Assembly (NCBI GenBank): GCA_023374045.1
Contig: CM041780.1
Coordinates: forward strand, 168,512,085 to 168,576,084
Direction: 5' to 3'
From: Limonium bicolor
Taxonomy: Eukaryota > Streptophyta > Magnoliopsida > Caryophyllales > Plumbaginaceae
Length of the DNA stretch: 64,000 bases
How positions within the stretch are numbered: position 1 is the stretch's first letter; each line of letters opens with the position of its first letter. The notes under the pieces are model-generated. The model saw nothing but the letters and a program-made list of their open reading frames with translations. It did no database searches and had not been told where the DNA came from. The translations under genes and the position numbers were made by a program. Positions 1-64,000 of the stretch are shown here, in pieces.

Positions 1-475
1 CTGGTCTTATTTTGAAGAGCTTGAATTTATATGAACAATGATATAATTTTTTTTCTTCATTTTAGACCTATATATTAAAAGTTACAATAATTTAAAGGTT
101 TTGTGATAAAAAAAGAAAAGAAAAAAAATCAAATCCATCGGCGCCTCATTTCAAATTAAAAAAACCTCAAAAGCGTCAGGATGTATCCAAAGATGGCTAC
201 ACCCAGCTGTAGCCGAGAATTCGCGTTCACCAGCCTGTCTTGGCTACAACTGGACGTAGCCAAAGATGGCTACCCCGCGCACTGCTTTTTTTTAAAGGCG
301 CCCCCGTCGCCCCTACGTTTTGTTTTTCTTTTTTTTTTTCTCTTTTTTTAAGATTTTTTTTTTCTTTTTTTATCACAAAACCTTTAAATTATTGTAACTT
401 TTAATGTATAAGTCCAAAATGAAAAAAATATTATATCATTATTCATCTAAATTAAAGCTCTTCAAAACAAGACCA
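1..475. repeat. Inverted repeat with GC-richer core (foldback element)
   Basis: The first ~128 bases reappear inverted at about 349-475 (GAAGAGCTT near 14 answers AAGCTCTTC near 455; both arms run through an A/T tract and a GGTTTTGTGATAAA motif). The core (180-300) has its own short inverted pair: GGCTACACCCAGCTGTAGCC near 194 and GGCTACAACTGGACGTAGCC near 242. No coding frame is seen. It looks like a MITE or foldback element, but I do not recognise the family and its left edge may lie outside the window. Confidence 0.55.
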
Positions 476-1040
476 GTCATGGATATATTTTGAAAACTTT
501 TAAAAAATTATTTTACATGTATGGAGCACAGAACGTAATAAAAAACTTGTACAGATGGTCATACAAACCTGTACAAATGTTCACTAAAACATGTACATCC
601 TCACGTAAAAACATGTACATTAAAAACATATAGATAGTCATATAAACCTGTACGAATCATTAAATATATACATCCTTAGATTAAAACCTGTACATAGGAG
701 AACACTTGTACAATAGTCATACAAACATGTACATATGACCATACAAACATGTACAGATCTTCATTAAAGAACATGTACATTCTCACATTTGAACATGTAC
801 ATCGTCACATTAAAACATGTATATTCTCATATAAAAATATGCACATACATTCTCACATTAAAATATCATGGTATACATGTAAAAATAATTTTTTAAAAAG
901 TTGTCAAAACATATCCATAACTGATCTTATTTTGAAGAGCTCGAATTTAGATGAACAATCATATAATTTTTTTTTTTCATTTTGGACTTATATATTAAAA
1001 GTTACAACAATTTAAAAATGTTGTGGTAAAGAAAAAAAAG
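349..1040. repeat. Second foldback sharing an arm with the first
   Basis: The arm at 365-520 returns inverted at about 880-1040, including the ACATGTA...TTTTTTAAAA part and the GAAGAGCT part. The arm family thus occurs three times in 1 kb (direct, inverted, direct), so two hairpins share one arm. This suggests one element inserted beside or inside a relative, or a rearranged foldback element. Short frames here are chance. Confidence 0.55.
530..870. repeat. ACATGTACA minisatellite
   Basis: Degenerate tandem units of about 22-30 bp built on ACATGTACA / CCTGTACA followed by TCATACAAA or TCACATTAAA. I count roughly a dozen units. The motif is itself a short palindrome (TGTACA). It forms the loop of the 349-1040 foldback. 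The 88-residue frame at 749-1015 is a read-through of it and is not a gene. Confidence 0.7.
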
Positions 1041-1295
1041 TGGACGCCGCACGCACAACACTCCTCCATTTTTGTTTGTTTCTTCTATTTTTGATTTTAT
1101 CCCACTATATTTCATTAATTACAAAATTATCCTACTATAAAGATTTTTTATTTTAATTTGACTAAAATCTTCTTATAGCTAAGAATTTGTGCGTTCACCA
1201 TTATTACCAACGTTATGTTTTTGAAAACCCGTTTGACTGACGCATACTATGGATAATGCAAAGCAGTATTAGCATTCTTTTGTTTCAGAAAAAAA

Positions 1296-2563
1296 GGGAA
1301 ATTTCATGTTATACTCCCGAGGTTTGAGCGAATTTCACGAGATACCCCCGAGGTTTCATTTTCATTATGAGATATCCCCGAAGTTTCATTTTTTTATGAT
1401 ATACCATGAGGTTTCATTTTCATTACGATATACCCCTGAAGTTTCAATTTATTACGAGATGCCCCTCAGTTCAGATTCGGATATATTATATTTATCATAT
1501 CCTCATTTTACCCTCGCACCATATGCCCCGTAACACGGGTTTATGGCCAATTTTTTAAAAAATTTAAAATATGAACAAATGCACATAAAAATCAAAGATC
1601 AATTAAATTTTATTTCAATTTTTAAAAAATGAATAAAAGTATAAAAACAAATAAAAAAATTAGAATCATAAAAGATTTAAAATAAATAGAAATGACTAAC
1701 CAACAAAAAATAATCTATTTTAAAAACTTCTATTGTTGCATAATTTAAAAACTATTATTGCAATTATATTTAAAGAACAAAAAAATGATTTTTATACTTT
1801 ATTTTTCTTATTTATAATAATGATTTTTTCTATGTACTATATGAAATTGTTGCTTTTAATATTCTTCATATTATTGTTATATTTTTTACAATTTTAATAT
1901 ATATATATATATATACTAGGTAACTCTTTAACAAGTTATGTTTATTTTTCAAAATAATTTTATTTTATTTTTTTAGTCATTTCTATTTATTATTTTTTTT
2001 GTTTTTTGTTTATTTAATTATATTCATTTTTTAATATTGATTTCAAATTTTATATGAACTTTAATTTATATGAGCATTTTATTGATTTTAAGCCACCGCT
2101 ATAATAGTTTTTAAATTATGTAACAATATAAGTTTTTTAAATAGATTATTTTTTTGTTGGTTAGTCATTTCTATTTATTTTAAATCTTTTATGATTCTAA
2201 TTATTTTAATTTTTTTGTATACTTTTATTTATGTTTTTAAAATTGAAATTAAATTTTAATTGATCTTTATTTTTATGTGCATTTTGTTCATATTTAAAAT
2301 TTTAAAAAATTGACCATAAACCCATGTTAGGGGGCATATGGTGTGAGGGTAAAATGAGAATATGACAAATATGATATATCCAAATCTGAACTGAAGGGTA
2401 TCTCGTAATAAAATTGAAACTTCAGGGATATATCGTAATGAAAATGAAATCTCAGGGGTATATCGTAAAAAAAATGAAACCTCAAGAGTATCTCGTAATA
2501 AAAATGAACCTCGGGTACCTCGTAAAATACGCTCAAACCTCGGGGTATATTGTGAAATTTCCC
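1296..2563. mobile_element. Long palindromic element (Mutator-like long-TIR MITE)
   Basis: The element begins GGGAAATTTCA and ends TGTGAAATTTCCC. Its arms of about 480 bp each are inverted copies. The outer ~240 bp of each arm consist of degenerate ~30-bp tandem units of the type GATATACCCCTGAGGTTTCATTTT. The inner arm is AT-rich (1540-1760 pairs with about 2095-2320). A-rich flanks of 8-9 bp on both sides could be a 9-bp target duplication with one mismatch. Long TIRs and a possible 9-bp duplication suggest Mutator-like ancestry. No transposase is present. Frames at 1306-1533 and 2327-2536 are the tandem units read through. Confidence 0.7.
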
Positions 2564-3030
2564 AAAAAAAAATTATGATTTTTCATAAATCGGTGACTTT
2601 GACGAGTTTGAACAGGGCAGGTCTGAGTTTGTTGCCGAAGACGCTCGTTTGCCTTCCTCTCGCATGCCTTGAACGGTTGGCCGAGTTAAAAGTTAAAACC
2701 GTCCTCAGAGCTCAAAACCAGCTTCATCAGGCGTCTATACTGTCTACTTGACCTCAGAGGCGTTTCGCTAATTTGTTCCATAACTCTCGTTTCACCGAAG
2801 GGCTTACAGTCGAAGTGTGTTTAAACCGCACAACTCAAGGTTGCTGAAGAGGTTGGAAGTTTGGTATTTCGTTTCACCAAATAGTTCTATTTCAAGTTCA
2901 ACGCAATCACTTACGGGCGCCAGTTAGGCAACGCTCTATTCTCTGTACCGGGCGTCGGTTACGGATGCCGTTTGCTCACCACGTGTTTGATATTTTGTTT
3001 CACAGTGTAGGATAGGCGGTTGCTATATAT
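2564..3030 (+). promoter_or_regulatory. 5' flank of the PPR gene, putative promoter
   Basis: Non-coding stretch between the palindromic element and the PPR reading frame. A TATATATAT tract at 3024-3032 abuts the ATG at 3031. If it is the TATA box, transcription would begin near 3055 and the true start codon lies further downstream, possibly the ATG at 3057 in another frame. No other element was recognised. Confidence 0.3.
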
Positions 3031-5088
3031 ATGTTGCAGGGAGTTATTATCATTCAATGTTGCTCGCGCCGCTCTCTTTACCAAAAATTGTTCTATGGAA
3101 CGACCTTTCAAGCACGACACGTTGCCCATAGCTTCCCCTATCGTGATCGGCGATCCCTTAATCAAGTTGACCTCTACCTCCATCGAGCCAAGCTGATTGA
3201 CTCTATCCGTCTCTGTCTCCGTTCAGGCTCTCCTGATTCTCTGCTTCCTATCCTAGACGACCCAAATTTGGATTCTTTTGTGGTTACTAACGCTTTGCTC
3301 TCAGCTCCTTCCCCAGACTCTGCTCTCTCCTTTGTGAAGCTACTGCAAAGGGTTCCAGATTTTGTGCACTCCCAGCATTCTCTCCACGCTCTAGCGAATC
3401 CTTGCAAAATCAGGCCGTATCGCAGAGCTGAAAAAGCTGATTGCTGCCATCAATGATGGGAAATTTGACAAGGTTCTTCCTGTTAGCTTTATGGATCAAA
3501 TGCGATGGTTTGCTTTAGCTGGGAAAATAGAAGAGGTACTTGATGTTTGGGATGAGTACAGAGCTCAAGGAAAGCGCCCATGTACGGAGTCTTACAATAT
3601 AGTGATGAGCCTTTATGCACGAGATGGTAAGAATTTGGATGCCGTCAAGACTTTCTATAGGCTGATAGAGGAAGGTGGCATCCCAAATTCCAGGACTTAT
3701 ACGGTTATCATAGAGCATCTTGTGAATTCAAAGAAGGCTGATGTGGCAAAGGAGATTTTTTATATGTTGCCACTGTTGAGGACTAAACGCACCCTGAAAC
3801 AATTTTCTGTTCTCATGGAATCTTTTTCCGATCTTCGACAAGTCGATGCCCTGAAAGACCTAATTGCTGATATGAAGGTTGAAGGTCTGCTGGCCGGAAG
3901 ATCGATGCTTGGCTCCTTGCAGCTTATGCAAGAAGCTGGTTTTTTGCAGGAAACGGATAATATTATCAAGGATATGTTGCCTGATAATAGAATTCACGTT
4001 ATAGAGATATCCAAGCATTATAGTGGCGATGATGATGATGATGACGATGATGATGGTGATAATGATGAAGAAGATGAGGATGAAAATGATCTTGTGGATG
4101 TTGGTGACATGGCAGATAAAGTTAAGTTGAAGCCCTGGTTGGATCCAAGTGCCCTGGCAAGTGCTTTGCGGCATTGGAAACCCGAGGAGGTATTGTCTCT
4201 CGAGGATGCTAAATTTGTTTGGACAAGACGTTTAGTATGCAAAATGATTAGACATTTCAAAAAGGCTGAAACAGCCTGGCAATTCTTCTGCTGGGTTGCT
4301 TATCAACTGGATTTCATTCATGATGTCCATACTGTATCAAGGATGATGGTTAAACTAGCACGCTCTGGGAATCATGATCTTGTCGACAAGCTAATATTGA
4401 AGTTGAAGGATGAGGGGATGAAACTCGAATTTTCTACTGTGAGACTGATCATTGATTTCTATGGCCTCTCAAAGAAAGCAGATGCTGCGTTGAACATCTT
4501 CCAGGATGTCAAAACACTTTGTGGTGAACCCATATCAGAATCTCAGATGTTGCTACTGTGTTCCTCTCTCTTGAGAGCGTTAGCCAAGTGCGGAAGGGAT
4601 TCTGATGCAATGAATTTGGTAGAAGAGATGTTGGCAGGTGGCATTCACCCTGATATACAAATGTTTTCTGGGTTAATGCATCATTTCGCTCTTAAAGGAG
4701 ACTTCAGTACTGTTCAAAACTGTTTGGGCTTGTTAGACAGAGTGGAGTGAAGCCTGATGCTTATATGTACAAAGTCCTAATTCATGCTTATTGCAAATGT
4801 GGAAGGGCTGCTCTTGCTTTGAGGCTATTCGAGGACATGAGAAATTCCCACCTATTACCTGATAGATATACAAAATCAGTGCTTGTGAAGAGTCTGTGGA
4901 AAGAAGGGAGGTTGAAAGAAGCTGCCCATGTCGAGGAAAGCTGTGAGGGTATTGATGAGACTCTCCCACTTGCTTTGCCTGGTCATCTGTTCACTGTAAG
5001 CTCGGTGGATCTTATGAGAGTGTACAAGAGTTATCATTCCAGCTTTGCCACTACTACAAGCGAGGGTAAAGCAAGTTTTGGAGTGTAA
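3031..5088 (+). CDS. Pentatricopeptide-repeat (PPR) protein, frame broken twice
   Basis: Three consecutive plus-strand frames (3031-3456, 3491-4750, 4747-5088) read as one protein of about 670 residues. PPR signatures include ESYNIVMSLYARDG and NSRTYTVIIEHLVNSKKADV in the middle segment, HPDIQMFSGLMHHFALKGDF late in it, and DAYMYKVLIHAYCKCGRAAL in the last. Such P-class proteins bind organellar RNA, and the N-terminal segment could hold a targeting peptide. An acidic run of about 20 Asp/Glu residues (about 4024-4095) separates two PPR blocks. Frame changes lie near 3395 (continuing as LAKSGRIAELKKL) and near 4722 (LLRQSGVKPDAYMY after a 1-bp loss or 2-bp gain). Either sequence errors or a recent pseudogene would explain them. 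Stop TAA at 5086-5088. From memory it resembles the Arabidopsis At5g15980/At3g02490 group; not checked. Confidence 0.85.
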
Positions 5089-6163
5089 TTAGTCTTTTCT
5101 CCTAGGTTTGTGACGGACTGTGAATCTGAGAGGGCGGTATCAGTACGGTTTGTGTGTCTGCAGTAGAGTAACCAACGAAAGTGAAATGAAGTATACTCTC
5201 GTATCATTTGTGTGCTACTGCTCTATCTATATCTTCAATGGTATTTGATCTTTGAGATTCATTGGTCTATTTCCCATTGGGTAACTTCATCTGCCGGGCT
5301 GACTAAGTTCGATGAGGTTCTGGTTTGGTTTAGACTTCCTGCTATGAGTGTCAGTACCAAACCATTCCAATCAGGTCTTCGATCAAGAATTTAGTCGCAT
5401 TATGTGTATAATCATTTTTCATATAATTAAAGAAATGGAAATATTAGATATTTCCGTGTGTTGTCGTGTGAGTATACTAGATATGTAATACCTAAATCTA
5501 TCAAATGCCTCATACAATTGTGTACAACTACACGATTGCATAATTCTAATAGCCTACAAAATTCTATCACTGGAGAAATAGAAAGATTTTCCTGAAAACT
5601 TGATCGTCCACTTGTGTATATAATTAATAAGGCAGCCGCAGAAGTGTTGGCAACCGTAAAATGTGCTTTTGCAATCTCATCCATTTTCTTTGAATTGATA
5701 AACTGTATGCAGAGATATTCGCTTCTTCCGGTCATTAGGATGACAGTTCAGAAGGATGAGTGTCATGCAAGGAAGGTTCAATCAATTTCTTTGTCCTCTC
5801 CTTTTCATCAGCTCATAAAAAGAACTGCTGTTAGATACTTTGATGAGCATCTGAGCCCTCTTATTCAGAACAGGGAAAAAGTCAAGGCGAGAGATGCTGC
5901 TTTGCGGTTGATAGTTCTGCTATTCCCATGTTTTAAGGAGGAGCTGATCATTCTGTGCTTTTGTCTGCTTTTCAGCAGTGATAGATCATTGGTACTGCAT
6001 CACGCACACCAGACTGAAGTTCAAGCTGAAGACAGTTCATTCTACAGCCGGTATATTGCTCGAACCTATCTTCTTCTGCTTTCTGGTGATTATAACATAG
6101 ATGTTTTGAATTATTATGTCACACACCAGTATGCAAATAATAAGCATATATGAATAGTGGTCT
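5089..6163 (+). other. 3' flank of the PPR gene, with an unassigned ORF
   Basis: About 1.1 kb between the PPR stop codon and element A. It holds a 179-codon plus frame (5614-6153). The product is leucine- and cysteine-rich with no family I recognise; its middle (about 5790-5930) is the most protein-like part. It may be 3' UTR, intronic sequence or the remnant of a neighbouring gene cut by element A. Confidence 0.3.
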
Positions 6164-6168
6164 AATTC

Positions 6169-6557
6169 TGATGAAACACCCTTTTAGGCTTGGAAATCAG
6201 TCGACATGAAGGTCACGTATATTAGGGAAAAGTGGGCAGAAGCTTACAATAGGTTACCGGAAATAGCTAAACATAGGAAAGAATAGGAACATTCTCCCAA
6301 AGGGAGCCAAACTCAAGACAAGCCCTGTCTAAACCACGAATGGCCAAAAGAGTAAACATCCAGATACCCCTCTCGGTTAGATAACATACTACTTATACTA
6401 TACTGAGAGAGGAAAAGACAAACTAGAAGGATAAGGACTAAATAACAGCATAACAGTGATACTCCCATCTCCTGCAAATATTCTTTGCCGGCAGGTGGTG
6501 GTCCCCTACTTTTTGGTCTCGTTATTCCCAACCGTCCCTAGCCCCCAGGTTCTATCA
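6169..6557 (-). repeat. Element A LTR 1 (outermost 3' LTR)
   Basis: 389 bp, TGATGAAACACCC...GGTTCTATCA. Nearly identical to the copies at 22351-22716 and 24411-24800. The purine tract (minus-strand AGGGGAGGAA) lies just inside at about 6558-6567, as expected for a 3' LTR of a minus-strand element. The short frame at 6313-6531 lies wholly inside the LTR and recurs in LTR2; no evidence that it is translated. Confidence 0.85.
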
Positions 6558-6865
6558 TTCCTCCCCTGGTTAACAACCACCTTGTCCTCAAGGTGGTGCA
6601 TACAGAAAAAATTTGTGATTATATGGTCTCGATTTGGCCTCTTCCGGTGGCACCCATTTGGTCTCTTCCGGTGACGCCACTGGTGTCGGGTCCGACAACT
6701 CCCGTTTGGTCGCAACAATGTGAAGCCAAGCCTGCCATCTTCCTCCATACTTCCCTCCTTGGTAGACAGTCACCTTGTCCTCAAGGTGGTGATGTACCCA
6801 GGAAATTCCCTTGGATCCGAAGAAGCTTAAAGATTTCGACTGTCTATTCTTAAGGGGAGTGCAAA

Positions 6866-7555
6866 CTAGTAGCCTCTATTTCTGGCCAGAAGTGGTGATT
6901 TCTGAGGGATGAGACGAGGGGCCAAAAACAATTTGCCCGGTCGAGTCCATGGGTCACTACTTTGCTGTACAACCACACGTTGAGAGCTTCTACTATTTAA
7001 TATTGGAAATTCTTTCGGTGTCCTCGTACGGACTGGTGGGCTGATTCCCAATATGAGCCCAAAATATTTCCAGCTACCATTCCATTGAGTCTCTCGGTAA
7101 AATAAACTCCAGGATTTGGGCCCACTTACCTGTCCTAAGGCTTGAATAAAAAAGAACCCTAGCCATCTCACGTGACTTACTCTAGTCTTCTTCCACCTAA
7201 GAACTTCAGCTGTTGTCAACGACGTTTCACTGAACCAGACCGCCCGTCTCTTCCCTCTCTTCTGACTAAGGTCTCTTCTCCAATTTATGTGTGACTCTGG
7301 TCTGGTTTGAAGCGCCATCAGATAGGCGTACAATATGGGGTTCTTGCCCTTCTTAACATTCTGCTGTGTGAGTTGGATCTTGCGCTCGAACTGCCAGACA
7401 GAAGAGAATGGATTCCGGCGAAGTCGCCGGAAAATACTCGCCCGACGAGAAGCTCTTGAAGAACCAACGGGAGATTTAGAGAAATAATTAGGTTTAGAGA
7501 TTATCCTGATCTTCTTGATGAGGTTACCTGGTACGTGTGATTGAGGTATGTGCAA
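6866..7555 (-). CDS. Element A second ORF, internal domain 1
   Basis: A 229-codon minus frame following the Gag frame, with basic and tryptophan-rich composition. It is preserved with small differences in internal domain 2 (23095-23715). No protease, reverse transcriptase or integrase motif is visible. It could be the C-terminal part of a longer Gag-like polyprotein entered by frameshift, or an accessory protein. It overlaps the end of the Gag frame by about 30 bp. Function unknown. Confidence 0.4.
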   Translation of the reverse strand: MHIPQSHVPGNLIKKIRIISKPNYFSKSPVGSSRASRRASIFRRLRRNPFSSVWQFERKIQLTQQNVKKGKNPILYAYLMALQTRPESHINWRRDLSQKRGKRRAVWFSETSLTTAEVLRWKKTRVSHVRWLGFFFIQALGQVSGPKSWSLFYRETQWNGSWKYFGLILGISPPVRTRTPKEFPILNSRSSQRVVVQQSSDPWTRPGKLFLAPRLIPQKSPLLARNRGY

Positions 7556-8251
7556 TTGAATCCACTTCTTCCTCCTCTTCTTTTTTGTTACGTTTCTTCT
7601 TCTCCTTTTTCATATGACAAATCTTCTTCTGTCTTCTCCATTTTTCTGTTTCCCGAAAGCTCATATCAGTCTGATAGGACCAACTGCGAGAGTCCCACCT
7701 TCCTTCCCTTTGATTACCTTCTTCCTCTCTAGTGTTCAGCTTTCGACCCCTCTTCCTTCTTTTTGCCTTCGATTTTGATTTCGATTCTCGGATCCTCTCA
7801 ACCTTGGTAATTAAATTCACTGGATTGTTAGATTCCAGCTCCAGTACCTCCTCTATGATTTCTGAATGTAGTGCTGGGTTTCTAACTTCAACCAGTTTCA
7901 ATTCCTCCATTCCTACTTCCCTCATGTCGATTGGTACCTCAGTCCCGGTTTCCTGTGTCATTTGAGACTCTGTAGAGTTTCCAAACTTATCCAGAAGTAG
8001 TTTCTGGAAATCTAGCCAAGGCAGCTCACCGAAGCGAATCCACACCCCTTCGAACCAGCTACGAGCTTCTCCTCCCAAACCCCATCCGCTGCTTGAAACC
8101 AGAAACAATCGGGGATGGAGTTGTCGGCAAAATACTTCTCAGCCTTGTTCAGCCAGCTACGAGAGTCTTCTCCGCTGAAGGTCGGAGGCTCGTGTGCGTG
8201 TATTATCTCCATTTCCAACTCCACTAAACAGGATCTAGGCTCTGATACCAA
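7524..8251 (-). pseudogene. Element A Gag, internal domain 1, frameshifted
   Basis: Two overlapping minus frames (8012-8251 and 7524-8108) form one Gag-like protein. Family-typical features are HEPPTFSGEDSRSWLNKAEKYF near the N terminus and a GEARSWFEGVW segment followed by WLDFQKLLLDKFGN, the usual layout of the retrotransposon Gag capsid domain. A Lys/Arg/Glu-rich tail follows and I see no CCHC knuckle. Comparison with the intact copy at 23786-24409 shows the break near 8080-8090, where one base is missing (GVWEE against CLGGE). The start lies a few bases from the primer-binding site. Confidence 0.75.
8238..8251 (-). promoter_or_regulatory. Element A primer-binding site (initiator tRNA-Met)
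   Basis: Minus-strand TTGGTATCAGAGCC one base from the start of LTR2 (8253). TGGTATCAGAGC is the standard complement of the 3' end of plant initiator tRNA-Met, used to prime minus-strand DNA synthesis. Confidence 0.85.
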
Positions 8252-8252
8252 T

Positions 8253-8282
8253 TGATGAAAAACACCCTTTTAGGCTTGGAAA
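8253..8282 (-). repeat. Element A LTR 2, left fragment
   Basis: The first 30 bases of the middle LTR, cut off by element B. It continues at 22351. GGAAA at 8278-8282 and 22351-22355 is the 5-bp target duplication created by element B. Confidence 0.85.
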
Positions 8283-11200
8283 TGAAATACCCCAAACCTT
8301 AATATGTTAATTAATTATGTAATTATGATATTCTGAGGCTAATTGAGTCCTTAATATCGTGGTGGTAAAAGAAAATAATAAAAAAAAACACAAAAAGAAA
8401 AGAAAACGCGTAAAAGTCACAAACGCAAAAACGCGTGTTAAATAATTATAGTAAGTATATAACTTATCTAGGGTCCTAAATGGATTCCTAGGACTTATTT
8501 AGTCACTAAGAACACGTGGGAAGAATTCCCGAAGGAAACAGATCCAAATAGTGGATTAAAAGCACAAACAAGCTTTAAAACACGTTTTTCAAGAAAACCG
8601 AAAAACGTGACTTTAAACAGTTAAATCGGACTTGTATAAATTATAGTTGATTTTGTAACTATAATTATATACTAATTAAAGTCTAAGAATTTTTAGAATA
8701 AAAAAAAATATTCCGGAAACTAGACCCGGACTGTTAAACTGACAGTTCGGGAATTTACGGGTGTTATCTGCTAATGACCAAGTGTCACTCTCTCACATTG
8801 TAAAATAAAATCAGATTTTTGTTCCCCCTCTCTTTGTGTCTACGTGAGAGAGCCCCCTCTCTATTCTATTAATTCTACTTTATTCACTAAAATACAAAAA
8901 CAACAAAAGCAAACAAGTACAACTTACCCTTTATTTTCTCTTTCCTCTACTTTTCTCCTTCCCTCCCGATTTTCCCTTTGCCATCGCTCTCTCTCTGCTC
9001 ATTTGGCTCTTCAATGGCGATTTTGTGAGCCATCTCAACCCACACTTCTCCTTCCTTGTTCCTCCACTAAAGCAAGTCAAAATCAAAAACAAAATACACC
9101 AAAATACTCACCTTGCCTTGGAGATCATTTTGTACCTTTCAAAATCTGCAAACTCCACATTTGACTTCCATGGGTGTAGCTCATTTCGAAGAGGAAACCA
9201 CCCATTCTTGAAGCTAATAAACCCCTTTGATGGTTTAATGTAAGAAATAACTCAAAAGCTCATTCATTTCTCCATTTCTTCATGGCCGGTTTTGCCCCTG
9301 TTTTGAGCTCCATCTTGTTCTTCATTTTAGCTTGTTTGAACTCACCTTAAGTGCTGGAGCTTTCCCATTTTCCTTCCCAAACAGCCATTGTGAAGGAGAA
9401 GGTAAAGTCTCTTCATTTCCATGCTTAAACACCCTCTTGTTTTAGGTTTGTTGCAAGAACCTTATTTAAATTCCTTGGTACTCATCACCATTTATGGTAT
9501 TTGGTCATTAGTGTAGCAAGTAACCCCTTTGGAAACCGGTGGTGGAATAAGAAGTAAGGAGGAGGGAAGTTTGAAAGAAATCCAAGGTAAATAACTTACC
9601 TTAAACTTATGTAGTGTTAAAGGAATTTGTGTTTTATTTTAGTGCAAATATAAATGTTGGGTGTAATGCAGGTGTTGCTAATAATATGAGGAAATTCAGT
9701 GCTTAGTTTGATGTTGATTAAGGGCCGAAGAGCCAAGCTTTTAAGGTTTATGTATATTGAGTGCTATTGTTGTTGGAAATGGTGAATTTTAAGTGTGGTT
9801 TGGTGCCTTGGATGAATTGATGGTTGGAGTGTTTTAGTGGGTTAAATAATGTGAGGGAACATGTTAAATTATGGGGAGATCATGTCAAAATTTGTGTAGA
9901 AATTTAATGGTTTAAGTGCATCTCCAGGTGGGAACAAACTAGAGAACTACAAGGTATTTTGAGAGGAAAAATTTAGTATAAAAATCGGTTGGAAACTAGG
10001 TAGATGGAGATGGGAAGATGAATGAAGTTAAGGTGGGAATGTTGCATTATTTGTGGACTAGTAAGTGGGTGAGAGTGGTGAGAAAAATCTGTAGCATAAC
10101 ACTTAACAAAATTAAGCTTTGGCTCTTTAAGAGGGGAGTGGGAGATTTGGGTGAATTTGGTTAAGAATTGGGTAACAAGTTTAGGTGATGATTTAGGCAA
10201 GTTTAGAGGCCATTATAGTGTTAGAAGATGCCTAAAACCATGTAGGAAGCTTGGAGCAACAATGGGATGAAGTTTGGAGTTAAATGAGCATTTAGAAACA
10301 AGGGTCTGGAGCCGACCGACCTTGGGGACCGGACTTGCAAGGTCGGTCGGGCTTAAATTTTGTGCGCGGGGATCTTTCTGGAATCGACCGACCTTGGGGA
10401 CCGGACTTGCAAGGTCGGTCAGACTCAAATCTTGTACTCGGAAATGTTTCTGGAATGGACCGACCTTGGGGACCGGACTTGCAAGGTCGGTCGGGGTAGA
10501 ATTTTCAGACGGGAAGTGTTCTGGAATGGACCGACCTTGGGACCGGACTTGGCAAGGTCGGTCGAAGTAAAAAGCTTTCGAACCTGGATGCTACTGGAAT
10601 GGACCGACCTTGTGTAAGGTCGGTCGACCCAAACCTATCAAAAAAAAAAACAAAGTGTGGCTTAGGTAGTAAACCCTAGTGGGTATAATAGGGACAATCA
10701 AGTGTAAGTTTAAGCATAAAAATATGCCATATAAACATGTAAAATGTTTAGTAAATCGGGAGTTAAGTAAGTCAATTAACCGACATTATTAATCATGTAT
10801 AGGAACTACCTTCGGTGGGATTCGTACACAACAAGGACCAAGGTATAGTTTTCTTGCAGTCTGTTGCCTACCGGTTTACACCGGCTTGTGTGTTGTTTGT
10901 TTTTCTGCATGTTTATGACCTTGTAAGATTAAATCATGAAATGAGTTTACAGTTATTGTTGTTGTTGTATTGTGCGCGTACCGATACCGGTAAGCTCGAA
11001 TGCGTACTAATTTTTAGTTAACCGATATTAGGAACACGTAAGAGAACGGTATCCGGTAATAACGTTCCAACCTAAGGAACGTTCTAACCACGGCTATGAA
11101 TGAGTTGTTGTGGTATGTGTACTGAAGTGTAACTCACTTCCCTTGTATGTCTAACTGGCCTTAAACACTTAGTTGTGGAAGATTGTGTAAGTTCCCACTG

Positions 11201-12126
11201 TGGGACTTCTAACAAGTGCTAATCGGGGAGTGAGGAATCCGGTCATTCCGGTCACGCGTGTATGTACGGGGTCGACATCTGAATCAGATTCGGCTCTCTC
11301 TTATGTTAAGGTTGTTTTCCTTTTTGGATTCTGACCGCCCACTAGCTTAGCCAAAGCTTACCTACCTGACTTCCAATCGGGCTAGGGGGAAATTATATGT
11401 TCGGTGTGCTCGGATCACTATATCTGTCACGCCTATGTGTTAAGTTACTTGTCCGACTAACAGATCGGTAATGAGTTATGTAACAAGCTTAACATGAGGA
11501 TGAAATCATCCTCTAGGCTTACCATGTTGACTAACTATGGTGGTTGTTTCATAAGTGAAATGTTCTCACTATGTATGTGTTGTTATTGTCATGCAATATT
11601 CCTTGCTATGTAATATGTTTGTTGTATGTAAAATCAATGCCATGTTATCCTAACAAATAGTTGTGTGTATCCCGGTAGTCAGCGGGCTGCATGTTAACCA
11701 TGTCAGCCAAGGGTTGCTGACCCCCCTTGGGGAGGGGGGCTCCATATTATTTTTCAGGAGAGTGATTGAGGAGGCGGAGTGGTTATAGCATGCATGGAGA
11801 CCGGAGGAATACTTTTGTTATTTTTGGATATTGAACCCGAGTAGTGCTTGTACACTCGAGGTCGTATATTTTGGTGGATATAGGATTAGATTGGTGATTT
11901 TTGTACATTAACACTCGGTATATTGTGGTTCTTTTTGGCAAGTAATTTTGAAGGTTGTAATTATGCTCGGGATTCCTGTAATCAGACCGATACATTTGTA
12001 AGTAACAGCCTTGTTAGCCACGTGGGCGGCTAACGACGTGTAACACCGCCTTTTTGGTTAATGACTAAGTTATGTTTTTCTGCTGCGATTATTGTTAAGT
12101 GTGGAGGTTATGGTTGGGGTGTTACA
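8283..12126 (+). repeat. Element B 5' LTR
   Basis: Begins TGAAATACCCCAAACC and ends GGGGTGTTACA; mate at 18514-22350. Its first 0.6 kb is AT-rich, followed by a CT-rich tract near 8820-9010 and a palindrome array at 10314-10627. Small frames such as 8844-9164 and 10274-10617 occur in both copies but show no known domain. Confidence 0.9.
10314..10627 (+). repeat. Palindrome array in element B 5' LTR
   Basis: Five units with a period of 71-73 bp. Most contain GACCGACCTTG, a short spacer and CAAGGTCGGTC, so each can fold into a hairpin. The linker reads TTTCTGGAATGGACCGACC in the third unit and TTCTGGAATGGACC in the fourth. The fifth unit has a shortened loop. Short frames through it (10274-10570, 10360-10617) are repeat read-through. 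Confidence 0.85.
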
Positions 12127-12131
12127 AAAAG

Positions 12132-12143
12132 TGGTATCAGAGC
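12132..12143 (+). promoter_or_regulatory. Element B primer-binding site (initiator tRNA-Met)
   Basis: TGGTATCAGAGC five bases after the 5' LTR, complementary to the 3' end of initiator tRNA-Met. Confidence 0.9.
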
Positions 12144-12287
12144 GAAGTATCGCTCTGATTGCCTGGTTACCGAGCTTAGGAGTATACCGAGTAGGGAAAC
12201 CTAAACCTTGTCGTCCAAAGGACGTTATAGACATTTGACCCGATAAGTTTGTAAGCGCAATACTAATGTGCGCTCTTGTATGTTCAG

Positions 12288-13760
12288 ATGGCAGGGCGAC
12301 CACGAGGAGGAGGTCGCGGGGGGCCCGGTCCAGGAGACACGGGGGGTAACCCTACCGCTCAGATTATGGCCGAAGCAGTGGCGGCCGCCCTAGCACAAGT
12401 GGTACCTCAGATAGTAGCTGTAGTGCAGCAAGGGCAGCAACAGCCCGTTGGTCAGGATCATTCGGAACCACCACCACCACCACCGTAGCCACGCGAGACC
12501 AATTGGGTGAAAGCGTTGGCCGATTTACGACCACCGTCCTTCAAAGGGGAGACCGACCCTTCCAAACTAGAGGCGTATATCTCGGAGCTAGAGACCGCCT
12601 ACGAGACCTTGGCTGTTCCTGCTGATGCCAAGGTCCTCTTGCTGCTGCGTTTTACTTGAAGGGCTCGGCTAGGAACTGGTGGAAACTTGTACGGGCTGAG
12701 AAGGTGGCCCGACCCAAATTTTGGATGGGAATAGTACACGGCATTACTACGGGCCAAGTACTACCCAGTACACGTGCAAGAGGCAAAGCGCCTGGAGCTT
12801 GACAGCTTGAAGCAAGGAGACAAGATGTCGGTGGACGACTACTACACCGCCTTCACCGACCTTGTTCATCTTCTACCCGACCTAGGTTACTCGAACCGGG
12901 TCTTAGTGAATCGCTTCTACAGCGGGCTAAGCCACCGCCTACGCTACGGCATGGGGCCAGCCGAGTATAATACCTTGTAGGTAGCTTAAAATAATGCCTA
13001 AGTGTGAATGAGTTATGTTATGTGTGAGTGTGTAAATGTGTGTGGGGCATGAACTAACCCTTGAACCTCAGGAGTGCTATCATGCCGCTGCTAAGGTGGA
13101 GATCACCGTCCGTCTGAGGGACGAGGAGAATGCGCATAAGCGCAAGGTCTCGAGCGAGGGCCAAAGCACGCAAGGGTACGGAGGAAAGAAGAAGAAATCG
13201 TACCCCCAGCCCAGAAAGGCCAGCAACAGGGTGGCAAAGGCCAAGCCCAGACCACCACCGCTGAGGAGCTACTGAATCTCACTTATGCCTATGCGGCTAA
13301 ACCCTGCGCTCTCAACCGCTCAAGGGTGATCACCTGATTCTGAAATCGAATTTGAATGTGAGTTGTTAAGTTGAAAAGTGTGTACTGATTGTGTAATGTG
13401 ATAGCAGCCTGTACGGGCTCTGGACCGGAGCGCCACTACTTCTGCAAGTGGTGCAACGGTGACCACCCCGGCAAGGACTGCAAAGGAAATGATGTGCAGT
13501 GTCGCTACTGCAAGAAGATGGGGCACCGTGACTTCGAGTGCTACCAGAACCCCGATGGCAGAAATTATAGGCCTAAGGGGCAGTGGAAGGGTAAGGCGGC
13601 CACGACTACTGAGGGCCCGAAAGCTACTCATCAGCCATCCTCAGGACAGGGGAACACTGACTCCCAAAAGGGGAAAGGGACAGGACCCGGCAAGGCCTCC
13701 CTGCATGTGGTGGACCGGTCAGAGGCACCAGGATCCTCTTCTAGACCAGGTACCACTTAA
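12288..13760 (+). pseudogene. Element B Gag with CCHC zinc knuckles, interrupted
   Basis: Gag begins at ATG 12288 with a Gly/Arg/Pro-rich leader (MAGRPRGGGRGG). A stop at 12486-12488 interrupts it before the capsid segment (WVKALADLRPPSFKGETDPS; then EAKRLELDSLKQGDKMSVDD at 12774-12980). Basic linker at 13070-13275. The last part (13389-13760) has two zinc knuckles, CKWCNGDHPGKDC and CRYCKKMGHRDFEC, the second matching Cx2Cx4Hx4C. Intron-like stretches lie at about 12976-13070 and 13318-13408, with GT starts and CTCAG or AGCAG ends. Either real introns or decay separates the pieces. Confidence 0.75.
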
Positions 13761-13897
13761 ACCGTTTAGTGGAATAAAGTGATTGCATACCGCATTTCAT
13801 GCATGTGTGTTAGTGAGCCTAAATGTACCACCACGTAAGTAATGAGTTAAAGTATATGTGAAAGTCACCTAAATTAGACAATTCTTCTAAACCTTAG

Positions 13898-14639
13898 GAA
13901 CCTTCAATATTTGTTATCCAATCCCACCCACACCGAACCCCCGACGAGACCAACATCAACATCGCCGACTATCCGACAGAATAGTGTCAGGTTATCCAAC
14001 CAGGTATGATATTATTAAGAGGATACCTGACACCTGAAACACAAACCCATATCATCTGACGATGCAACAAACTGGGAACAGCACCTGGAGGTTTCTACAC
14101 ACCGGAATACCCGAATGGGTCAAAAATGAAATTGAAGATGATGTGCATGGGTAAGGACTGGAATCCTTACACCAAGACATATCAAGATACACGAGCTGAA
14201 GATGGAGCGATTATACCGAGTATACCTGAGGAATTCCTTGCGGTCATTAATCATGCCGTGGGAATTGCTCAGCAAGTTGAATCGGAGCCAATTCCGAGTA
14301 TCAAGGCGGATCTATGTATTATAAACTTCTACGAAAAGGATGGAAGACTGGGTTTACACCAAGACAGGGACGAGACGCCCGAGTCTCTTGATAAGGGAAT
14401 ACCCGTGGTATCTTGGTCCATTGGTGATACCGCTGAGTTATTTACGGCGAGCAGAAGCGTGCGGACCGCTCGCAAAGAAGTTGGTGTTGAAGTCAGGAGA
14501 TGTGTTAATCATGGGTGGGCAGTCGAGGATGCTGTATCATGGTATCAAGAAGATCAAACTGAATACGGCGCCTCCGATAGTAATTAATGCCACACACATG
14601 AAACCTGGACGTTTGAATTTAACTTTTAGGCAATTTTGA
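13898..14639 (+). pseudogene. AlkB-like 2OG-Fe(II) dioxygenase domain inside element B
   Basis: Frame 2 runs from about 13898 with QPGMILLRGYL near 13997-14027, then GTAPGGFYTPEYPNGSK, MCMGKDWNPYTKTYQDTR, LCIINFYEKDGRLGLHQDRD and VSWSIGDTAE. This is the plant AlkB-homologue order. HxD is His 14357 / Asp 14363. After two apparent small indels between 14430 and 14480 it continues in another frame with LKSGDVLIMGGQSRMLYHGI (distal iron His at 14538-14540) and ends RLNLTFRQF, giving the Rx5R 2-oxoglutarate-binding motif at 14610-14630, then stop TGA. In-frame stops at 13982 (TAG) and 14057 (TGA, probably from CGA) also break it. AlkB enzymes oxidatively remove methyl groups from RNA or DNA. It lies between Gag and protease, possibly as an extra exon: an intron-like 150-bp stretch precedes it (13749-13897, ending CCTTAG) and a ~200-bp stretch follows. 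The best-fitting relatives I know are nuclear plant AlkB homologues of ALKBH1 type. A viral AlkB is a less likely source. Confidence 0.85.
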
Positions 14640-14879
14640 AGCCATGTGTACTCATGTAATCCATGAAGTTAGTTGTATGTTGGGCATGTGATGTATTAAG
14701 TATGCTAGGTGTTAAGTGATGTTGTTAATGTAATACCACTCATGGTGTAAAGGATGGGTTTATGAATAAGACAGTGATGATTTCTTGAGTAAACCACCCG
14801 TATTATTACCATTATACTTATAAAGTTTCTGAAATAAATTAGGCGCTGCACTCGGAACGGAAGGTACACTAAGTGTGTT

Positions 14880-15545
14880 ACAGAGGCAGAGGCCGGCAGA
14901 AGCGGCACTATCCTCACCGGTACCTTCCCAGTGAATGGCGTGGATGCGTCGATCCTGTTCGACTCCGGAGCCTCACATACGTTTGTCTCACTCTCATTTG
15001 CGAGGAGACTGGGGTTAGACGCGGAGGAGATGCTAGACTTCCTAGTCACTCTCCCGTCTAAGGAGCGGATCAGATGCACCCGTTATTACCGAGATGCCAC
15101 CATCCGAATTAAGAATGAAGAGTTTCCGATCGACATGATAGAGTTCGAGGGGCTTGGATTTGATGTGATTGTGGGGATGAATTGGTTGGAGTGGTACAAG
15201 GGTCGAATCATATGTGTCGAGCACCGTCTGCTTCTTCGGAGTCCATCTGGGGTTACCATTTCATACCGCCAGAGGCCCAGAGAGCCTTCGACACAGATCA
15301 TCTCCGCCATGGCCATGTATCGTGAAATCAGAGGAAAGAATGACGTATACCTCTGCTATGTCCAGGACATAGAAAGAGATCCAGAGTTTAGCCCAGATGT
15401 GCCGGTTGTGTCGGAGTTTCCTGATGTCTTTCCTAAGGAGCTCCCAGGCATGCCGCCTACACGGGCAGTTGAGTTGAGATTGACTTGTACCGGGCCCGGG
15501 CACCGGACCGATAGCGAAGGCACCCTGCCGTATGGCTCCAGCTGA
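14880..15545 (+). pseudogene. Element B aspartic protease and start of Pol
   Basis: The frame open at 14931-15545 has upstream sequence TEAEAGRSGTILTGTF and the protease active site FDSGASHTFVS at about 14957-14990, with the expected C-terminal GFDVIVGMNWL. It runs on to EFPDVFPKELPGMPP, the usual N-terminal edge of the reverse transcriptase module. It then loses frame before the RT proper at 15635. Confidence 0.85.
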
Positions 15546-15549
15546 GATG

Positions 15550-16765
15550 GCAGAGCTCAAGGAACAGCTGTGAGACCTACTCGACAAGATTCATTCGCCC
15601 GAGCGTATCTCCATGGGGAGCACCAGTCCTCTTCGTGAAGAAGAAGGATGGTAGTCTCCGCCTCTGCATCGATTACCGAGAGCTGAATGTTGTTACGGTG
15701 AAGAACCGTTACCCATTGCCGCGTATCGATGATTTGTTTGACCAGCTGAAAGGTGTTTCTGTGTTCTCTAAGATCGATCTGCGATCGGGTTACCATCAGA
15801 TTGCTATCAGAGATAGTGACATTGAGAAGACCGCATTCCAAACCAGATATGACACTATGAATTCACGGTCATGCCGTTTGGTTTATCTAATGCACCGGCA
15901 AACGTTTATGGACTTGATGAATCGTTTATTCCGAGATCAGTTGGACAAGTCAGTAGCTGTCTTCATCGATGATATTCTTATTTATTCTAAGTCCAAGGTT
16001 GAGCATGAAGATCACTTGAGGAGTGTATTGCAGACATTGAGAGAGAACCAGCTTTATGCGAAGTTCTCGAAGTGTGAATTTTGGCTAGACCAAGTCTCTT
16101 TTCTTGGTCATGTTATTTCGGAGGCCGGGATCGCTGTGGATCTGGCCAAGATTGATGCTGTGCGTACCTGGCCTAGGCCGAAGACGGTTACCGACATCCA
16201 GAGCTTCCTCGGTCTGGCAGGTTATTATAGGAGATTTGTGAAGAATTTTTCCAGTGTTTCGAAACCCTTGACATCCTTAATGAAGAAGGATGCGCCATTT
16301 GAGTGGACAGTTGACTGTGAGAGTTCATTTCAGAATCTCAAGGATGCTTTGACTTCTGCACCAGTTCTGACTATACTAGATGGTACTGATGGTTTTGAGG
16401 TGTACTGCGACGCGTCAGGCAAAGGTATGGGCTGTTTTTTGATGCAACACGGGAAGGTCGTGGCCTACGCCTCCCAACAGTTGAAGCAATATGAAGAAAA
16501 CTATCCTACACATGATTTAGAATTGGGTGCCATTGTCTTCGCCTTGAAGATATGGCGACACCATCTGTATGGAGTGAATGTGATGATTTATTCAGATCAC
16601 AAGAGTTTGAAATACCTGTTCACTCAGAAGGAGTTGAACATGAGGCAAAGAAGATGGGTTGAATTCCTTAATGATTACGATATTAACCTTCAGTACAAGG
16701 AAGGAAAGGCGAATGTTGTAGCTGATGCATTGAGTCGCCGAGCACACTCTCCATCTCTCACCTAA
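15550..16765 (+). pseudogene. Element B reverse transcriptase and RNase H
   Basis: The 376-codon frame at 15635-16765 carries RT motifs [16 protein letters not shown] and [13 protein letters not shown], the catalytic box [10 protein letters not shown] (FIDD), [11 protein letters not shown] and the connection [11 protein letters not shown]. RNase H follows with [40 protein letters not shown] and [11 protein letters not shown]. Between the palm motifs about 20 residues near 15850-15900 are out of frame: two opposite indels scramble the conserved [12 protein letters not shown] box while the flanks stay in frame. The sequence is closest to Tekay/Del chromoviruses as I know them. Confidence 0.9.
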
Positions 16766-16779
16766 TCTCTCACTCTAGC

Positions 16780-17830
16780 TTGGTTGATGAGGTGCGAAGC
16801 GCTCAGATGTCCGATCAGTACATGCAAGAGATCAGACAGAAGCTTATTGACGGCACATTCGAAGGTCAAAAGTATGATTTCCGACTGCACGATGACGATC
16901 TAATCAGACTGAATGGCCGACTTGTATTCCACGAAGTAGCGCTGAGCTGAAGGAGTGCATACTGAGCGAAACACAACTGTTCTACCACTTCGATTCACCC
17001 CAGAGCTTCAAAGATGTATAAGGATATGAAACGATACTTTTGTGGACGGAAATGAAAAGGATGTAAAGAATGATTATGTTGTGAGGTGTCTCACTTGCCA
17101 GAAGGTCAAGTTTGAGCACCGACAGCCTGATGGTATGGTGCAGCAATGCCAGTGCCTGAGTGGAAGTTCCATGATATTTCCATGGACTTCGTAGTAGGGC
17201 TTCCGCCTGCAAGGGGAGGTCTGAATATGATTTGGGTCGTTGTTGACCGACTGACCAAAGTGGCCCGATTCATTCCGATGAAGGACACTTGGAAAGTGGC
17301 GAAGCTAGCAGAGCTCTTCGACCGAGAGATAGTACGACACCATGGAGTACCAAAGACTATCGTGTCTGATAGGGATACCAGATTCCTCTCGAGGTACTGG
17401 AGAACTACACGGGAAGCACTTGGTACTGAACTGAAGTTGAGTATGGCATTCCACCCACAGAAAGATGGTCAGAGTGAGCGCACATACAGACACTTGAGGA
17501 TATGTTACGTGCATGTGCACTTGACTTTCAAACCAGCTGGATTGATAAGTTACATCTGATCGAGTTTTGCTACAACAACAATTACCATGCTTCGATCAAG
17601 ATGTCTCCCTTCCATGCTTTGTACGGTAGACCATGTCGCACGCCATTATGCTGGGATGAATCGAGTGAGACGATCATTATAGGACCCGAGTACTTAGAGC
17701 AAGTACAAGCAGAAGTATGCCAGATCCGGGCTAACATAAGGCAGCTCAGGATAGGCAAAAGCATACGCCGATGTGCGCAGACGTGACCTAGAGTTCGCCT
17801 GGGCGATCAGGTGTTTCTTAGAGTATCCCC
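16780..17830 (+). pseudogene. Element B integrase
   Basis: Broken frames: zinc-finger remnant (CLTCQKVKFEHRQP region, about 17090-17120), then the catalytic core at 17146-17559 with WKFHDISMDFVVGLPPARGG (first Asp), IWVVVDRLTKVARFIPMKDT, TIVSDRDTRFLSRYW (second Asp) and FHPQKDGQSERT (Glu). 17502-17786 continues with LIEFCYNNNYHASIKMSPFH and the GRPCRTPLCW strand. The frame changes near 17495 and stops intervene upstream, so no intact integrase is made. Confidence 0.85.
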
Positions 17831-18225
17831 CATGAAGGGAGTATTTCGTTTTGGCTAGAAAGTAAGTTGAGCCCGAAGTACGTGGGGCCTTATGTTGTGA
17901 CGGAGCGGATAGGCCCGATGGCTTACAGGCTTGATCTGCCTGCTGAGCTGGGACAGGTACACGATGTTTTCATGTGTCCCAGTTGAAGAAATATATGTCT
18001 CATCCGTCTCATGTGCTTCAGCCCGAAAGGCTAACCTTAGAGCCGACCATGGCGATCAGTGGAGACTCCTCGTACAGATTCGGGACACCAGAGCTTGAGA
18101 CACGTTCTCATAAATTCTGTGAGACTGGGAGGTCCTTGTCTAACCAGGACGTCGATGGAGGCAACCTGGTGAGATGGAAGATAAGATGAGGGCGAAGTCC
18201 CGTCTTTGTTGTAGCTTCTTTATAT
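17830..18225 (+). pseudogene. Element B integrase C-terminus and chromodomain remnant
   Basis: The GPY/F-like stretch near 17870-17960 leads to SQLKKYMSHPSHVLQPE (17974 on) and then a frameshifted tail that resembles the chromovirus chromodomain: LSNQDVDGGNLVRW in one frame, MEDKMRAKSR in another (18174). Chromodomains direct chromovirus integration to heterochromatin marks. The domain is broken at about 18150-18175. Confidence 0.65.
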
Positions 18226-18256
18226 TTGTATGTATAGGGTATGGGGCGTACCCCTA

Positions 18257-18272
18257 TTTTAAGGGGGGTAGA
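18257..18272 (+). promoter_or_regulatory. Extra polypurine tract of element B
   Basis: TTTTAAGGGGGGTAGA, identical to the LTR-adjacent tract at 18497-18512 and 240 bp upstream of it. Confidence 0.6.
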
Positions 18273-18496
18273 GCCGCTTCGGTTATGTGTGTACGACATG
18301 TATTGAAATACATCGTCTATGTTATGTTGTTATGTGGTTATGTTACAGACCGTTGTGTCTGAATGATGTTGTGTTGTTGGACCTTGAGTCCGATGTTATG
18401 TAAAATATGTTTGTTATGAAGGTGCAGTTTTAGAAGTAATCCCCGTGTTCTAATATTTAAGACACGTGAGAAGTGTGAACTTTGGGCACAAAGTTC

Positions 18497-18512
18497 TTTT
18501 AAGGGGGGTAGA
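18497..18512 (+). promoter_or_regulatory. Element B polypurine tract
   Basis: TTTTAAGGGGGGTAGA one base before the 3' LTR at 18514. This is the primer site for plus-strand DNA. Its neighbourhood is nearly identical to that of element C. Confidence 0.9.
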
Positions 18513-18513
18513 T

Positions 18514-21500
18514 TGAAATATCCCAAACCTTAATATGTTAATTAATTATGTAATTATGATATTCTGAAGCTAATTGAGTCCTTAATATTGTTGGTGGTAA
18601 AAGAAAATAATAAAAAAAACCAAAAGAAAAGAAAACGCGTAAAATTCACAAAACGTAAAAACGCGTGTTAAATAATTATAGTAAGTATATAACTTATCTA
18701 GGGTCCTAAATGGATTCCTAGGACTTATTTAGTCACTAAGAACATGTGGGAAGAATTCCCGAAGGAAACGGATCCAAATAGTGGATTAACAGCACAAACG
18801 AGGCTTTAAAGCACGTTTTTCGAGAAAACCGAAAAATGTGACTTTAAACAGTTAAATCGGACTTGTATAAATTATAGTTGATTTTGTAACTATAATTATA
18901 TACTAATTAAAGTCTAAGAATTTTTAGAATAAAAAAAAATATTCCGGAAACCGGACTCGGACTGTTAAAACTGACAGTTCGGGAATTTACGGGTGTTATC
19001 TGCTAATGACCAAGTGTCACTCTCTCACATTGTAAAATAAAATCAGATTTTTGTTCCCCCTCTCTTGTGTCTACGTGAGAGAGCCCCCTCTCTATTCTAT
19101 TAATTCTACTTTATTCACTAAAATACAAAAACAACAAAAGCAAACAAGTACAACTTACCCCTTTATTTTCTCTTTCCTCTACTTTTCTCCTTCCCTCCCG
19201 ATTTTCCCTTTGCCATCGCTCTCTCTCTGCTCATTTGGATCTTCAATGGCGATTTTGTGAGCCATCTCAACCCCACACTTCTCCTTCCTTGTTCCTCCAC
19301 TAAAGCAAGTCAAAATCAAAAAAACAAAACCAAAATACTCACCTTGCCTTGGTGATCATTTTGTACCTTTCAAAATCTGCAAACTCCACATTTGACTTCC
19401 ATGGGTGTAGCTCATTTCGAAGAGGAAACCACCCATTCTTGAAGCTAATAAACCCCTTTGATGGTTTAAGGTAAGAAATAACTCAAAAGCTCATTCATTT
19501 CTCCATTTCTTCATGGCCGGTTTTGCCCCTGTTTTGAGCTCCATCTTGTTCTTCATTTTAGCTTGTTTGAACTCACCTTAAGTGCTGGAGCTTTCCCATT
19601 TTCCTTCCTAAACAGCCATTGTGAAGGAGAAGGTAAAGTCTCTTCATTTCCATGCTTAAACACCCTCTTGTTTTAGGTTTGTGCAAGAACCTTATTTAAA
19701 TTCCTTGGTACTCATCACCATTTATGGTATTTGGTCATTAGTGTAGCAAGTAACCCCTTTGGAAACCGGTGGTGGAATAAGAAGTAAGGAGGAGGGAAAG
19801 TTTGAAAGAAATCCAAGGTAAATAACTTACCTTAAGCTTATGTGGTGTTAAAAGAATTTGTGTTTTATTTTAGTGCAAATATAAATGTTGGGTGTAATGC
19901 AGGAGTTGCTAATAATATGAGGAAATTCAGTGCTTAGTTTGATGTTGATTAAGGGCCGAAGAGCCAAGCTTTTAAGGTTTATGTATATTGAGTGCTATTG
20001 TTGTTGGAAATGGTGAATTTTAAGTGTGGTTTGGTGCCTTGGATGAATTGATGGTTGGAGTGTTTTAGTGGGTTAAATAATGTGAGGGAACATGTTAAAA
20101 TTATGGGGAGATCATGTCAAAATTTGTGTAGAAATTTAATGGTTTAAGTGCATCTCCAGGTGGGAACAAACTAGAGAACTACAAGGTATTTTGAGAGGAA
20201 AATTTAGTATAAAAATCGGTTGGAAACTAGGTAGATGGAGATGGGAAGATGAATGAAGTTAAGGTGGGAATGTTGCATTATTTGTGGACTAGTAAGTGGG
20301 TGAGAGTGGTGAGAAAAATCTGTAGCATAACACTTAACAAAATTAAGCTTTGGCTCTTTAAGAGGGGAGTGGGAGATTTGGGTGAATTTGGTTAAGAATT
20401 GGGTAACAAGTTTAGGTGATGATTTAGGTAAGTTTAAGAGGCCATTATAGTGTTAGAAGATGCCTAAAACCATGTAGGAAGCTTGGAGCAACAATGGGAT
20501 GAAGTTTGGAGTTAAATGGGCATTTAGAAACAAGGGTCTGGAGCCGACCGACCTTGGGGACGGACTTGCAAGGTCGGTCGGGCTTAAATTTTGTGCGCGG
20601 GGATCTTTCTAGAATCGACCGACCTTGGGGACCGGACTTGCAAGGTCGGTCAGACTCAAATCTTGTACTCGGAAATGTTTCTGGAATGGACCGACCTTGG
20701 GGAGCGGACTTGCAAGGTCGGTCGGGGTAGAATTTTCAGACGGGAAGTGTTCTGGAATGGACCGACCTTGGGACCGGACTTGGCAAGGTCGGTCGAAGTA
20801 AAAAGCTTTCGAACCTGGATGCTACTGGAATGGACCGACCTTGTGTAAGGTCGGTCGACCCAAAACCTATCAAAAAAAAAACAAAGTGTGGCTTAGGTAG
20901 TAAACCCTAGTGGGTATAATAGGGACAATCAAGTGTAATTTAAGCATAAAAATATGCCATATAAACATGTAAAATGTTTAGTAAATCGGGAGTTAAGTAA
21001 GTCAATTAACCGACATTATTAATCATGTATAGGAACTACCTTCGGTGGGATTCGTACACATCAAGGACCAAGGTATGGTTTTCTTGTAGTCTGTTGCCTA
21101 CCGGTTTACACCGGCTTGTGTGTTGTTTGTTTTTCTGCATGTTTATGACCTTGTAAGATTAAATCATGAAATGAGTTTACAGTTATTGTTGTTGTTGTAT
21201 TGTGCGCGTACCGATACCTGTAAGCTCGAATGCGTACTAATTTTTAGTTAACCGATATTAGGAACACATAAGAGAACGGTATCCGGTAATAACGTTCCAA
21301 CCTAAGGAACGTTCTAACCACGGCTATGAATGAGTTGTTGTGGTATGTGTACTGAAGTGTAACTCACTTCCCTTGTATGTCTAACTGGCCTTAAACACTT
21401 AGTTGTGGAAGATTGTGTAAGTTCCCTGTGGGACTTCTAACAAGTGCTAATCGGGGAGTGAGGAATCCGGTCGTTCCGGTCACGCATGTATGTACGGGGG

Positions 21501-22350
21501 TCGACATCTGAATCAGATTCGGCTCTCTCCTTATGTTAAGGTTGTTTTCCTTTTTGGATTCTGACCGCCCACTAGCTTAGCCAAAGCTTACCTACCTAAC
21601 TTCCAATCAGGCTAGGGGGAAATTATGTGTTCGGTGTGCTCGGATCACTATATCCGTCACGCCTATGTGTTAAGCTACTTGTCCGACTCACAGATCAGTA
21701 ACGAGTTATGTAACAAGCTTAATATGAGGATGAAATCGTCCTCTAGGCTTACCATGTTGACTAACTATGGTGGTTGTTTCTTAAGTGAAATGTTCTCACT
21801 ATGTATGTGTTGTTATTGTCATGCAATATTCCTTGCTATGTAATATGTTTGTTGTATGTAAAATCAATGCCATGTTATCTTGACAAATAGTTGCGTGTAT
21901 CCCGGTAGTCAGCGGGCTGCACGTTAACCATGCCAGCCAAGGGTTGCTGACCTCCCTTGGGGGGGCTCCATATTATTTTTCAGCAGAGTGATTGAGGAGG
22001 CGGAGTAGTTATAGCATGGAGACCGGAGGAATACTTTTGTTATTTTTAGATATTGAACCCGAGTAGTGCTTGTACACTCGAGGTCGTATATTTTGGTGGA
22101 TATAGGATTAGATTGGTGATTTTTGTACATTAACACTCGGTATATTGTGGTTCTTTTTGGTAAGTAATTTTTGAAGGTTGTAATTATGCTCGGGATTCCT
22201 GTAATCTGACCGATACATTTGTAAGTAACAGCCTTGTTAGCCACGTGGGCGGCTAACGGCGTGTAACACCACCTTTTTGGTTAATGACTAAGTTATATTT
22301 TTCCGCTGCGATTATTGGTTAAGTGTGGAGGTTATGGTTGGGGTGTTACA
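18514..22350 (+). repeat. Element B 3' LTR
   Basis: 3837 bp, ends in TGTTACA followed by the GGAAA target duplication. A near-identical mate of the 5' LTR with small indels (several single-base and 3- to 5-bp differences by eye), implying an insertion that is not brand new. The start reads TGAAATATCCC here against TGAAATACCCC in the 5' copy. Confidence 0.9.
20546..20858 (+). repeat. Palindrome array in element B 3' LTR
   Basis: Same five-unit array as 10314-10627. One GACC has become GAGC and a G is missing in the first unit; unit number is conserved between the LTRs. Confidence 0.85.
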
Positions 22351-22716
22351 GGAAATCAGTCGACATGAAGGTCACTTATATTAGGGAAAAGTGGGCAGAA
22401 GCTTACAATAGGTTACCGGAAATAGCTAAACATAGGAAAGAATAGGAACATTCTCCCAAAGGGAGCCAAACTCAAGACAAGCCCTGCCTAAACCACGAAT
22501 GGCCAAAAGAGTAAACATCCAGATACCCCTCTCGGTTAGATAACATACTACTTATACTATACTGAGAGAGGAAAAGACAAACTAGAAGGATAAGGACTAA
22601 ATAACAGCATAACAGTGATACTCCCATCTCCTGTAAATATTCTTTGCCGGCAGGTGGTGGTCCCCTACTTTTTGGTCTCGTTATTCCCAACCGTCCCTAG
22701 CCCCCAAGTTCTATCA
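22351..22716 (-). repeat. Element A LTR 2, right fragment
   Basis: Continues the 30 bp at 8253-8282 after element B and ends GTTCTATCA at 22716. Adding the halves and removing the GGAAA duplicate gives an LTR of about 391 bp. Confidence 0.85.
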
Positions 22717-23094
22717 TTCCTCCCTGGTTAACAACCACCTTGTCCTCAAGGTGGTGCATACAGAAAAAATTTGTGATTATATGGTCTCGATTTGGCCTCT
22801 TCCGGTGGCACCCATTTGGTCTCTTCCAGTGACGCCACTAGTGTCGGGTCCGACAACTCCCGTTTGGTCGCAACAATGTGAAGCCAAGCCTGCCATCTTC
22901 CTCCATCCTTCCCTCCTAGGTAGACAGTCACCTTGTCCTCAAGGTGGTGATGTACCAAGGAAATTCCCTTGGATCCGAAGAAGCTTAAAGATTTCGACTG
23001 TCTATTCTTAAGGGGAGTGCAAACTAGTAGCCTCTGTATCTGGCCAGAAGTGGTGATTTCTGAGGGATGAGACGAGGGGCCAAAAACAATCTAC

Positions 23095-23715
23095 CTAGTC
23101 GAGTCCATGGGTCTGACTACTTGGCTGTACAACCACACGTTGAGAGCTTCTACTATTTAATATTGGAAATTCTTTTGGTGTCCTCGTACGAACTGGTGGG
23201 CTGATTCCCAATAAGAGCCCAAAATATTTCCAGCTACCATTCCATTGAGTCTCTCGGTAAAATAAACTCCAGGATTTGGGCCCACTTACCTGTCCCAAGG
23301 CTTGAATAAAAAAGAACCCTAGCCATCTCATGTGACTTACTCTAGTCTTCTTCCACCTAAGAACTTCAGTTGTTGTCAACAACGTTTCACTGAACCAGAC
23401 CGCCCGTCTCTTCCCTCTCTTCTGACTAAGGTCTCTTCTCCAATTTATGTGTGACTCTGGTCTGGTTTGAAGCGCCATCAGATAGGCGTACAATATGGCG
23501 TTCTTGCCCTTCTTAACATTCTGCTGTGTGAGTTGGATCTTGCGCTCGAACTGCCAGTCATAAGAGAATGGATTCCGGCGAAGTCGCCGGAAAATACTCG
23601 CCCGACGAGAAGCTCTTGAAGAACCAATGGGAGATTTAGAGAAATAATTAGGTTTCGAGATTACCCTGATCTTCTTGATGTGGTTACCTGGTACGTGTGA
23701 TTGAGGTATGTGCAA
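23095..23715 (-). CDS. Element A second ORF, internal domain 2
   Basis: A 206-codon minus frame, near-identical over most of its length to 6866-7555 but stopping sooner because of a small indel near 23115. It is basic and Trp-rich (QALGQVSGPKSWSLFYRETQ). Function unknown. The frame stays open in both copies despite substitutions, which would fit selection or a short time since duplication. Confidence 0.4.
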   Translation of the reverse strand: MHIPQSHVPGNHIKKIRVISKPNYFSKSPIGSSRASRRASIFRRLRRNPFSYDWQFERKIQLTQQNVKKGKNAILYAYLMALQTRPESHINWRRDLSQKRGKRRAVWFSETLLTTTEVLRWKKTRVSHMRWLGFFFIQALGQVSGPKSWSLFYRETQWNGSWKYFGLLLGISPPVRTRTPKEFPILNSRSSQRVVVQPSSQTHGLD

Positions 23716-23785
23716 TTGAATCCACTCCTTCCTCCTCTTTTTTTTTACGTTTCTTCTTCTCCTTTTTCATATGACAAATCTTCTT

Positions 23786-24409
23786 CTATCTTCTCCATTT
23801 TTCTGTTTCCCGAAAGCTCATATCAGTCTGATAGGACCAACTGTGAGAGTCCCACCTTCCTTCCCTTTGATTACCTTCTTCCTCTCTAGTGTTCAGCTTC
23901 CGACCCCTCTTCCTTCTTTTTGCCTTCGATTTTGATTTTGATTCTTGGATCCTCTCAACCTTGGTAATTAAATTCACTGGATTGTTAGATTCCAACTCCA
24001 GTACCTCCTCTACGATTTCTGAATGTAGTGCTGGGTTTCTAACTTTAACCAGTTTCAATTCCTCCATTCCTACTTCCCTCATGTCGATTGGTACCTCAGT
24101 CCTGGTTTCCTGTGTCATTTGAGACTCTGTAGAGTTCCCAAACTTATCCAGAAGTAGTTTCTGGAAATCTAGCCAAGGCAGCTCACCGAAGCGAATCCAC
24201 ACCCCTTCGAACCAGCTACGAGCTTCTCCTCCCAAACACCCATCCGCTGCTTGAAACCAGAAACAATCGGGGATGGAGTTGTCGGTAAAATACTTCTCAG
24301 CCATGTTCAGCCAACTACGAGGGTCTTCTCCGCTGAAGGTCAGAGGCTCGTGTGCGTGTATTATCTCCATTTCCAACTCCACTAAATAGGATCTAGGCTC
24401 TGATACCAA
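23786..24409 (-). CDS. Element A Gag, internal domain 2, intact frame
   Basis: A 207-codon minus frame starting MVSEPRSYLVELE just inside the primer-binding site. The capsid-type segment FSGEDPRSWLNMAEKYFTDN and GEARSWFEGVWIRFGELPWL is intact here. An acidic centre and a Lys/Arg-rich tail (ESKSKSKAKRRKRGRK) follow, likely nucleic-acid binding. No zinc knuckle, protease or RT. The start fits because it is the first ATG after the PBS. The intact frame makes this copy the reference for the element family. Confidence 0.75.
   Translation of the reverse strand: MVSEPRSYLVELEMEIIHAHEPLTFSGEDPRSWLNMAEKYFTDNSIPDCFWFQAADGCLGGEARSWFEGVWIRFGELPWLDFQKLLLDKFGNSTESQMTQETRTEVPIDMREVGMEELKLVKVRNPALHSEIVEEVLELESNNPVNLITKVERIQESKSKSKAKRRKRGRKLNTREEEGNQREGRWDSHSWSYQTDMSFRETEKWRR
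24396..24409 (-). promoter_or_regulatory. Element A second primer-binding site
   Basis: Same initiator tRNA-Met site as 8238-8251, adjoining LTR3. Two PBS sites in one insertion confirm two internal domains. Confidence 0.85.
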
Positions 24410-24410
24410 T

Positions 24411-24800
24411 TGATGAAAACACCCTTTTAGGCTTGGGAATCAGTCGACATGAAGGTCACTTATATTAGGGAAAAGTGGGCAGAAGCTAACAATAGGTTAC
24501 CGGAAATAGCTAAGCATAGGAAAGAATAGGAACATTCTCCCAAAGGGAGCCAAACTCAGGGCAAGCCCTGCCTAAACCATGAATGGCCAAAAGAGTAAAC
24601 ATCCAGATACCCCTCTCGGTTAGATAACATACTACTTATACTATACTGTGAGAGGAAAAGACAAACTAGAAGGATAAGGACTAAATAACAGCATAACAGT
24701 GATACTCCCATCTTCTACAAATATTCTTTGCCGGCAGGTGGTGGTCCCCTACTTTTTGGTCTCGTTATTCCCAACCGTCCCTAGCCCCCAGGTTCTATCA
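24411..24800 (-). repeat. Element A LTR 3 (outermost 5' LTR)
   Basis: 390 bp, TGATGAAAACACCC...GGTTCTATCA, followed by the AATTC target duplication at 24801-24805. Confidence 0.85.
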
Positions 24801-24959
24801 AATTCCTACCGTCTTTGAATCCAATTATAACAATATAAGCTTTTGATTTCTTTCTATTTCACCATGTAAATAAAAAAATAGTGATTGTACTGTTTATGAA
24901 TTAACATGATCTGAGACTGCTGTGCAAATGAATGCAAATGCTTATAACTTTTGTTTCGA

Positions 24960-25250
24960 TTCCTATTGGATAGGAATATAACAAAAACAAAAAAAAATAA
25001 AAAATAAAATTTTGGCAGTTATAGAGAACACCAGCTGAAAATTTGAGGCTATTTTCCCAATTGTGAAGTGTAAAACCGTTGAAATTTGCTTGTTAATTTC
25101 GACATGCATCTTGCATACTTTTGGCGATTTGGTCCCAAGAATCGCTGAAAATTTTGTCAAACTTTTTGTCTGCATTATTATTTTTGGCGGTTTAAAACCG
25201 TTGAATACAACTCAAAAAATCGCCAAAAAAACTCTTTTTTTGTACTAGTG
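24960..25250 (-). mobile_element. CACTA-like terminal fragment
   Basis: The sequence ends TTTTTTTGTACTAGTG at 25250, i.e. CACTAGTACAAAAAA on the minus strand, the hallmark of En/Spm (CACTA) ends. Repeated subterminal motifs lie inside (AAAACCGTTGAA at about 25073 and AAAACCGTTGAATA at 25194, GGCGATTT, GGCGGTTT). No matching opposite end was found in 24806-24960, so only one end may remain. Left limit approximate. Confidence 0.55.
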
Positions 25251-25927
25251 AGTGCCCTTTTGCTGACGGTCATGATGATGAAGATTGTCCTTATGGGTCA
25301 TGGTTCAGCATTGCTGATTTTCTCACCCGATCATCATTTAGGGGGAATCATGATGGGGGTTGACTCCTGGACATATAAGTGTGCCTTGACCTAAGAGATG
25401 CTTAGGGAAGGACGGGTGGAGGTAGTCGAGGAAAGAGCGTTTGACTCTTCGAATAGAGATTGTATGGAGTGAGAAGAGAAGGATTCCTTGAGGAATGCGA
25501 ATGATCCCATGCAATTGGACTCATTTGAATCGGTAATTGGGAACCTAAGTGTTCTTTTGATAGATTGCTTGCGAGTGTTTCAACTTTCAATAGAGGAATT
25601 TTGAGATTTAAAAGCCAAATGTTCATTCAAAAGAAAGATGGCGTTCACCTCTTTTAAGCACTTTATCTTTGATGTAGGGCATGAAACTTTCCTAAAGGAA
25701 GCTGAAGGTTTCTTTGGATGTAGCTACAAGACGACTCTAAGTAAGACTCGGAGTCACTGATGAAGACGATAAGGTACAAGGCTAGCTACATGGTTTCCTG
25801 TAGTGGCCATGCAGCTAGGTTGTTTAGGTCTTTGCTTGGCAAGTTAATGGTAGTCCTTATTTTGCTTATGTTTCGGTCCGTGGGTTTAGTCGAGTTAGAT
25901 TTTTTTTTTTAGTATGAAGGTTTACCT
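25251..25927. other. Unassigned DNA, possible LINE ORF1 remnant
   Basis: No long frame. One plus reading near 25251-25350 has DGHDDEDCPYGSW, reminiscent of the zinc-knuckle region of plant LINE ORF1 proteins, but stops follow quickly. Otherwise nothing recognised. Confidence 0.2.
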
Positions 25928-25930
25928 TAA

Positions 25931-26300
25931 GGGCATTCACAGTGGTGTGGATTCCACCCACATTTGTCAGTAAGAAATTAAAAAAATATCTGCAGTGGTG
26001 TGGAATCCACCCAAATTCTCTTTCATCGTTTTTTAAATAAGGACCGCACGGAAAAAGAAATTGATTGATTACATCTCTGCGTTATCCGACACTTCCAATA
26101 AATAAATATATAGTTTTAGATGTAAAGTAAAAAGAAATAGTGAGAGGTGTAAGAGAAAATTACTGGAGAAGTGAGAAGGTTAAGAAACTCTTTATTGTAG
26201 GGATAAACAATTGAATGAAGTTGCTTAAGTAATAAAAAAAATTTCTGGTGACATGGCACCTTGGAATCTGTTAAGAACCCCATAACCACTGTGGATGCTA
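25931..26300. mobile_element. MITE, Harbinger-type (TAA duplication)
   Basis: GGGCATTCACAGTGGT...ACCACTGTGGATGCTA with TAA on both sides (25928-25930, 26301-26303). TIRs of about 16 bp match with three mismatches. An internal near-repeat of the first terminus (GCAGTGGTGTGGAATCC) lies near 25990. The 3-bp TAA duplication and GGGCAT-type ends suit PIF/Harbinger. Non-coding. Confidence 0.7.
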
Positions 26301-26303
26301 TAA

Positions 26304-26891
26304 GGAGATTGGTTGGTCTGAACCGCCTAGGGGTTATGCCTAACTTAGCTGGGAATGTTTTCCCTACTATCTTGGGGATTGTTTGCTAGCGCAATATGTG
26401 TTTCCTTGTCAACATTTCATTTAAGGTATCGATGTCTGGTAGGACATCTTCCTACGAAGATTACTTGGATGATCTTTGTTCTGATTTAACGATCACCTTT
26501 TAAGGTTGGGTTGTGCACAGAAGAGGGGGTTGTGTTTAGAGGAAGGTGTCCTGGGCTTAGGTATAGTCTCTTTTTTTTAATCTTATGTGTACTATCTTAA
26601 ACTTATCACTTGCTTAATATATAATGAAACTACTTTTTTGATATTCTCCTCATGTGTTTCTTTTTCCTTTTTCTTTTTCTTGTTGTACCCTTCCCGCTAG
26701 CAATAGATATTTGCCAATTGCCATCTTCTTACTCTAAAATGAAGTACAAATTTTATTCGTAACCATCAGTAAGTGCAAATTAGGCGGTATTACCGGGACT
26801 TGAAGTGGATAGAAATTAGAAAACCGTGCAGTTCGTTTGATTAATTGGTTAAAATTCTACCCTGAAGAACTTTTGTCACCTCTTTCCTAGC
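26304..26891. other. Unassigned intergenic DNA
   Basis: No gene or repeat recognised. T-rich and CT-rich patches lie near 26570 and 26660-26690. Confidence 0.3.
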
Positions 26892-27429
26892 TAGAGCTGA
26901 TCATAATTTGTCTGGTCCAGCAGTCTGGTCCGATCCGGCCCGTAAAAAGTCTGACAGGTCCAAGTCCGGTTGGGCTTCCGGGCGAGCCTGGACATAAAAT
27001 CAGGCCCGAATAACAAACCGGGTCGGGCCGCGGCACATTTTTTAAGCTCGTGGACAAGCTCGACCTGGCCCGATTTACATTATTTATTATTATTTTTTAA
27101 AAATATAATATATACATATTTAATTTTTATATAATATATACAAATATTATATATAATATATAAATTTTAAATAATTTATATATATAATATATATAAATTT
27201 ATATTAAAATATATTAATTTTAAAATTTTTTATTAATTTATATAAAAAATTAAAAAAACTGGGCCGGGCGGGCCGGGCTTCGGCAAAGCCTGGAAAAAAC
27301 CGGGCCTAGCCCGAGCCGGCCCGAACATGTTAAAAGTCGGGCTTGGTTTTTTAAAATAGGCCTGACGGGCCTAAAATTTACCTTTGGCCCGGTCTGAATC
27401 CGGCCCGCCCGCCCGAATGATCACCTCTA
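26892..27429. mobile_element. hAT MITE, copy 1
   Basis: TAGAGCTGATCATAA...AATGATCACCTCTA with a perfect 8-bp duplication TTCCTAGC (26884-26891 and 27430-27437). GC-rich subterminal regions full of GGGCCGGGC and GGCCCG surround an AT-only core (27080-27255). It is related to 53275-53816. Confidence 0.9.
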
Positions 27430-27437
27430 TTCCTAGC

Positions 27438-28127
27438 CAATCAGATACACTGCGTGTGTTTTAAAAAAAAAACAACTACTATTCCATTAATAACTATATA
27501 TTCTTTGTTGAAAATTGTGATACTATATTGGTGGTAGAACTTGAATTCATAAAATTAGATCCATTTTTTTAATAATTATAATATATCAAATATAAATAGT
27601 TAAATCTTATCTATTTTAAAATTTTAATATTTAAAATTAATAATGATATAAATAAATTAAAAATATCAAAATTCTTAAACTCTCATTCAATGACATCCAT
27701 ATTAACTATATTTTTAATATATATTTTTTGGTAAATTAATATTTATTACTTGTATCATGTTTTTAATATATTATAGTTTATCTTGTATTATTATTCATAT
27801 TGCATCTTTTTTTGATACTTTAAAATAATTATATATATTGCATATGTAATACAACTATTAGAAAACCGAGTGATAAATAATAGAAAACTATATTAATAAT
27901 ATTTATGAATAAATTTTATTTTATTTTTGTTTCAAAAATATAATAAACTTTAATTATAAATAAAATATTAAATTAAGATTATGTATGTATTATTGAAAAT
28001 AGTAGTAATAATTAAAAATTATTCTTTGTATATTTATAATAATTAATAATTGAAAAGTAAAATGATATGACAATTAGAGAAAATTATAAATTGAATGATG
28101 ATTTTTTCGGTAAAAAAATGCATATTG
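27438..28127. other. AT-rich intergenic DNA
   Basis: Very AT-rich, many A and T runs, no frame or repeat with recognisable ends. Possible matrix-attachment-like DNA, but nothing specific is visible. Confidence 0.3.
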
Positions 28128-28132
28128 AGGAA

Positions 28133-31100
28133 TGTAACACCCCAACTCAATCCAAATGTGGTCTCGCAACTTAACAGCATATATATATACATGTCACAGC
28201 GGAATTCTTTACACTCCAGGACCTTGCCACGGTCTGACTACAGAATATACCGAACATTAGCACATAACAACCTTAATCAAATACATATTCTTCTTACAAT
28301 CCTCTCACATCCTATACATCTTACTAACTCGATTGCCATACGAGTGTACATGCACAACTCGTAGGCCACACTTAATCCTTAACACTTGTATCCTCTTCTT
28401 ACTCCCGCGACGGCCGCCTCCTGATGTACACCTGTGTAGTAAAAACAGCCCCCAAAGGGGGTCAGCACGAATGCTGGTACGATCCTCTCATGGCCCCCAA
28501 GCTAATGTGGCTACGACGACTAATTGTCGATAGCATGGAGGTTGATTAGATGCACAACATAATAGTAAGTGCAGTAAACAACAAACCAACAATGAACAAT
28601 CAAAGTTCACACACAATGAACGACTTAAATGCGTTCCCTTAATTAGAGAGTTATTCATTTAACTCCTTAAGTTATGTTTCCTCTTAATCTTAGTCCATCC
28701 TTATCTCACTTCAATCTTAATCTTATCTTAATCTTAGAAACAACCACCCTTTAATAAGGAGTGGATGTAGCTTATCTTAGTCTTAACAATACAAACCATC
28801 CTTTAAAAAGGAATGGTCGCAACTTATCTTATCCTTACCTTATGTATGCCAACCGTTCTCTCATTGGGAACAGGTTAGCCCTTAGTTCGTTGTTTACTTT
28901 TGTAGGGCTTGGTTAACCCTAGCCAGCAGCAGGACACTTACCGGCAATAAACAACATTCTTAAATTGTTGGGGATGTAGGCTTGATCCCCCCACGCCATA
29001 TTAAAGCCACCTACCTTGGACTGGATGTCCAATGTAGCCGAGCCGGTCAACCGACCCAACGCTACTAGTCCGAGGACTAGTCCTTAATCGGAAGTCGAAT
29101 CTGCTATAGATACCGACCCCCTTTCCTTAGCATGCATGACCGGAGATCGGTCCCGGGTTTCCTCACTCAAGTTCCAGTTAGTAGTAGTCTCAAGACCATG
29201 TTTGTTGGTTAACCTCTTTCGGTTCATATCGTCCCATATTAGGGAGCGTTCCTTAGTCTCACTCGATTCCTTACTAAACATTGGTTAGTAAGTTCTCACG
29301 GTATGTTGTGTTAGTTTTCAAACATCACACAACAATACAATAAATATAATATATTCCGGTTGCATGCTTTATCTTGTTTAGTGAGCACACAAAACAAATA
29401 GCACACAAGCCGAGGGACACCTCGTTAGCAAGCAGGTCACAAGACAACTGTACCGTTCACCGTTGGTCGTTCGGTTGCTTACTCTCTTCCGGAGTCCAAA
29501 TTCCCAAGTCCTAAAACATTCATTCACTTTTAGGTTGTTAATCACTTAACTTAATCCAACTTACTTAACTTACTTAACCCTTAATGATTCCCACCTTACA
29601 ACTCTTAAGTCTTACAACTTAATCTTACAAACTTAATCTTAAACTTTTAAGTTTATTCTTAACTTAATCCCTTAGGTCTTTATACCTCTAATCATTATTG
29701 CCCCCTTAATGGGGTACCATTAATACCACTAAACTCTCTTAGGGTTTCTTTTTTTTTTTAAGTCTTAAGGGTCGACCGACCCACCGACCGACCCAACCCC
29801 TGGGTCGGTCCATTACAGAAACTTTTCCGTCTTTTGAAACCCATCCGTCCGACCCAGAGCTAGACCGACCGACCCAAACCCTCTGGGTCGGTCCATTACA
29901 GAACCCATTTCCTACGTTAAATTTTTGCCCGACCGACCCAAAGCTAAGCCGACCGACCCAAACCCTCTGGGTCGGTCTAGTCCAGGGACATTCCGGCTGG
30001 CTCAACATGGCCCGACCGACCCAAAACTGGGTCGGACCCTGGGTCGGTCCACTACAGATTTTTCTCTTAAATTGCTCTTTCAATTCCAAACTCTTCCACA
30101 AGTGTCCTAATAGGTCCAACACCATCTTGGCACATTAAACCCACCTTATAACCTCCACCAAACTCATTAAAACAACTTCCAAAGATCTTCTCAAACATTT
30201 ACTCAGTTCGTGCAAAAACTCCTAACACTTGTTAGTTAATCCCTTTTTTTTCCAACATGTACATTATGTCTAAAACTTCAACTATCCAAAGTGTTTCTTT
30301 TCAACCCATATAACTCCTCCTTAACCTCATTGCACTCCATCTTGCTAGTTAAACCTTCCAAGGTCATCTTGCATGTCCATGCACAATTCTCTTTTTTTCA
30401 TTTGTTACTCATCACTCCTAAACTCTTGAGCTTACTTATACATTCTCTTATTCACCTACTCACCTTCCTCATGATCACACGCTCTTTTACATTCCTAGTC
30501 ATTTTTCCTTGACGTTTGAATACATTCTCCCTCACCTTTCTCTTACATCACCTAAGTCCACTTATTACAATCTAAACTAAACCTCATTAGTCCTCTACTA
30601 ACATCATCACACTTACACAAGCTATCCAAACTCCTCATTGTTTTATTCTCCAGTTCATACCCAAATCACCTTAAAGCATTATACACCTTTCCATCCAAAT
30701 CTTTGCTCAAGTCTTAGCATTCCTCATCACATGATTTTGGTGTGTTTAATACACCCACCTAACCTCTAATTTCCTTCTAGACATCTCTAGGTCATTCTAA
30801 ACCTCAAGAACTTCTTAGTTAACTCATTTCCACTCAAATTCCTCATAGTGACTCCTAGAAATTCCTAGGTCACATTAATTCTCCACCATCACCTAAACAC
30901 TTATTTTCTACTCAAATTTCGCCATAGCTCCTCTAGTATCTTATCATGCCCAAACACATTATTTTTCCTCATTCAACCATCTCACACATCAAGTTCTTCT
31001 CATCATATCTCATCACCCAAACCAATTCATTCACAACAAACTCAATATATTGCAATAATCTTAAATTGCATAGCACTAAGGCTCTTAAATGACATGGCTC

Positions 31101-32688
31101 TTAGGCCCTTAAATGACTTAAACTTAAACACTGAATTTCCCACATATAAAAGCTTTCAACCTGCAAATACACCCATCAATCTCATAGTAATTATAATGCT
31201 CTTAAAATCCACCTTAAACTTATATTACTAACTCATCCCATTTGCTCCTTAGTCACAAGTTCACAAGCTTATTTAAGTTCCTTTTTCTTAGGTTATATAA
31301 CCCATTACCTAATGTAAGCCCTAGGCCACATTGGTATCCATATAAAACTCATTCCTTAATCTTAAACCACCATTAGGTAAGCAATTTAGCTTATTTTCTC
31401 AAGCTTATCTTAATCTCCTCCTTAGACCTTCTTCTTGCATAGATCTTGCCACCACTTAAATTCCCCTTGCCAATGTTCTAATCAATATTCAATGACTCAT
31501 ATGAGTACTAAACAATACACTAACCTCAAGGAATAAAAACCTAGGTTAGAAATGTGTTCTAAGGCATAAAAGTGGATGATTACCTTTGAAGTCTCAAGGT
31601 AGACTTTGGCATTGAATGAAATAGGACCTCCACTAGTCCTTGGTGAATAAATCAAGCTAGAACAAGGCATAAAAACATAGCCCCATGAGAAGGAATTTTC
31701 GGCCATATAAGGAAGATGATGGAAACTTGGTTTTTCTTACATTTTCTTTACCTTAAGAGAATGGAGAAGCTAATGAGCTCTTCAAACTTGTTTTTCCTCC
31801 ATCAATGGAGTTTTCTCATGGCACAAACTTGAGCTTTGAAATATTTGAAAAGATAGAAAGCTAGAGCTTGAGCTAACTAAGAATAATATGTGTTTAGTTT
31901 TTGATTTGGAGCTAAAATGAACACTTGGTGAGCAATTGAAGGTGGAGCACCCGTGGATGGAGCTCTCTCGGTTTGGAGCAAAAGAAGAGAAGAAGAAATC
32001 GTGGAAGGAAGGAGGAATGAAGAGAGAGAAGAAGAAAGGTAGCTTTAATGAAGATATTTTGCTTTTTAAAGCAAATAGTAACTTCTTACTTTATCCTCTT
32101 CTTTATAACATTATTTGACTACTCATGGTGACTCATCCTCCCTTAGAAAACCGGCCCCCTATTAATTAAGGCAAGTCATGGTCTTGTTTGACCAACTAAT
32201 TAGCTTATATTGATTAAAACTTAAACTAGTCACTATTTGGCACTATTCACTAATTAGTGCACATATTTCTGAAATTTTTGATTTCCCATTGTTAGGCTTC
32301 CTAATGTGATACTAATTAGTACACATGTTGATTAAAGAGTAATGATGGACATTTAGCCACTCAAAACTCAATTCTAAGACAATTTCTCAAAAATGTGCTT
32401 TAAGACTTCTTAAAGCACATTTTACGTTTTAACTTGTTTTCAAGCTTGGTTTTCTTTGCTAATTGATTTAAAATGTCCATTAGCATATTACTAAAGTCTT
32501 ATAATGGTATTTGGGTGCTAATCAAAGTCACTCCAAGCTTAGAGCACGTTTTTGCCCAGATTGCCCTTAAGGCACTTTCTTGTGTTTTCCTTGGTTTAAA
32601 TTGTTTACCAATCTTTCTAAGGCATATTTTAGCCTTTCTACATCATGATTTGATGTTTACTTAGCATACTTTGGTTTGGGGTATTTCA
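28133..32688 (-). repeat. Element C 3' LTR
   Basis: TGTAACACCCCAACTC...GGGGTATTTCA. Uninterrupted copy. It includes the palindrome array at 29773-30052. Small frames (28333-28533, 29739-30125, 30291-30512, 31936-32118) recur in the other LTR and do not look protein-like. Confidence 0.9.
29773..30052 (-). repeat. Palindrome array in element C 3' LTR
   Basis: Repeated GACCGACCC...GGGTCGGTC stem-loops separated by CATTACAGAAAC-type linkers, the inverse of the TTTCTGTAATGGACC linker seen in element B orientation. It contains one extra GCTAAGCCGACCGACCCA stretch relative to the other LTR (48909-49168). Confidence 0.85.
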
Positions 32689-32689
32689 A

Positions 32690-32705
32690 TCTACCCCCCT
32701 TAAAA
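32690..32705 (-). promoter_or_regulatory. Element C polypurine tract
   Basis: Minus-strand TTTTAAGGGGGGTAGA, one base from the 3' LTR, with an AAAGTTC lead-in as in element B (18481-18512). Confidence 0.9.
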
Positions 32706-34464
32706 GAACTTTGTCCCCAAAGTTCCCATGCATCTTATCTTATTAGAATACATGTCTTACCTCATTCCTTAGATCATATAGATCATACTTATGTATACTT
32801 AATCTCATTGGATCATTAGATCCGCCATATTCTTATTTTTAAATATCACACAATATGCTTACGCATGAATAGCACTCAAAATTCTTTTTGTTCCTTTTTG
32901 ATGATTAAAACATTCACATAACTTCCAACGTATTCTCCCATGTCACCGGTCCGTAGACAATGGCTCATTCGTCCTCCTCACCATGGGCCAGAATACAAAA
33001 CACCCTGCTCTCCCCATGTCACCGGTCCGAAGACAAAGGCTCGTGCGTCCTCGACTTCATGGGCGAGACTCAGTAAAAAGGTAATCCTTTTTACGAGGTC
33101 ATGTGAGGAATAATTCATCTAATTAAAAATACAAGCAACTCCAATTTCATTTTATCGTAAGGCCTCTATCCTTAGTGTGATTTAATTGTGACCACTGGTA
33201 GGGAGTTTCAGGAATAATCCTACCCTGATGTGATCAGCATCAGTGTAGAACCATCCTTCCACTCCAATTTGTGTTCGGTTTCCCTTGATCCCTAGAAAAT
33301 CAAGTTCCACCTCCCACGTCATTTTCAAACATTCAAATAATTCACTCATGTCCAATTTTCTATCTTTTTAGTTCTTCTAATCATAATCAATACATCTCCA
33401 AAGTGTGGACTCAGTCCATCAAACATTCCCAATTCATCTCTTAGTAATTACCTCAAGACTTAAATTCCTACTAAGTTCTATAACTGTCCCATACCAACTT
33501 CCACTGTCTCATACCACATAGCATTACTATTTCCTAACTCATAATCATATCAAATTGTATCTCATAATGTTATCTTATTCTTATCTCCCACATAGTCTCA
33601 TATCGACTCTTACCTCATATTCCTATTCCTTAAGTCTCCTTAATCCTTTTCCTTAATTCTCTTAACTTGTACTCACACCGGAGTTAACAAGACAGGTACT
33701 TAATATGTATGGCATTCACATCTTCTGTGTGCAATAACCATGATTTATCTCAAAATGTTTGTGTAAAACATATTCTCATATTCTTTTGTGTGCTATGCAC
33801 ACCGTAGTTTATGTACTAAGTACTCAAACATACGATAAGCGGTTTTCGCTCTACCCCCCTTAAAATGGATTATGCCCACGTAATCAACACCATCACATTC
33901 TTGGACATAAGTTCAAGATATCTAATTCTCACCGAGCATTCTAGCTTCCACATCATCTATCTTACTTATAATTCGATCAGAAATGACTTAGTCTCTGTAT
34001 CGAGGATTCTTAACGGTACTTATACCGTTTCCTTAACTTAGTTTGGTCTAATCTCAAAGGTAGTGGTCTGCTAGCTTCCGCTGCGCGACTCTGATAGTTT
34101 TAGGTTTATTTGCCTCTCTTATCCTTTTTACAGTATCGGATATCTTTCTCTTGCGTGCTTATGGTTTAGCACTAAAGGTCCCTCAATGGTCACGTGTTAT
34201 CTTTATATATACACGGCCTTAATGAGTTGTAACTCGTCTATCTATTCTCCTTGAAGATCTTATGCTCATACTCTTAGTGTTTTCTCGAATGTCTAAATTG
34301 TTCTCCCCAACTGACCTTTGGTCTGAGGATGATTCTTAGTCTGAAACTACTGTTTAGTGCATATCGCGCTTTACAGTCTTAATCTCTTACATCTTAAGAC
34401 ATGTCCAATGTCTGTACTTAACAATTCGTGCTCTTCGCACTTCATAGTCCTTAATTATTTGTTC
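32706..34464 (-). other. Element C internal DNA, 3' part
   Basis: Non-coding in all frames as far as I can see. It contains a two-copy motif, CCATGTCACCGGTCCGTAGAC and CCATGTCACCGGTCCGAAGAC, about 76 bp apart (near 32939 and 33015). The second polypurine tract is at 33850-33865. Confidence 0.5.
33850..33865 (-). promoter_or_regulatory. Extra polypurine tract of element C
   Basis: Minus-strand TTTTAAGGGGGGTAGA, same 16-mer as at 32690 and as both tracts in element B. It lies 1.16 kb upstream in the element's own direction. Confidence 0.55.
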
Positions 34465-36375
34465 TCTGGTGTAACACCCCATCCAACAATAATTACATAA
34501 CAACAATCTACAACGGAATACACACCTCATCAAATAACTCAACTCGTTGGTATTACACGCCGTTAACCACCCACGTGGCTAACAAGGCTAATACACATAC
34601 ATTGTACCGGTCTGATGGGCTAAATTCCCGAGCGACTACACTTTACTATCCCTTTACATTTACAACAACAACAACGTACACCTTCCAACTATACCGAGTA
34701 TTTATAAACTGATGCCGACAACAATTTCGGTCTTACTACACCTACTGTATATATATACACTTAAATGATTACCCAAGTACTATGTCTACCCTGTCCTACT
34801 CTCGAACGGCCTCCAGCTCTCTGTACCTGAAATAGGAAAAGAAGAGAAAGGGTGGCCCCCAAGGGGCTCAGCACCTTTGCTGGTATGGTAATCCCGCAGC
34901 CCACATGCTACCGGGCCACGCACAACTAATTGTCGGCTTAGCATGCGGTTGATTATATTTAAATCATGCATGTAACAGTAAACACACAACACATAACATT
35001 TCGCCTCAACGGGCTCAACAAACGGATAATATATCCTTACTTAATAAGTAACTCATGGTATTCATTATCCCTAGAGTGTTCCTCCTCTAATGGAGCTACT
35101 TCCTTAATAGACGACACTTACCCTTAAATCGGGTTATCCTTAAACGCCTCTTTTCTCAAACTGGGATTCATATCCATGATCCACACACTTCATATCTCAC
35201 AATATATATCATTCCTCACATACAAAACTTAACAATACTTTCTCGTATCGACGTGCACATGATAACATCGCAATAGGAATTGCTTACAATAACATCACAT
35301 AACATAACGGGAACGGTCCTCTTAGGAACCGACCCAAACATAGCTAAATCACTGGTGAGCCTAGAGAATGATGTCACCCTCATGGTAAGCTCGTTATACA
35401 ATAACAACAACACTCATTACCGTCCTAATAGTCGGACGAGTAACTTAAGTTAAGATGGTTCGGGTTTGGAGGCCCGAACACACCACACAAACACATGTTC
35501 CCCCTAAACCGATCATAAGTCAGAATAGCTAAGCTTTGGAGTGAGCTATGGGAGATCATAACCCGTGAGGGAAACAACCATAACAAAGAGAAGGGTAAGG
35601 CTAAGAAGGATACCCTCTCCCAAACAACGCGCGACCGGCCAAACCGGATTCCTCACTACTGTTAGTACATACTTACTCTTAGATATTAGTTAGAACCCCA
35701 CTATGGAGCCTATCACATGACAACACATACAGTATTACAACTGGGTTAAACATACAAGGGAGATCTCTACATTCACATACACATATCACACAATTAACAC
35801 ACGCATAGCCGTGGTTAGAACGTCCCATGGTTCGGGTTGTTTACTCCGAATACCGAACCCTCAGGTGATCCTAGACTCAGTCAACTAAGGTTAACACTTC
35901 CGAGGTTAAATGGTATCGGAGTTGTACACGCCATATAAATGAATTACTGTAAACTCATTACATGTTTAATCTTACAACGTGGCAAACACACAGAAAAACA
36001 CATTGGCATACAAGCCGGTGTAATCCGGTAGGACACAGGTTGCAAGAAAACCATACCTGTCACCGGAGTCCACTTTACCATGTCCACTTATGTTCCTCGA
36101 GCAATTCTCGAACAACTGATAACATTACATGTACTTTTATTAACATTGGGGTAACATGTTTGTTTAAAGTCTAATGCTTATAACTTTTCCCCGTTAACTT
36201 GGTTAAATAACTTTACATTTTTAACATGTTTCACTCTTTCATTTTACTTCAACTTTTCACCCACCAAATTGTGACTATAACTCACCTAACATGTCCTACA
36301 CAACCTTATAACATCATTATCCATCAATCCCCATCATTAGACATCTTTTAATAACCTAAAACAACAATTTTAGAG

Positions 36376-36559
36376 TGGTCCGGGACTTGGTCCTTACCTT
36401 AAGTCCCGGACCGACACTTAATGAAACTCTCGGGTGATTTTACAGACTGGTCCGGGACCTTGTACTGACCCCAAGTCCCGGACCAGAACATTGGTGAAAC
36501 TCTCGGCCCTTTTTTGTGTATGGTCCGGGACATCATCCACTACCTAGGTCCCGGACCAC
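36376..36559 (-). repeat. First palindrome array of solo LTR D
   Basis: Three stem-loops of GGTCCGGGAC...GTCCCGGACC type separated by about 40-50 bp, with GAAACTCTCGG in two linkers. Its stem sequence differs from the neighbouring array. Confidence 0.8.
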
Positions 36560-36729
36560 TATAACAGAACTCCCAAACTTGTCATTTTCAAGTCTTGTTT
36601 CATCTATTCTCCACCTCCATTAATTACCCAAACTTCATACATGAACTTAGGCATATTCTAATACCAAAATATCACTTTGATTCTCCTTACAACATTGTCT
36701 TTCTTTTTTTTTTTGCATAACTTTGGGCC

Positions 36730-36911
36730 GTCCGACCCACCGTCCGACCCACAGCTGGGTCGGACCGTTCCAGAAACTTTTCCCGTCTGCTAAATACTCA
36801 TGTCCGACCCATGTCCGACCCAACCATCTGGGTCGGACCATTCCAGAAACATCAACGGGTGACTTAATAGGGGCTGTCCGACCCACCCTGGGTCGGACCA
36901 CTGGGTCGGAC
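36730..36911 (-). repeat. Second palindrome array of solo LTR D
   Basis: Stem-loops of GTCCGACCCA...TGGGTCGGAC with TTCCAGAAAC linkers, the D counterpart of the element C and B arrays. Confidence 0.8.
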
Positions 36912-39148
36912 AACATCAGAAGTTGTCCAAAACTTGTCAAACTTTCTCCAAACTTTTCCTCAAGCCTCCTAATGTGTTCTAACATCATTTGGCACCCTTA
37001 ACCCTTCATATAACATCCATAAAACTCATTTTATAACTCCTTAAACACTTACTCTCTTCTTACCAAAATTCCTAACACTTATATTGTTTTCTCCTTAAGA
37101 TTTCTAAGTGGTATTTTACCTTTAATGACCACTATACCAAGGTGTTTCCTCTACACCTTAACATCTCCTCTAAATCACTTTAATACATGTTTTCTTCCCA
37201 AGTAAAACATTTATTCACCTTTCACACTTCCTAGTTCACCAAAACCATTTAAAACACTTAGAACTTCTTACACATTTTCCCAAATTTGGCCATAGCTTCT
37301 CTTGTATATACTCACAACCAAACACTTAGGTTTTTACCTTATTTCATTCAAGAACACCTAAAATCCATCAAACACATTTTTATACACAAACTTCACACGT
37401 TTAGCACTACATCACAATATAGTGCATAAGCTTAAATTGCTTGGCCCTTAGGCCCTTAAATAACATGGCTCTTAGGCCCTTAAATTGCATAAGCCATAAA
37501 CACTGAATTTCCCACATAAATAATGCCTTTGACCTGCAAATACACACACCAAGACATATGTTCTTTTACTAGTCTCCTTGAGAACACTTTACTAAGTCAT
37601 TCACCATTTGCTCTTTAGGTAGTTTTAGCAAGCATTATAAGCTCATTTCTCCTAAGGCATTAAACCACATTGAGATAGCATATTTACCTCTTTTCCTCAC
37701 AAACTTCTTTCTTGTTTCCTTGTTTAAAAATCGGCTAAGCTTAGTTGCTTGTCAACTTCTAAACATTACACAAACAATGTGATGAGTATTCAAGTTCCAA
37801 GCTTAACCTCATTGTAAACCCTAGTTTTACATTGTTCAAAGAGCATTAAGATAGTTGTTTTACCTTGGTCTTTGAAGGGAATTGGAATATCTACCAAGAG
37901 AGGACTCCACCAAGTCCTTGAAAGATTCAAATGGAGCTAGAACAAAGCAACACAATGAGCACCATTAATGGTGATTTTCGGTCAAGGTAAAAACATGAAG
38001 GAAACTTCATTTTTCTTTGAGTTTCCTTACCTTGAAGCAAAGGAGAACAATATTATGTGAAAAGGTGAGCTCAAGCTCCTCCCATGGAGATTCCTCTTGG
38101 CACCGAAATGGAGCTCTTGGAATTTTGAAAGGATAGAATTGAAGAGCTCGATGAGACAAAGAGAATGGTGGCGTTTGTTTTTGATTTGGTTAAGTGAGCT
38201 AGGAAATATTGGCAATGGAAGATGGCATTTGGTGCTGTTGCTGTAGCATTACCGTGAGAACAGAAAGAAGAGAGGTAGAAGAGAGCTTAGAAGCCGTGTG
38301 AAATGAAGGAGGAAGGGAGAAATGAGATTGGTTTTGCTTTTGAAGATATTTATAACTTAAAACAAATAGTAACCTATGAGTCACCTTTATTTACTTAACA
38401 AGTTAACATGTTTGGTGACTCATTACTACAAAAACCGGCCCCCTTTATATCACTAAGGGTATTATAGTCTTTGTTGGTCAATTTAATTACTTATAACAAC
38501 ATATGTTACAAACTAGCTTATAAAAATCACTATTCACAAAAACAAGGCACATAGAAGTGAAATTTTTGATTTCCCATTGATATAGACTTCCAAATGTGAT
38601 ACTACATAGTACACATGTTGATTAAAGAGTAATGATGGACATTTAGCCATTCAAAACTCATTTACAAGACAATTTTTCAAAAACGTGCTTTAAGACTCCT
38701 TAAAGCACATTTTGTGTTTTAACTTGTTTTCAAGCTTGGTTTTCTTTGGTAAATGATTTAATATGTTCATTAACATATTTATAAGGTATAGGTATGACCA
38801 TTAGGTCTTTTACAAATTCATCCCAAGCTTAGAGCACATTTTGCTCTTATTAACTTTAAGGTATTTTCTTGTGTTTTGTTTGGTTTTATTATCTACCAAG
38901 GTTTCCTGAAGACTTGATTAGCCTTATAAAATCATAATTAAATATTATTAAGTCTTGCTGGGCTCTTTGGGTCCTAACCAAGTTCACTCATAGCTTAGAG
39001 CATGTTTTTGCTCAAACTGTATCTTAGTGCTTTACTGCATTTACTATGGTTTAAATTGTTCACTGATGTTTCTAAGGCACTTTTTAGCCTTTACATACCA
39101 TAGTTTGATATTTAAACCACATATCAAGGTTTGGGGTATTTCATCTGG

Positions 39149-42100
39149 TTCCTCTGTGTTGCTGGTTCAACTGAATTCTTCTCTTCGACTGTCTGTGGTA
39201 GTAGCTGCTCTTGTGTGATCTTGCGTCGTTGTCCGTGGTACGGAGTCGACTACCTCCCGTGTTCCTTACACCACTCGTTTACATGCATGGGGTACCTTAC
39301 TGGTACATTACTACTTACCCAACTAACTCATAAATGAGCGTGTCAGGCCTGCAAGCCCCTGTGGGGTGCAGTCGTCCCACGTCTCGTTTTAGTAAACTCA
39401 TAGTGTCCGTCACACGTTTAGCTATTGCTAATTATGAAGTATTCTGTTGTCGATCTCCTCTTTCATCGTTCCATAATAAAATTTATTGTTCTTCTTGAAG
39501 TTAATCAAGGGAAGTCCATTTACTGTGTCCTTGGTTATGGTATACTCCAGCTCCTTTCTGTATTCCGTCGTGATTCGGTCTCTTAATAATTGAGGTCTCT
39601 TCGTAGAGCCTCTTATCTTGTTCCTCATATTTATGCTACTAGGAATGCACTTCCAATTCCTTAAGGAATGGGTAGTGTGCTTCCTGTGAAATCTTACCTA
39701 ACCAGGTCCAGACTACTGGCATCAATGCTCAGTTCATCTACCATCTTATTTCCTTACTTATACTGGTCTTAACTCATAAATCTAATTGCCTCAGTGTCAA
39801 TATTTGACGGCTCATACATAATGGTCGCCTTACCGCGTACCATGACTTAATCCACTTATCTAACTATTGTACTCACGACCACTACTATCATGGTAGTTGG
39901 CCCTTACCATGTTGCCCATTAATGGTGCAACCTCTTATTCACTTGTTCTAATGCCTTACCTTATACTCAATCCCTTCTTGGTGTAAACACATTGGGAGTT
40001 CTCTCATTCCGGTATTGGCGGTCGTCGTACCGTGTTGTAAAATAGTTGTCTCTTGATATGAAGATGTTCTGCTCCAATCTCAGATTCGTAAGTAGGCTAA
40101 TTTCTTTCACTTTCTTTCATCCTTAGTGATGTTATCTACCATGTAGTTTAACTGGTTACTGAAGAAGTCATCCACTGAATCACAAGCTCTTCTGAGCGTT
40201 GATTAATTGATGTGTCATAATGTGCAGTCACAATGTTTATCTCTGGCCATTACTAATTCTTACATCCTGGGTGTTGGATATGGGGTCTATCTGTGCAACC
40301 TTCCTTATTACTCAAGTGTATCTGGTATGTTCTAAGGTAATCTCAAGGTTCATAGTTTCCATTTTCTAAATAAAGTGTATTTTATCTCTAATAGGTGAAA
40401 GCCCTTTTTGAGGGGTTCATTCCCACTCATGGCCTCACAACAAGGAGAGGTATCCCCACCCTAAAAGGCATGGTTCGTTCTCCGCTCCTGTCCTTAGCAT
40501 TATCTCAATATTCTCATTGGTACCCTTTCTTGGTAATGTTCTTCCCAATCTAAGTTATAGGTTTGGTAACCGTTCATATCTACAAATTGTAGTCCCTTCG
40601 TGGCTTAAACAAGCTCTCTTATAACTTATTGCGCCTCGGGCTCTGATGTGGTTAACATCATTGGCTCGTAGGCTCTTAATGCTTAATGTCTCAGTTCATT
40701 ATTTGTACTCTTACTCATCTGCAGGTCATCCCTATAAGATTCTGGTTTTTTGAGCACTATCCACCGTTAGGTTACATACTAAATGTAGTATCGGATTTCA
40801 TGATAAGTTGCTGCATCCTGCTTCCTGCTAGGGAAGTTGTTCAGGTGATCTGAGGTTACTTAATGTCTTTGACAATACTGTCATTTTACTAGACTTATGT
40901 CTTTTAATAGTCAAGGTTAGGTTCGTATTAGGCGTTTGCCTTACGGTGTCCCAGTTGGATATCATCCTGTCGTCTTATACTTCCATCTCAACGCTTCGTT
41001 CAACTTCTGTTGATTACGCCACCCTCTGATGATCAATCATACTTGGGTGTTAATGAGTTAGACGAACAGTACTAGCTGTCATTCATCAGTTTGTTCGGCT
41101 CGACTATGCCCGCTCTGTGGGGGTAGTCCTCTGAGCTTTCCTTTTCCAGGGTTGTACGACTTTAATCCTTAGTAGGTTATAGCTTACGTTTATTTCTTTT
41201 ATCCTTGTTTTCTGGGTTTTCCAACATCTTCATTGAAGAATGTTGTTATCTGCAAGTTTTAACGGTCATCTCGGGATTTATCCCGCTCTTTTAGAAAACG
41301 TTATGTCAACGGTCTCAATGGTTTTAATACATCCTTGTATATCATTGCTTATATAGTGTTTTGCTCGCATTTCCGAGCGATCTCTTAGGTTTTCCTCGTG
41401 GAGTTTGAGGTTGGTGTTCTTACCGTACTGTCGGTGTTGTTGTAGTAGGTTATACCGTTGTAATATTTATACGGTTTAGTATTTCGTCTAAGCTCAGCTC
41501 CCTGCTGACTGATGTGTCGGCTCATCTCATCATGGTCAGGCCGTCAGGCCCCTCCAAGGTCCTATTTTTCTGTTCTTATGGGTTTACCATCCGGTATTAG
41601 AATATGCTACAACTGTAGCGTTCTCCTATTTCGCCTTGATGGCTTTTCGTGTGGCTTAACCGTGGTAGCACTTGCTATGGCAAGTGCGCCATGCAGGATG
41701 GGTTATTGGTACAAGGTACGTCGGTAGTGATACTTCCTTCTAATTTCCATGTAATTGGTAGTCCTCGGGACTCCTTCGATAATCTCTTATTTTGGATAAC
41801 CGACCACCCGGCAGTTTCCTTGTTGTTTGACAGTACTGTCATTTATCAGGGTGTTCCTCTTTCTGAGGGAACCCCTTAATGTTTTCTTATGTCTTAATCC
41901 TCGCTCCTATCTCCACACATTTTGTCGTGGTTACCCAGTAATGATTCTCCTTTAGGCACTACATCGTAGTCCTATTTCGGTATACAATTTGCATGTGTTT
42001 CCACCGTTGTCCGCGTTGTGTCGGCCAGGTTTGTAACCTTTCTCATTGTATGGGGTTTGGAGTTCCCGTTTCTAACTGGACTTTCCAGTAATCTCAATCC

Positions 42101-42622
42101 TCATGCTTTGTATTATCCCACTGTTATGCTCACTCGGACTGCTGTCCGGTACTCATGTCTCTTATCATTTCCTTATCCATTGCACGCGTAGTGCTTTCCT
42201 TACCATTGGTATCGCGGGTTATTTCGACTGCGTAGCATGTCGACCCATGTTGCCGGTAATTTCAGTTCCCTTATTGATAGAATTCCATAGGTAGCGCCTG
42301 TTTCTCTGTTGCACTCCATTAAAACCTCCAAGTTCTCCGTAACTGTTGTACAACAAGTTGTTTCTCGTATTGCTTACTGTTAGCTAACTGCCAGATCGGG
42401 TTCCCCCGAGTAAGAGAAGGCTTTCTTCTCTCTGGCGTTTGTTCCACATATTTAGGGTTAGGGATGTGGAGGGCGGGTCTAGGTACTATGGATGTCCGGT
42501 AAACACCGAGAAGTCCTGACTAACGCACCTCTCACTCTATCTCTCAACCCTTAACCCATAACTCAATCTCAACCTCAACATTCTCCTAAGTTCGGTATTT
42601 CTTGTCTTCAGAGCGTAACTAC
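39149..42622 (-). other. Element C internal DNA, 5' part
   Basis: About 3.5 kb between solo LTR D and the PBS. The longest minus frame (39428-39628) resembles nothing known. Checked for RT, RNase H, integrase and Gag motifs in minus reading by eye; none seen. Confidence 0.5.
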
Positions 42623-42634
42623 GCTCTGATACCA
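42623..42634 (-). promoter_or_regulatory. Element C primer-binding site (initiator tRNA-Met)
   Basis: Minus-strand TGGTATCAGAGC five bases inside the 5' LTR, with the same spacing and AAAAAG lead as in element B. Confidence 0.9.
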
Positions 42635-43765
42635 CTTTTTGTAACACCCCAACTCAATCCAAATGTGGTCTCGCAACTTAACAGCATATATATATATACA
42701 TATCACAGCGGAATTCTTTACACTCCAGGACCTTGCCACGGTCTGACTATAGAATATACCGAACATTAGCACATAACAACCTTAATCAAATACATATTCT
42801 TCTTACAATCCTCTCACATCCTATACATCTTACTAACTCGATTGCCATACGAGTGTACATGCACAACTCGTAGGCCACACTTAATCCTTAACACTTGTAT
42901 CCTCTTCTTACTCCCGCGACGGCCGCCTCCTGATGTACACCTGTGTAGTAAAAACAGCCCCCAAAGGGGGTCAGCACGAATGCTGGTACGATCCTCTCAT
43001 GGCCCCCAAGCTAACGTGGCTACGACGACTAATTGTCGATAGCATGGAGGTTGATTAGATGCACAACATAATAGTAAGTGCAGTAAACAACAAACCAACA
43101 ATGAACAATCAAAGTTCACACACAATGAACGACTTAAATGTGTTCCCTTAATTAGAGAGTTATTCATTTAACTCCTTAAGTTATGTTTCCTCTTAATCTT
43201 AGTCCATCCTTATCTCACCTCAATCTTAATCTTATCTTAATCTTAGAAACAACCACCCTTTAATAAGGAGTGGATGTAGCTTATCTTAGTCTTAACAATA
43301 CAAACCATCCTTTAAAAAGGAATGGTCGCAACTTATCTTATCCTTACCTTATGTATGCCAACCGTTCTCTCATTGGGAACAGGTTAGCCCTTAGTTCGTT
43401 GTTTACTTTTGTAGGGCTTGGTTAACCCTAGCCAGCAGCAGGACACTTACCGGCAATAAACAACATTCTTAAATTGTTGGGGATGTAGGCTTGATCCCCC
43501 CACGCCATCTTAAAGCCACCTACCTTGGACTGGATGTCCAATGTAGCCGAGCCGGTCAACCGACCCAAGGCTACTAGTCCGAGGACTAGTCCTTAATCGG
43601 AAGTCGAATCTGCTATAGATACCGACCCCCTTTCCATAGCATGCATGACCGGAGATCGGTCCCGGGTTTCCTCACTCAAGTTCCAGTTAGTAGTAGTCTC
43701 AAGACCATGTTTGTTGGTTAACCTCTTTCGGTTCATATCATCCCATATTAGGGAGCGTTCCTTAG

Positions 43766-46700
43766 TGTAACACCCCAACCACCACCGTACACTTAACATC
43801 AAACTGCAGCGGAAATCTCAACTCATCACATTACTTAATTCAATGGTGTTACACGCCGTTAACCACCCACGTGGCTAACAAGGCTAATACATGTACATTG
43901 TATCGGTCTGATGGACTAGATTCCCGAGCAACTACACAATACAATCCTTATTCCATTTCCAACATTTATTATATACATACATTCCCACTGTACCGAGTAT
44001 TTACAAACTAATGCCGATAACAATTTCGGTCTTACTACGCTTACAATGCTTACGCCATTTAAATGGCTACCCATGTATAAACATCTACCCCGTCCTACTC
44101 TCGAACGGCTTCCAGCTCCTTGTACCTGAAATAGAAAAGGAGAGAAAGGGTGGCCCCCAAGGGGCTCAGCACCTTTGCTGGTATGGTAATCCCGCAGCCC
44201 ACATGCTACCGGGCCACGCACAACTAATTGTCGTCTTAGCATGCAGTTGATTATATTTAAATCATGCATACAAACCATAAACACACAACACTTTGCATAC
44301 ACCCAACCATAGGGCTCAACATATATCCAACACATCTACACTTAACAAATCATCCAATGATTCCTTTAACCCTAGAGTGGCTCTCCTCTAAAACGGAGCT
44401 ACTTCCTTAATGAACGACACGTACCCATTAATCGGGTTATCCTTAAACGCCTCTTGTCACAAACTGGGATTCATTTCCATGATCCACACACTCCATATCC
44501 TACAACATATCTCATTCCTCACATAACAAAACATAACAAAACCTTTCTTGTTTCGGCGTACACATGATAACATCACAATCATTTTAAACACCTAACGTAT
44601 ACATATCGTAGCATGGCAAGGGAAATTGCCTAGCACAATAACAACACAAAACACCATAAGGTCGGTTCACACAAGGAACCTTCCACCATAGTTAGTATAC
44701 ATAGTGAGCCTAGAGATTAATGCCAATCTCATGCTAAGCTCGTTACCAACCTCGTTACCGTCCAGTTATATCGAACGGTTAACTTAAACCCAAGGTGTGT
44801 CGGATATAGTAATCCCAAGCACACCGAAATAACATTTGTATGCCCCTGTGGCCCGACGTGAGTCAGTAACTAGCTTTGGATAAGCTAAGGGAAGGTCGAA
44901 ACCAAATTGGAATACAACCTATACATACACCAAGAGAGCCGAACCGGATATGACATCGACTCCCGTCCATCACACGCGTGGCCGGAACAACCGGACTCCT
45001 CACCCCCCATTAGTACATATATACTTATAAATAAGTAGTTAGAGATCCATTATGGAGCCTACCACATCCACACACCATACGGTATCATAACCGAGTTAAG
45101 CACACAAGGGAGGTTCACACACTTGCATACAACAACAATATCCATCTAACTCACACATAGCCGTGGTTAGAACGTTCCCAAGGTTTGGGTCGTTAACTCC
45201 GAATACCGATCACTCATGTGTTCCTAGATTTGGTTAGCTAAGGTTTAACACATATTTGAGGTTAAATGGTATCGGAGGCCAAATTCGCCACATAAATGAA
45301 TTACTATAAACTCATTACATGTCTTAATCTTACAAGGTGGCAAACACTCAGAAAAACATATTGGCATACAAGCCGGTGTAATCCGGTAGGACACAGGTTG
45401 CAAGAAAACCATACCTGTCACCGGAGTCCACTTTATCACGTCCACTTACGTTCCTCGAACAATTCTCGAACAACTGGCACATTACATATACTTTTATTAA
45501 CATCGGGGTTGCTTGATTATTTAATGTCTAATGCTTATAATTTTTCCCCGTTAACTTAGTTACATAACTTCACTTTTTAACTTGTTTTACTTTCACATTT
45601 TATTACAACTTTTCACCCACTTAATTGTCATTAAGACTCACCTCAAATGTCCTCAACAACCTCATAACATCATTAACCATCAATCCCCATCATTTTATAA
45701 CCTTTAACAAATGTTTTGGCCCATACAACACCTTGTCCGAACTTGTGTCCGAACCTCCAAGTTCGGACGCAAGCCGCGACCTAATACTGAAAACCATACA
45801 CACGTCCGAACTTGTGTCCGGACTTCCCAAGTTCGGACACAGTTCGAGAGTAAATCCCAGATAGAAACAGTCACATCCGAACTTGTGTCCGGACTTCCCA
45901 AGTTCGGACACAGTTCAAGAGTGAGAAAATCCTTTACCCAACAGAGCCTGTCCGAACTTCCATGTCGGGACGGAAGTTCGGACACGGCAAAACATTCAAT
46001 TTCCAAGTCTTTAAACACTTAACCAAATTCCTCCAAAGCCTCCAACACTTATAGTATCTTCTCCTTAGGTTTCTAAGTGATGTTTCATGCCTATTCTAAC
46101 CATTATACCAGGACATATCTTCCACACAAACATCATCATTCAAACATCCTTTCTTACATATCAAAACTCCTTATGTCATTCTTACAATTCCTTTTCCAAG
46201 CTTACACTTCCTCCTTAATTTACCAAGTCCTCTTTTCACAACTTCTTGAATTCCTTTCTCAAAACCTTACCTAAACATCATTTTCTCCTTATTCATCAAT
46301 CATTACCTAACCTTAAACAAACTTCTCCAAGACTTAAATACATCCTAAAAAAACACTCATTGGATTTTCTAGAACTTCCAAGACAATGCCTAAATCCTTA
46401 TAGCACCTTAGAACACCTTAATGCATGTTTTCTTCCTTAGTGAAGCATGTATCCATTCCTAACAATTCCTAGTTCACCCAAGTTCACTTAAGCACTTAAA
46501 ACTCCTTATACATTTTACAAATTTTGCCATAGGTTCTCTTAGCACATCATCATTCCAAAGCTCATAGTTTTCACCATTAAACACTCAAGAACACCTAAAT
46601 CCATCAAGAACAGCATCACACACAAGACTTCACCCAATTTACACTACATCACAATATAGTGCATAATTAAACTTGCTTGGCACTTAGGCCCTTAAATAAC

Positions 46701-48380
46701 ATGGCTCTTAGGCCCTTAAATTGCATAATCCTTAAACACTGAATTTCCACAATACATAAGCCTTTGACCTGCAATTACACACACCAAGACATATGTTCCT
46801 TTACTAGTCTCCTTGAGAACACCTTACTAAGTCATTCACCATTTGCTCTTTAGGTAGTTTTAGCAAGCATTATAAGCTCATTTCTCCTAAGGCATTAAAC
46901 CACATTGAGATAGCATATTTACCTCTTTTCCACTCAAACTTCTTTCTTGTTTCCTCTTAAAACCGGTAAGGCATTTCTTTCCTTGTCAACTACTAAACAA
47001 TATACCAATATTGAAATGAGTATATAAGCTTTATGCTTCATCTCATTGTAAACCCTAGGTTTACATATATTATCTTAAGGTATTAAAATGATTGTTTTAC
47101 CTTGGAATGGAAAGAGAGCTTGAATATATATCAAGAGAGGACTCCACCAAGCCCTTGGAAGATTCAAATGAAGCTAAAACAAGCAAGGTAAAGACACCAT
47201 GGTGAGGTGAATTTTCGGCCATGTACTAAAAGGAGAGGAAACTTGATTTTTCTTTGAGATTCCTTACCTAGAAGCAAAGGAGAACAATAATATGTGAAAA
47301 GGTGAGCTCAAGCTCCATCAATGGTGAATCTCCTTGGCACCGAAATTGAGTTCCTGAAGATTTGAAAAGGTAGAAGTGTAGAGCTTGCTCCAACTAGAAG
47401 AATGGTGGTCTTGGAATTGAATTTGGACCATGGAGCTAGGAGTTACAAGCATTCAAAGATGGAGTTCTTGTGTGGAACTTAGCTAATCGTAAATGAAAGG
47501 GAGGAAGGGAGCTTGAAGACGTGTGAAGTAAAGGAGGAAAGGAGAAATGAAGATAGGTTTTGCTTTTGGAAGATATTTATGTTATAAAGTAACTTTCTTC
47601 CTTTACTTACTTTTCCTTCCTTTCCTAAATTGATTTCTTTTTCATGTTGGTGACTCACCTTGATAAAAACCGGCCACCATTTAGTTAGAAGGGTGTTTTG
47701 GTCTTTGTTGACCAATCAACTTACTTATAATAACATATGTTACAAACTAGCTTATAAAAGTTACTATTCACAAAAACAAAGCACATAGAAGTGAAATTTT
47801 TGATTTCCCATTGATATAGCCACCCAAATGTGATACTATATAGTACACATGTTAATTAAAGAGTAATGATGGACATTTAGCCATTCAAAACTCATTTACA
47901 AGACAATTTTTCAAAAACGTGCTTTAAGACTCCTTAAAGCACTTTTTGTGTTTTAACTTGTTTTCAAGCTTGGTTTTCTTTGGTAATTGATTTAATATGT
48001 TCATTAACATATTTATAAGGTATATATATGACCTTTAGGTCTTATACAAATTTATCCCAAGCTTAGAGCACATTTTTGCTCATATTAACTTTAAGGTATA
48101 TTCTTGTGTTTTATTTGGTTTAACTGTCCACCAAGGTTTCCTAAGGACTTATTTAGCCTTATTAAATCATAATTGAATATTATTAAGTCTTGGTAGGCTC
48201 TTTGGGTCCTAACCAAGTTCACTCCGAGCTTAGAGCACGTTTTTGCTCATACCGTGTCTTAGTGTTTTATTGTGTTTTTACTATGGTTTAAATTGTACAT
48301 TGATGTTCCTAAGGCACTTTTTAGCCTTTAGATGCCATATTTTAACATTTAAACAACATACCAAGGTTTGGGGTATTTCA
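43766..48380 (-). mobile_element. Solo LTR E inside the 5' LTR of element C
   Basis: TGTAACACCCCAACCACC...GGGGTATTTCA, 4615 bp, with CTTAG before (43761-43765) and TTTAG after (48381-48385); one base differs between the duplications. No internal domain. Close to solo LTR D over much of its length, with its own palindrome array. Confidence 0.9.
45735..45983 (-). repeat. Palindrome array of solo LTR E
   Basis: Repeated GTCCGAACTTG...CAAGTTCGGAC stem-loops with CAGTTCGAGAGTAAA or CAGTTCAAGAGTGAG linkers. The stem motif differs from D, C and B arrays. Confidence 0.85.
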
Positions 48381-48908
48381 TTTAGTCTCACTCGATTCCT
48401 TACTAAACATTGGTTAGTAAGTTCTCACGGTATGTTGTGTTAGTTTTCAAACATCACACAACAATACAATAAATATAATATATTCCGGTTGCATGCTTTA
48501 TCTTGTTTAGTGAGCACACAAAACAAATAGCACACAAGCCGAGGGACACCTCGTTAGCAAGCAGGTCACAAGACAACTGTACCGTTCACCGTTGGTCGTT
48601 CGGTTGCTTACTCTCTTCCGGAGTCCAAATTCCCAAGTCCTAAAACATTCATTCAGTTTTAGGTTGTTAATCACTTAACTTAATCCAACTTACTTAACTT
48701 ACTTAACTTACTTAACCCTTAATGATTCCCACCTTACAACTCTTAAGTCTTACAACTTAATCTTACAAACTTAATCTTAAACTTTTAAGTTTATTCTTAA
48801 CTTAATCCCTTAGGTCTTTATACCTCTAATCATTATTGCCCCCTTAATGGGGTACCATTAATACCACTAAACTCTCTTAGGGTTTTTTTTTTTTTAAGTC
48901 TTAAGGGT

Positions 48909-49168
48909 CGACCGACCCACCGACCGACCCAACCCCTGGGTCGGTCCATTACAGAAACTTTTCCGTCTTTTGAAACCCATCCGTCCGACCCAGAGCTAGA
49001 CCGACCGACCCAAACCCTCTGGGTCGGTCCATTACAGAACCCATTTCCTACGATAAATTTTTGCCCGACCGACCCAAACCCTCTGGGTCGGTCCAGTCCA
49101 GAGACATTCCGGCTGGCTCAACATGGCCCGACCGACCCAAAACTGGGTCGGACCTTGGGTCGGTCCAC
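48909..49168 (-). repeat. Palindrome array in element C 5' LTR
   Basis: Same array as 29773-30052, shorter by about 19 bp because one partial unit is missing. Confidence 0.85.
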
Positions 49169-51851
49169 TACAGATTTTTCTCTTAAATTGCTCTTTCAAT
49201 TCCAAACTCTTCCACAAGTGTCCTAATAGGTCCAACACCATCTTGGCACATTAAACCCACCTTATAACCTCCACCAAACTCATTAAAACAACTTCCAAAG
49301 ATCTTCTCAAACATTTACTCAATTCTTGCAAAAACTCCTAACACTTGTTAGTTAATCCCTTTTTTTTCCAACATGTACATTATGTCTAAAACTTCAACTA
49401 TCCAAAGTGTTTCTTTTCAACCCATATAACTCCTCCTTAACCTCATTGCACTCCATCTTGCTAGTTAAACCTTCCAAGGTCATCTTGCATGTCCATGCAC
49501 AATTCTCTTCTTTTCATTTGTTACTCATCACTCCTAAACTCTTGAGCTTACTTATACATTCTCTTATTCACCTATTCACCTTCCTCATGATCACACACTC
49601 TTTTACATTCCTAGTCATTTTTCCTTGACGTTTGAATACATTCTCCCTCACCTTTCTCTTACATCACCTAAGTCCACTTATTACAATCTAAACTAAACCT
49701 CATTAGTCCTCTACTAACATCATCACACTTACACAAGCTATCCAAACTCCTCATTGTTTTATTCTCCAGTTCATACCCAAATCACCTTAAAGCATTATAC
49801 ACCTTTCCATCCAAATCTTTGCTCAAGTCTTAGCATTCCTCATCACATGATTTTGGTGTGTTTAATACACACCCACTAACCTCTAATTTCCTTCTAGACA
49901 TCTCTAGGTCATTCTAAACCTCAAGAACTCCTTAGTTAACTCGTTTCCACTCAAATTCCTCATAGTGACTCCTAGAAATTCCTAGGTCACATTAATTCTC
50001 CACCATCACCTAAACACTTATTTTCTACTCAAATTTCGCCATAGCTCCTCTAGTATCTTATCATGCCCAAACACATTATTTTTCCTCATTCAACCATCTC
50101 ACACACATCAAGTTCTTCTCATCATATCTCATCACCCAAACCAATTCATTCACAACAAACTCAATATATTGCAATAATCTTAAATTGCATAGCACTAAGG
50201 CTCTTAAATGACATGGCTCTTAGGCCCTTAAATGACTTAAACTTAAACACTGAATTTCCCACATATAAAAGCTTTCAACCTGCAAATACACCCATCAATC
50301 TCATAGTAATTATAATGCTCTTAAAATCCACCTTAAACTTATATTACTAACTCATCCCCATTTGCTCCTTAGTCACAAGTTCACAAGCTTATTTAAGTTC
50401 CTTTTTCTTAGGTTATATAACCCATTACCTAATGTAAGCCCTAGGCCACATTGGTATCCATATAAAACTCATTCCTTAATCTTAAACCACCATTAGGTAA
50501 GCAATTTAGCTTATTTTCTCAAGCTTATCTTAATCTCCTCCTTAGACCTTCTTCTTGCATAGATCTCGGCCACCACTTAAATTCCCCTTGCCAATGTTCT
50601 AATCAATATTCAATGACTCCTATGAGTACTAAACAATACACTAACCTCAAGGAATAAAAACCTAGGTTAGAAATGTGTTCTAAGGCATAAAAGTGGATGA
50701 TTACCTTTGAAGTCTCAAGGTAGACTTTGGCATTGAATGAAATAGGACCTCCACTAGTCCTTGGTGAATAAATCAAGCTAGAACAAGGCATAAAAACATA
50801 GCCCCATGAGAAGGAATTTTCGGCCATATAAGGAAGATGATGGAAACTTGGTTTTTCTTACATTTTCTTTACCTTAAGAGAATGGAGAAGCTAATGAGCT
50901 CTTCAAACTTGATTTTCCTCCATCAATGGAGTTTTCTCATGGCACCAAACTTGAGCTTTGAAAGATTTGAAAAGATAGAAAGCTAGAGCTTGAGCTAACT
51001 AAGAATAATATGTGTTTAGTTTTTGATTTGGAGCTAAAATGAACACTTGGTGAGCAATTGAAGGTGGAGCACCCATGGATGGAGCTCTCTCGGTTTGGAG
51101 CAAAAGAAGAGAAGAAGAAATCGTGGAAGGAAGGAGGAATGAAGAGAGAGAAGAAGAAAGGTAGCTTTAATGAAGATATTTTGCTTTTTAAAGCAAATAG
51201 TAACTTCTTACTTTATCCTCTTCTTTATAACATTATTTGACTACTCATGGTGACTCATCCTCCCTTAGAAAACCGGCCCCCTATTAATTAAGGCAAGTCA
51301 TGGTCTTGTTTGACCAACTAATTAGCTTATATTGATTAAAACTTAAACTAGTCACTATTTGGCACTATTCACTAATTAGTGCACATATTTCTGAAATTTT
51401 TGATTTCCCATTGATTTAGGCTTCCTAATGTGATACTAATTAGTACACATGTTGATTAAAGAGTAATGATGGACATTTAGCCACTCAAAACTCAATTCTA
51501 AGACAATTTCTCAAAAATGTGCTTTAAGACTTCTTAAAGCACATTTTGCGTTTTAACTTGTTTTCAAGCTTGGTTTTCTTTGCTAATTGATTTAAAAATG
51601 TCCATTAGCATATTACTAAAGTCTTATAATGGTATTTGGGTGCTAATCAAAGTCACTCCAAGCTTAGAGCACGTTTTTGCCCTGATTGCCCTTAAGGCAC
51701 TTTCTTGTGTTTTCCTTGGTTTAAATTGTCTACCAATCTTTCTAAGGCATATTTTAGCCTTTCTACATCATGATTTGATGTTTACTTAGCATACTTAGGT
51801 TTGGGGTATTTCAAGGAAAAATAGGTTAGAGAGTGTTAAAATGGTTCGCTA

Positions 51852-51886
51852 ACCGCAACAAATTGCGGTGAGCGGACCGAAATTAA
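51852..51886. repeat. Short inverted repeat
   Basis: GGTTCGCTAACCGCAA and TTGCGGTGAGCGGACC with about 3 bp between; 14 of 16 bases pair. No known element or regulatory role. Confidence 0.4.
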
Positions 51887-51955
51887 ACCGGCAAACAACA
51901 CTACAAAAATCAGCCATTCAAAGTCCAAACATCATCAACCTCTTCACACTACTAA

Positions 51956-52163
51956 GGGCATCCACAATAACAAGTGTGGATTTCACTCTCAAAATAATAG
52001 TAATATTTTATTATTCTACTCATAATCTCCCCCTTCTTTTGCTAAGACACCCAATTTTTGGATTCTTAATTAAAAAACTTTTACACAACTTCTCTCCTCC
52101 ATATTATATTTTATCTTTTTGTTTTACTAATGTAGAGTCTACACCATTTGGATTTGGATGCCC
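51956..52163. mobile_element. Small MITE with GGGCATCCA ends
   Basis: GGGCATCCACAATAA...TTTGGATGCCC, about 208 bp. Ends resemble the Harbinger-type MITE at 25931. TAA on the left is not repeated on the right (ATA). The short frame here is chance. Confidence 0.5.
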
Positions 52164-52623
52164 ATATAGACATGTCAAACCACCTTCCTGCCCCAAACAG
52201 CATTGGGTGAGTTGTTCTCTTTAATCTCAAAATATGGTCTTACAATTTCGTTCCATGTAGAATTTGGTGTCGCAAATTATTCAGTTTCATCCTTGCTATC
52301 AAGGTTTGACCTGGAAGGAGGGAGATAAGGTACTACCTGTCTGTGCTATCTCGATCTTAATTTGTAGAGTTCCTCTTGAAATTAGCCCTGGGGGGAGATT
52401 AGATTAGTAAAGGTAATTTGGTTTCTTTAAATTTTTTACTTAAATACTCCGTCGGTTCTTATTAGTAAGTTGGTTCGACTTCCAAATTTGATTGTGACCA
52501 GCCTAAAGGTCGGCTGATCATTCTGTACGCGCATTCAATACCGGAATTGGGTGGCTTTCCGTCTGTTAGCCTTTCTGGAGTAGCATCTTCAGTTTATTGG
52601 AGTTTCTTTCGGCATGGCTTTCT

Positions 52624-53912
52624 ATGGGATTTACTGTTCCGACTAATGGTAACAGTGAGGATAACCTGACTCTTATGAATTTAGATTAGGCTACGAACTT
52701 CGGGAAACCCACAAGCACAACAAGTGCTTCGATTTCGAGCAATGGAAACTACAACAATGACTTTAGTGAATTCGAGTGTTATATTTGCTTTGATGTAGCA
52801 CATTACCCGGTCGTGACTCTCTGTGGCCATCTGTTCTGTTAGCCATGTCTACATAGATGGCTCCGACTACACTCCCAGTCTCAAGAATGCCCCATTTGCA
52901 AAGCATTAATCCAGGATGATAACTTAGTTCCAATCTATGGAAGGGGCAAAAACCCCATCTGATCCTAGATCTGGACCTGTCCCTGGAGTTGACATACCTA
53001 GTCGCCCTCATGGCCAGACGCTCGAGACAGACCCGCCTCCTCCGCAGCCGGCTCAGGACCAGCACTACTTCTCGATTTTCGGGTTTGGCTCTTCAGGTGG
53101 ATTCTTGCCATTTGCCACCACAAATATCTATTTTCAGTTCCATGGCTTCTCTAGCTAACGCTGCTATGTATGTTACAGCCCGTGGATTTCCTTTCGGGTA
53201 TGCTCATACATTCATGGTGGATATAATAATACTTATGGCGACGTAGTAGGGGGTGATCTCCTGTGGTACCGAATTAGAGGTGATCATTCGGGCGGGTCGG
53301 GTTGGGCCGGGCCAGAGGAAAATTTTAAGCCCGTCGGGTCTATTTTCAAAAAACAAGCCCGGTTTTTTACATGCTCGGGCGGGCCGGGCTAGGCCGGTTT
53401 TTCCAAACTTTGCCGAAGCCGGCCCGTCCGGCCCGGTTTTTTTTAATTTTTTTAATAAAAGTAATAAAAAATTTAAAATTATATATTTTTAATATATATA
53501 TATAACTATTTAAAATTAATATATTATAATATAACTTATTAAAACTAAATTTAATATATATATAATTTTTTATATATTACATAAAAATTAAATATGTATA
53601 TATTCATTTTAAAATATATAATAAATAATATAAAATCGGGCGGGCCGGCTTGCCCACGGGCTCAAAAAATGGCCGCGGTCCGGCCCGGTTTTTTATTCGG
53701 GCCTAATTTTATGTCCAGGCCCGCCCGGAAGCCCTATCGGGTTTCGGGCTCGTCGGGCTTGTTTACGGGCCGGGTCGGACCGGGCTGCCTGGCCGGACAC
53801 ATTATGATCAGCTCTATACCGAATGAATCAAGGCCAAGGTCAAGATGCAGTTCTCAAGCGTCTTCTTATTATGATGGGTTTTGTCTTATTCCTTTCCCTC
53901 TTTTGGTCATAG
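52624..53912 (+). pseudogene. RMA-type RING E3 ubiquitin ligase, broken by stops, a frameshift and a hAT MITE
   Basis: The reading from ATG 52624 gives a Ser/Asn-rich lead, then a RING finger: FECYICFD...VVTLCGHLFC...PCLHRW...QSQECPICKAL, followed by the GRGKNPSDPRS and GQTLETDPPPPQPAQ motifs of the RMA/RNF5 family, which are ER membrane-anchored E3 ligases. After the MITE, the frame ends in a hydrophobic tail (MMGFVLFLSLFW, stop 53910-53912), the expected membrane anchor. Defects: in-frame TAG at 52687 and 52840 (the second replaces the Trp after FC), one base gained near 52945, and insertion of the 542-bp hAT MITE at 53275. No introns are evident in this stretch, but many RMA genes also lack coding introns, so retro-copy origin is open. 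Confidence 0.8.
53275..53816. mobile_element. hAT MITE, copy 2, inside the RING pseudogene
   Basis: TAGAGGTGATCATTC...TTATGATCAGCTCTA with a perfect 8-bp duplication TACCGAAT (53267-53274, 53817-53824). Same layout as 26892-27429: GGGCCGGGC-rich flanks around an AT core (53447-53635). Confidence 0.9.
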
Positions 53913-54742
53913 GAGAATCTGGTTCACTCAAATTGATATCTCCATGTAAGTATGGTAGCTTTTGCTGCTAAATTGTGTGTTTCATCTGTTTTTTACCGGT
54001 AACTCATTCTTAGCTAGTCAAAGAAGATCTTGTTGACAACTTACATTTCTGGTTGCTTATGAAACGAAATGGTTAGCCTATTCAACTGTCCCTAGGTGAG
54101 AGTTTGATTTGTGTTTACGCTTGAGGAGGCTAGGTTCAATGTTTTTTTTTTTGTTTCTGATGTTTCTGCTTTGTATATAGTCAATGTAAATTGCACTCTG
54201 TAAGCTCTGTTCAATTGAAATTGGTCTCAGTTGCCATGTTATTTCCTTTTCCCGTGGCTAGTTTTTGACGCCTAACCCTTCCTATCGTTCACTCCAAATT
54301 TATTTCACGGGGTTTTAGTTATCTGTTCGCTACTGATTGATCTTATCGTGATTTGAGACAAACCCAAGATGCAGAAATCAAGAAGCAAATCTTGAAATGT
54401 GACTGCAAACTTATGGCTCACATAATTTGCAGTGAGACCTTTGTAGTTTTTACCCCATGTGGGCAATCTCCGTGATAGAATTTAGGGGAGTTCGAGCACT
54501 AGTTTTCAAGAAGGCATTTTTATGGCATTGTACCTCTAAAGTTTCACCCTGTAATTAGTAATTATGACGACAAATGCCCTTACCATGCTTAATGGAGGGA
54601 AAAAGTTTTATTTCAGATAGAGATAGTGTTGATGATGTTGCCAGTAATTAGAACGCTAAAGTTAGAAAAGTAGAAAAAGAGTGATACTGCTCCAGGTTTA
54701 TCAAACACAGCCCTAAGGCCTTTAATGCCTCAATCTTCATTC
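53913..54742. other. Intergenic DNA between RING and LysM genes
   Basis: Tail-to-tail interval of the two host genes: 3' flank of both. T-rich; no RNA gene or repeat recognised. The plus frame ending at 53971 is a shifted reading of the RING tail and the MITE. Confidence 0.35.
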
Positions 54743-56755
54743 TCACGACCTGCTGGTATTCTCTGTAGAGATAGCGAAGCTATTCGAAGAAGACTCTAAT
54801 ATCTTGGTGGCTGTCATTGTTTTTGCCAGAAATCTGACAATCTCCTCCATCCCAGGCCTGGAGTTTGGATCTTTATTCACACATCTCTCTGCCAACTGAA
54901 CCATCATATAAGCCACTTCCATTGGATAATTCTCGTTCAGAGCTGGATCCATGAACTTCTCATACCCATCTTTCTGATCATTATCACAGGCCCCAATACA
55001 TCTGCTATGTAAACATTCTCCCCTGAGAGCAGATCAACAACTTCCTTCCCCGTCATCATCTCAACCAACAGGATCCAAATGCATATACATCAAGCTTTGT
55101 TGTGATAAATCCACTCTCAAGATACTCTGGAGCCATGTAACCTTTCGTCCCGATAATGTGCTTGGTCAAGGTGAATTGCCCTCCTTGCCTACCTCCTTCA
55201 GTGATAGGTTTTGATAATCCAAAGTGGGTAATCTTTGCCCGGAATTCCCCATCGAGAAGGACATGGCTGCAGCAGAGATCCTTGTGTACCTGCGATGGGC
55301 TTGTGTAGTGTGAAGATAGTCAAGCCCTGTGGCCACATCTAGAGCTATCTGCAACCTTTGAATCCAACTCAAGATCTTCTGACCTCCAGTTTCACTATGC
55401 CCATGACATCCTTACGGAAGATCCAATCCATCAAAGAGCCATTAGATGCATATTCATAGACCAGGTACCATTCCCCTCTCTATACGAAATACCCAACAGG
55501 CTGATCAGGTGAAATGGTTGATCTTGTTGAGTATTTCTATTTCTCTTGCGACATCAGCATTTGTTTTCTTGATTGCTACTTTTCTTTCGTTGATTGTTCC
55601 CACGTAGACAGATCCACTTATCCATGAACTGTGGCTGAAATTCTCGGTTGCTGATTCTATCTCCTGGTAACTGTAAACTTAAGTGACTGAGCTATGCTGG
55701 GTATGCTCTCCAAATCCCTCAGCTTTTGAGCCTCTGAAGTCTTGGGTAGGTTCTTTTGTGCTTCAGATTTCTCCAATCTTGCTACCGGGTCTAGTCTCCT
55801 CCTTCGTTTGAGCAAGTACAGACTAACAGCTCCAATCATGAGCATGAGAGCTCCTCCTACAATCAACCCCACAGCAAAGAAAACCCATTTCTCCTTTGAC
55901 GATCTGTTCTCATGATCAGAACTGGCTGAAGAAGAAACCGGAGGCAAAGATGCGTCTGACTGATTAGTCGGTGGTGTTGAAGGTGATGATGAGATGGCTT
56001 CCACGTCCGAGTCTGAGATCTGCTTGGTGGGTTTTTGTAAAGGGACTAATAAGGGGATGGATAGTCTATCAGTGATTCTGTTACAGTTTTGTTGTTAGCC
56101 TCTAGAGTCATTGCAGGACTTGCCCCGAATCTTACCGCTATGGAGGAAATGGTGTTACCCTTCTGTACTATGTAACTCATCAAATACTTCACCCCTTCCG
56201 CAGCTTGTTTCTTAGTAGGACAAGCACACCTGATCGGTATAGTGAGATTCTCACCGGGGAAAATATCTTAATCCGTTGACTAGCTTGATCTCGTTGGTTC
56301 TGTATTGCCGCACAGGTTGTTAGGCCCTCATAGACATCGTGAGCGAGACGGTAGGGAGTATCGTAGGGTTTGATGACATAGCTGGTGTTGGATTGGTAAA
56401 AGTCACCGGCACACGAGCAAGTTATGGGGACAATCAACTCCTTACCTGTTACAAGGGGAGAGGTGGCAGATATGTTGTTGATATGGGCGATTGCGGTTGC
56501 GTTGGCGCTGAGGAGATGAGCGATCGCAGTGGCATTGTTGTAAGATGGTTGGGTGAGGTAGATGAGATATGTCTGGCAGCTGGTTTTGACACCATTACAG
56601 TAGTAGCCTAAGGCGGATGTGGTTTTTCTACGTGCGCAAGTGTATCTGGTATATGCGCTGCTGTGCTGTGACAAAAAACAAGGGAGGAGAAGGAAGACGA
56701 GGAAGGATAGGAGAGTGAAGGAATTGTTGTGGGACGGAAGGTATGCCATTGGCAA
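54743..56755 (-). pseudogene. LYK4/LYK5-like LysM receptor-like kinase, frame broken
   Basis: Minus-strand fragments make up one receptor. 56189-56755: signal peptide (LLSFLVFLLLPCFLSQHSSA) and LysM ectodomain with CNGVKTSCQTYL, then VPITCSCAGDFYQSNTSYV, with the CxC spacing typical of the family. After a one-base break near 56260 it reads IPIRCACPTKKQAAEGVKYL. 55657-56004: membrane segment FFAVGLIVGGALMLMIGAV then RRRRR. Kinase: VAIKK near 55570, LVYEYASNGSLMDW, WIQRLQIALDVATGLDYLH, and ITHFGLSKP in place of DFG; C-lobe CVNKDPNSRPGMEEIV at 54743-54952. Several frameshifts and a stop near 56045 break it. Known LYK4/LYK5 proteins are chitin co-receptors with inactive kinase domains. The HFG for DFG would fit a pseudokinase even before decay. 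Confidence 0.85.
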
Positions 56756-56827
56756 CCGTACTGGTCAGTGTCGAGTGATTGTGTGTCCCAGGAGGCTTCT
56801 TATGGTGTGGGAGTCAGACAGCGAAGT

Positions 56828-56959
56828 GCGTTAGTCAATGAGTATCCCTACTGGTCAGAAAATAAAAAGAAGCATATCGAGAAATTGCGTTAGTCAATGA
56901 GTATCCGTACTGGTCAGAAAATAAAAAGGAGCATATCGAGAAATTACTCTTCTTTGACT
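56828..56959 (-). promoter_or_regulatory. Tandem duplication with W-boxes upstream of the LysM kinase
   Basis: Two 59/60-bp copies (56828-56886 and 56887-56946) share GCGTTAGTCAATGAGTATCC and a run of AAATAAAAAG. Each contains AGTCAA (minus TTGACT) at 56833-56838 and 56892-56897, and a plus TTGACT lies at 56954-56959. TTGAC[C/T] is the WRKY-binding W-box core. They lie 80-200 bp upstream of the receptor start codon. Confidence 0.55.
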
Positions 56960-57747
56960 TTTATGAGAATGGCAGAGATAATTACGTACAGAGACCTGCC
57001 ACAGGTCATTTCCAGGATGGAAGAACAATCTTGTGGTCAAACTCGATGGTATGGGATTTCACTATTTTTACAAAAAAAAATGTGCGGGGGGGTTTGTAGC
57101 CTTTTGACCTGTAGATAACCAGGCCAGGCCAGGCCATAGGAAAACAATTCGTTGATAAGACAGATGATTTGCACGGATCATGACGATGTGCTCGACAGTA
57201 TCATCTCAGATGAAGACGACAAATATTATTGTAGTTTACGCGTTTGAATTTGTAGGTCCTCTTTCATTTTCTTAGAGGAGACATGGGTAAAGCTATGTTG
57301 TTTGACGTAAACCAAATATTGACAAATTAAAAGGAAGACTTGGGGAAGAATTGTAATAAACAAATATACTACAATCCGTCCCGTCATAAGTGCCTGTTGG
57401 CTTTTGGCAGTTTTCTCACCTCAATATTAAACATATAAGATAAAATAATTTTATAAAATAAATTTTGTATTATATAGTTTATCATGTAAGGAATCATAGC
57501 AAAACTTAAAATTTCAAAATTATTATCTATATGTTTAAAAATTGAAGTCAAACGACATGTCCAAATAGTAATAGGACGGTCAAGGTGGACGGAGGAGTAT
57601 TAAACGAGTAAATTATGCAAAAAGATAGTTCTGATGTGAGTTTATGATAAGATAGAGAGAATATTTATAATTGTTCAAGCTCTAATCGATTATTAAATCT
57701 GGCATATCGATCAAGGACGTAATATGAGTCGACTCCAGTATCTGGGT
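56960..57747. other. Intergenic DNA upstream of the LysM gene
   Basis: No frame or element recognised. A short CCAGGCCAGGCCAGGCCA repeat lies at about 57119-57136. Confidence 0.35.
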
Positions 57748-58353
57748 TAGGGATGTCAATGGATCGGGTTCGGGTTGGGTGAAGTATCACCCGCATCCGT
57801 CACCGGATATATCATTCATCATTCGCCATCCGTTATCCGTTTATTCTTCATCCGTCATCCGTCATCTATCATCCACGGGTGATTCGGGTGGATCGGGTGA
57901 TAATCAGATGATAATCGTTTCTATATCACAAACAATAACTTTTATAATAGTAATGAATATAAATTATTTTGTATTACTAAAGGTAAAATTTCTTTGTATT
58001 TAAGAAATTTATAATTAATATTCACCAATATCAATAAGAAAAATAAACATAATTTTGCATTGTATGAGAGAGAAAAAATGGAACGTATTTTTTAGTTTCT
58101 TTAAAAAATTCTATAAAATTTGTTGTGTTACTTGAAATAAAACAAGGTGTAATTTTAAATGATGACGGGTCGGGTGATAAACGGATGATGGATTGGGTGA
58201 CAAATGAAAAAATTCATCCGTCACCCGATTCGATCTGTCACTCGATCATCCGTCACCCGATACGGACATCATCCGTATATTTCGGGTTTTCATCCATTTA
58301 TGTAAATCGGGTGGATCGGGTTAACGGATATCCATTTAAAATTGTCATCCCTA
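57748..58353. mobile_element. hAT-like MITE (TAGGGATG ends)
   Basis: TAGGGATGTCAATGGAT...TTAAAATTGTCATCCCTA; the terminal 14 bp pair with one mismatch. Subterminal CGGGT/ACCCG and CATCCGTCA motifs are repeated near both ends, flanking an AT-rich centre. The 8-bp duplication is poorly preserved, with only GGGT shared. Confidence 0.6.
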
Positions 58354-58558
58354 CCTCGGGTCTATTATTTATATCATCCTGATAACCTAGGTTTTTAAAC
58401 AGTGTTGATTTTTGATATTAAAATAATCAAATGATGTTTATTCAAAACTAGAAAAAAAAAAAAAAAGAAGCTCTCTGTTCGGCTTATTAGAATACTGTAA
58501 TATCAAGACCCAAATATATTGTGTTGGTCCCCATATAATTGGTAGCCCGTAGTATTAA

Positions 58559-58769
58559 GGTGCGTTCTTTCACTGCATGCTGCGAATTATGTAGTTTTGT
58601 AAAAGTGCTAGGACAAGTGTCCCTTTGTGATTTGGTGGAGACAAATAAATGGATCCACAAAAAGTAAATAGTAGAGGTGTCCATTGCAATTAGTGAACTA
58701 CAGATAGCTTTATCAAAAAAGCACCAAAACCAGCTTTGGAAAATTTTACCCATCACCAAAGAACGCACC
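58559..58769. mobile_element. Small MITE (GGTGCGTTCTTT ends)
   Basis: GGTGCGTTCTTTCACTG...CACCAAAGAACGCACC, about 210 bp with TIRs of about 12 bp. TAGTA on both sides (about 58550-58554 and 58771-58775) could be target duplication or part of the ends. Superfamily unassigned. Confidence 0.5.
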
Positions 58770-59464
58770 CTAGTACGATCGTTCTTCTAGTAGTATGTTT
58801 CTTAATTAGTATTGGGTTCTACTATCTAGACACATGTTTTGCGTAACAGAACTAGAAGACATCTGGCTATCAGTGAACCTAAGCCCAAACGACTAGAAGC
58901 CGTCGTTCCAGCGGAATTGTAGGTATACAATACTATTTGCTCTCAAATTCGTTAACATGGTAGCTAACCCTGTCGCTGTACAAATCTTTCTACTACGATG
59001 GGAGGAGTCTATTCATTCAGCCTGTAATCGGCGAGTCTTCTTTTCCCCTTAGGAGCAGAGCGTTATTCTATCGGTTGTTGTTTGTTTTTGCTGCTGTTGC
59101 TATTCGTATTTGCTACTGTTGTGTCTTATTTACTGTTGTTGCCCCGTTGTCCTGTCAGTCTTGCAATAATCTCATGTGCAGTTTCTTCTGGTGTTTTAGT
59201 TTGGACAAGCTAGTTTGTGGCTTGGCCACTAGCGCTGTGCTACTATTGTTCTCTTCAATTTTGGTATCGTTGGTTCTTATTGGAGGTCTCTCACTTGTTA
59301 TGATGAATTGTCTTGCTATGAATTGGGGCCTTGAGAAGATTCGTTGGCTTTGGATCTTATTCACGGGGAATTTTCTACCTCGTTTTTCTTCTGAGACCAA
59401 GCTTCCGGGGTGAGATGAGGATTGTGTTGCCAGGAAAATAAGGAACTATCTATGGTTTTAGTAA

Positions 59465-59658
59465 GGGGGCGTTCGATCATCACTTTCAAACGCGAGAAGT
59501 TACGAAAAATAAAAGTGGATTAAGCTATCATGGTTAGTAAATAAAAAGTTGCCATGTGTTAAAAAGTAAATTTTTTCTGACATTTGGTTAAGCTATGTGT
59601 TTGCCTACTTTTTTTGTAAAAGAGATTAATCTCTAGTATGTGGGTATCGAACGGGTCC
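59465..59658. mobile_element. MITE, Harbinger-type (TAA duplication)
   Basis: GGGGGCGTTCGAT...GTATCGAACGGGTCC with TAA on both sides (59462-59464, 59659-59661). 194 bp, non-coding; lies within the LINE remnant. Confidence 0.65.
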
Positions 59659-59716
59659 TAAATTGTATGACTACAAGCGGCGGGTACGTTTATTGTGGAA
59701 GAAAAAATATAATGTT

Positions 59717-61194
59717 GGAAAAATTCATAATATATTTAAAAAAATTTGTAATTTATAATATAATTATTTTAATATGGTTACAAGTTACCCCTAAAATTTT
59801 TTAAATTTTAAAAAAATACCCGTAATCCAAGGAATGATCTACATAATGACTATTTTATCCTCACATTACAGTTCATATTTTAAGTTCACAATTTACCACC
59901 TTTTTGTTGTGAGGATTTATGAAATTTTATAAATGAAATGTCACTATAATTTTGGTTCACTCATTAAATACCGCTAAAAAAATTAAAAAATTCTAAAAAA
60001 TATATAAAATTAAATAAAAAAAAGTTAAATATTGTTGAAAAAGTTGAAAGGTTTAAAAAATAAAATAAAATGTTATATATAAATCAAAGTTAGAAACAAC
60101 TGAAATTTTTGAAAAAATACAAAAAAGTTTTAATTTTTTTTTAAAAATAAAAATCATAAATATCATAAAATATAATAAAAAATCAAATCTTTCTTAGAAT
60201 ACCTTTTAATATTAAGTACCATTAACCAGAATTTAGAGTTTCAAACAAGTAATTTATTACTATCAAGTTAAATTTTTTTAAATAACTTATTTTAAATGCT
60301 CTATGTATTAATATATCTTTAAAAAAAATATTCTATTTTTTAGATAACTTTATTTCATAATATTTTATTTTTACACATTTATTATATCTACAATTAGTAA
60401 CTATCATTTGTAAAAGGGGAAAAATTCACAATTACTAATATTTTTAGTAACTTTGTATTCTACTAGATCTTAATATTTTAGTAACTTGTATTATTACTAG
60501 ATTGACATTTTCCGTTATGTAGTCATATTATAAATGACAATAATAATTGTAGATATAAAAATGTAAAAAAAAAACCAAAAATACTATGTAATAAAGTTAT
60601 CTGCAAATGAGATTAAATTTTTAAAGAAGTAATTATACTGAACATTTATAAATAAGTATTATTTTAAAGAAATATTTCAACTTGGTAGATATAATTATGT
60701 CTTTTAACTCTACATTTTATTTTATGGTGCTTAATAATTTGAAAAGTATTCTAAGAAATATATTATTTTTTTATTATATTATGATATTTAAATATTTTTA
60801 GTTCTTTAAAAATTTAAATCATTTTTGTATTTTTTGATTTTTTATTAATTTTTTCTAATTTGTGAATTTATATTATTTTTTATTTATAAAAACTGTTAGT
60901 TTCTCAAAAAAATTAAAAATTTAAAATATTTTAAAAATTAGAATTTTTTATTTAATTTTAGAAATTTTTAGACATTCATCACTTTTTTAGTGGCATTTCA
61001 TTTGTAAATTTCATAAATCCTCCTAAATAAAAAGGGGGCATTTTATGAAATTGAAATATGATCTGTAATGTCAGCGGTAAAATAGTCATTATTTAAGATC
61101 ATTATAGGGATTAGGGGTATCTTTTGGACCATGTTTTGAAAGAGAGTATGTTGTGAATTACAAAAAATTTAGGGGTATATTGTGAATTTTTCCC
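59717..61194. mobile_element. Second long palindromic element (Mutator-like MITE)
   Basis: Ends GGAAAAATTCATAATATA and TATATTGTGAATTTTTCCC. Arms of several hundred bp are inverted copies with stretches such as ACCCCTAAAATTTTTT against AAATTTAGGGGTA, and AATAATGACTATTTT-type blocks. Almost pure AT between. Termini resemble those of 1296-2563 (GAAATTTCAC and TATACCCC motifs), suggesting a related family. No transposase. Confidence 0.6.
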
Positions 61195-61989
61195 TGATTG
61201 TATTATTAAGGGTGGGGAGTTGAAGGGTGGGTGGAGGTGTACAGGGATCTACGGGTGGCCTAATCATCAAGACTAGTGGAAATCTTGGAGCCTGGTTAGG
61301 GAGCTGAATAGCTAGTCAAATAAACCATGACCTATTTTGGGGATTTAAATGAACTAATGTATCCATCCGAACAGAAAGGGAAGGGGTATGTATATACGTT
61401 CACTCATAAATGTGAGCTAATTGTTATAGGGTTTGTTGGGGAGAAATACACGTTCACTCATCTTAAATGAGGGGATGATAATTCTGTGTCCAGTCTTGAT
61501 CGTGCTCTTGCAAATATGGATTGGGTTACTATGTTTCCGAATGCCAGAGTGCTCCATTTAGAGTGGGGGGAGCTGACCACAAGCCAATTAAAGTTATTTT
61601 GGAACGTGTGGTGACGCAAGGACAAACGCTGTTTAGATTTGAGAATCGTTGGGCGAAGAAGGAGGAATATAGAACCATTGTCGTGAGAAATGGGAGAAGG
61701 GAAGCTGGAAAGGTGTGAGCTACGTGGAGAAGGTTCTGATGTGTGATCAGAAATTGAAAAGATGGGGCCATAACAAAGTAGGGAGTAGAAAAAAGAGTTG
61801 GGTGAAAAGAAGCTTTTTGTTGCATCACTTTGTGAACACCCGCGAGATTTGGAGGGGAGAGAGCTCAGACGTCAAAATTTGAAGCAAATTGATAATTTGT
61901 TGCTCAGAGATGAGATTCGGTGGCTCTAGAGATCTAGGCATAAATATTTACAAGAAGGGGACCGCAATACCAAGTATTTCTTTTTCCGA

Positions 61990-62530
61990 GCGAGTGCTAG
62001 AAAGAAAAGAAATGAGACTCTGGAGCTTATTGACGGGGAGAGTGGAGAGTATTAGGAATTCCGCGGAGGGTATTAAGGAAGGCGCTCAGGAGTATTTTAC
62101 TTATTTGTTCGAGTCATCTCGTCCAGAAAAAAAACCATCATCTGCTTGCATGCATTGAAGTGAGAGAGTTACGTGGCAACCTAGTTGAATCAAAAGTTTG
62201 ATGAAAAGGAGGTGGTGGAGGTTGTCAAACTCATGAATAGGACCAAAGCCCCTCGGGCCAAGCGAGTGCTAGAAAAAGAAATGAGACTCTGGAGCTTATT
62301 GACGGGGAGAGCAGATTAGGAATTCCATGGAGGGTATTAAGGAAGGCGCTCAGGAGTATTTTACTTATTTGTTCGAGTCATCTCGTCCAGAAAAAAACCA
62401 CCATCTGCTTGCATGCATTGAAGTGAGAGAGTTATGTGGCAACCTAGTTGAATCAAAAGTTTGATGAAAAGGAGGTGGTGGAGGTTGTCAAACTCATGAA
62501 TAGGACTAAAGCCCCCCCCCCCCCGGGCCA
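61990..62530 (+). repeat. Tandem duplication of ~270 bp inside the LINE
   Basis: Unit 1 (61990-62260) and unit 2 (62262-62530) both run from GCGAGTGCTAGAAA to a GGGCCA. They differ by small deletions and a C-run expansion (62512-62524). It makes part of the ORF2 region before the RT appear twice. Confidence 0.85.
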
Positions 62531-63549
62531 GATGGTATTAATAGTGAAATTTTCACTCTTTTTGTAATATTATTGGAAAGGATTTTGTTTCCACAATTTT
62601 GCAGATGCTAAACGATGGTTTGTATACGGAGGGATTTACCTTACCCAGCTTGTGCCGATTCCAAAAATGATGGAGCATGAAGCATGAAATAATATAGGCT
62701 GATTGCCTATGTAATACGATATACAGGGTGGCTACTTAAGTGTTGGCCAATAGATTAAGAAGTGTATTGGGGATATTATTTCTCTTGAGCAGGTTGTGTT
62801 TGTGCCTGGGCGCTCGATTGTGGATAATATTGTGTTGGACGATGAGATTGTGCACTCGATGAAGAGGTCAAAATCCAAGAAGATGGGTAGCTTTCGAATT
62901 AAACTCGAAATGGCCAAAGCTTATGATAGAGTAGAGTGGAACTTCTTGTTTGATATTATGTCGAGTATGTGTTTTCTGGAAGATGGTTTGAGGTAGTTAA
63001 AAAAGTGGTTTGTTCCACCACAAATGCTGTTATGATCAATGGTTACCCTGGGAAATGCTTTAATCCAAAGACAGAACTTTGCCAAGGGGACCTCATGTTC
63101 ATTATCTATATGGAGGCTCTTAGTTCTGGTTTAGGTGTTGCAGCCCATGCTAAGGTTTTTAAGGGAATTTTGATCTACCAAAATGCTCCAGAGATCTCGG
63201 GGTTGTATTTGCCGATGATTGTGTGTTATTTGGTGAAGCTAAGACATAGAGTGCAAAGACTTTGAGTCATGTTCTAAATGAGTTTAAAGAAGCATCTAGT
63301 CAAATGATAAATGGGGAGAAATCGAGCATTTTATTTTTGAAGTGTCTTTAGGGATTATGAGCAGGGTTATCTGCATCAGCTTAATGTGGTAGAAACAAAA
63401 GATTGGGGCACGTACCTTGGTTTTCCGATAAATGTGGAGCGTAATAAATCGGAAATTTTACATAAAAGAGAGGATTCAACCTTGGTCGGGGAAAATTTCC
63501 TAGGCTTGGAGGTTGATTTTGATCAAAAGTGTTTTGCAAGTCATCTTGG

Positions 63550-64000
63550 CTAGGGGTGTGCAAACGGGGCGGTTAGAATGGATAACCGAAATAACCATTT
63601 TTTTTCTGGATTCGATCACCGTTTTTTAACCGTTTTACAAAAGTTCGGTTATTTCGGTTAAAACGGATATCTGTACTTTAAAACGGGGCGGTTAACGGAT
63701 ATTAAACCTCAAACTTCGGTTATCCGTAATAACCGAAGTTTTTTTATAAAAAAATATATTTTTATCCTTATTTTTAACCAGTAAGAATGGTAGATGTTAT
63801 TATTTTAGTTTGATGCATCTGCTGCTCATGGTTTCGTGCATTAGGCGTGATGAATTACCCGATGCTATTATTTTAGTTTGATTATTTCATTTATGTTATT
63901 AAATACGGTTATTTCGGTTATGATAGAAACTACAGTTATTTCGGTTATAATAAAAAAATGGTTATTTCGGTTATGATCAAATGTTCGGTTATTTCAATTA
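63550..64000. mobile_element. hAT-like MITE, cut by the window end
   Basis: Starts TAGGGGTGTGCAAACGG, the common 5' end of plant hAT MITEs. It continues with many CGGTTATTTCGGTTA repeats and their inverses. No right end before 64000. Confidence 0.55.

What the first reader, a model, noticed from the sequence alone, without database searches (positions are those of the whole stretch)
13898..14639. AlkB-type dioxygenase domain carried by a Ty3/gypsy retrotransposon
Between the Gag zinc knuckles and the protease of element B lies a nearly complete AlkB domain with the HxD pair, the distal His in SRMLYHGI and RLNLTFR (Rx5R). AlkB enzymes reverse N-methylation of RNA and DNA, and some plant RNA viruses encode AlkB in their replicases. 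A retroelement with one could protect its RNA from methylation-based marking or counter DNA alkylation. The placement, inside the element rather than at its edge, implies it moved with the element. I know of no plant LTR element family defined by it, but could not check.
Basis: partly seen in the sequence, partly recalled or inferred. Interest (0 to 1): 0.92.

Follow-up and report, generated by a model that had tools for sequence, protein, structure and literature searches.

The report
Retrotransposon spliced to Gag–AlkB or Gag–Pol
A plant jumping element carries its own nucleic-acid demethylase gene as an optional exon, kept under selection in its copies across the genome, and traces in the genome show its RNA being spliced either to the demethylase or to the replication enzymes.

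Summary
Window 13898-14639 is an ALKBH1D-type AlkB domain between the Gag zinc knuckles and the protease of a 14-kb Ty3/gypsy element (8283-22350; 5-bp target duplication; LTR divergence 0.019). This copy is broken. Across those 40, catalytic H, D, H, R, R are kept in 40 and median dN/dS is 0.11.

One donor (13750) joins either of two acceptors: 13897 (Gag-AlkB) or 14842 (Gag-Pol). The genome holds 14 matches to each spliced junction, against 0 for reversed patterns and 0 for a non-acceptor junction.

A different AlkB (ALKBH5-like, separate ORF, Ogre-like elements of Phalaenopsis) was published in 2022. This looks like a second acquisition with a new expression arrangement. My inferred mechanism: Gag-AlkB enters the particle and demethylates the element's RNA or cDNA. 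Splicing and purifying selection are shown by sequence; enzyme activity and substrate are not.

The parts
8283..22350 (+). Whole Ty3/gypsy element; GGAAA duplication at 8278-8282 and 22351-22355
   Evidence: self-BLAST, ends and duplication
8283..12126 (+). 5' LTR
   Evidence: K2P 0.0186 to the 3' LTR
12132..12143 (+). primer binding site TGGTATCAGAGC (tRNA-Met type, recalled)
12288..12980 (+). gag exon 1 (capsid)
   Evidence: Retrotrans_gag 3.8e-10 for 12735-12977; exon end by conserved GT 20 of 20
12981..13071 (+). intron 1
   Evidence: GT 20 of 20, AG 19 of 20 copies; precisely missing in 4 of 10 processed copies
13072..13325 (+). gag exon 2
   Evidence: codon-position pattern 10/10/19 of 33 each for 13072-13170
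13326..13407 (+). intron 2 (acceptor at 13407; 13404 used in L016/L028)
   Evidence: missing in L016, L028 and in L069, L072 read directly and L078 by alignment coordinates
13408..13749 (+). gag exon 3 with two zinc knuckles; ends in phase 1
   Evidence: motif and weak Pfam hits; phase 1 in 27 of 38 copies
13750..13897 (+). intron 3, short form (Gag-AlkB)
   Evidence: donor GT 38 of 40, AG 40 of 40; 14 junction matches
13898..14639 (+). AlkB exon (ALKBH1D type) with its own stop codon; broken in this copy
13750..14842 (+). intron 3, long form (AlkB skipped, Gag-Pol)
   Evidence: acceptor AG 39 of 40; 14 junction matches, precise in 10 of 10 fetched
14843..15545 (+). protease (start of pol exon)
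   Evidence: RVP_2 1.1e-27 for 14838-15545
15515..16765 (+). reverse transcriptase and RNase H
   Evidence: RVT_1 1.4e-25, RT_RNaseH 1.6e-32
17131..17983 (+). integrase core and SH3-like part, frames broken
   Evidence: rve 4e-6 (below Pfam's cut-off), SH3_Tf2-1 6.3e-16
18514..22350 (+). 3' LTR

Best explanation
A plant Ty3/gypsy family with many copies in this genome carries an ALKBH1D-type Fe(II)/2-oxoglutarate demethylase as an alternative 3' exon. Shown by sequence: one splice donor after the Gag zinc knuckles is joined to either of two acceptors in the same phase. One gives Gag fused to AlkB, ending at AlkB's own stop codon; the other skips AlkB and gives Gag-Pol. Read through without splicing, Gag ends a few codons past the donor in most copies looked at. 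Also shown: the AlkB coding sequence is under purifying selection across copies and its catalytic residues are kept. Inferred: the Gag part carries AlkB into the virus-like particle in a set ratio to Gag and Gag-Pol, next to the packaged RNA, where it removes N-methyl groups (m6A marks, RT-blocking m1A/m3C, or 6mA in cDNA) and so helps reverse transcription or escape from host marking.
For: AlkB in 20 of 20 copies picked by AlkB and 40 of 40 picked by protease, in the same place. Median dN/dS 0.11, dN<dS in 780 of 780 pairs; variable columns by codon position 43/36/88 and 18/11/45 in AlkB against 39/41/33 and 44/45/38 in the flanks; H, D, H, R, R in 40 of 40. Splice dinucleotides kept in 38-40 of 40 and 20 of 20. 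Spliced-junction copies: Gag-protease 14, reversed control 0, 10 of 10 fetched precise and 4 of 10 also lacking intron 1; Gag-AlkB 14, reversed control 0, one read in frame; non-acceptor junction 0. In-phase TAA after the donor in 18 of 20 copies and the window. Fold and class.
Against: No RNA, protein or enzyme data. The window copy is broken, and only 10 of 40 protease-picked copies have the two main AlkB parts stop-free, ungapped and in one frame. AlkB-less spliced copies exist, including at least one of the 150 protease hits. Junction matches include near neighbours, so independent events are fewer than 14 each. Of two Gag-AlkB copies read, one (L079) meets a stop further on and the other (L080) leaves AlkB after 58 bases. 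Particle entry and substrate are inference.
Confidence: 0.72

Rival explanations
1. AlkB serves the element by acting on the host rather than on its own nucleic acid: erasing 6mA from chromatin at new insertions, demethylating host defence mRNAs, or repairing alkylated DNA.
For: Plant ALKBH1 is reported as a 6mA DNA eraser, in nucleus and cytoplasm (PMC8118384 passages). The predicted fold matches OsALKBH1 and E. coli AlkB bound to DNA.
Against: Fusion to Gag points to the particle; a free enzyme would suit a host target better.
Confidence: 0.3
2. The AlkB exon is a passenger without function, carried along by the amplifying element.
For: Spliced copies without AlkB exist, with RT sequence downstream. 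Most copies have at least one lesion in AlkB (30 of 40).
Against: dN/dS 0.11; catalytic residues 40 of 40; a stop codon (TAA or TGA) at the AlkB end in 36 of 40 copies L009-L048 by automatic reading.
Confidence: 0.05
3. The junction copies arose by deletion between short matching sequences (AGG at donor and acceptors), not by splicing.
For: The three sites share AGG, and an imperfect 11-base repeat lies near donor and first acceptor.
Against: Both acceptors are hit exactly, 14 times each; 4 of 10 Gag-protease copies also lack intron 1 and 3 of 10 intron 2 precisely; joining the donor to another AG gives 0.
Confidence: 0.03
4. One-off capture or insertion of a host gene piece into this copy.
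For: The window copy alone could not exclude it.
Against: 20 of 20 and 40 of 40 other copies have it; no flanking duplication found.
Confidence: 0.01

Closest known systems
Phalaenopsis Gypsy_Pa_2799 family with ORF2 paALKBH5-like (Alvarado-Marchena et al. 2022, PMC9289625; parts 1-5 of 7 read)
   Same: A plant Ty3/gypsy family that carries an AlkB-type demethylase domain and has kept its cofactor residues.
   Different: There: ALKBH5-like, in a separate ORF2, Ogre/Tat RT, tRNA-Arg primer site, dual RNase H, Gag-Pol in one ORF. Here: ALKBH1D-type, spliced to Gag, other primer site, three introns. Theirs has m6A demethylase activity in vitro; ours is untested.
Plant ALKBH1 / ALKBH1D proteins (OsALKBH1, PDB 5xeg)
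   Same: Best solved relative by profile (1.6e-80) and by fold (TM 0.91 by target length, 0.73 by model length, 51% identity); same active-site residues.
   Different: The long host N-terminal extension is absent; the window domain and four unnamed proteins form a clade apart from 33 angiosperm host rows (98/98).
Ogre gag-pro / pol intron (PMC6317226, passages)
   Same: A plant LTR element that splices part of its transcripts to set what is translated.
   Different: Single intron between PRO and RT, no AlkB exon, no second acceptor described in the passages seen.
BARE spliced subgenomic Gag RNA (PMC3735527, abstract and outline)
   Same: Splicing changes the Gag to Pol ratio.
   Different: Copia-type (recalled); the spliced RNA encodes Gag only, no added enzyme.

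Membership tests
Ty3/gypsy LTR retrotransposon | LTRs with TG..CA ends, target duplication, primer site | tested here: met
Ty3/gypsy LTR retrotransposon | domain order Gag-PR-RT-RH-IN | tested here: met
   integrase hit is below Pfam's cut-off
Chromovirus (Tekay-like) | chromodomain after integrase | tested here: inconclusive
   no Pfam hit in the one tail piece tried; the tail is broken
Chromovirus (Tekay-like) | place in an RT tree | not tested
   no reference set was at hand
Orchid Ogre-AlkB family (Gypsy_Pa_2799) | AlkB of ALKBH5 class | tested here: not met
   profile hits OsALKBH1, E. coli AlkB, human and mouse ALKBH1; no ALKBH5 up to E 10
Orchid Ogre-AlkB family (Gypsy_Pa_2799) | AlkB in a separate ORF2, Gag-Pol in one ORF | tested here: not met
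   AlkB is joined to Gag by splicing and lies before the protease
Orchid Ogre-AlkB family (Gypsy_Pa_2799) | dual RNase H | tested here: inconclusive
   one RNase H region found; the part between it and integrase was only searched in pieces
AlkB / ALKBH1 dioxygenase | HxD...H iron site and R-x5-R | tested here: met
   window and 40 of 40 copies
AlkB / ALKBH1 dioxygenase | AlkB fold | tested here: met
   model of the relative P0003, mean pLDDT 87.9; the window copy itself was not modelled
AlkB / ALKBH1 dioxygenase | demethylase activity | not testable with these tools
   needs protein

The most novel reading that the evidence does not exclude
A retroelement uses one splice donor with two in-phase acceptors as a three-way switch (Gag alone, Gag-AlkB, Gag-Pol), so that a nucleic-acid demethylase is built into its own particles by Gag fusion. 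It would be a second, independent capture of an AlkB enzyme by plant Ty3/gypsy elements, and so convergent evidence that host nucleic-acid methylation restrains them.
Probability: 0.5. Interest if true: 0.9.

Novelty: new variant of a known kind. Interest (0 to 1): 0.82.

Why it matters
Two plant retroelement lineages would each have taken up a different AlkB enzyme (ALKBH5-type in Phalaenopsis, ALKBH1D-type here). That is comparative evidence that RNA or DNA methylation limits retroelements. The spliced choice between Gag-AlkB and Gag-Pol gives a concrete route for loading an enzyme into the particle. It can be checked in RNA data from the host species, because both junction sequences are known.

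Tried and rejected
One-off insertion: rejected.

ALKBH5 class, i.e. the same acquisition as in Phalaenopsis: rejected by profile.

A family-wide frameshift inside AlkB: all 20 copies of the first set showed a +1 shift between the HxD part and the distal-His part. This was my own query's doing: the 175-aa query had an off-frame tail and favoured such copies. The indels differ between copies, and among protease-picked copies 10 of 20 are in frame.

Dating the capture: the tree puts the clade of five outside 33 angiosperm rows (98/98 for the clade, 87/77 for the angiosperm rows; similar in a 266-row quick tree). AU tests do not reject it sitting with monocots (p 0.30) or orchids (p 0.21), so age and donor are open.

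Relatives in viral contigs: none. Gag-AlkB fusions among annotated proteins: none by their listed Pfam domains in the 120 of 314 hits shown. Rough splice-site scores alone were not convincing (weights recalled). One search read the protease query in a wrong frame; its protease hits rest on DNA likeness. In one search the gag exon-3 figure was spoiled by L046, which lacks that part; one search drops L046 for gag only. In one search the script's own intron-2 flag was wrong (its pattern also occurs in exon 3); one search corrected this.

Not answered: the host's ALKBH1D gene, a genome-wide AlkB count (138, 142, 144), an unbiased AlkB search (95, 97, 100, 102, 104), and the intron-1 junction count (122).

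Full report
Observation. Window 13898-14639 encodes an AlkB domain. Pfam 2OG-FeII_Oxy_2 matches the open frame 14060-14587 at 2.2e-19. Relatives align across it to the stop codon at 14639 in more than one frame; the window copy is broken by two stops and at least two frameshifts. HxD, distal His and R-x5-R are all readable.

The element. LTRs at 8283-12126 and 18514-22350 (K2P 0.0186 over 3,824 aligned bases), a perfect GGAAA duplication and a primer site at 12132 define a 14.07-kb insertion. It lies 5 bp inside an LTR of a short tandem element. Between the LTRs lie Gag capsid, zinc knuckles, AlkB, protease, RT-RNase H and integrase. The order and the SH3_Tf2-1 hit fit a chromovirus-like element, but no chromodomain was matched and no RT tree was made, so I claim only Ty3/gypsy.

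AlkB class. The closest solved protein is rice OsALKBH1 (1.5e-40 with the window frame; 1.6e-80 with a four-sequence profile). ALKBH5 does not appear up to E 10 in the profile search; by fold alone it appears far down. The predicted structure of the relative P0003 (mean pLDDT 87.9) matches OsALKBH1 with TM 0.91 by target and 0.73 by model length. Four unnamed database proteins (P0001, P0002, P0003, P0071) share 59-66% identity with the HxD part of the window domain, against 47% for the two host proteins tried. They form one clade with it (98/98). Whether those four are element-borne could not be checked. AU tests leave the place of the clade open.

Copies. The window's own genome (2.92 Gb, 2,686 contigs) was searched. 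With the AlkB frame, 150 of 150 scored candidates match (54,410 first-look candidates, the rest unscored). With the protease, 150 of 150 match (59,172 first-look). These first-look numbers are not copy counts. From the AlkB list I fetched the 20 best after the window itself: 20 of 20 show Gag capsid, exon 2, knuckle, AlkB and protease in the same order; RT was matched in 19. From the protease list, which is blind to AlkB, I fetched 40 of 150 (20 spread over the ranking, 20 from its first 28 rows). 40 of 40 carry both AlkB parts; 38 show knuckle and both AlkB parts in order, and the other two lack the knuckle in the stretch fetched. At least one of the 150 protease hits (C5:87139666, not among the 40) sits at a spliced junction and lacks AlkB.

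Selection. Among those 40 copies the median dN/dS of AlkB is 0.11 (5-95% range 0.05-0.20), and dN<dS in 780 of 780 pairs; codons with gaps or stops were left out. Pairs are not independent. For comparison the tail of gag exon 3 gave 0.25 (39 copies, L046 dropped; 718 pairs). Variable columns fall 43/36/88 on codon positions 1/2/3 of 126 each in the HxD part and 18/11/45 of 56 each in the distal part; the two non-coding flanks show no such pattern (39/41/33 and 44/45/38). H, D, H, R and R are kept in 40 of 40; the 2OG-side N and Y in 39 and 38, the rest being gaps. In 10 of 40 copies the two main AlkB parts are stop-free, ungapped and in one frame. Among the four database proteins, variable columns avoid those conserved in 27 host proteins (15 of 78 against 87 of 132, p 5e-11). 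AlkB distances correlate with gag (r 0.63), protease (0.40) and RT (0.30) distances among 21 copies, as expected for co-inheritance with some recombination.

Splicing. The donor CCAG|GTACC is kept in 20 of 20 and 38 of 40 copies, the AlkB acceptor AG in 20 of 20 and 40 of 40, and the protease acceptor AG in 20 of 20 and 39 of 40. Donor phase is 1 in 27 of 38 measured copies, and the AlkB acceptor stands 5 bases before the F codon in 37 of 39, so Gag reads into AlkB. Reading on from the donor in that phase meets TAA at once in 18 of 20 copies and in the window. Gag has two further introns; intron 2 is cleanly missing in L016 and L028, which lie 0.12 Mb apart and may be one event.

Processed copies decide the point. 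The Gag-to-protease junction, with AlkB skipped, is found 14 times (7 exact, 6 with one and 1 with two mismatches; reversed control 0). All 10 fetched lack precisely the intron plus AlkB; 4 of 10 also lack intron 1 and 3 of 10 also intron 2 (for intron 2, L069 and L072 were read directly, L078 rests on alignment coordinates). The Gag-to-AlkB junction is found 14 times (9 exact, 2 with one and 3 with two mismatches; reversed control 0). Two of those were read: L079 runs from Gag into AlkB in one frame and meets a stop further on; L080 leaves AlkB after 58 bases. Joining the same donor to another AG gives 0. Some sites are neighbours about one element apart (C2:386.60/386.61 and C2:353.44/353.45 Mb), so independent events are fewer than 14 each. 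Both spliced RNAs were therefore made and reverse-transcribed at some time.

How it probably works. Shown: two alternative mRNAs, and constraint on AlkB. Inferred: Gag-AlkB joins the particle through Gag, as Gag-Pol does, and acts on the RNA or cDNA there. Plant ALKBH1 is reported as a 6mA DNA eraser that may also act on RNA (PMC8118384, passages). In Arabidopsis the host m6A eraser ALKBH9B helps the element ONSEN to mobilise (PMC12786077, passages). That m1A and m3C block reverse transcription is recalled. The substrate here is unknown.

What is known. AlkB in plant LTR elements was reported from Phalaenopsis only, in a screen of 121 plant genome assemblies: ALKBH5-like, in ORF2 of Ogre-like elements, with m6A demethylase activity in vitro (PMC9289625, parts 1-5 of 7 read). 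My searches for other AlkB-bearing retroelements (open-licence full texts only, and long lists were capped at 8-20 rows) showed, by title and abstract, only that work and a review citing it. [quoted passage not shown] BARE makes a spliced Gag-only RNA (PMC3735527, abstract). An alternative AlkB exon giving Gag-AlkB or Gag-Pol was not seen in those listings nor in the splicing search.

Limits. Copy number was not counted. No RNA, protein or enzyme data were available. Independence from the orchid case rests on AlkB class and architecture, not on an RT tree.

Noticed in passing
window 6192-8283 and 22351-24800 (-): A short LTR element (LTR about 370 bp) with a gag-like open frame, in a tandem LTR-internal-LTR-internal-LTR array; element B is inserted 5 bp inside one of its LTRs.
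   Followed up: partly
window 28133-51814 (-): A second large element with LTRs of about 4.6 kb, the same primer site (42623) and LTR patches 73-77% like those of element B, but no coding match to B: perhaps a non-autonomous relative. Solo-LTR-like blocks at 34469-39144 and 43767-48381 lie within it.
   Followed up: partly
L016, L028 (C4, 0.12 Mb apart): Intron 2 of gag is cleanly missing while introns 1 and 3 remain, with the acceptor 3 bases upstream of the one used in L069 and L072: partly spliced retrocopies with a NAGNAG-like acceptor choice.
   Followed up: partly
G000 C2:386603599/386613668 and C2:353436704/353445884: Pairs of spliced-junction copies one element-plus-LTR apart, which looks like tandem arrays made from a processed copy.
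   Followed up: no
G000, protease hits: Several protease hits lie in open frames over 1,000 aa, so some copies look young.
   Followed up: no
window 3395-4750 (+) and 56189-56764 (-): Host genes by eye (recalled motifs): a PPR-like open frame and a LysM receptor-like open frame.
   Followed up: no
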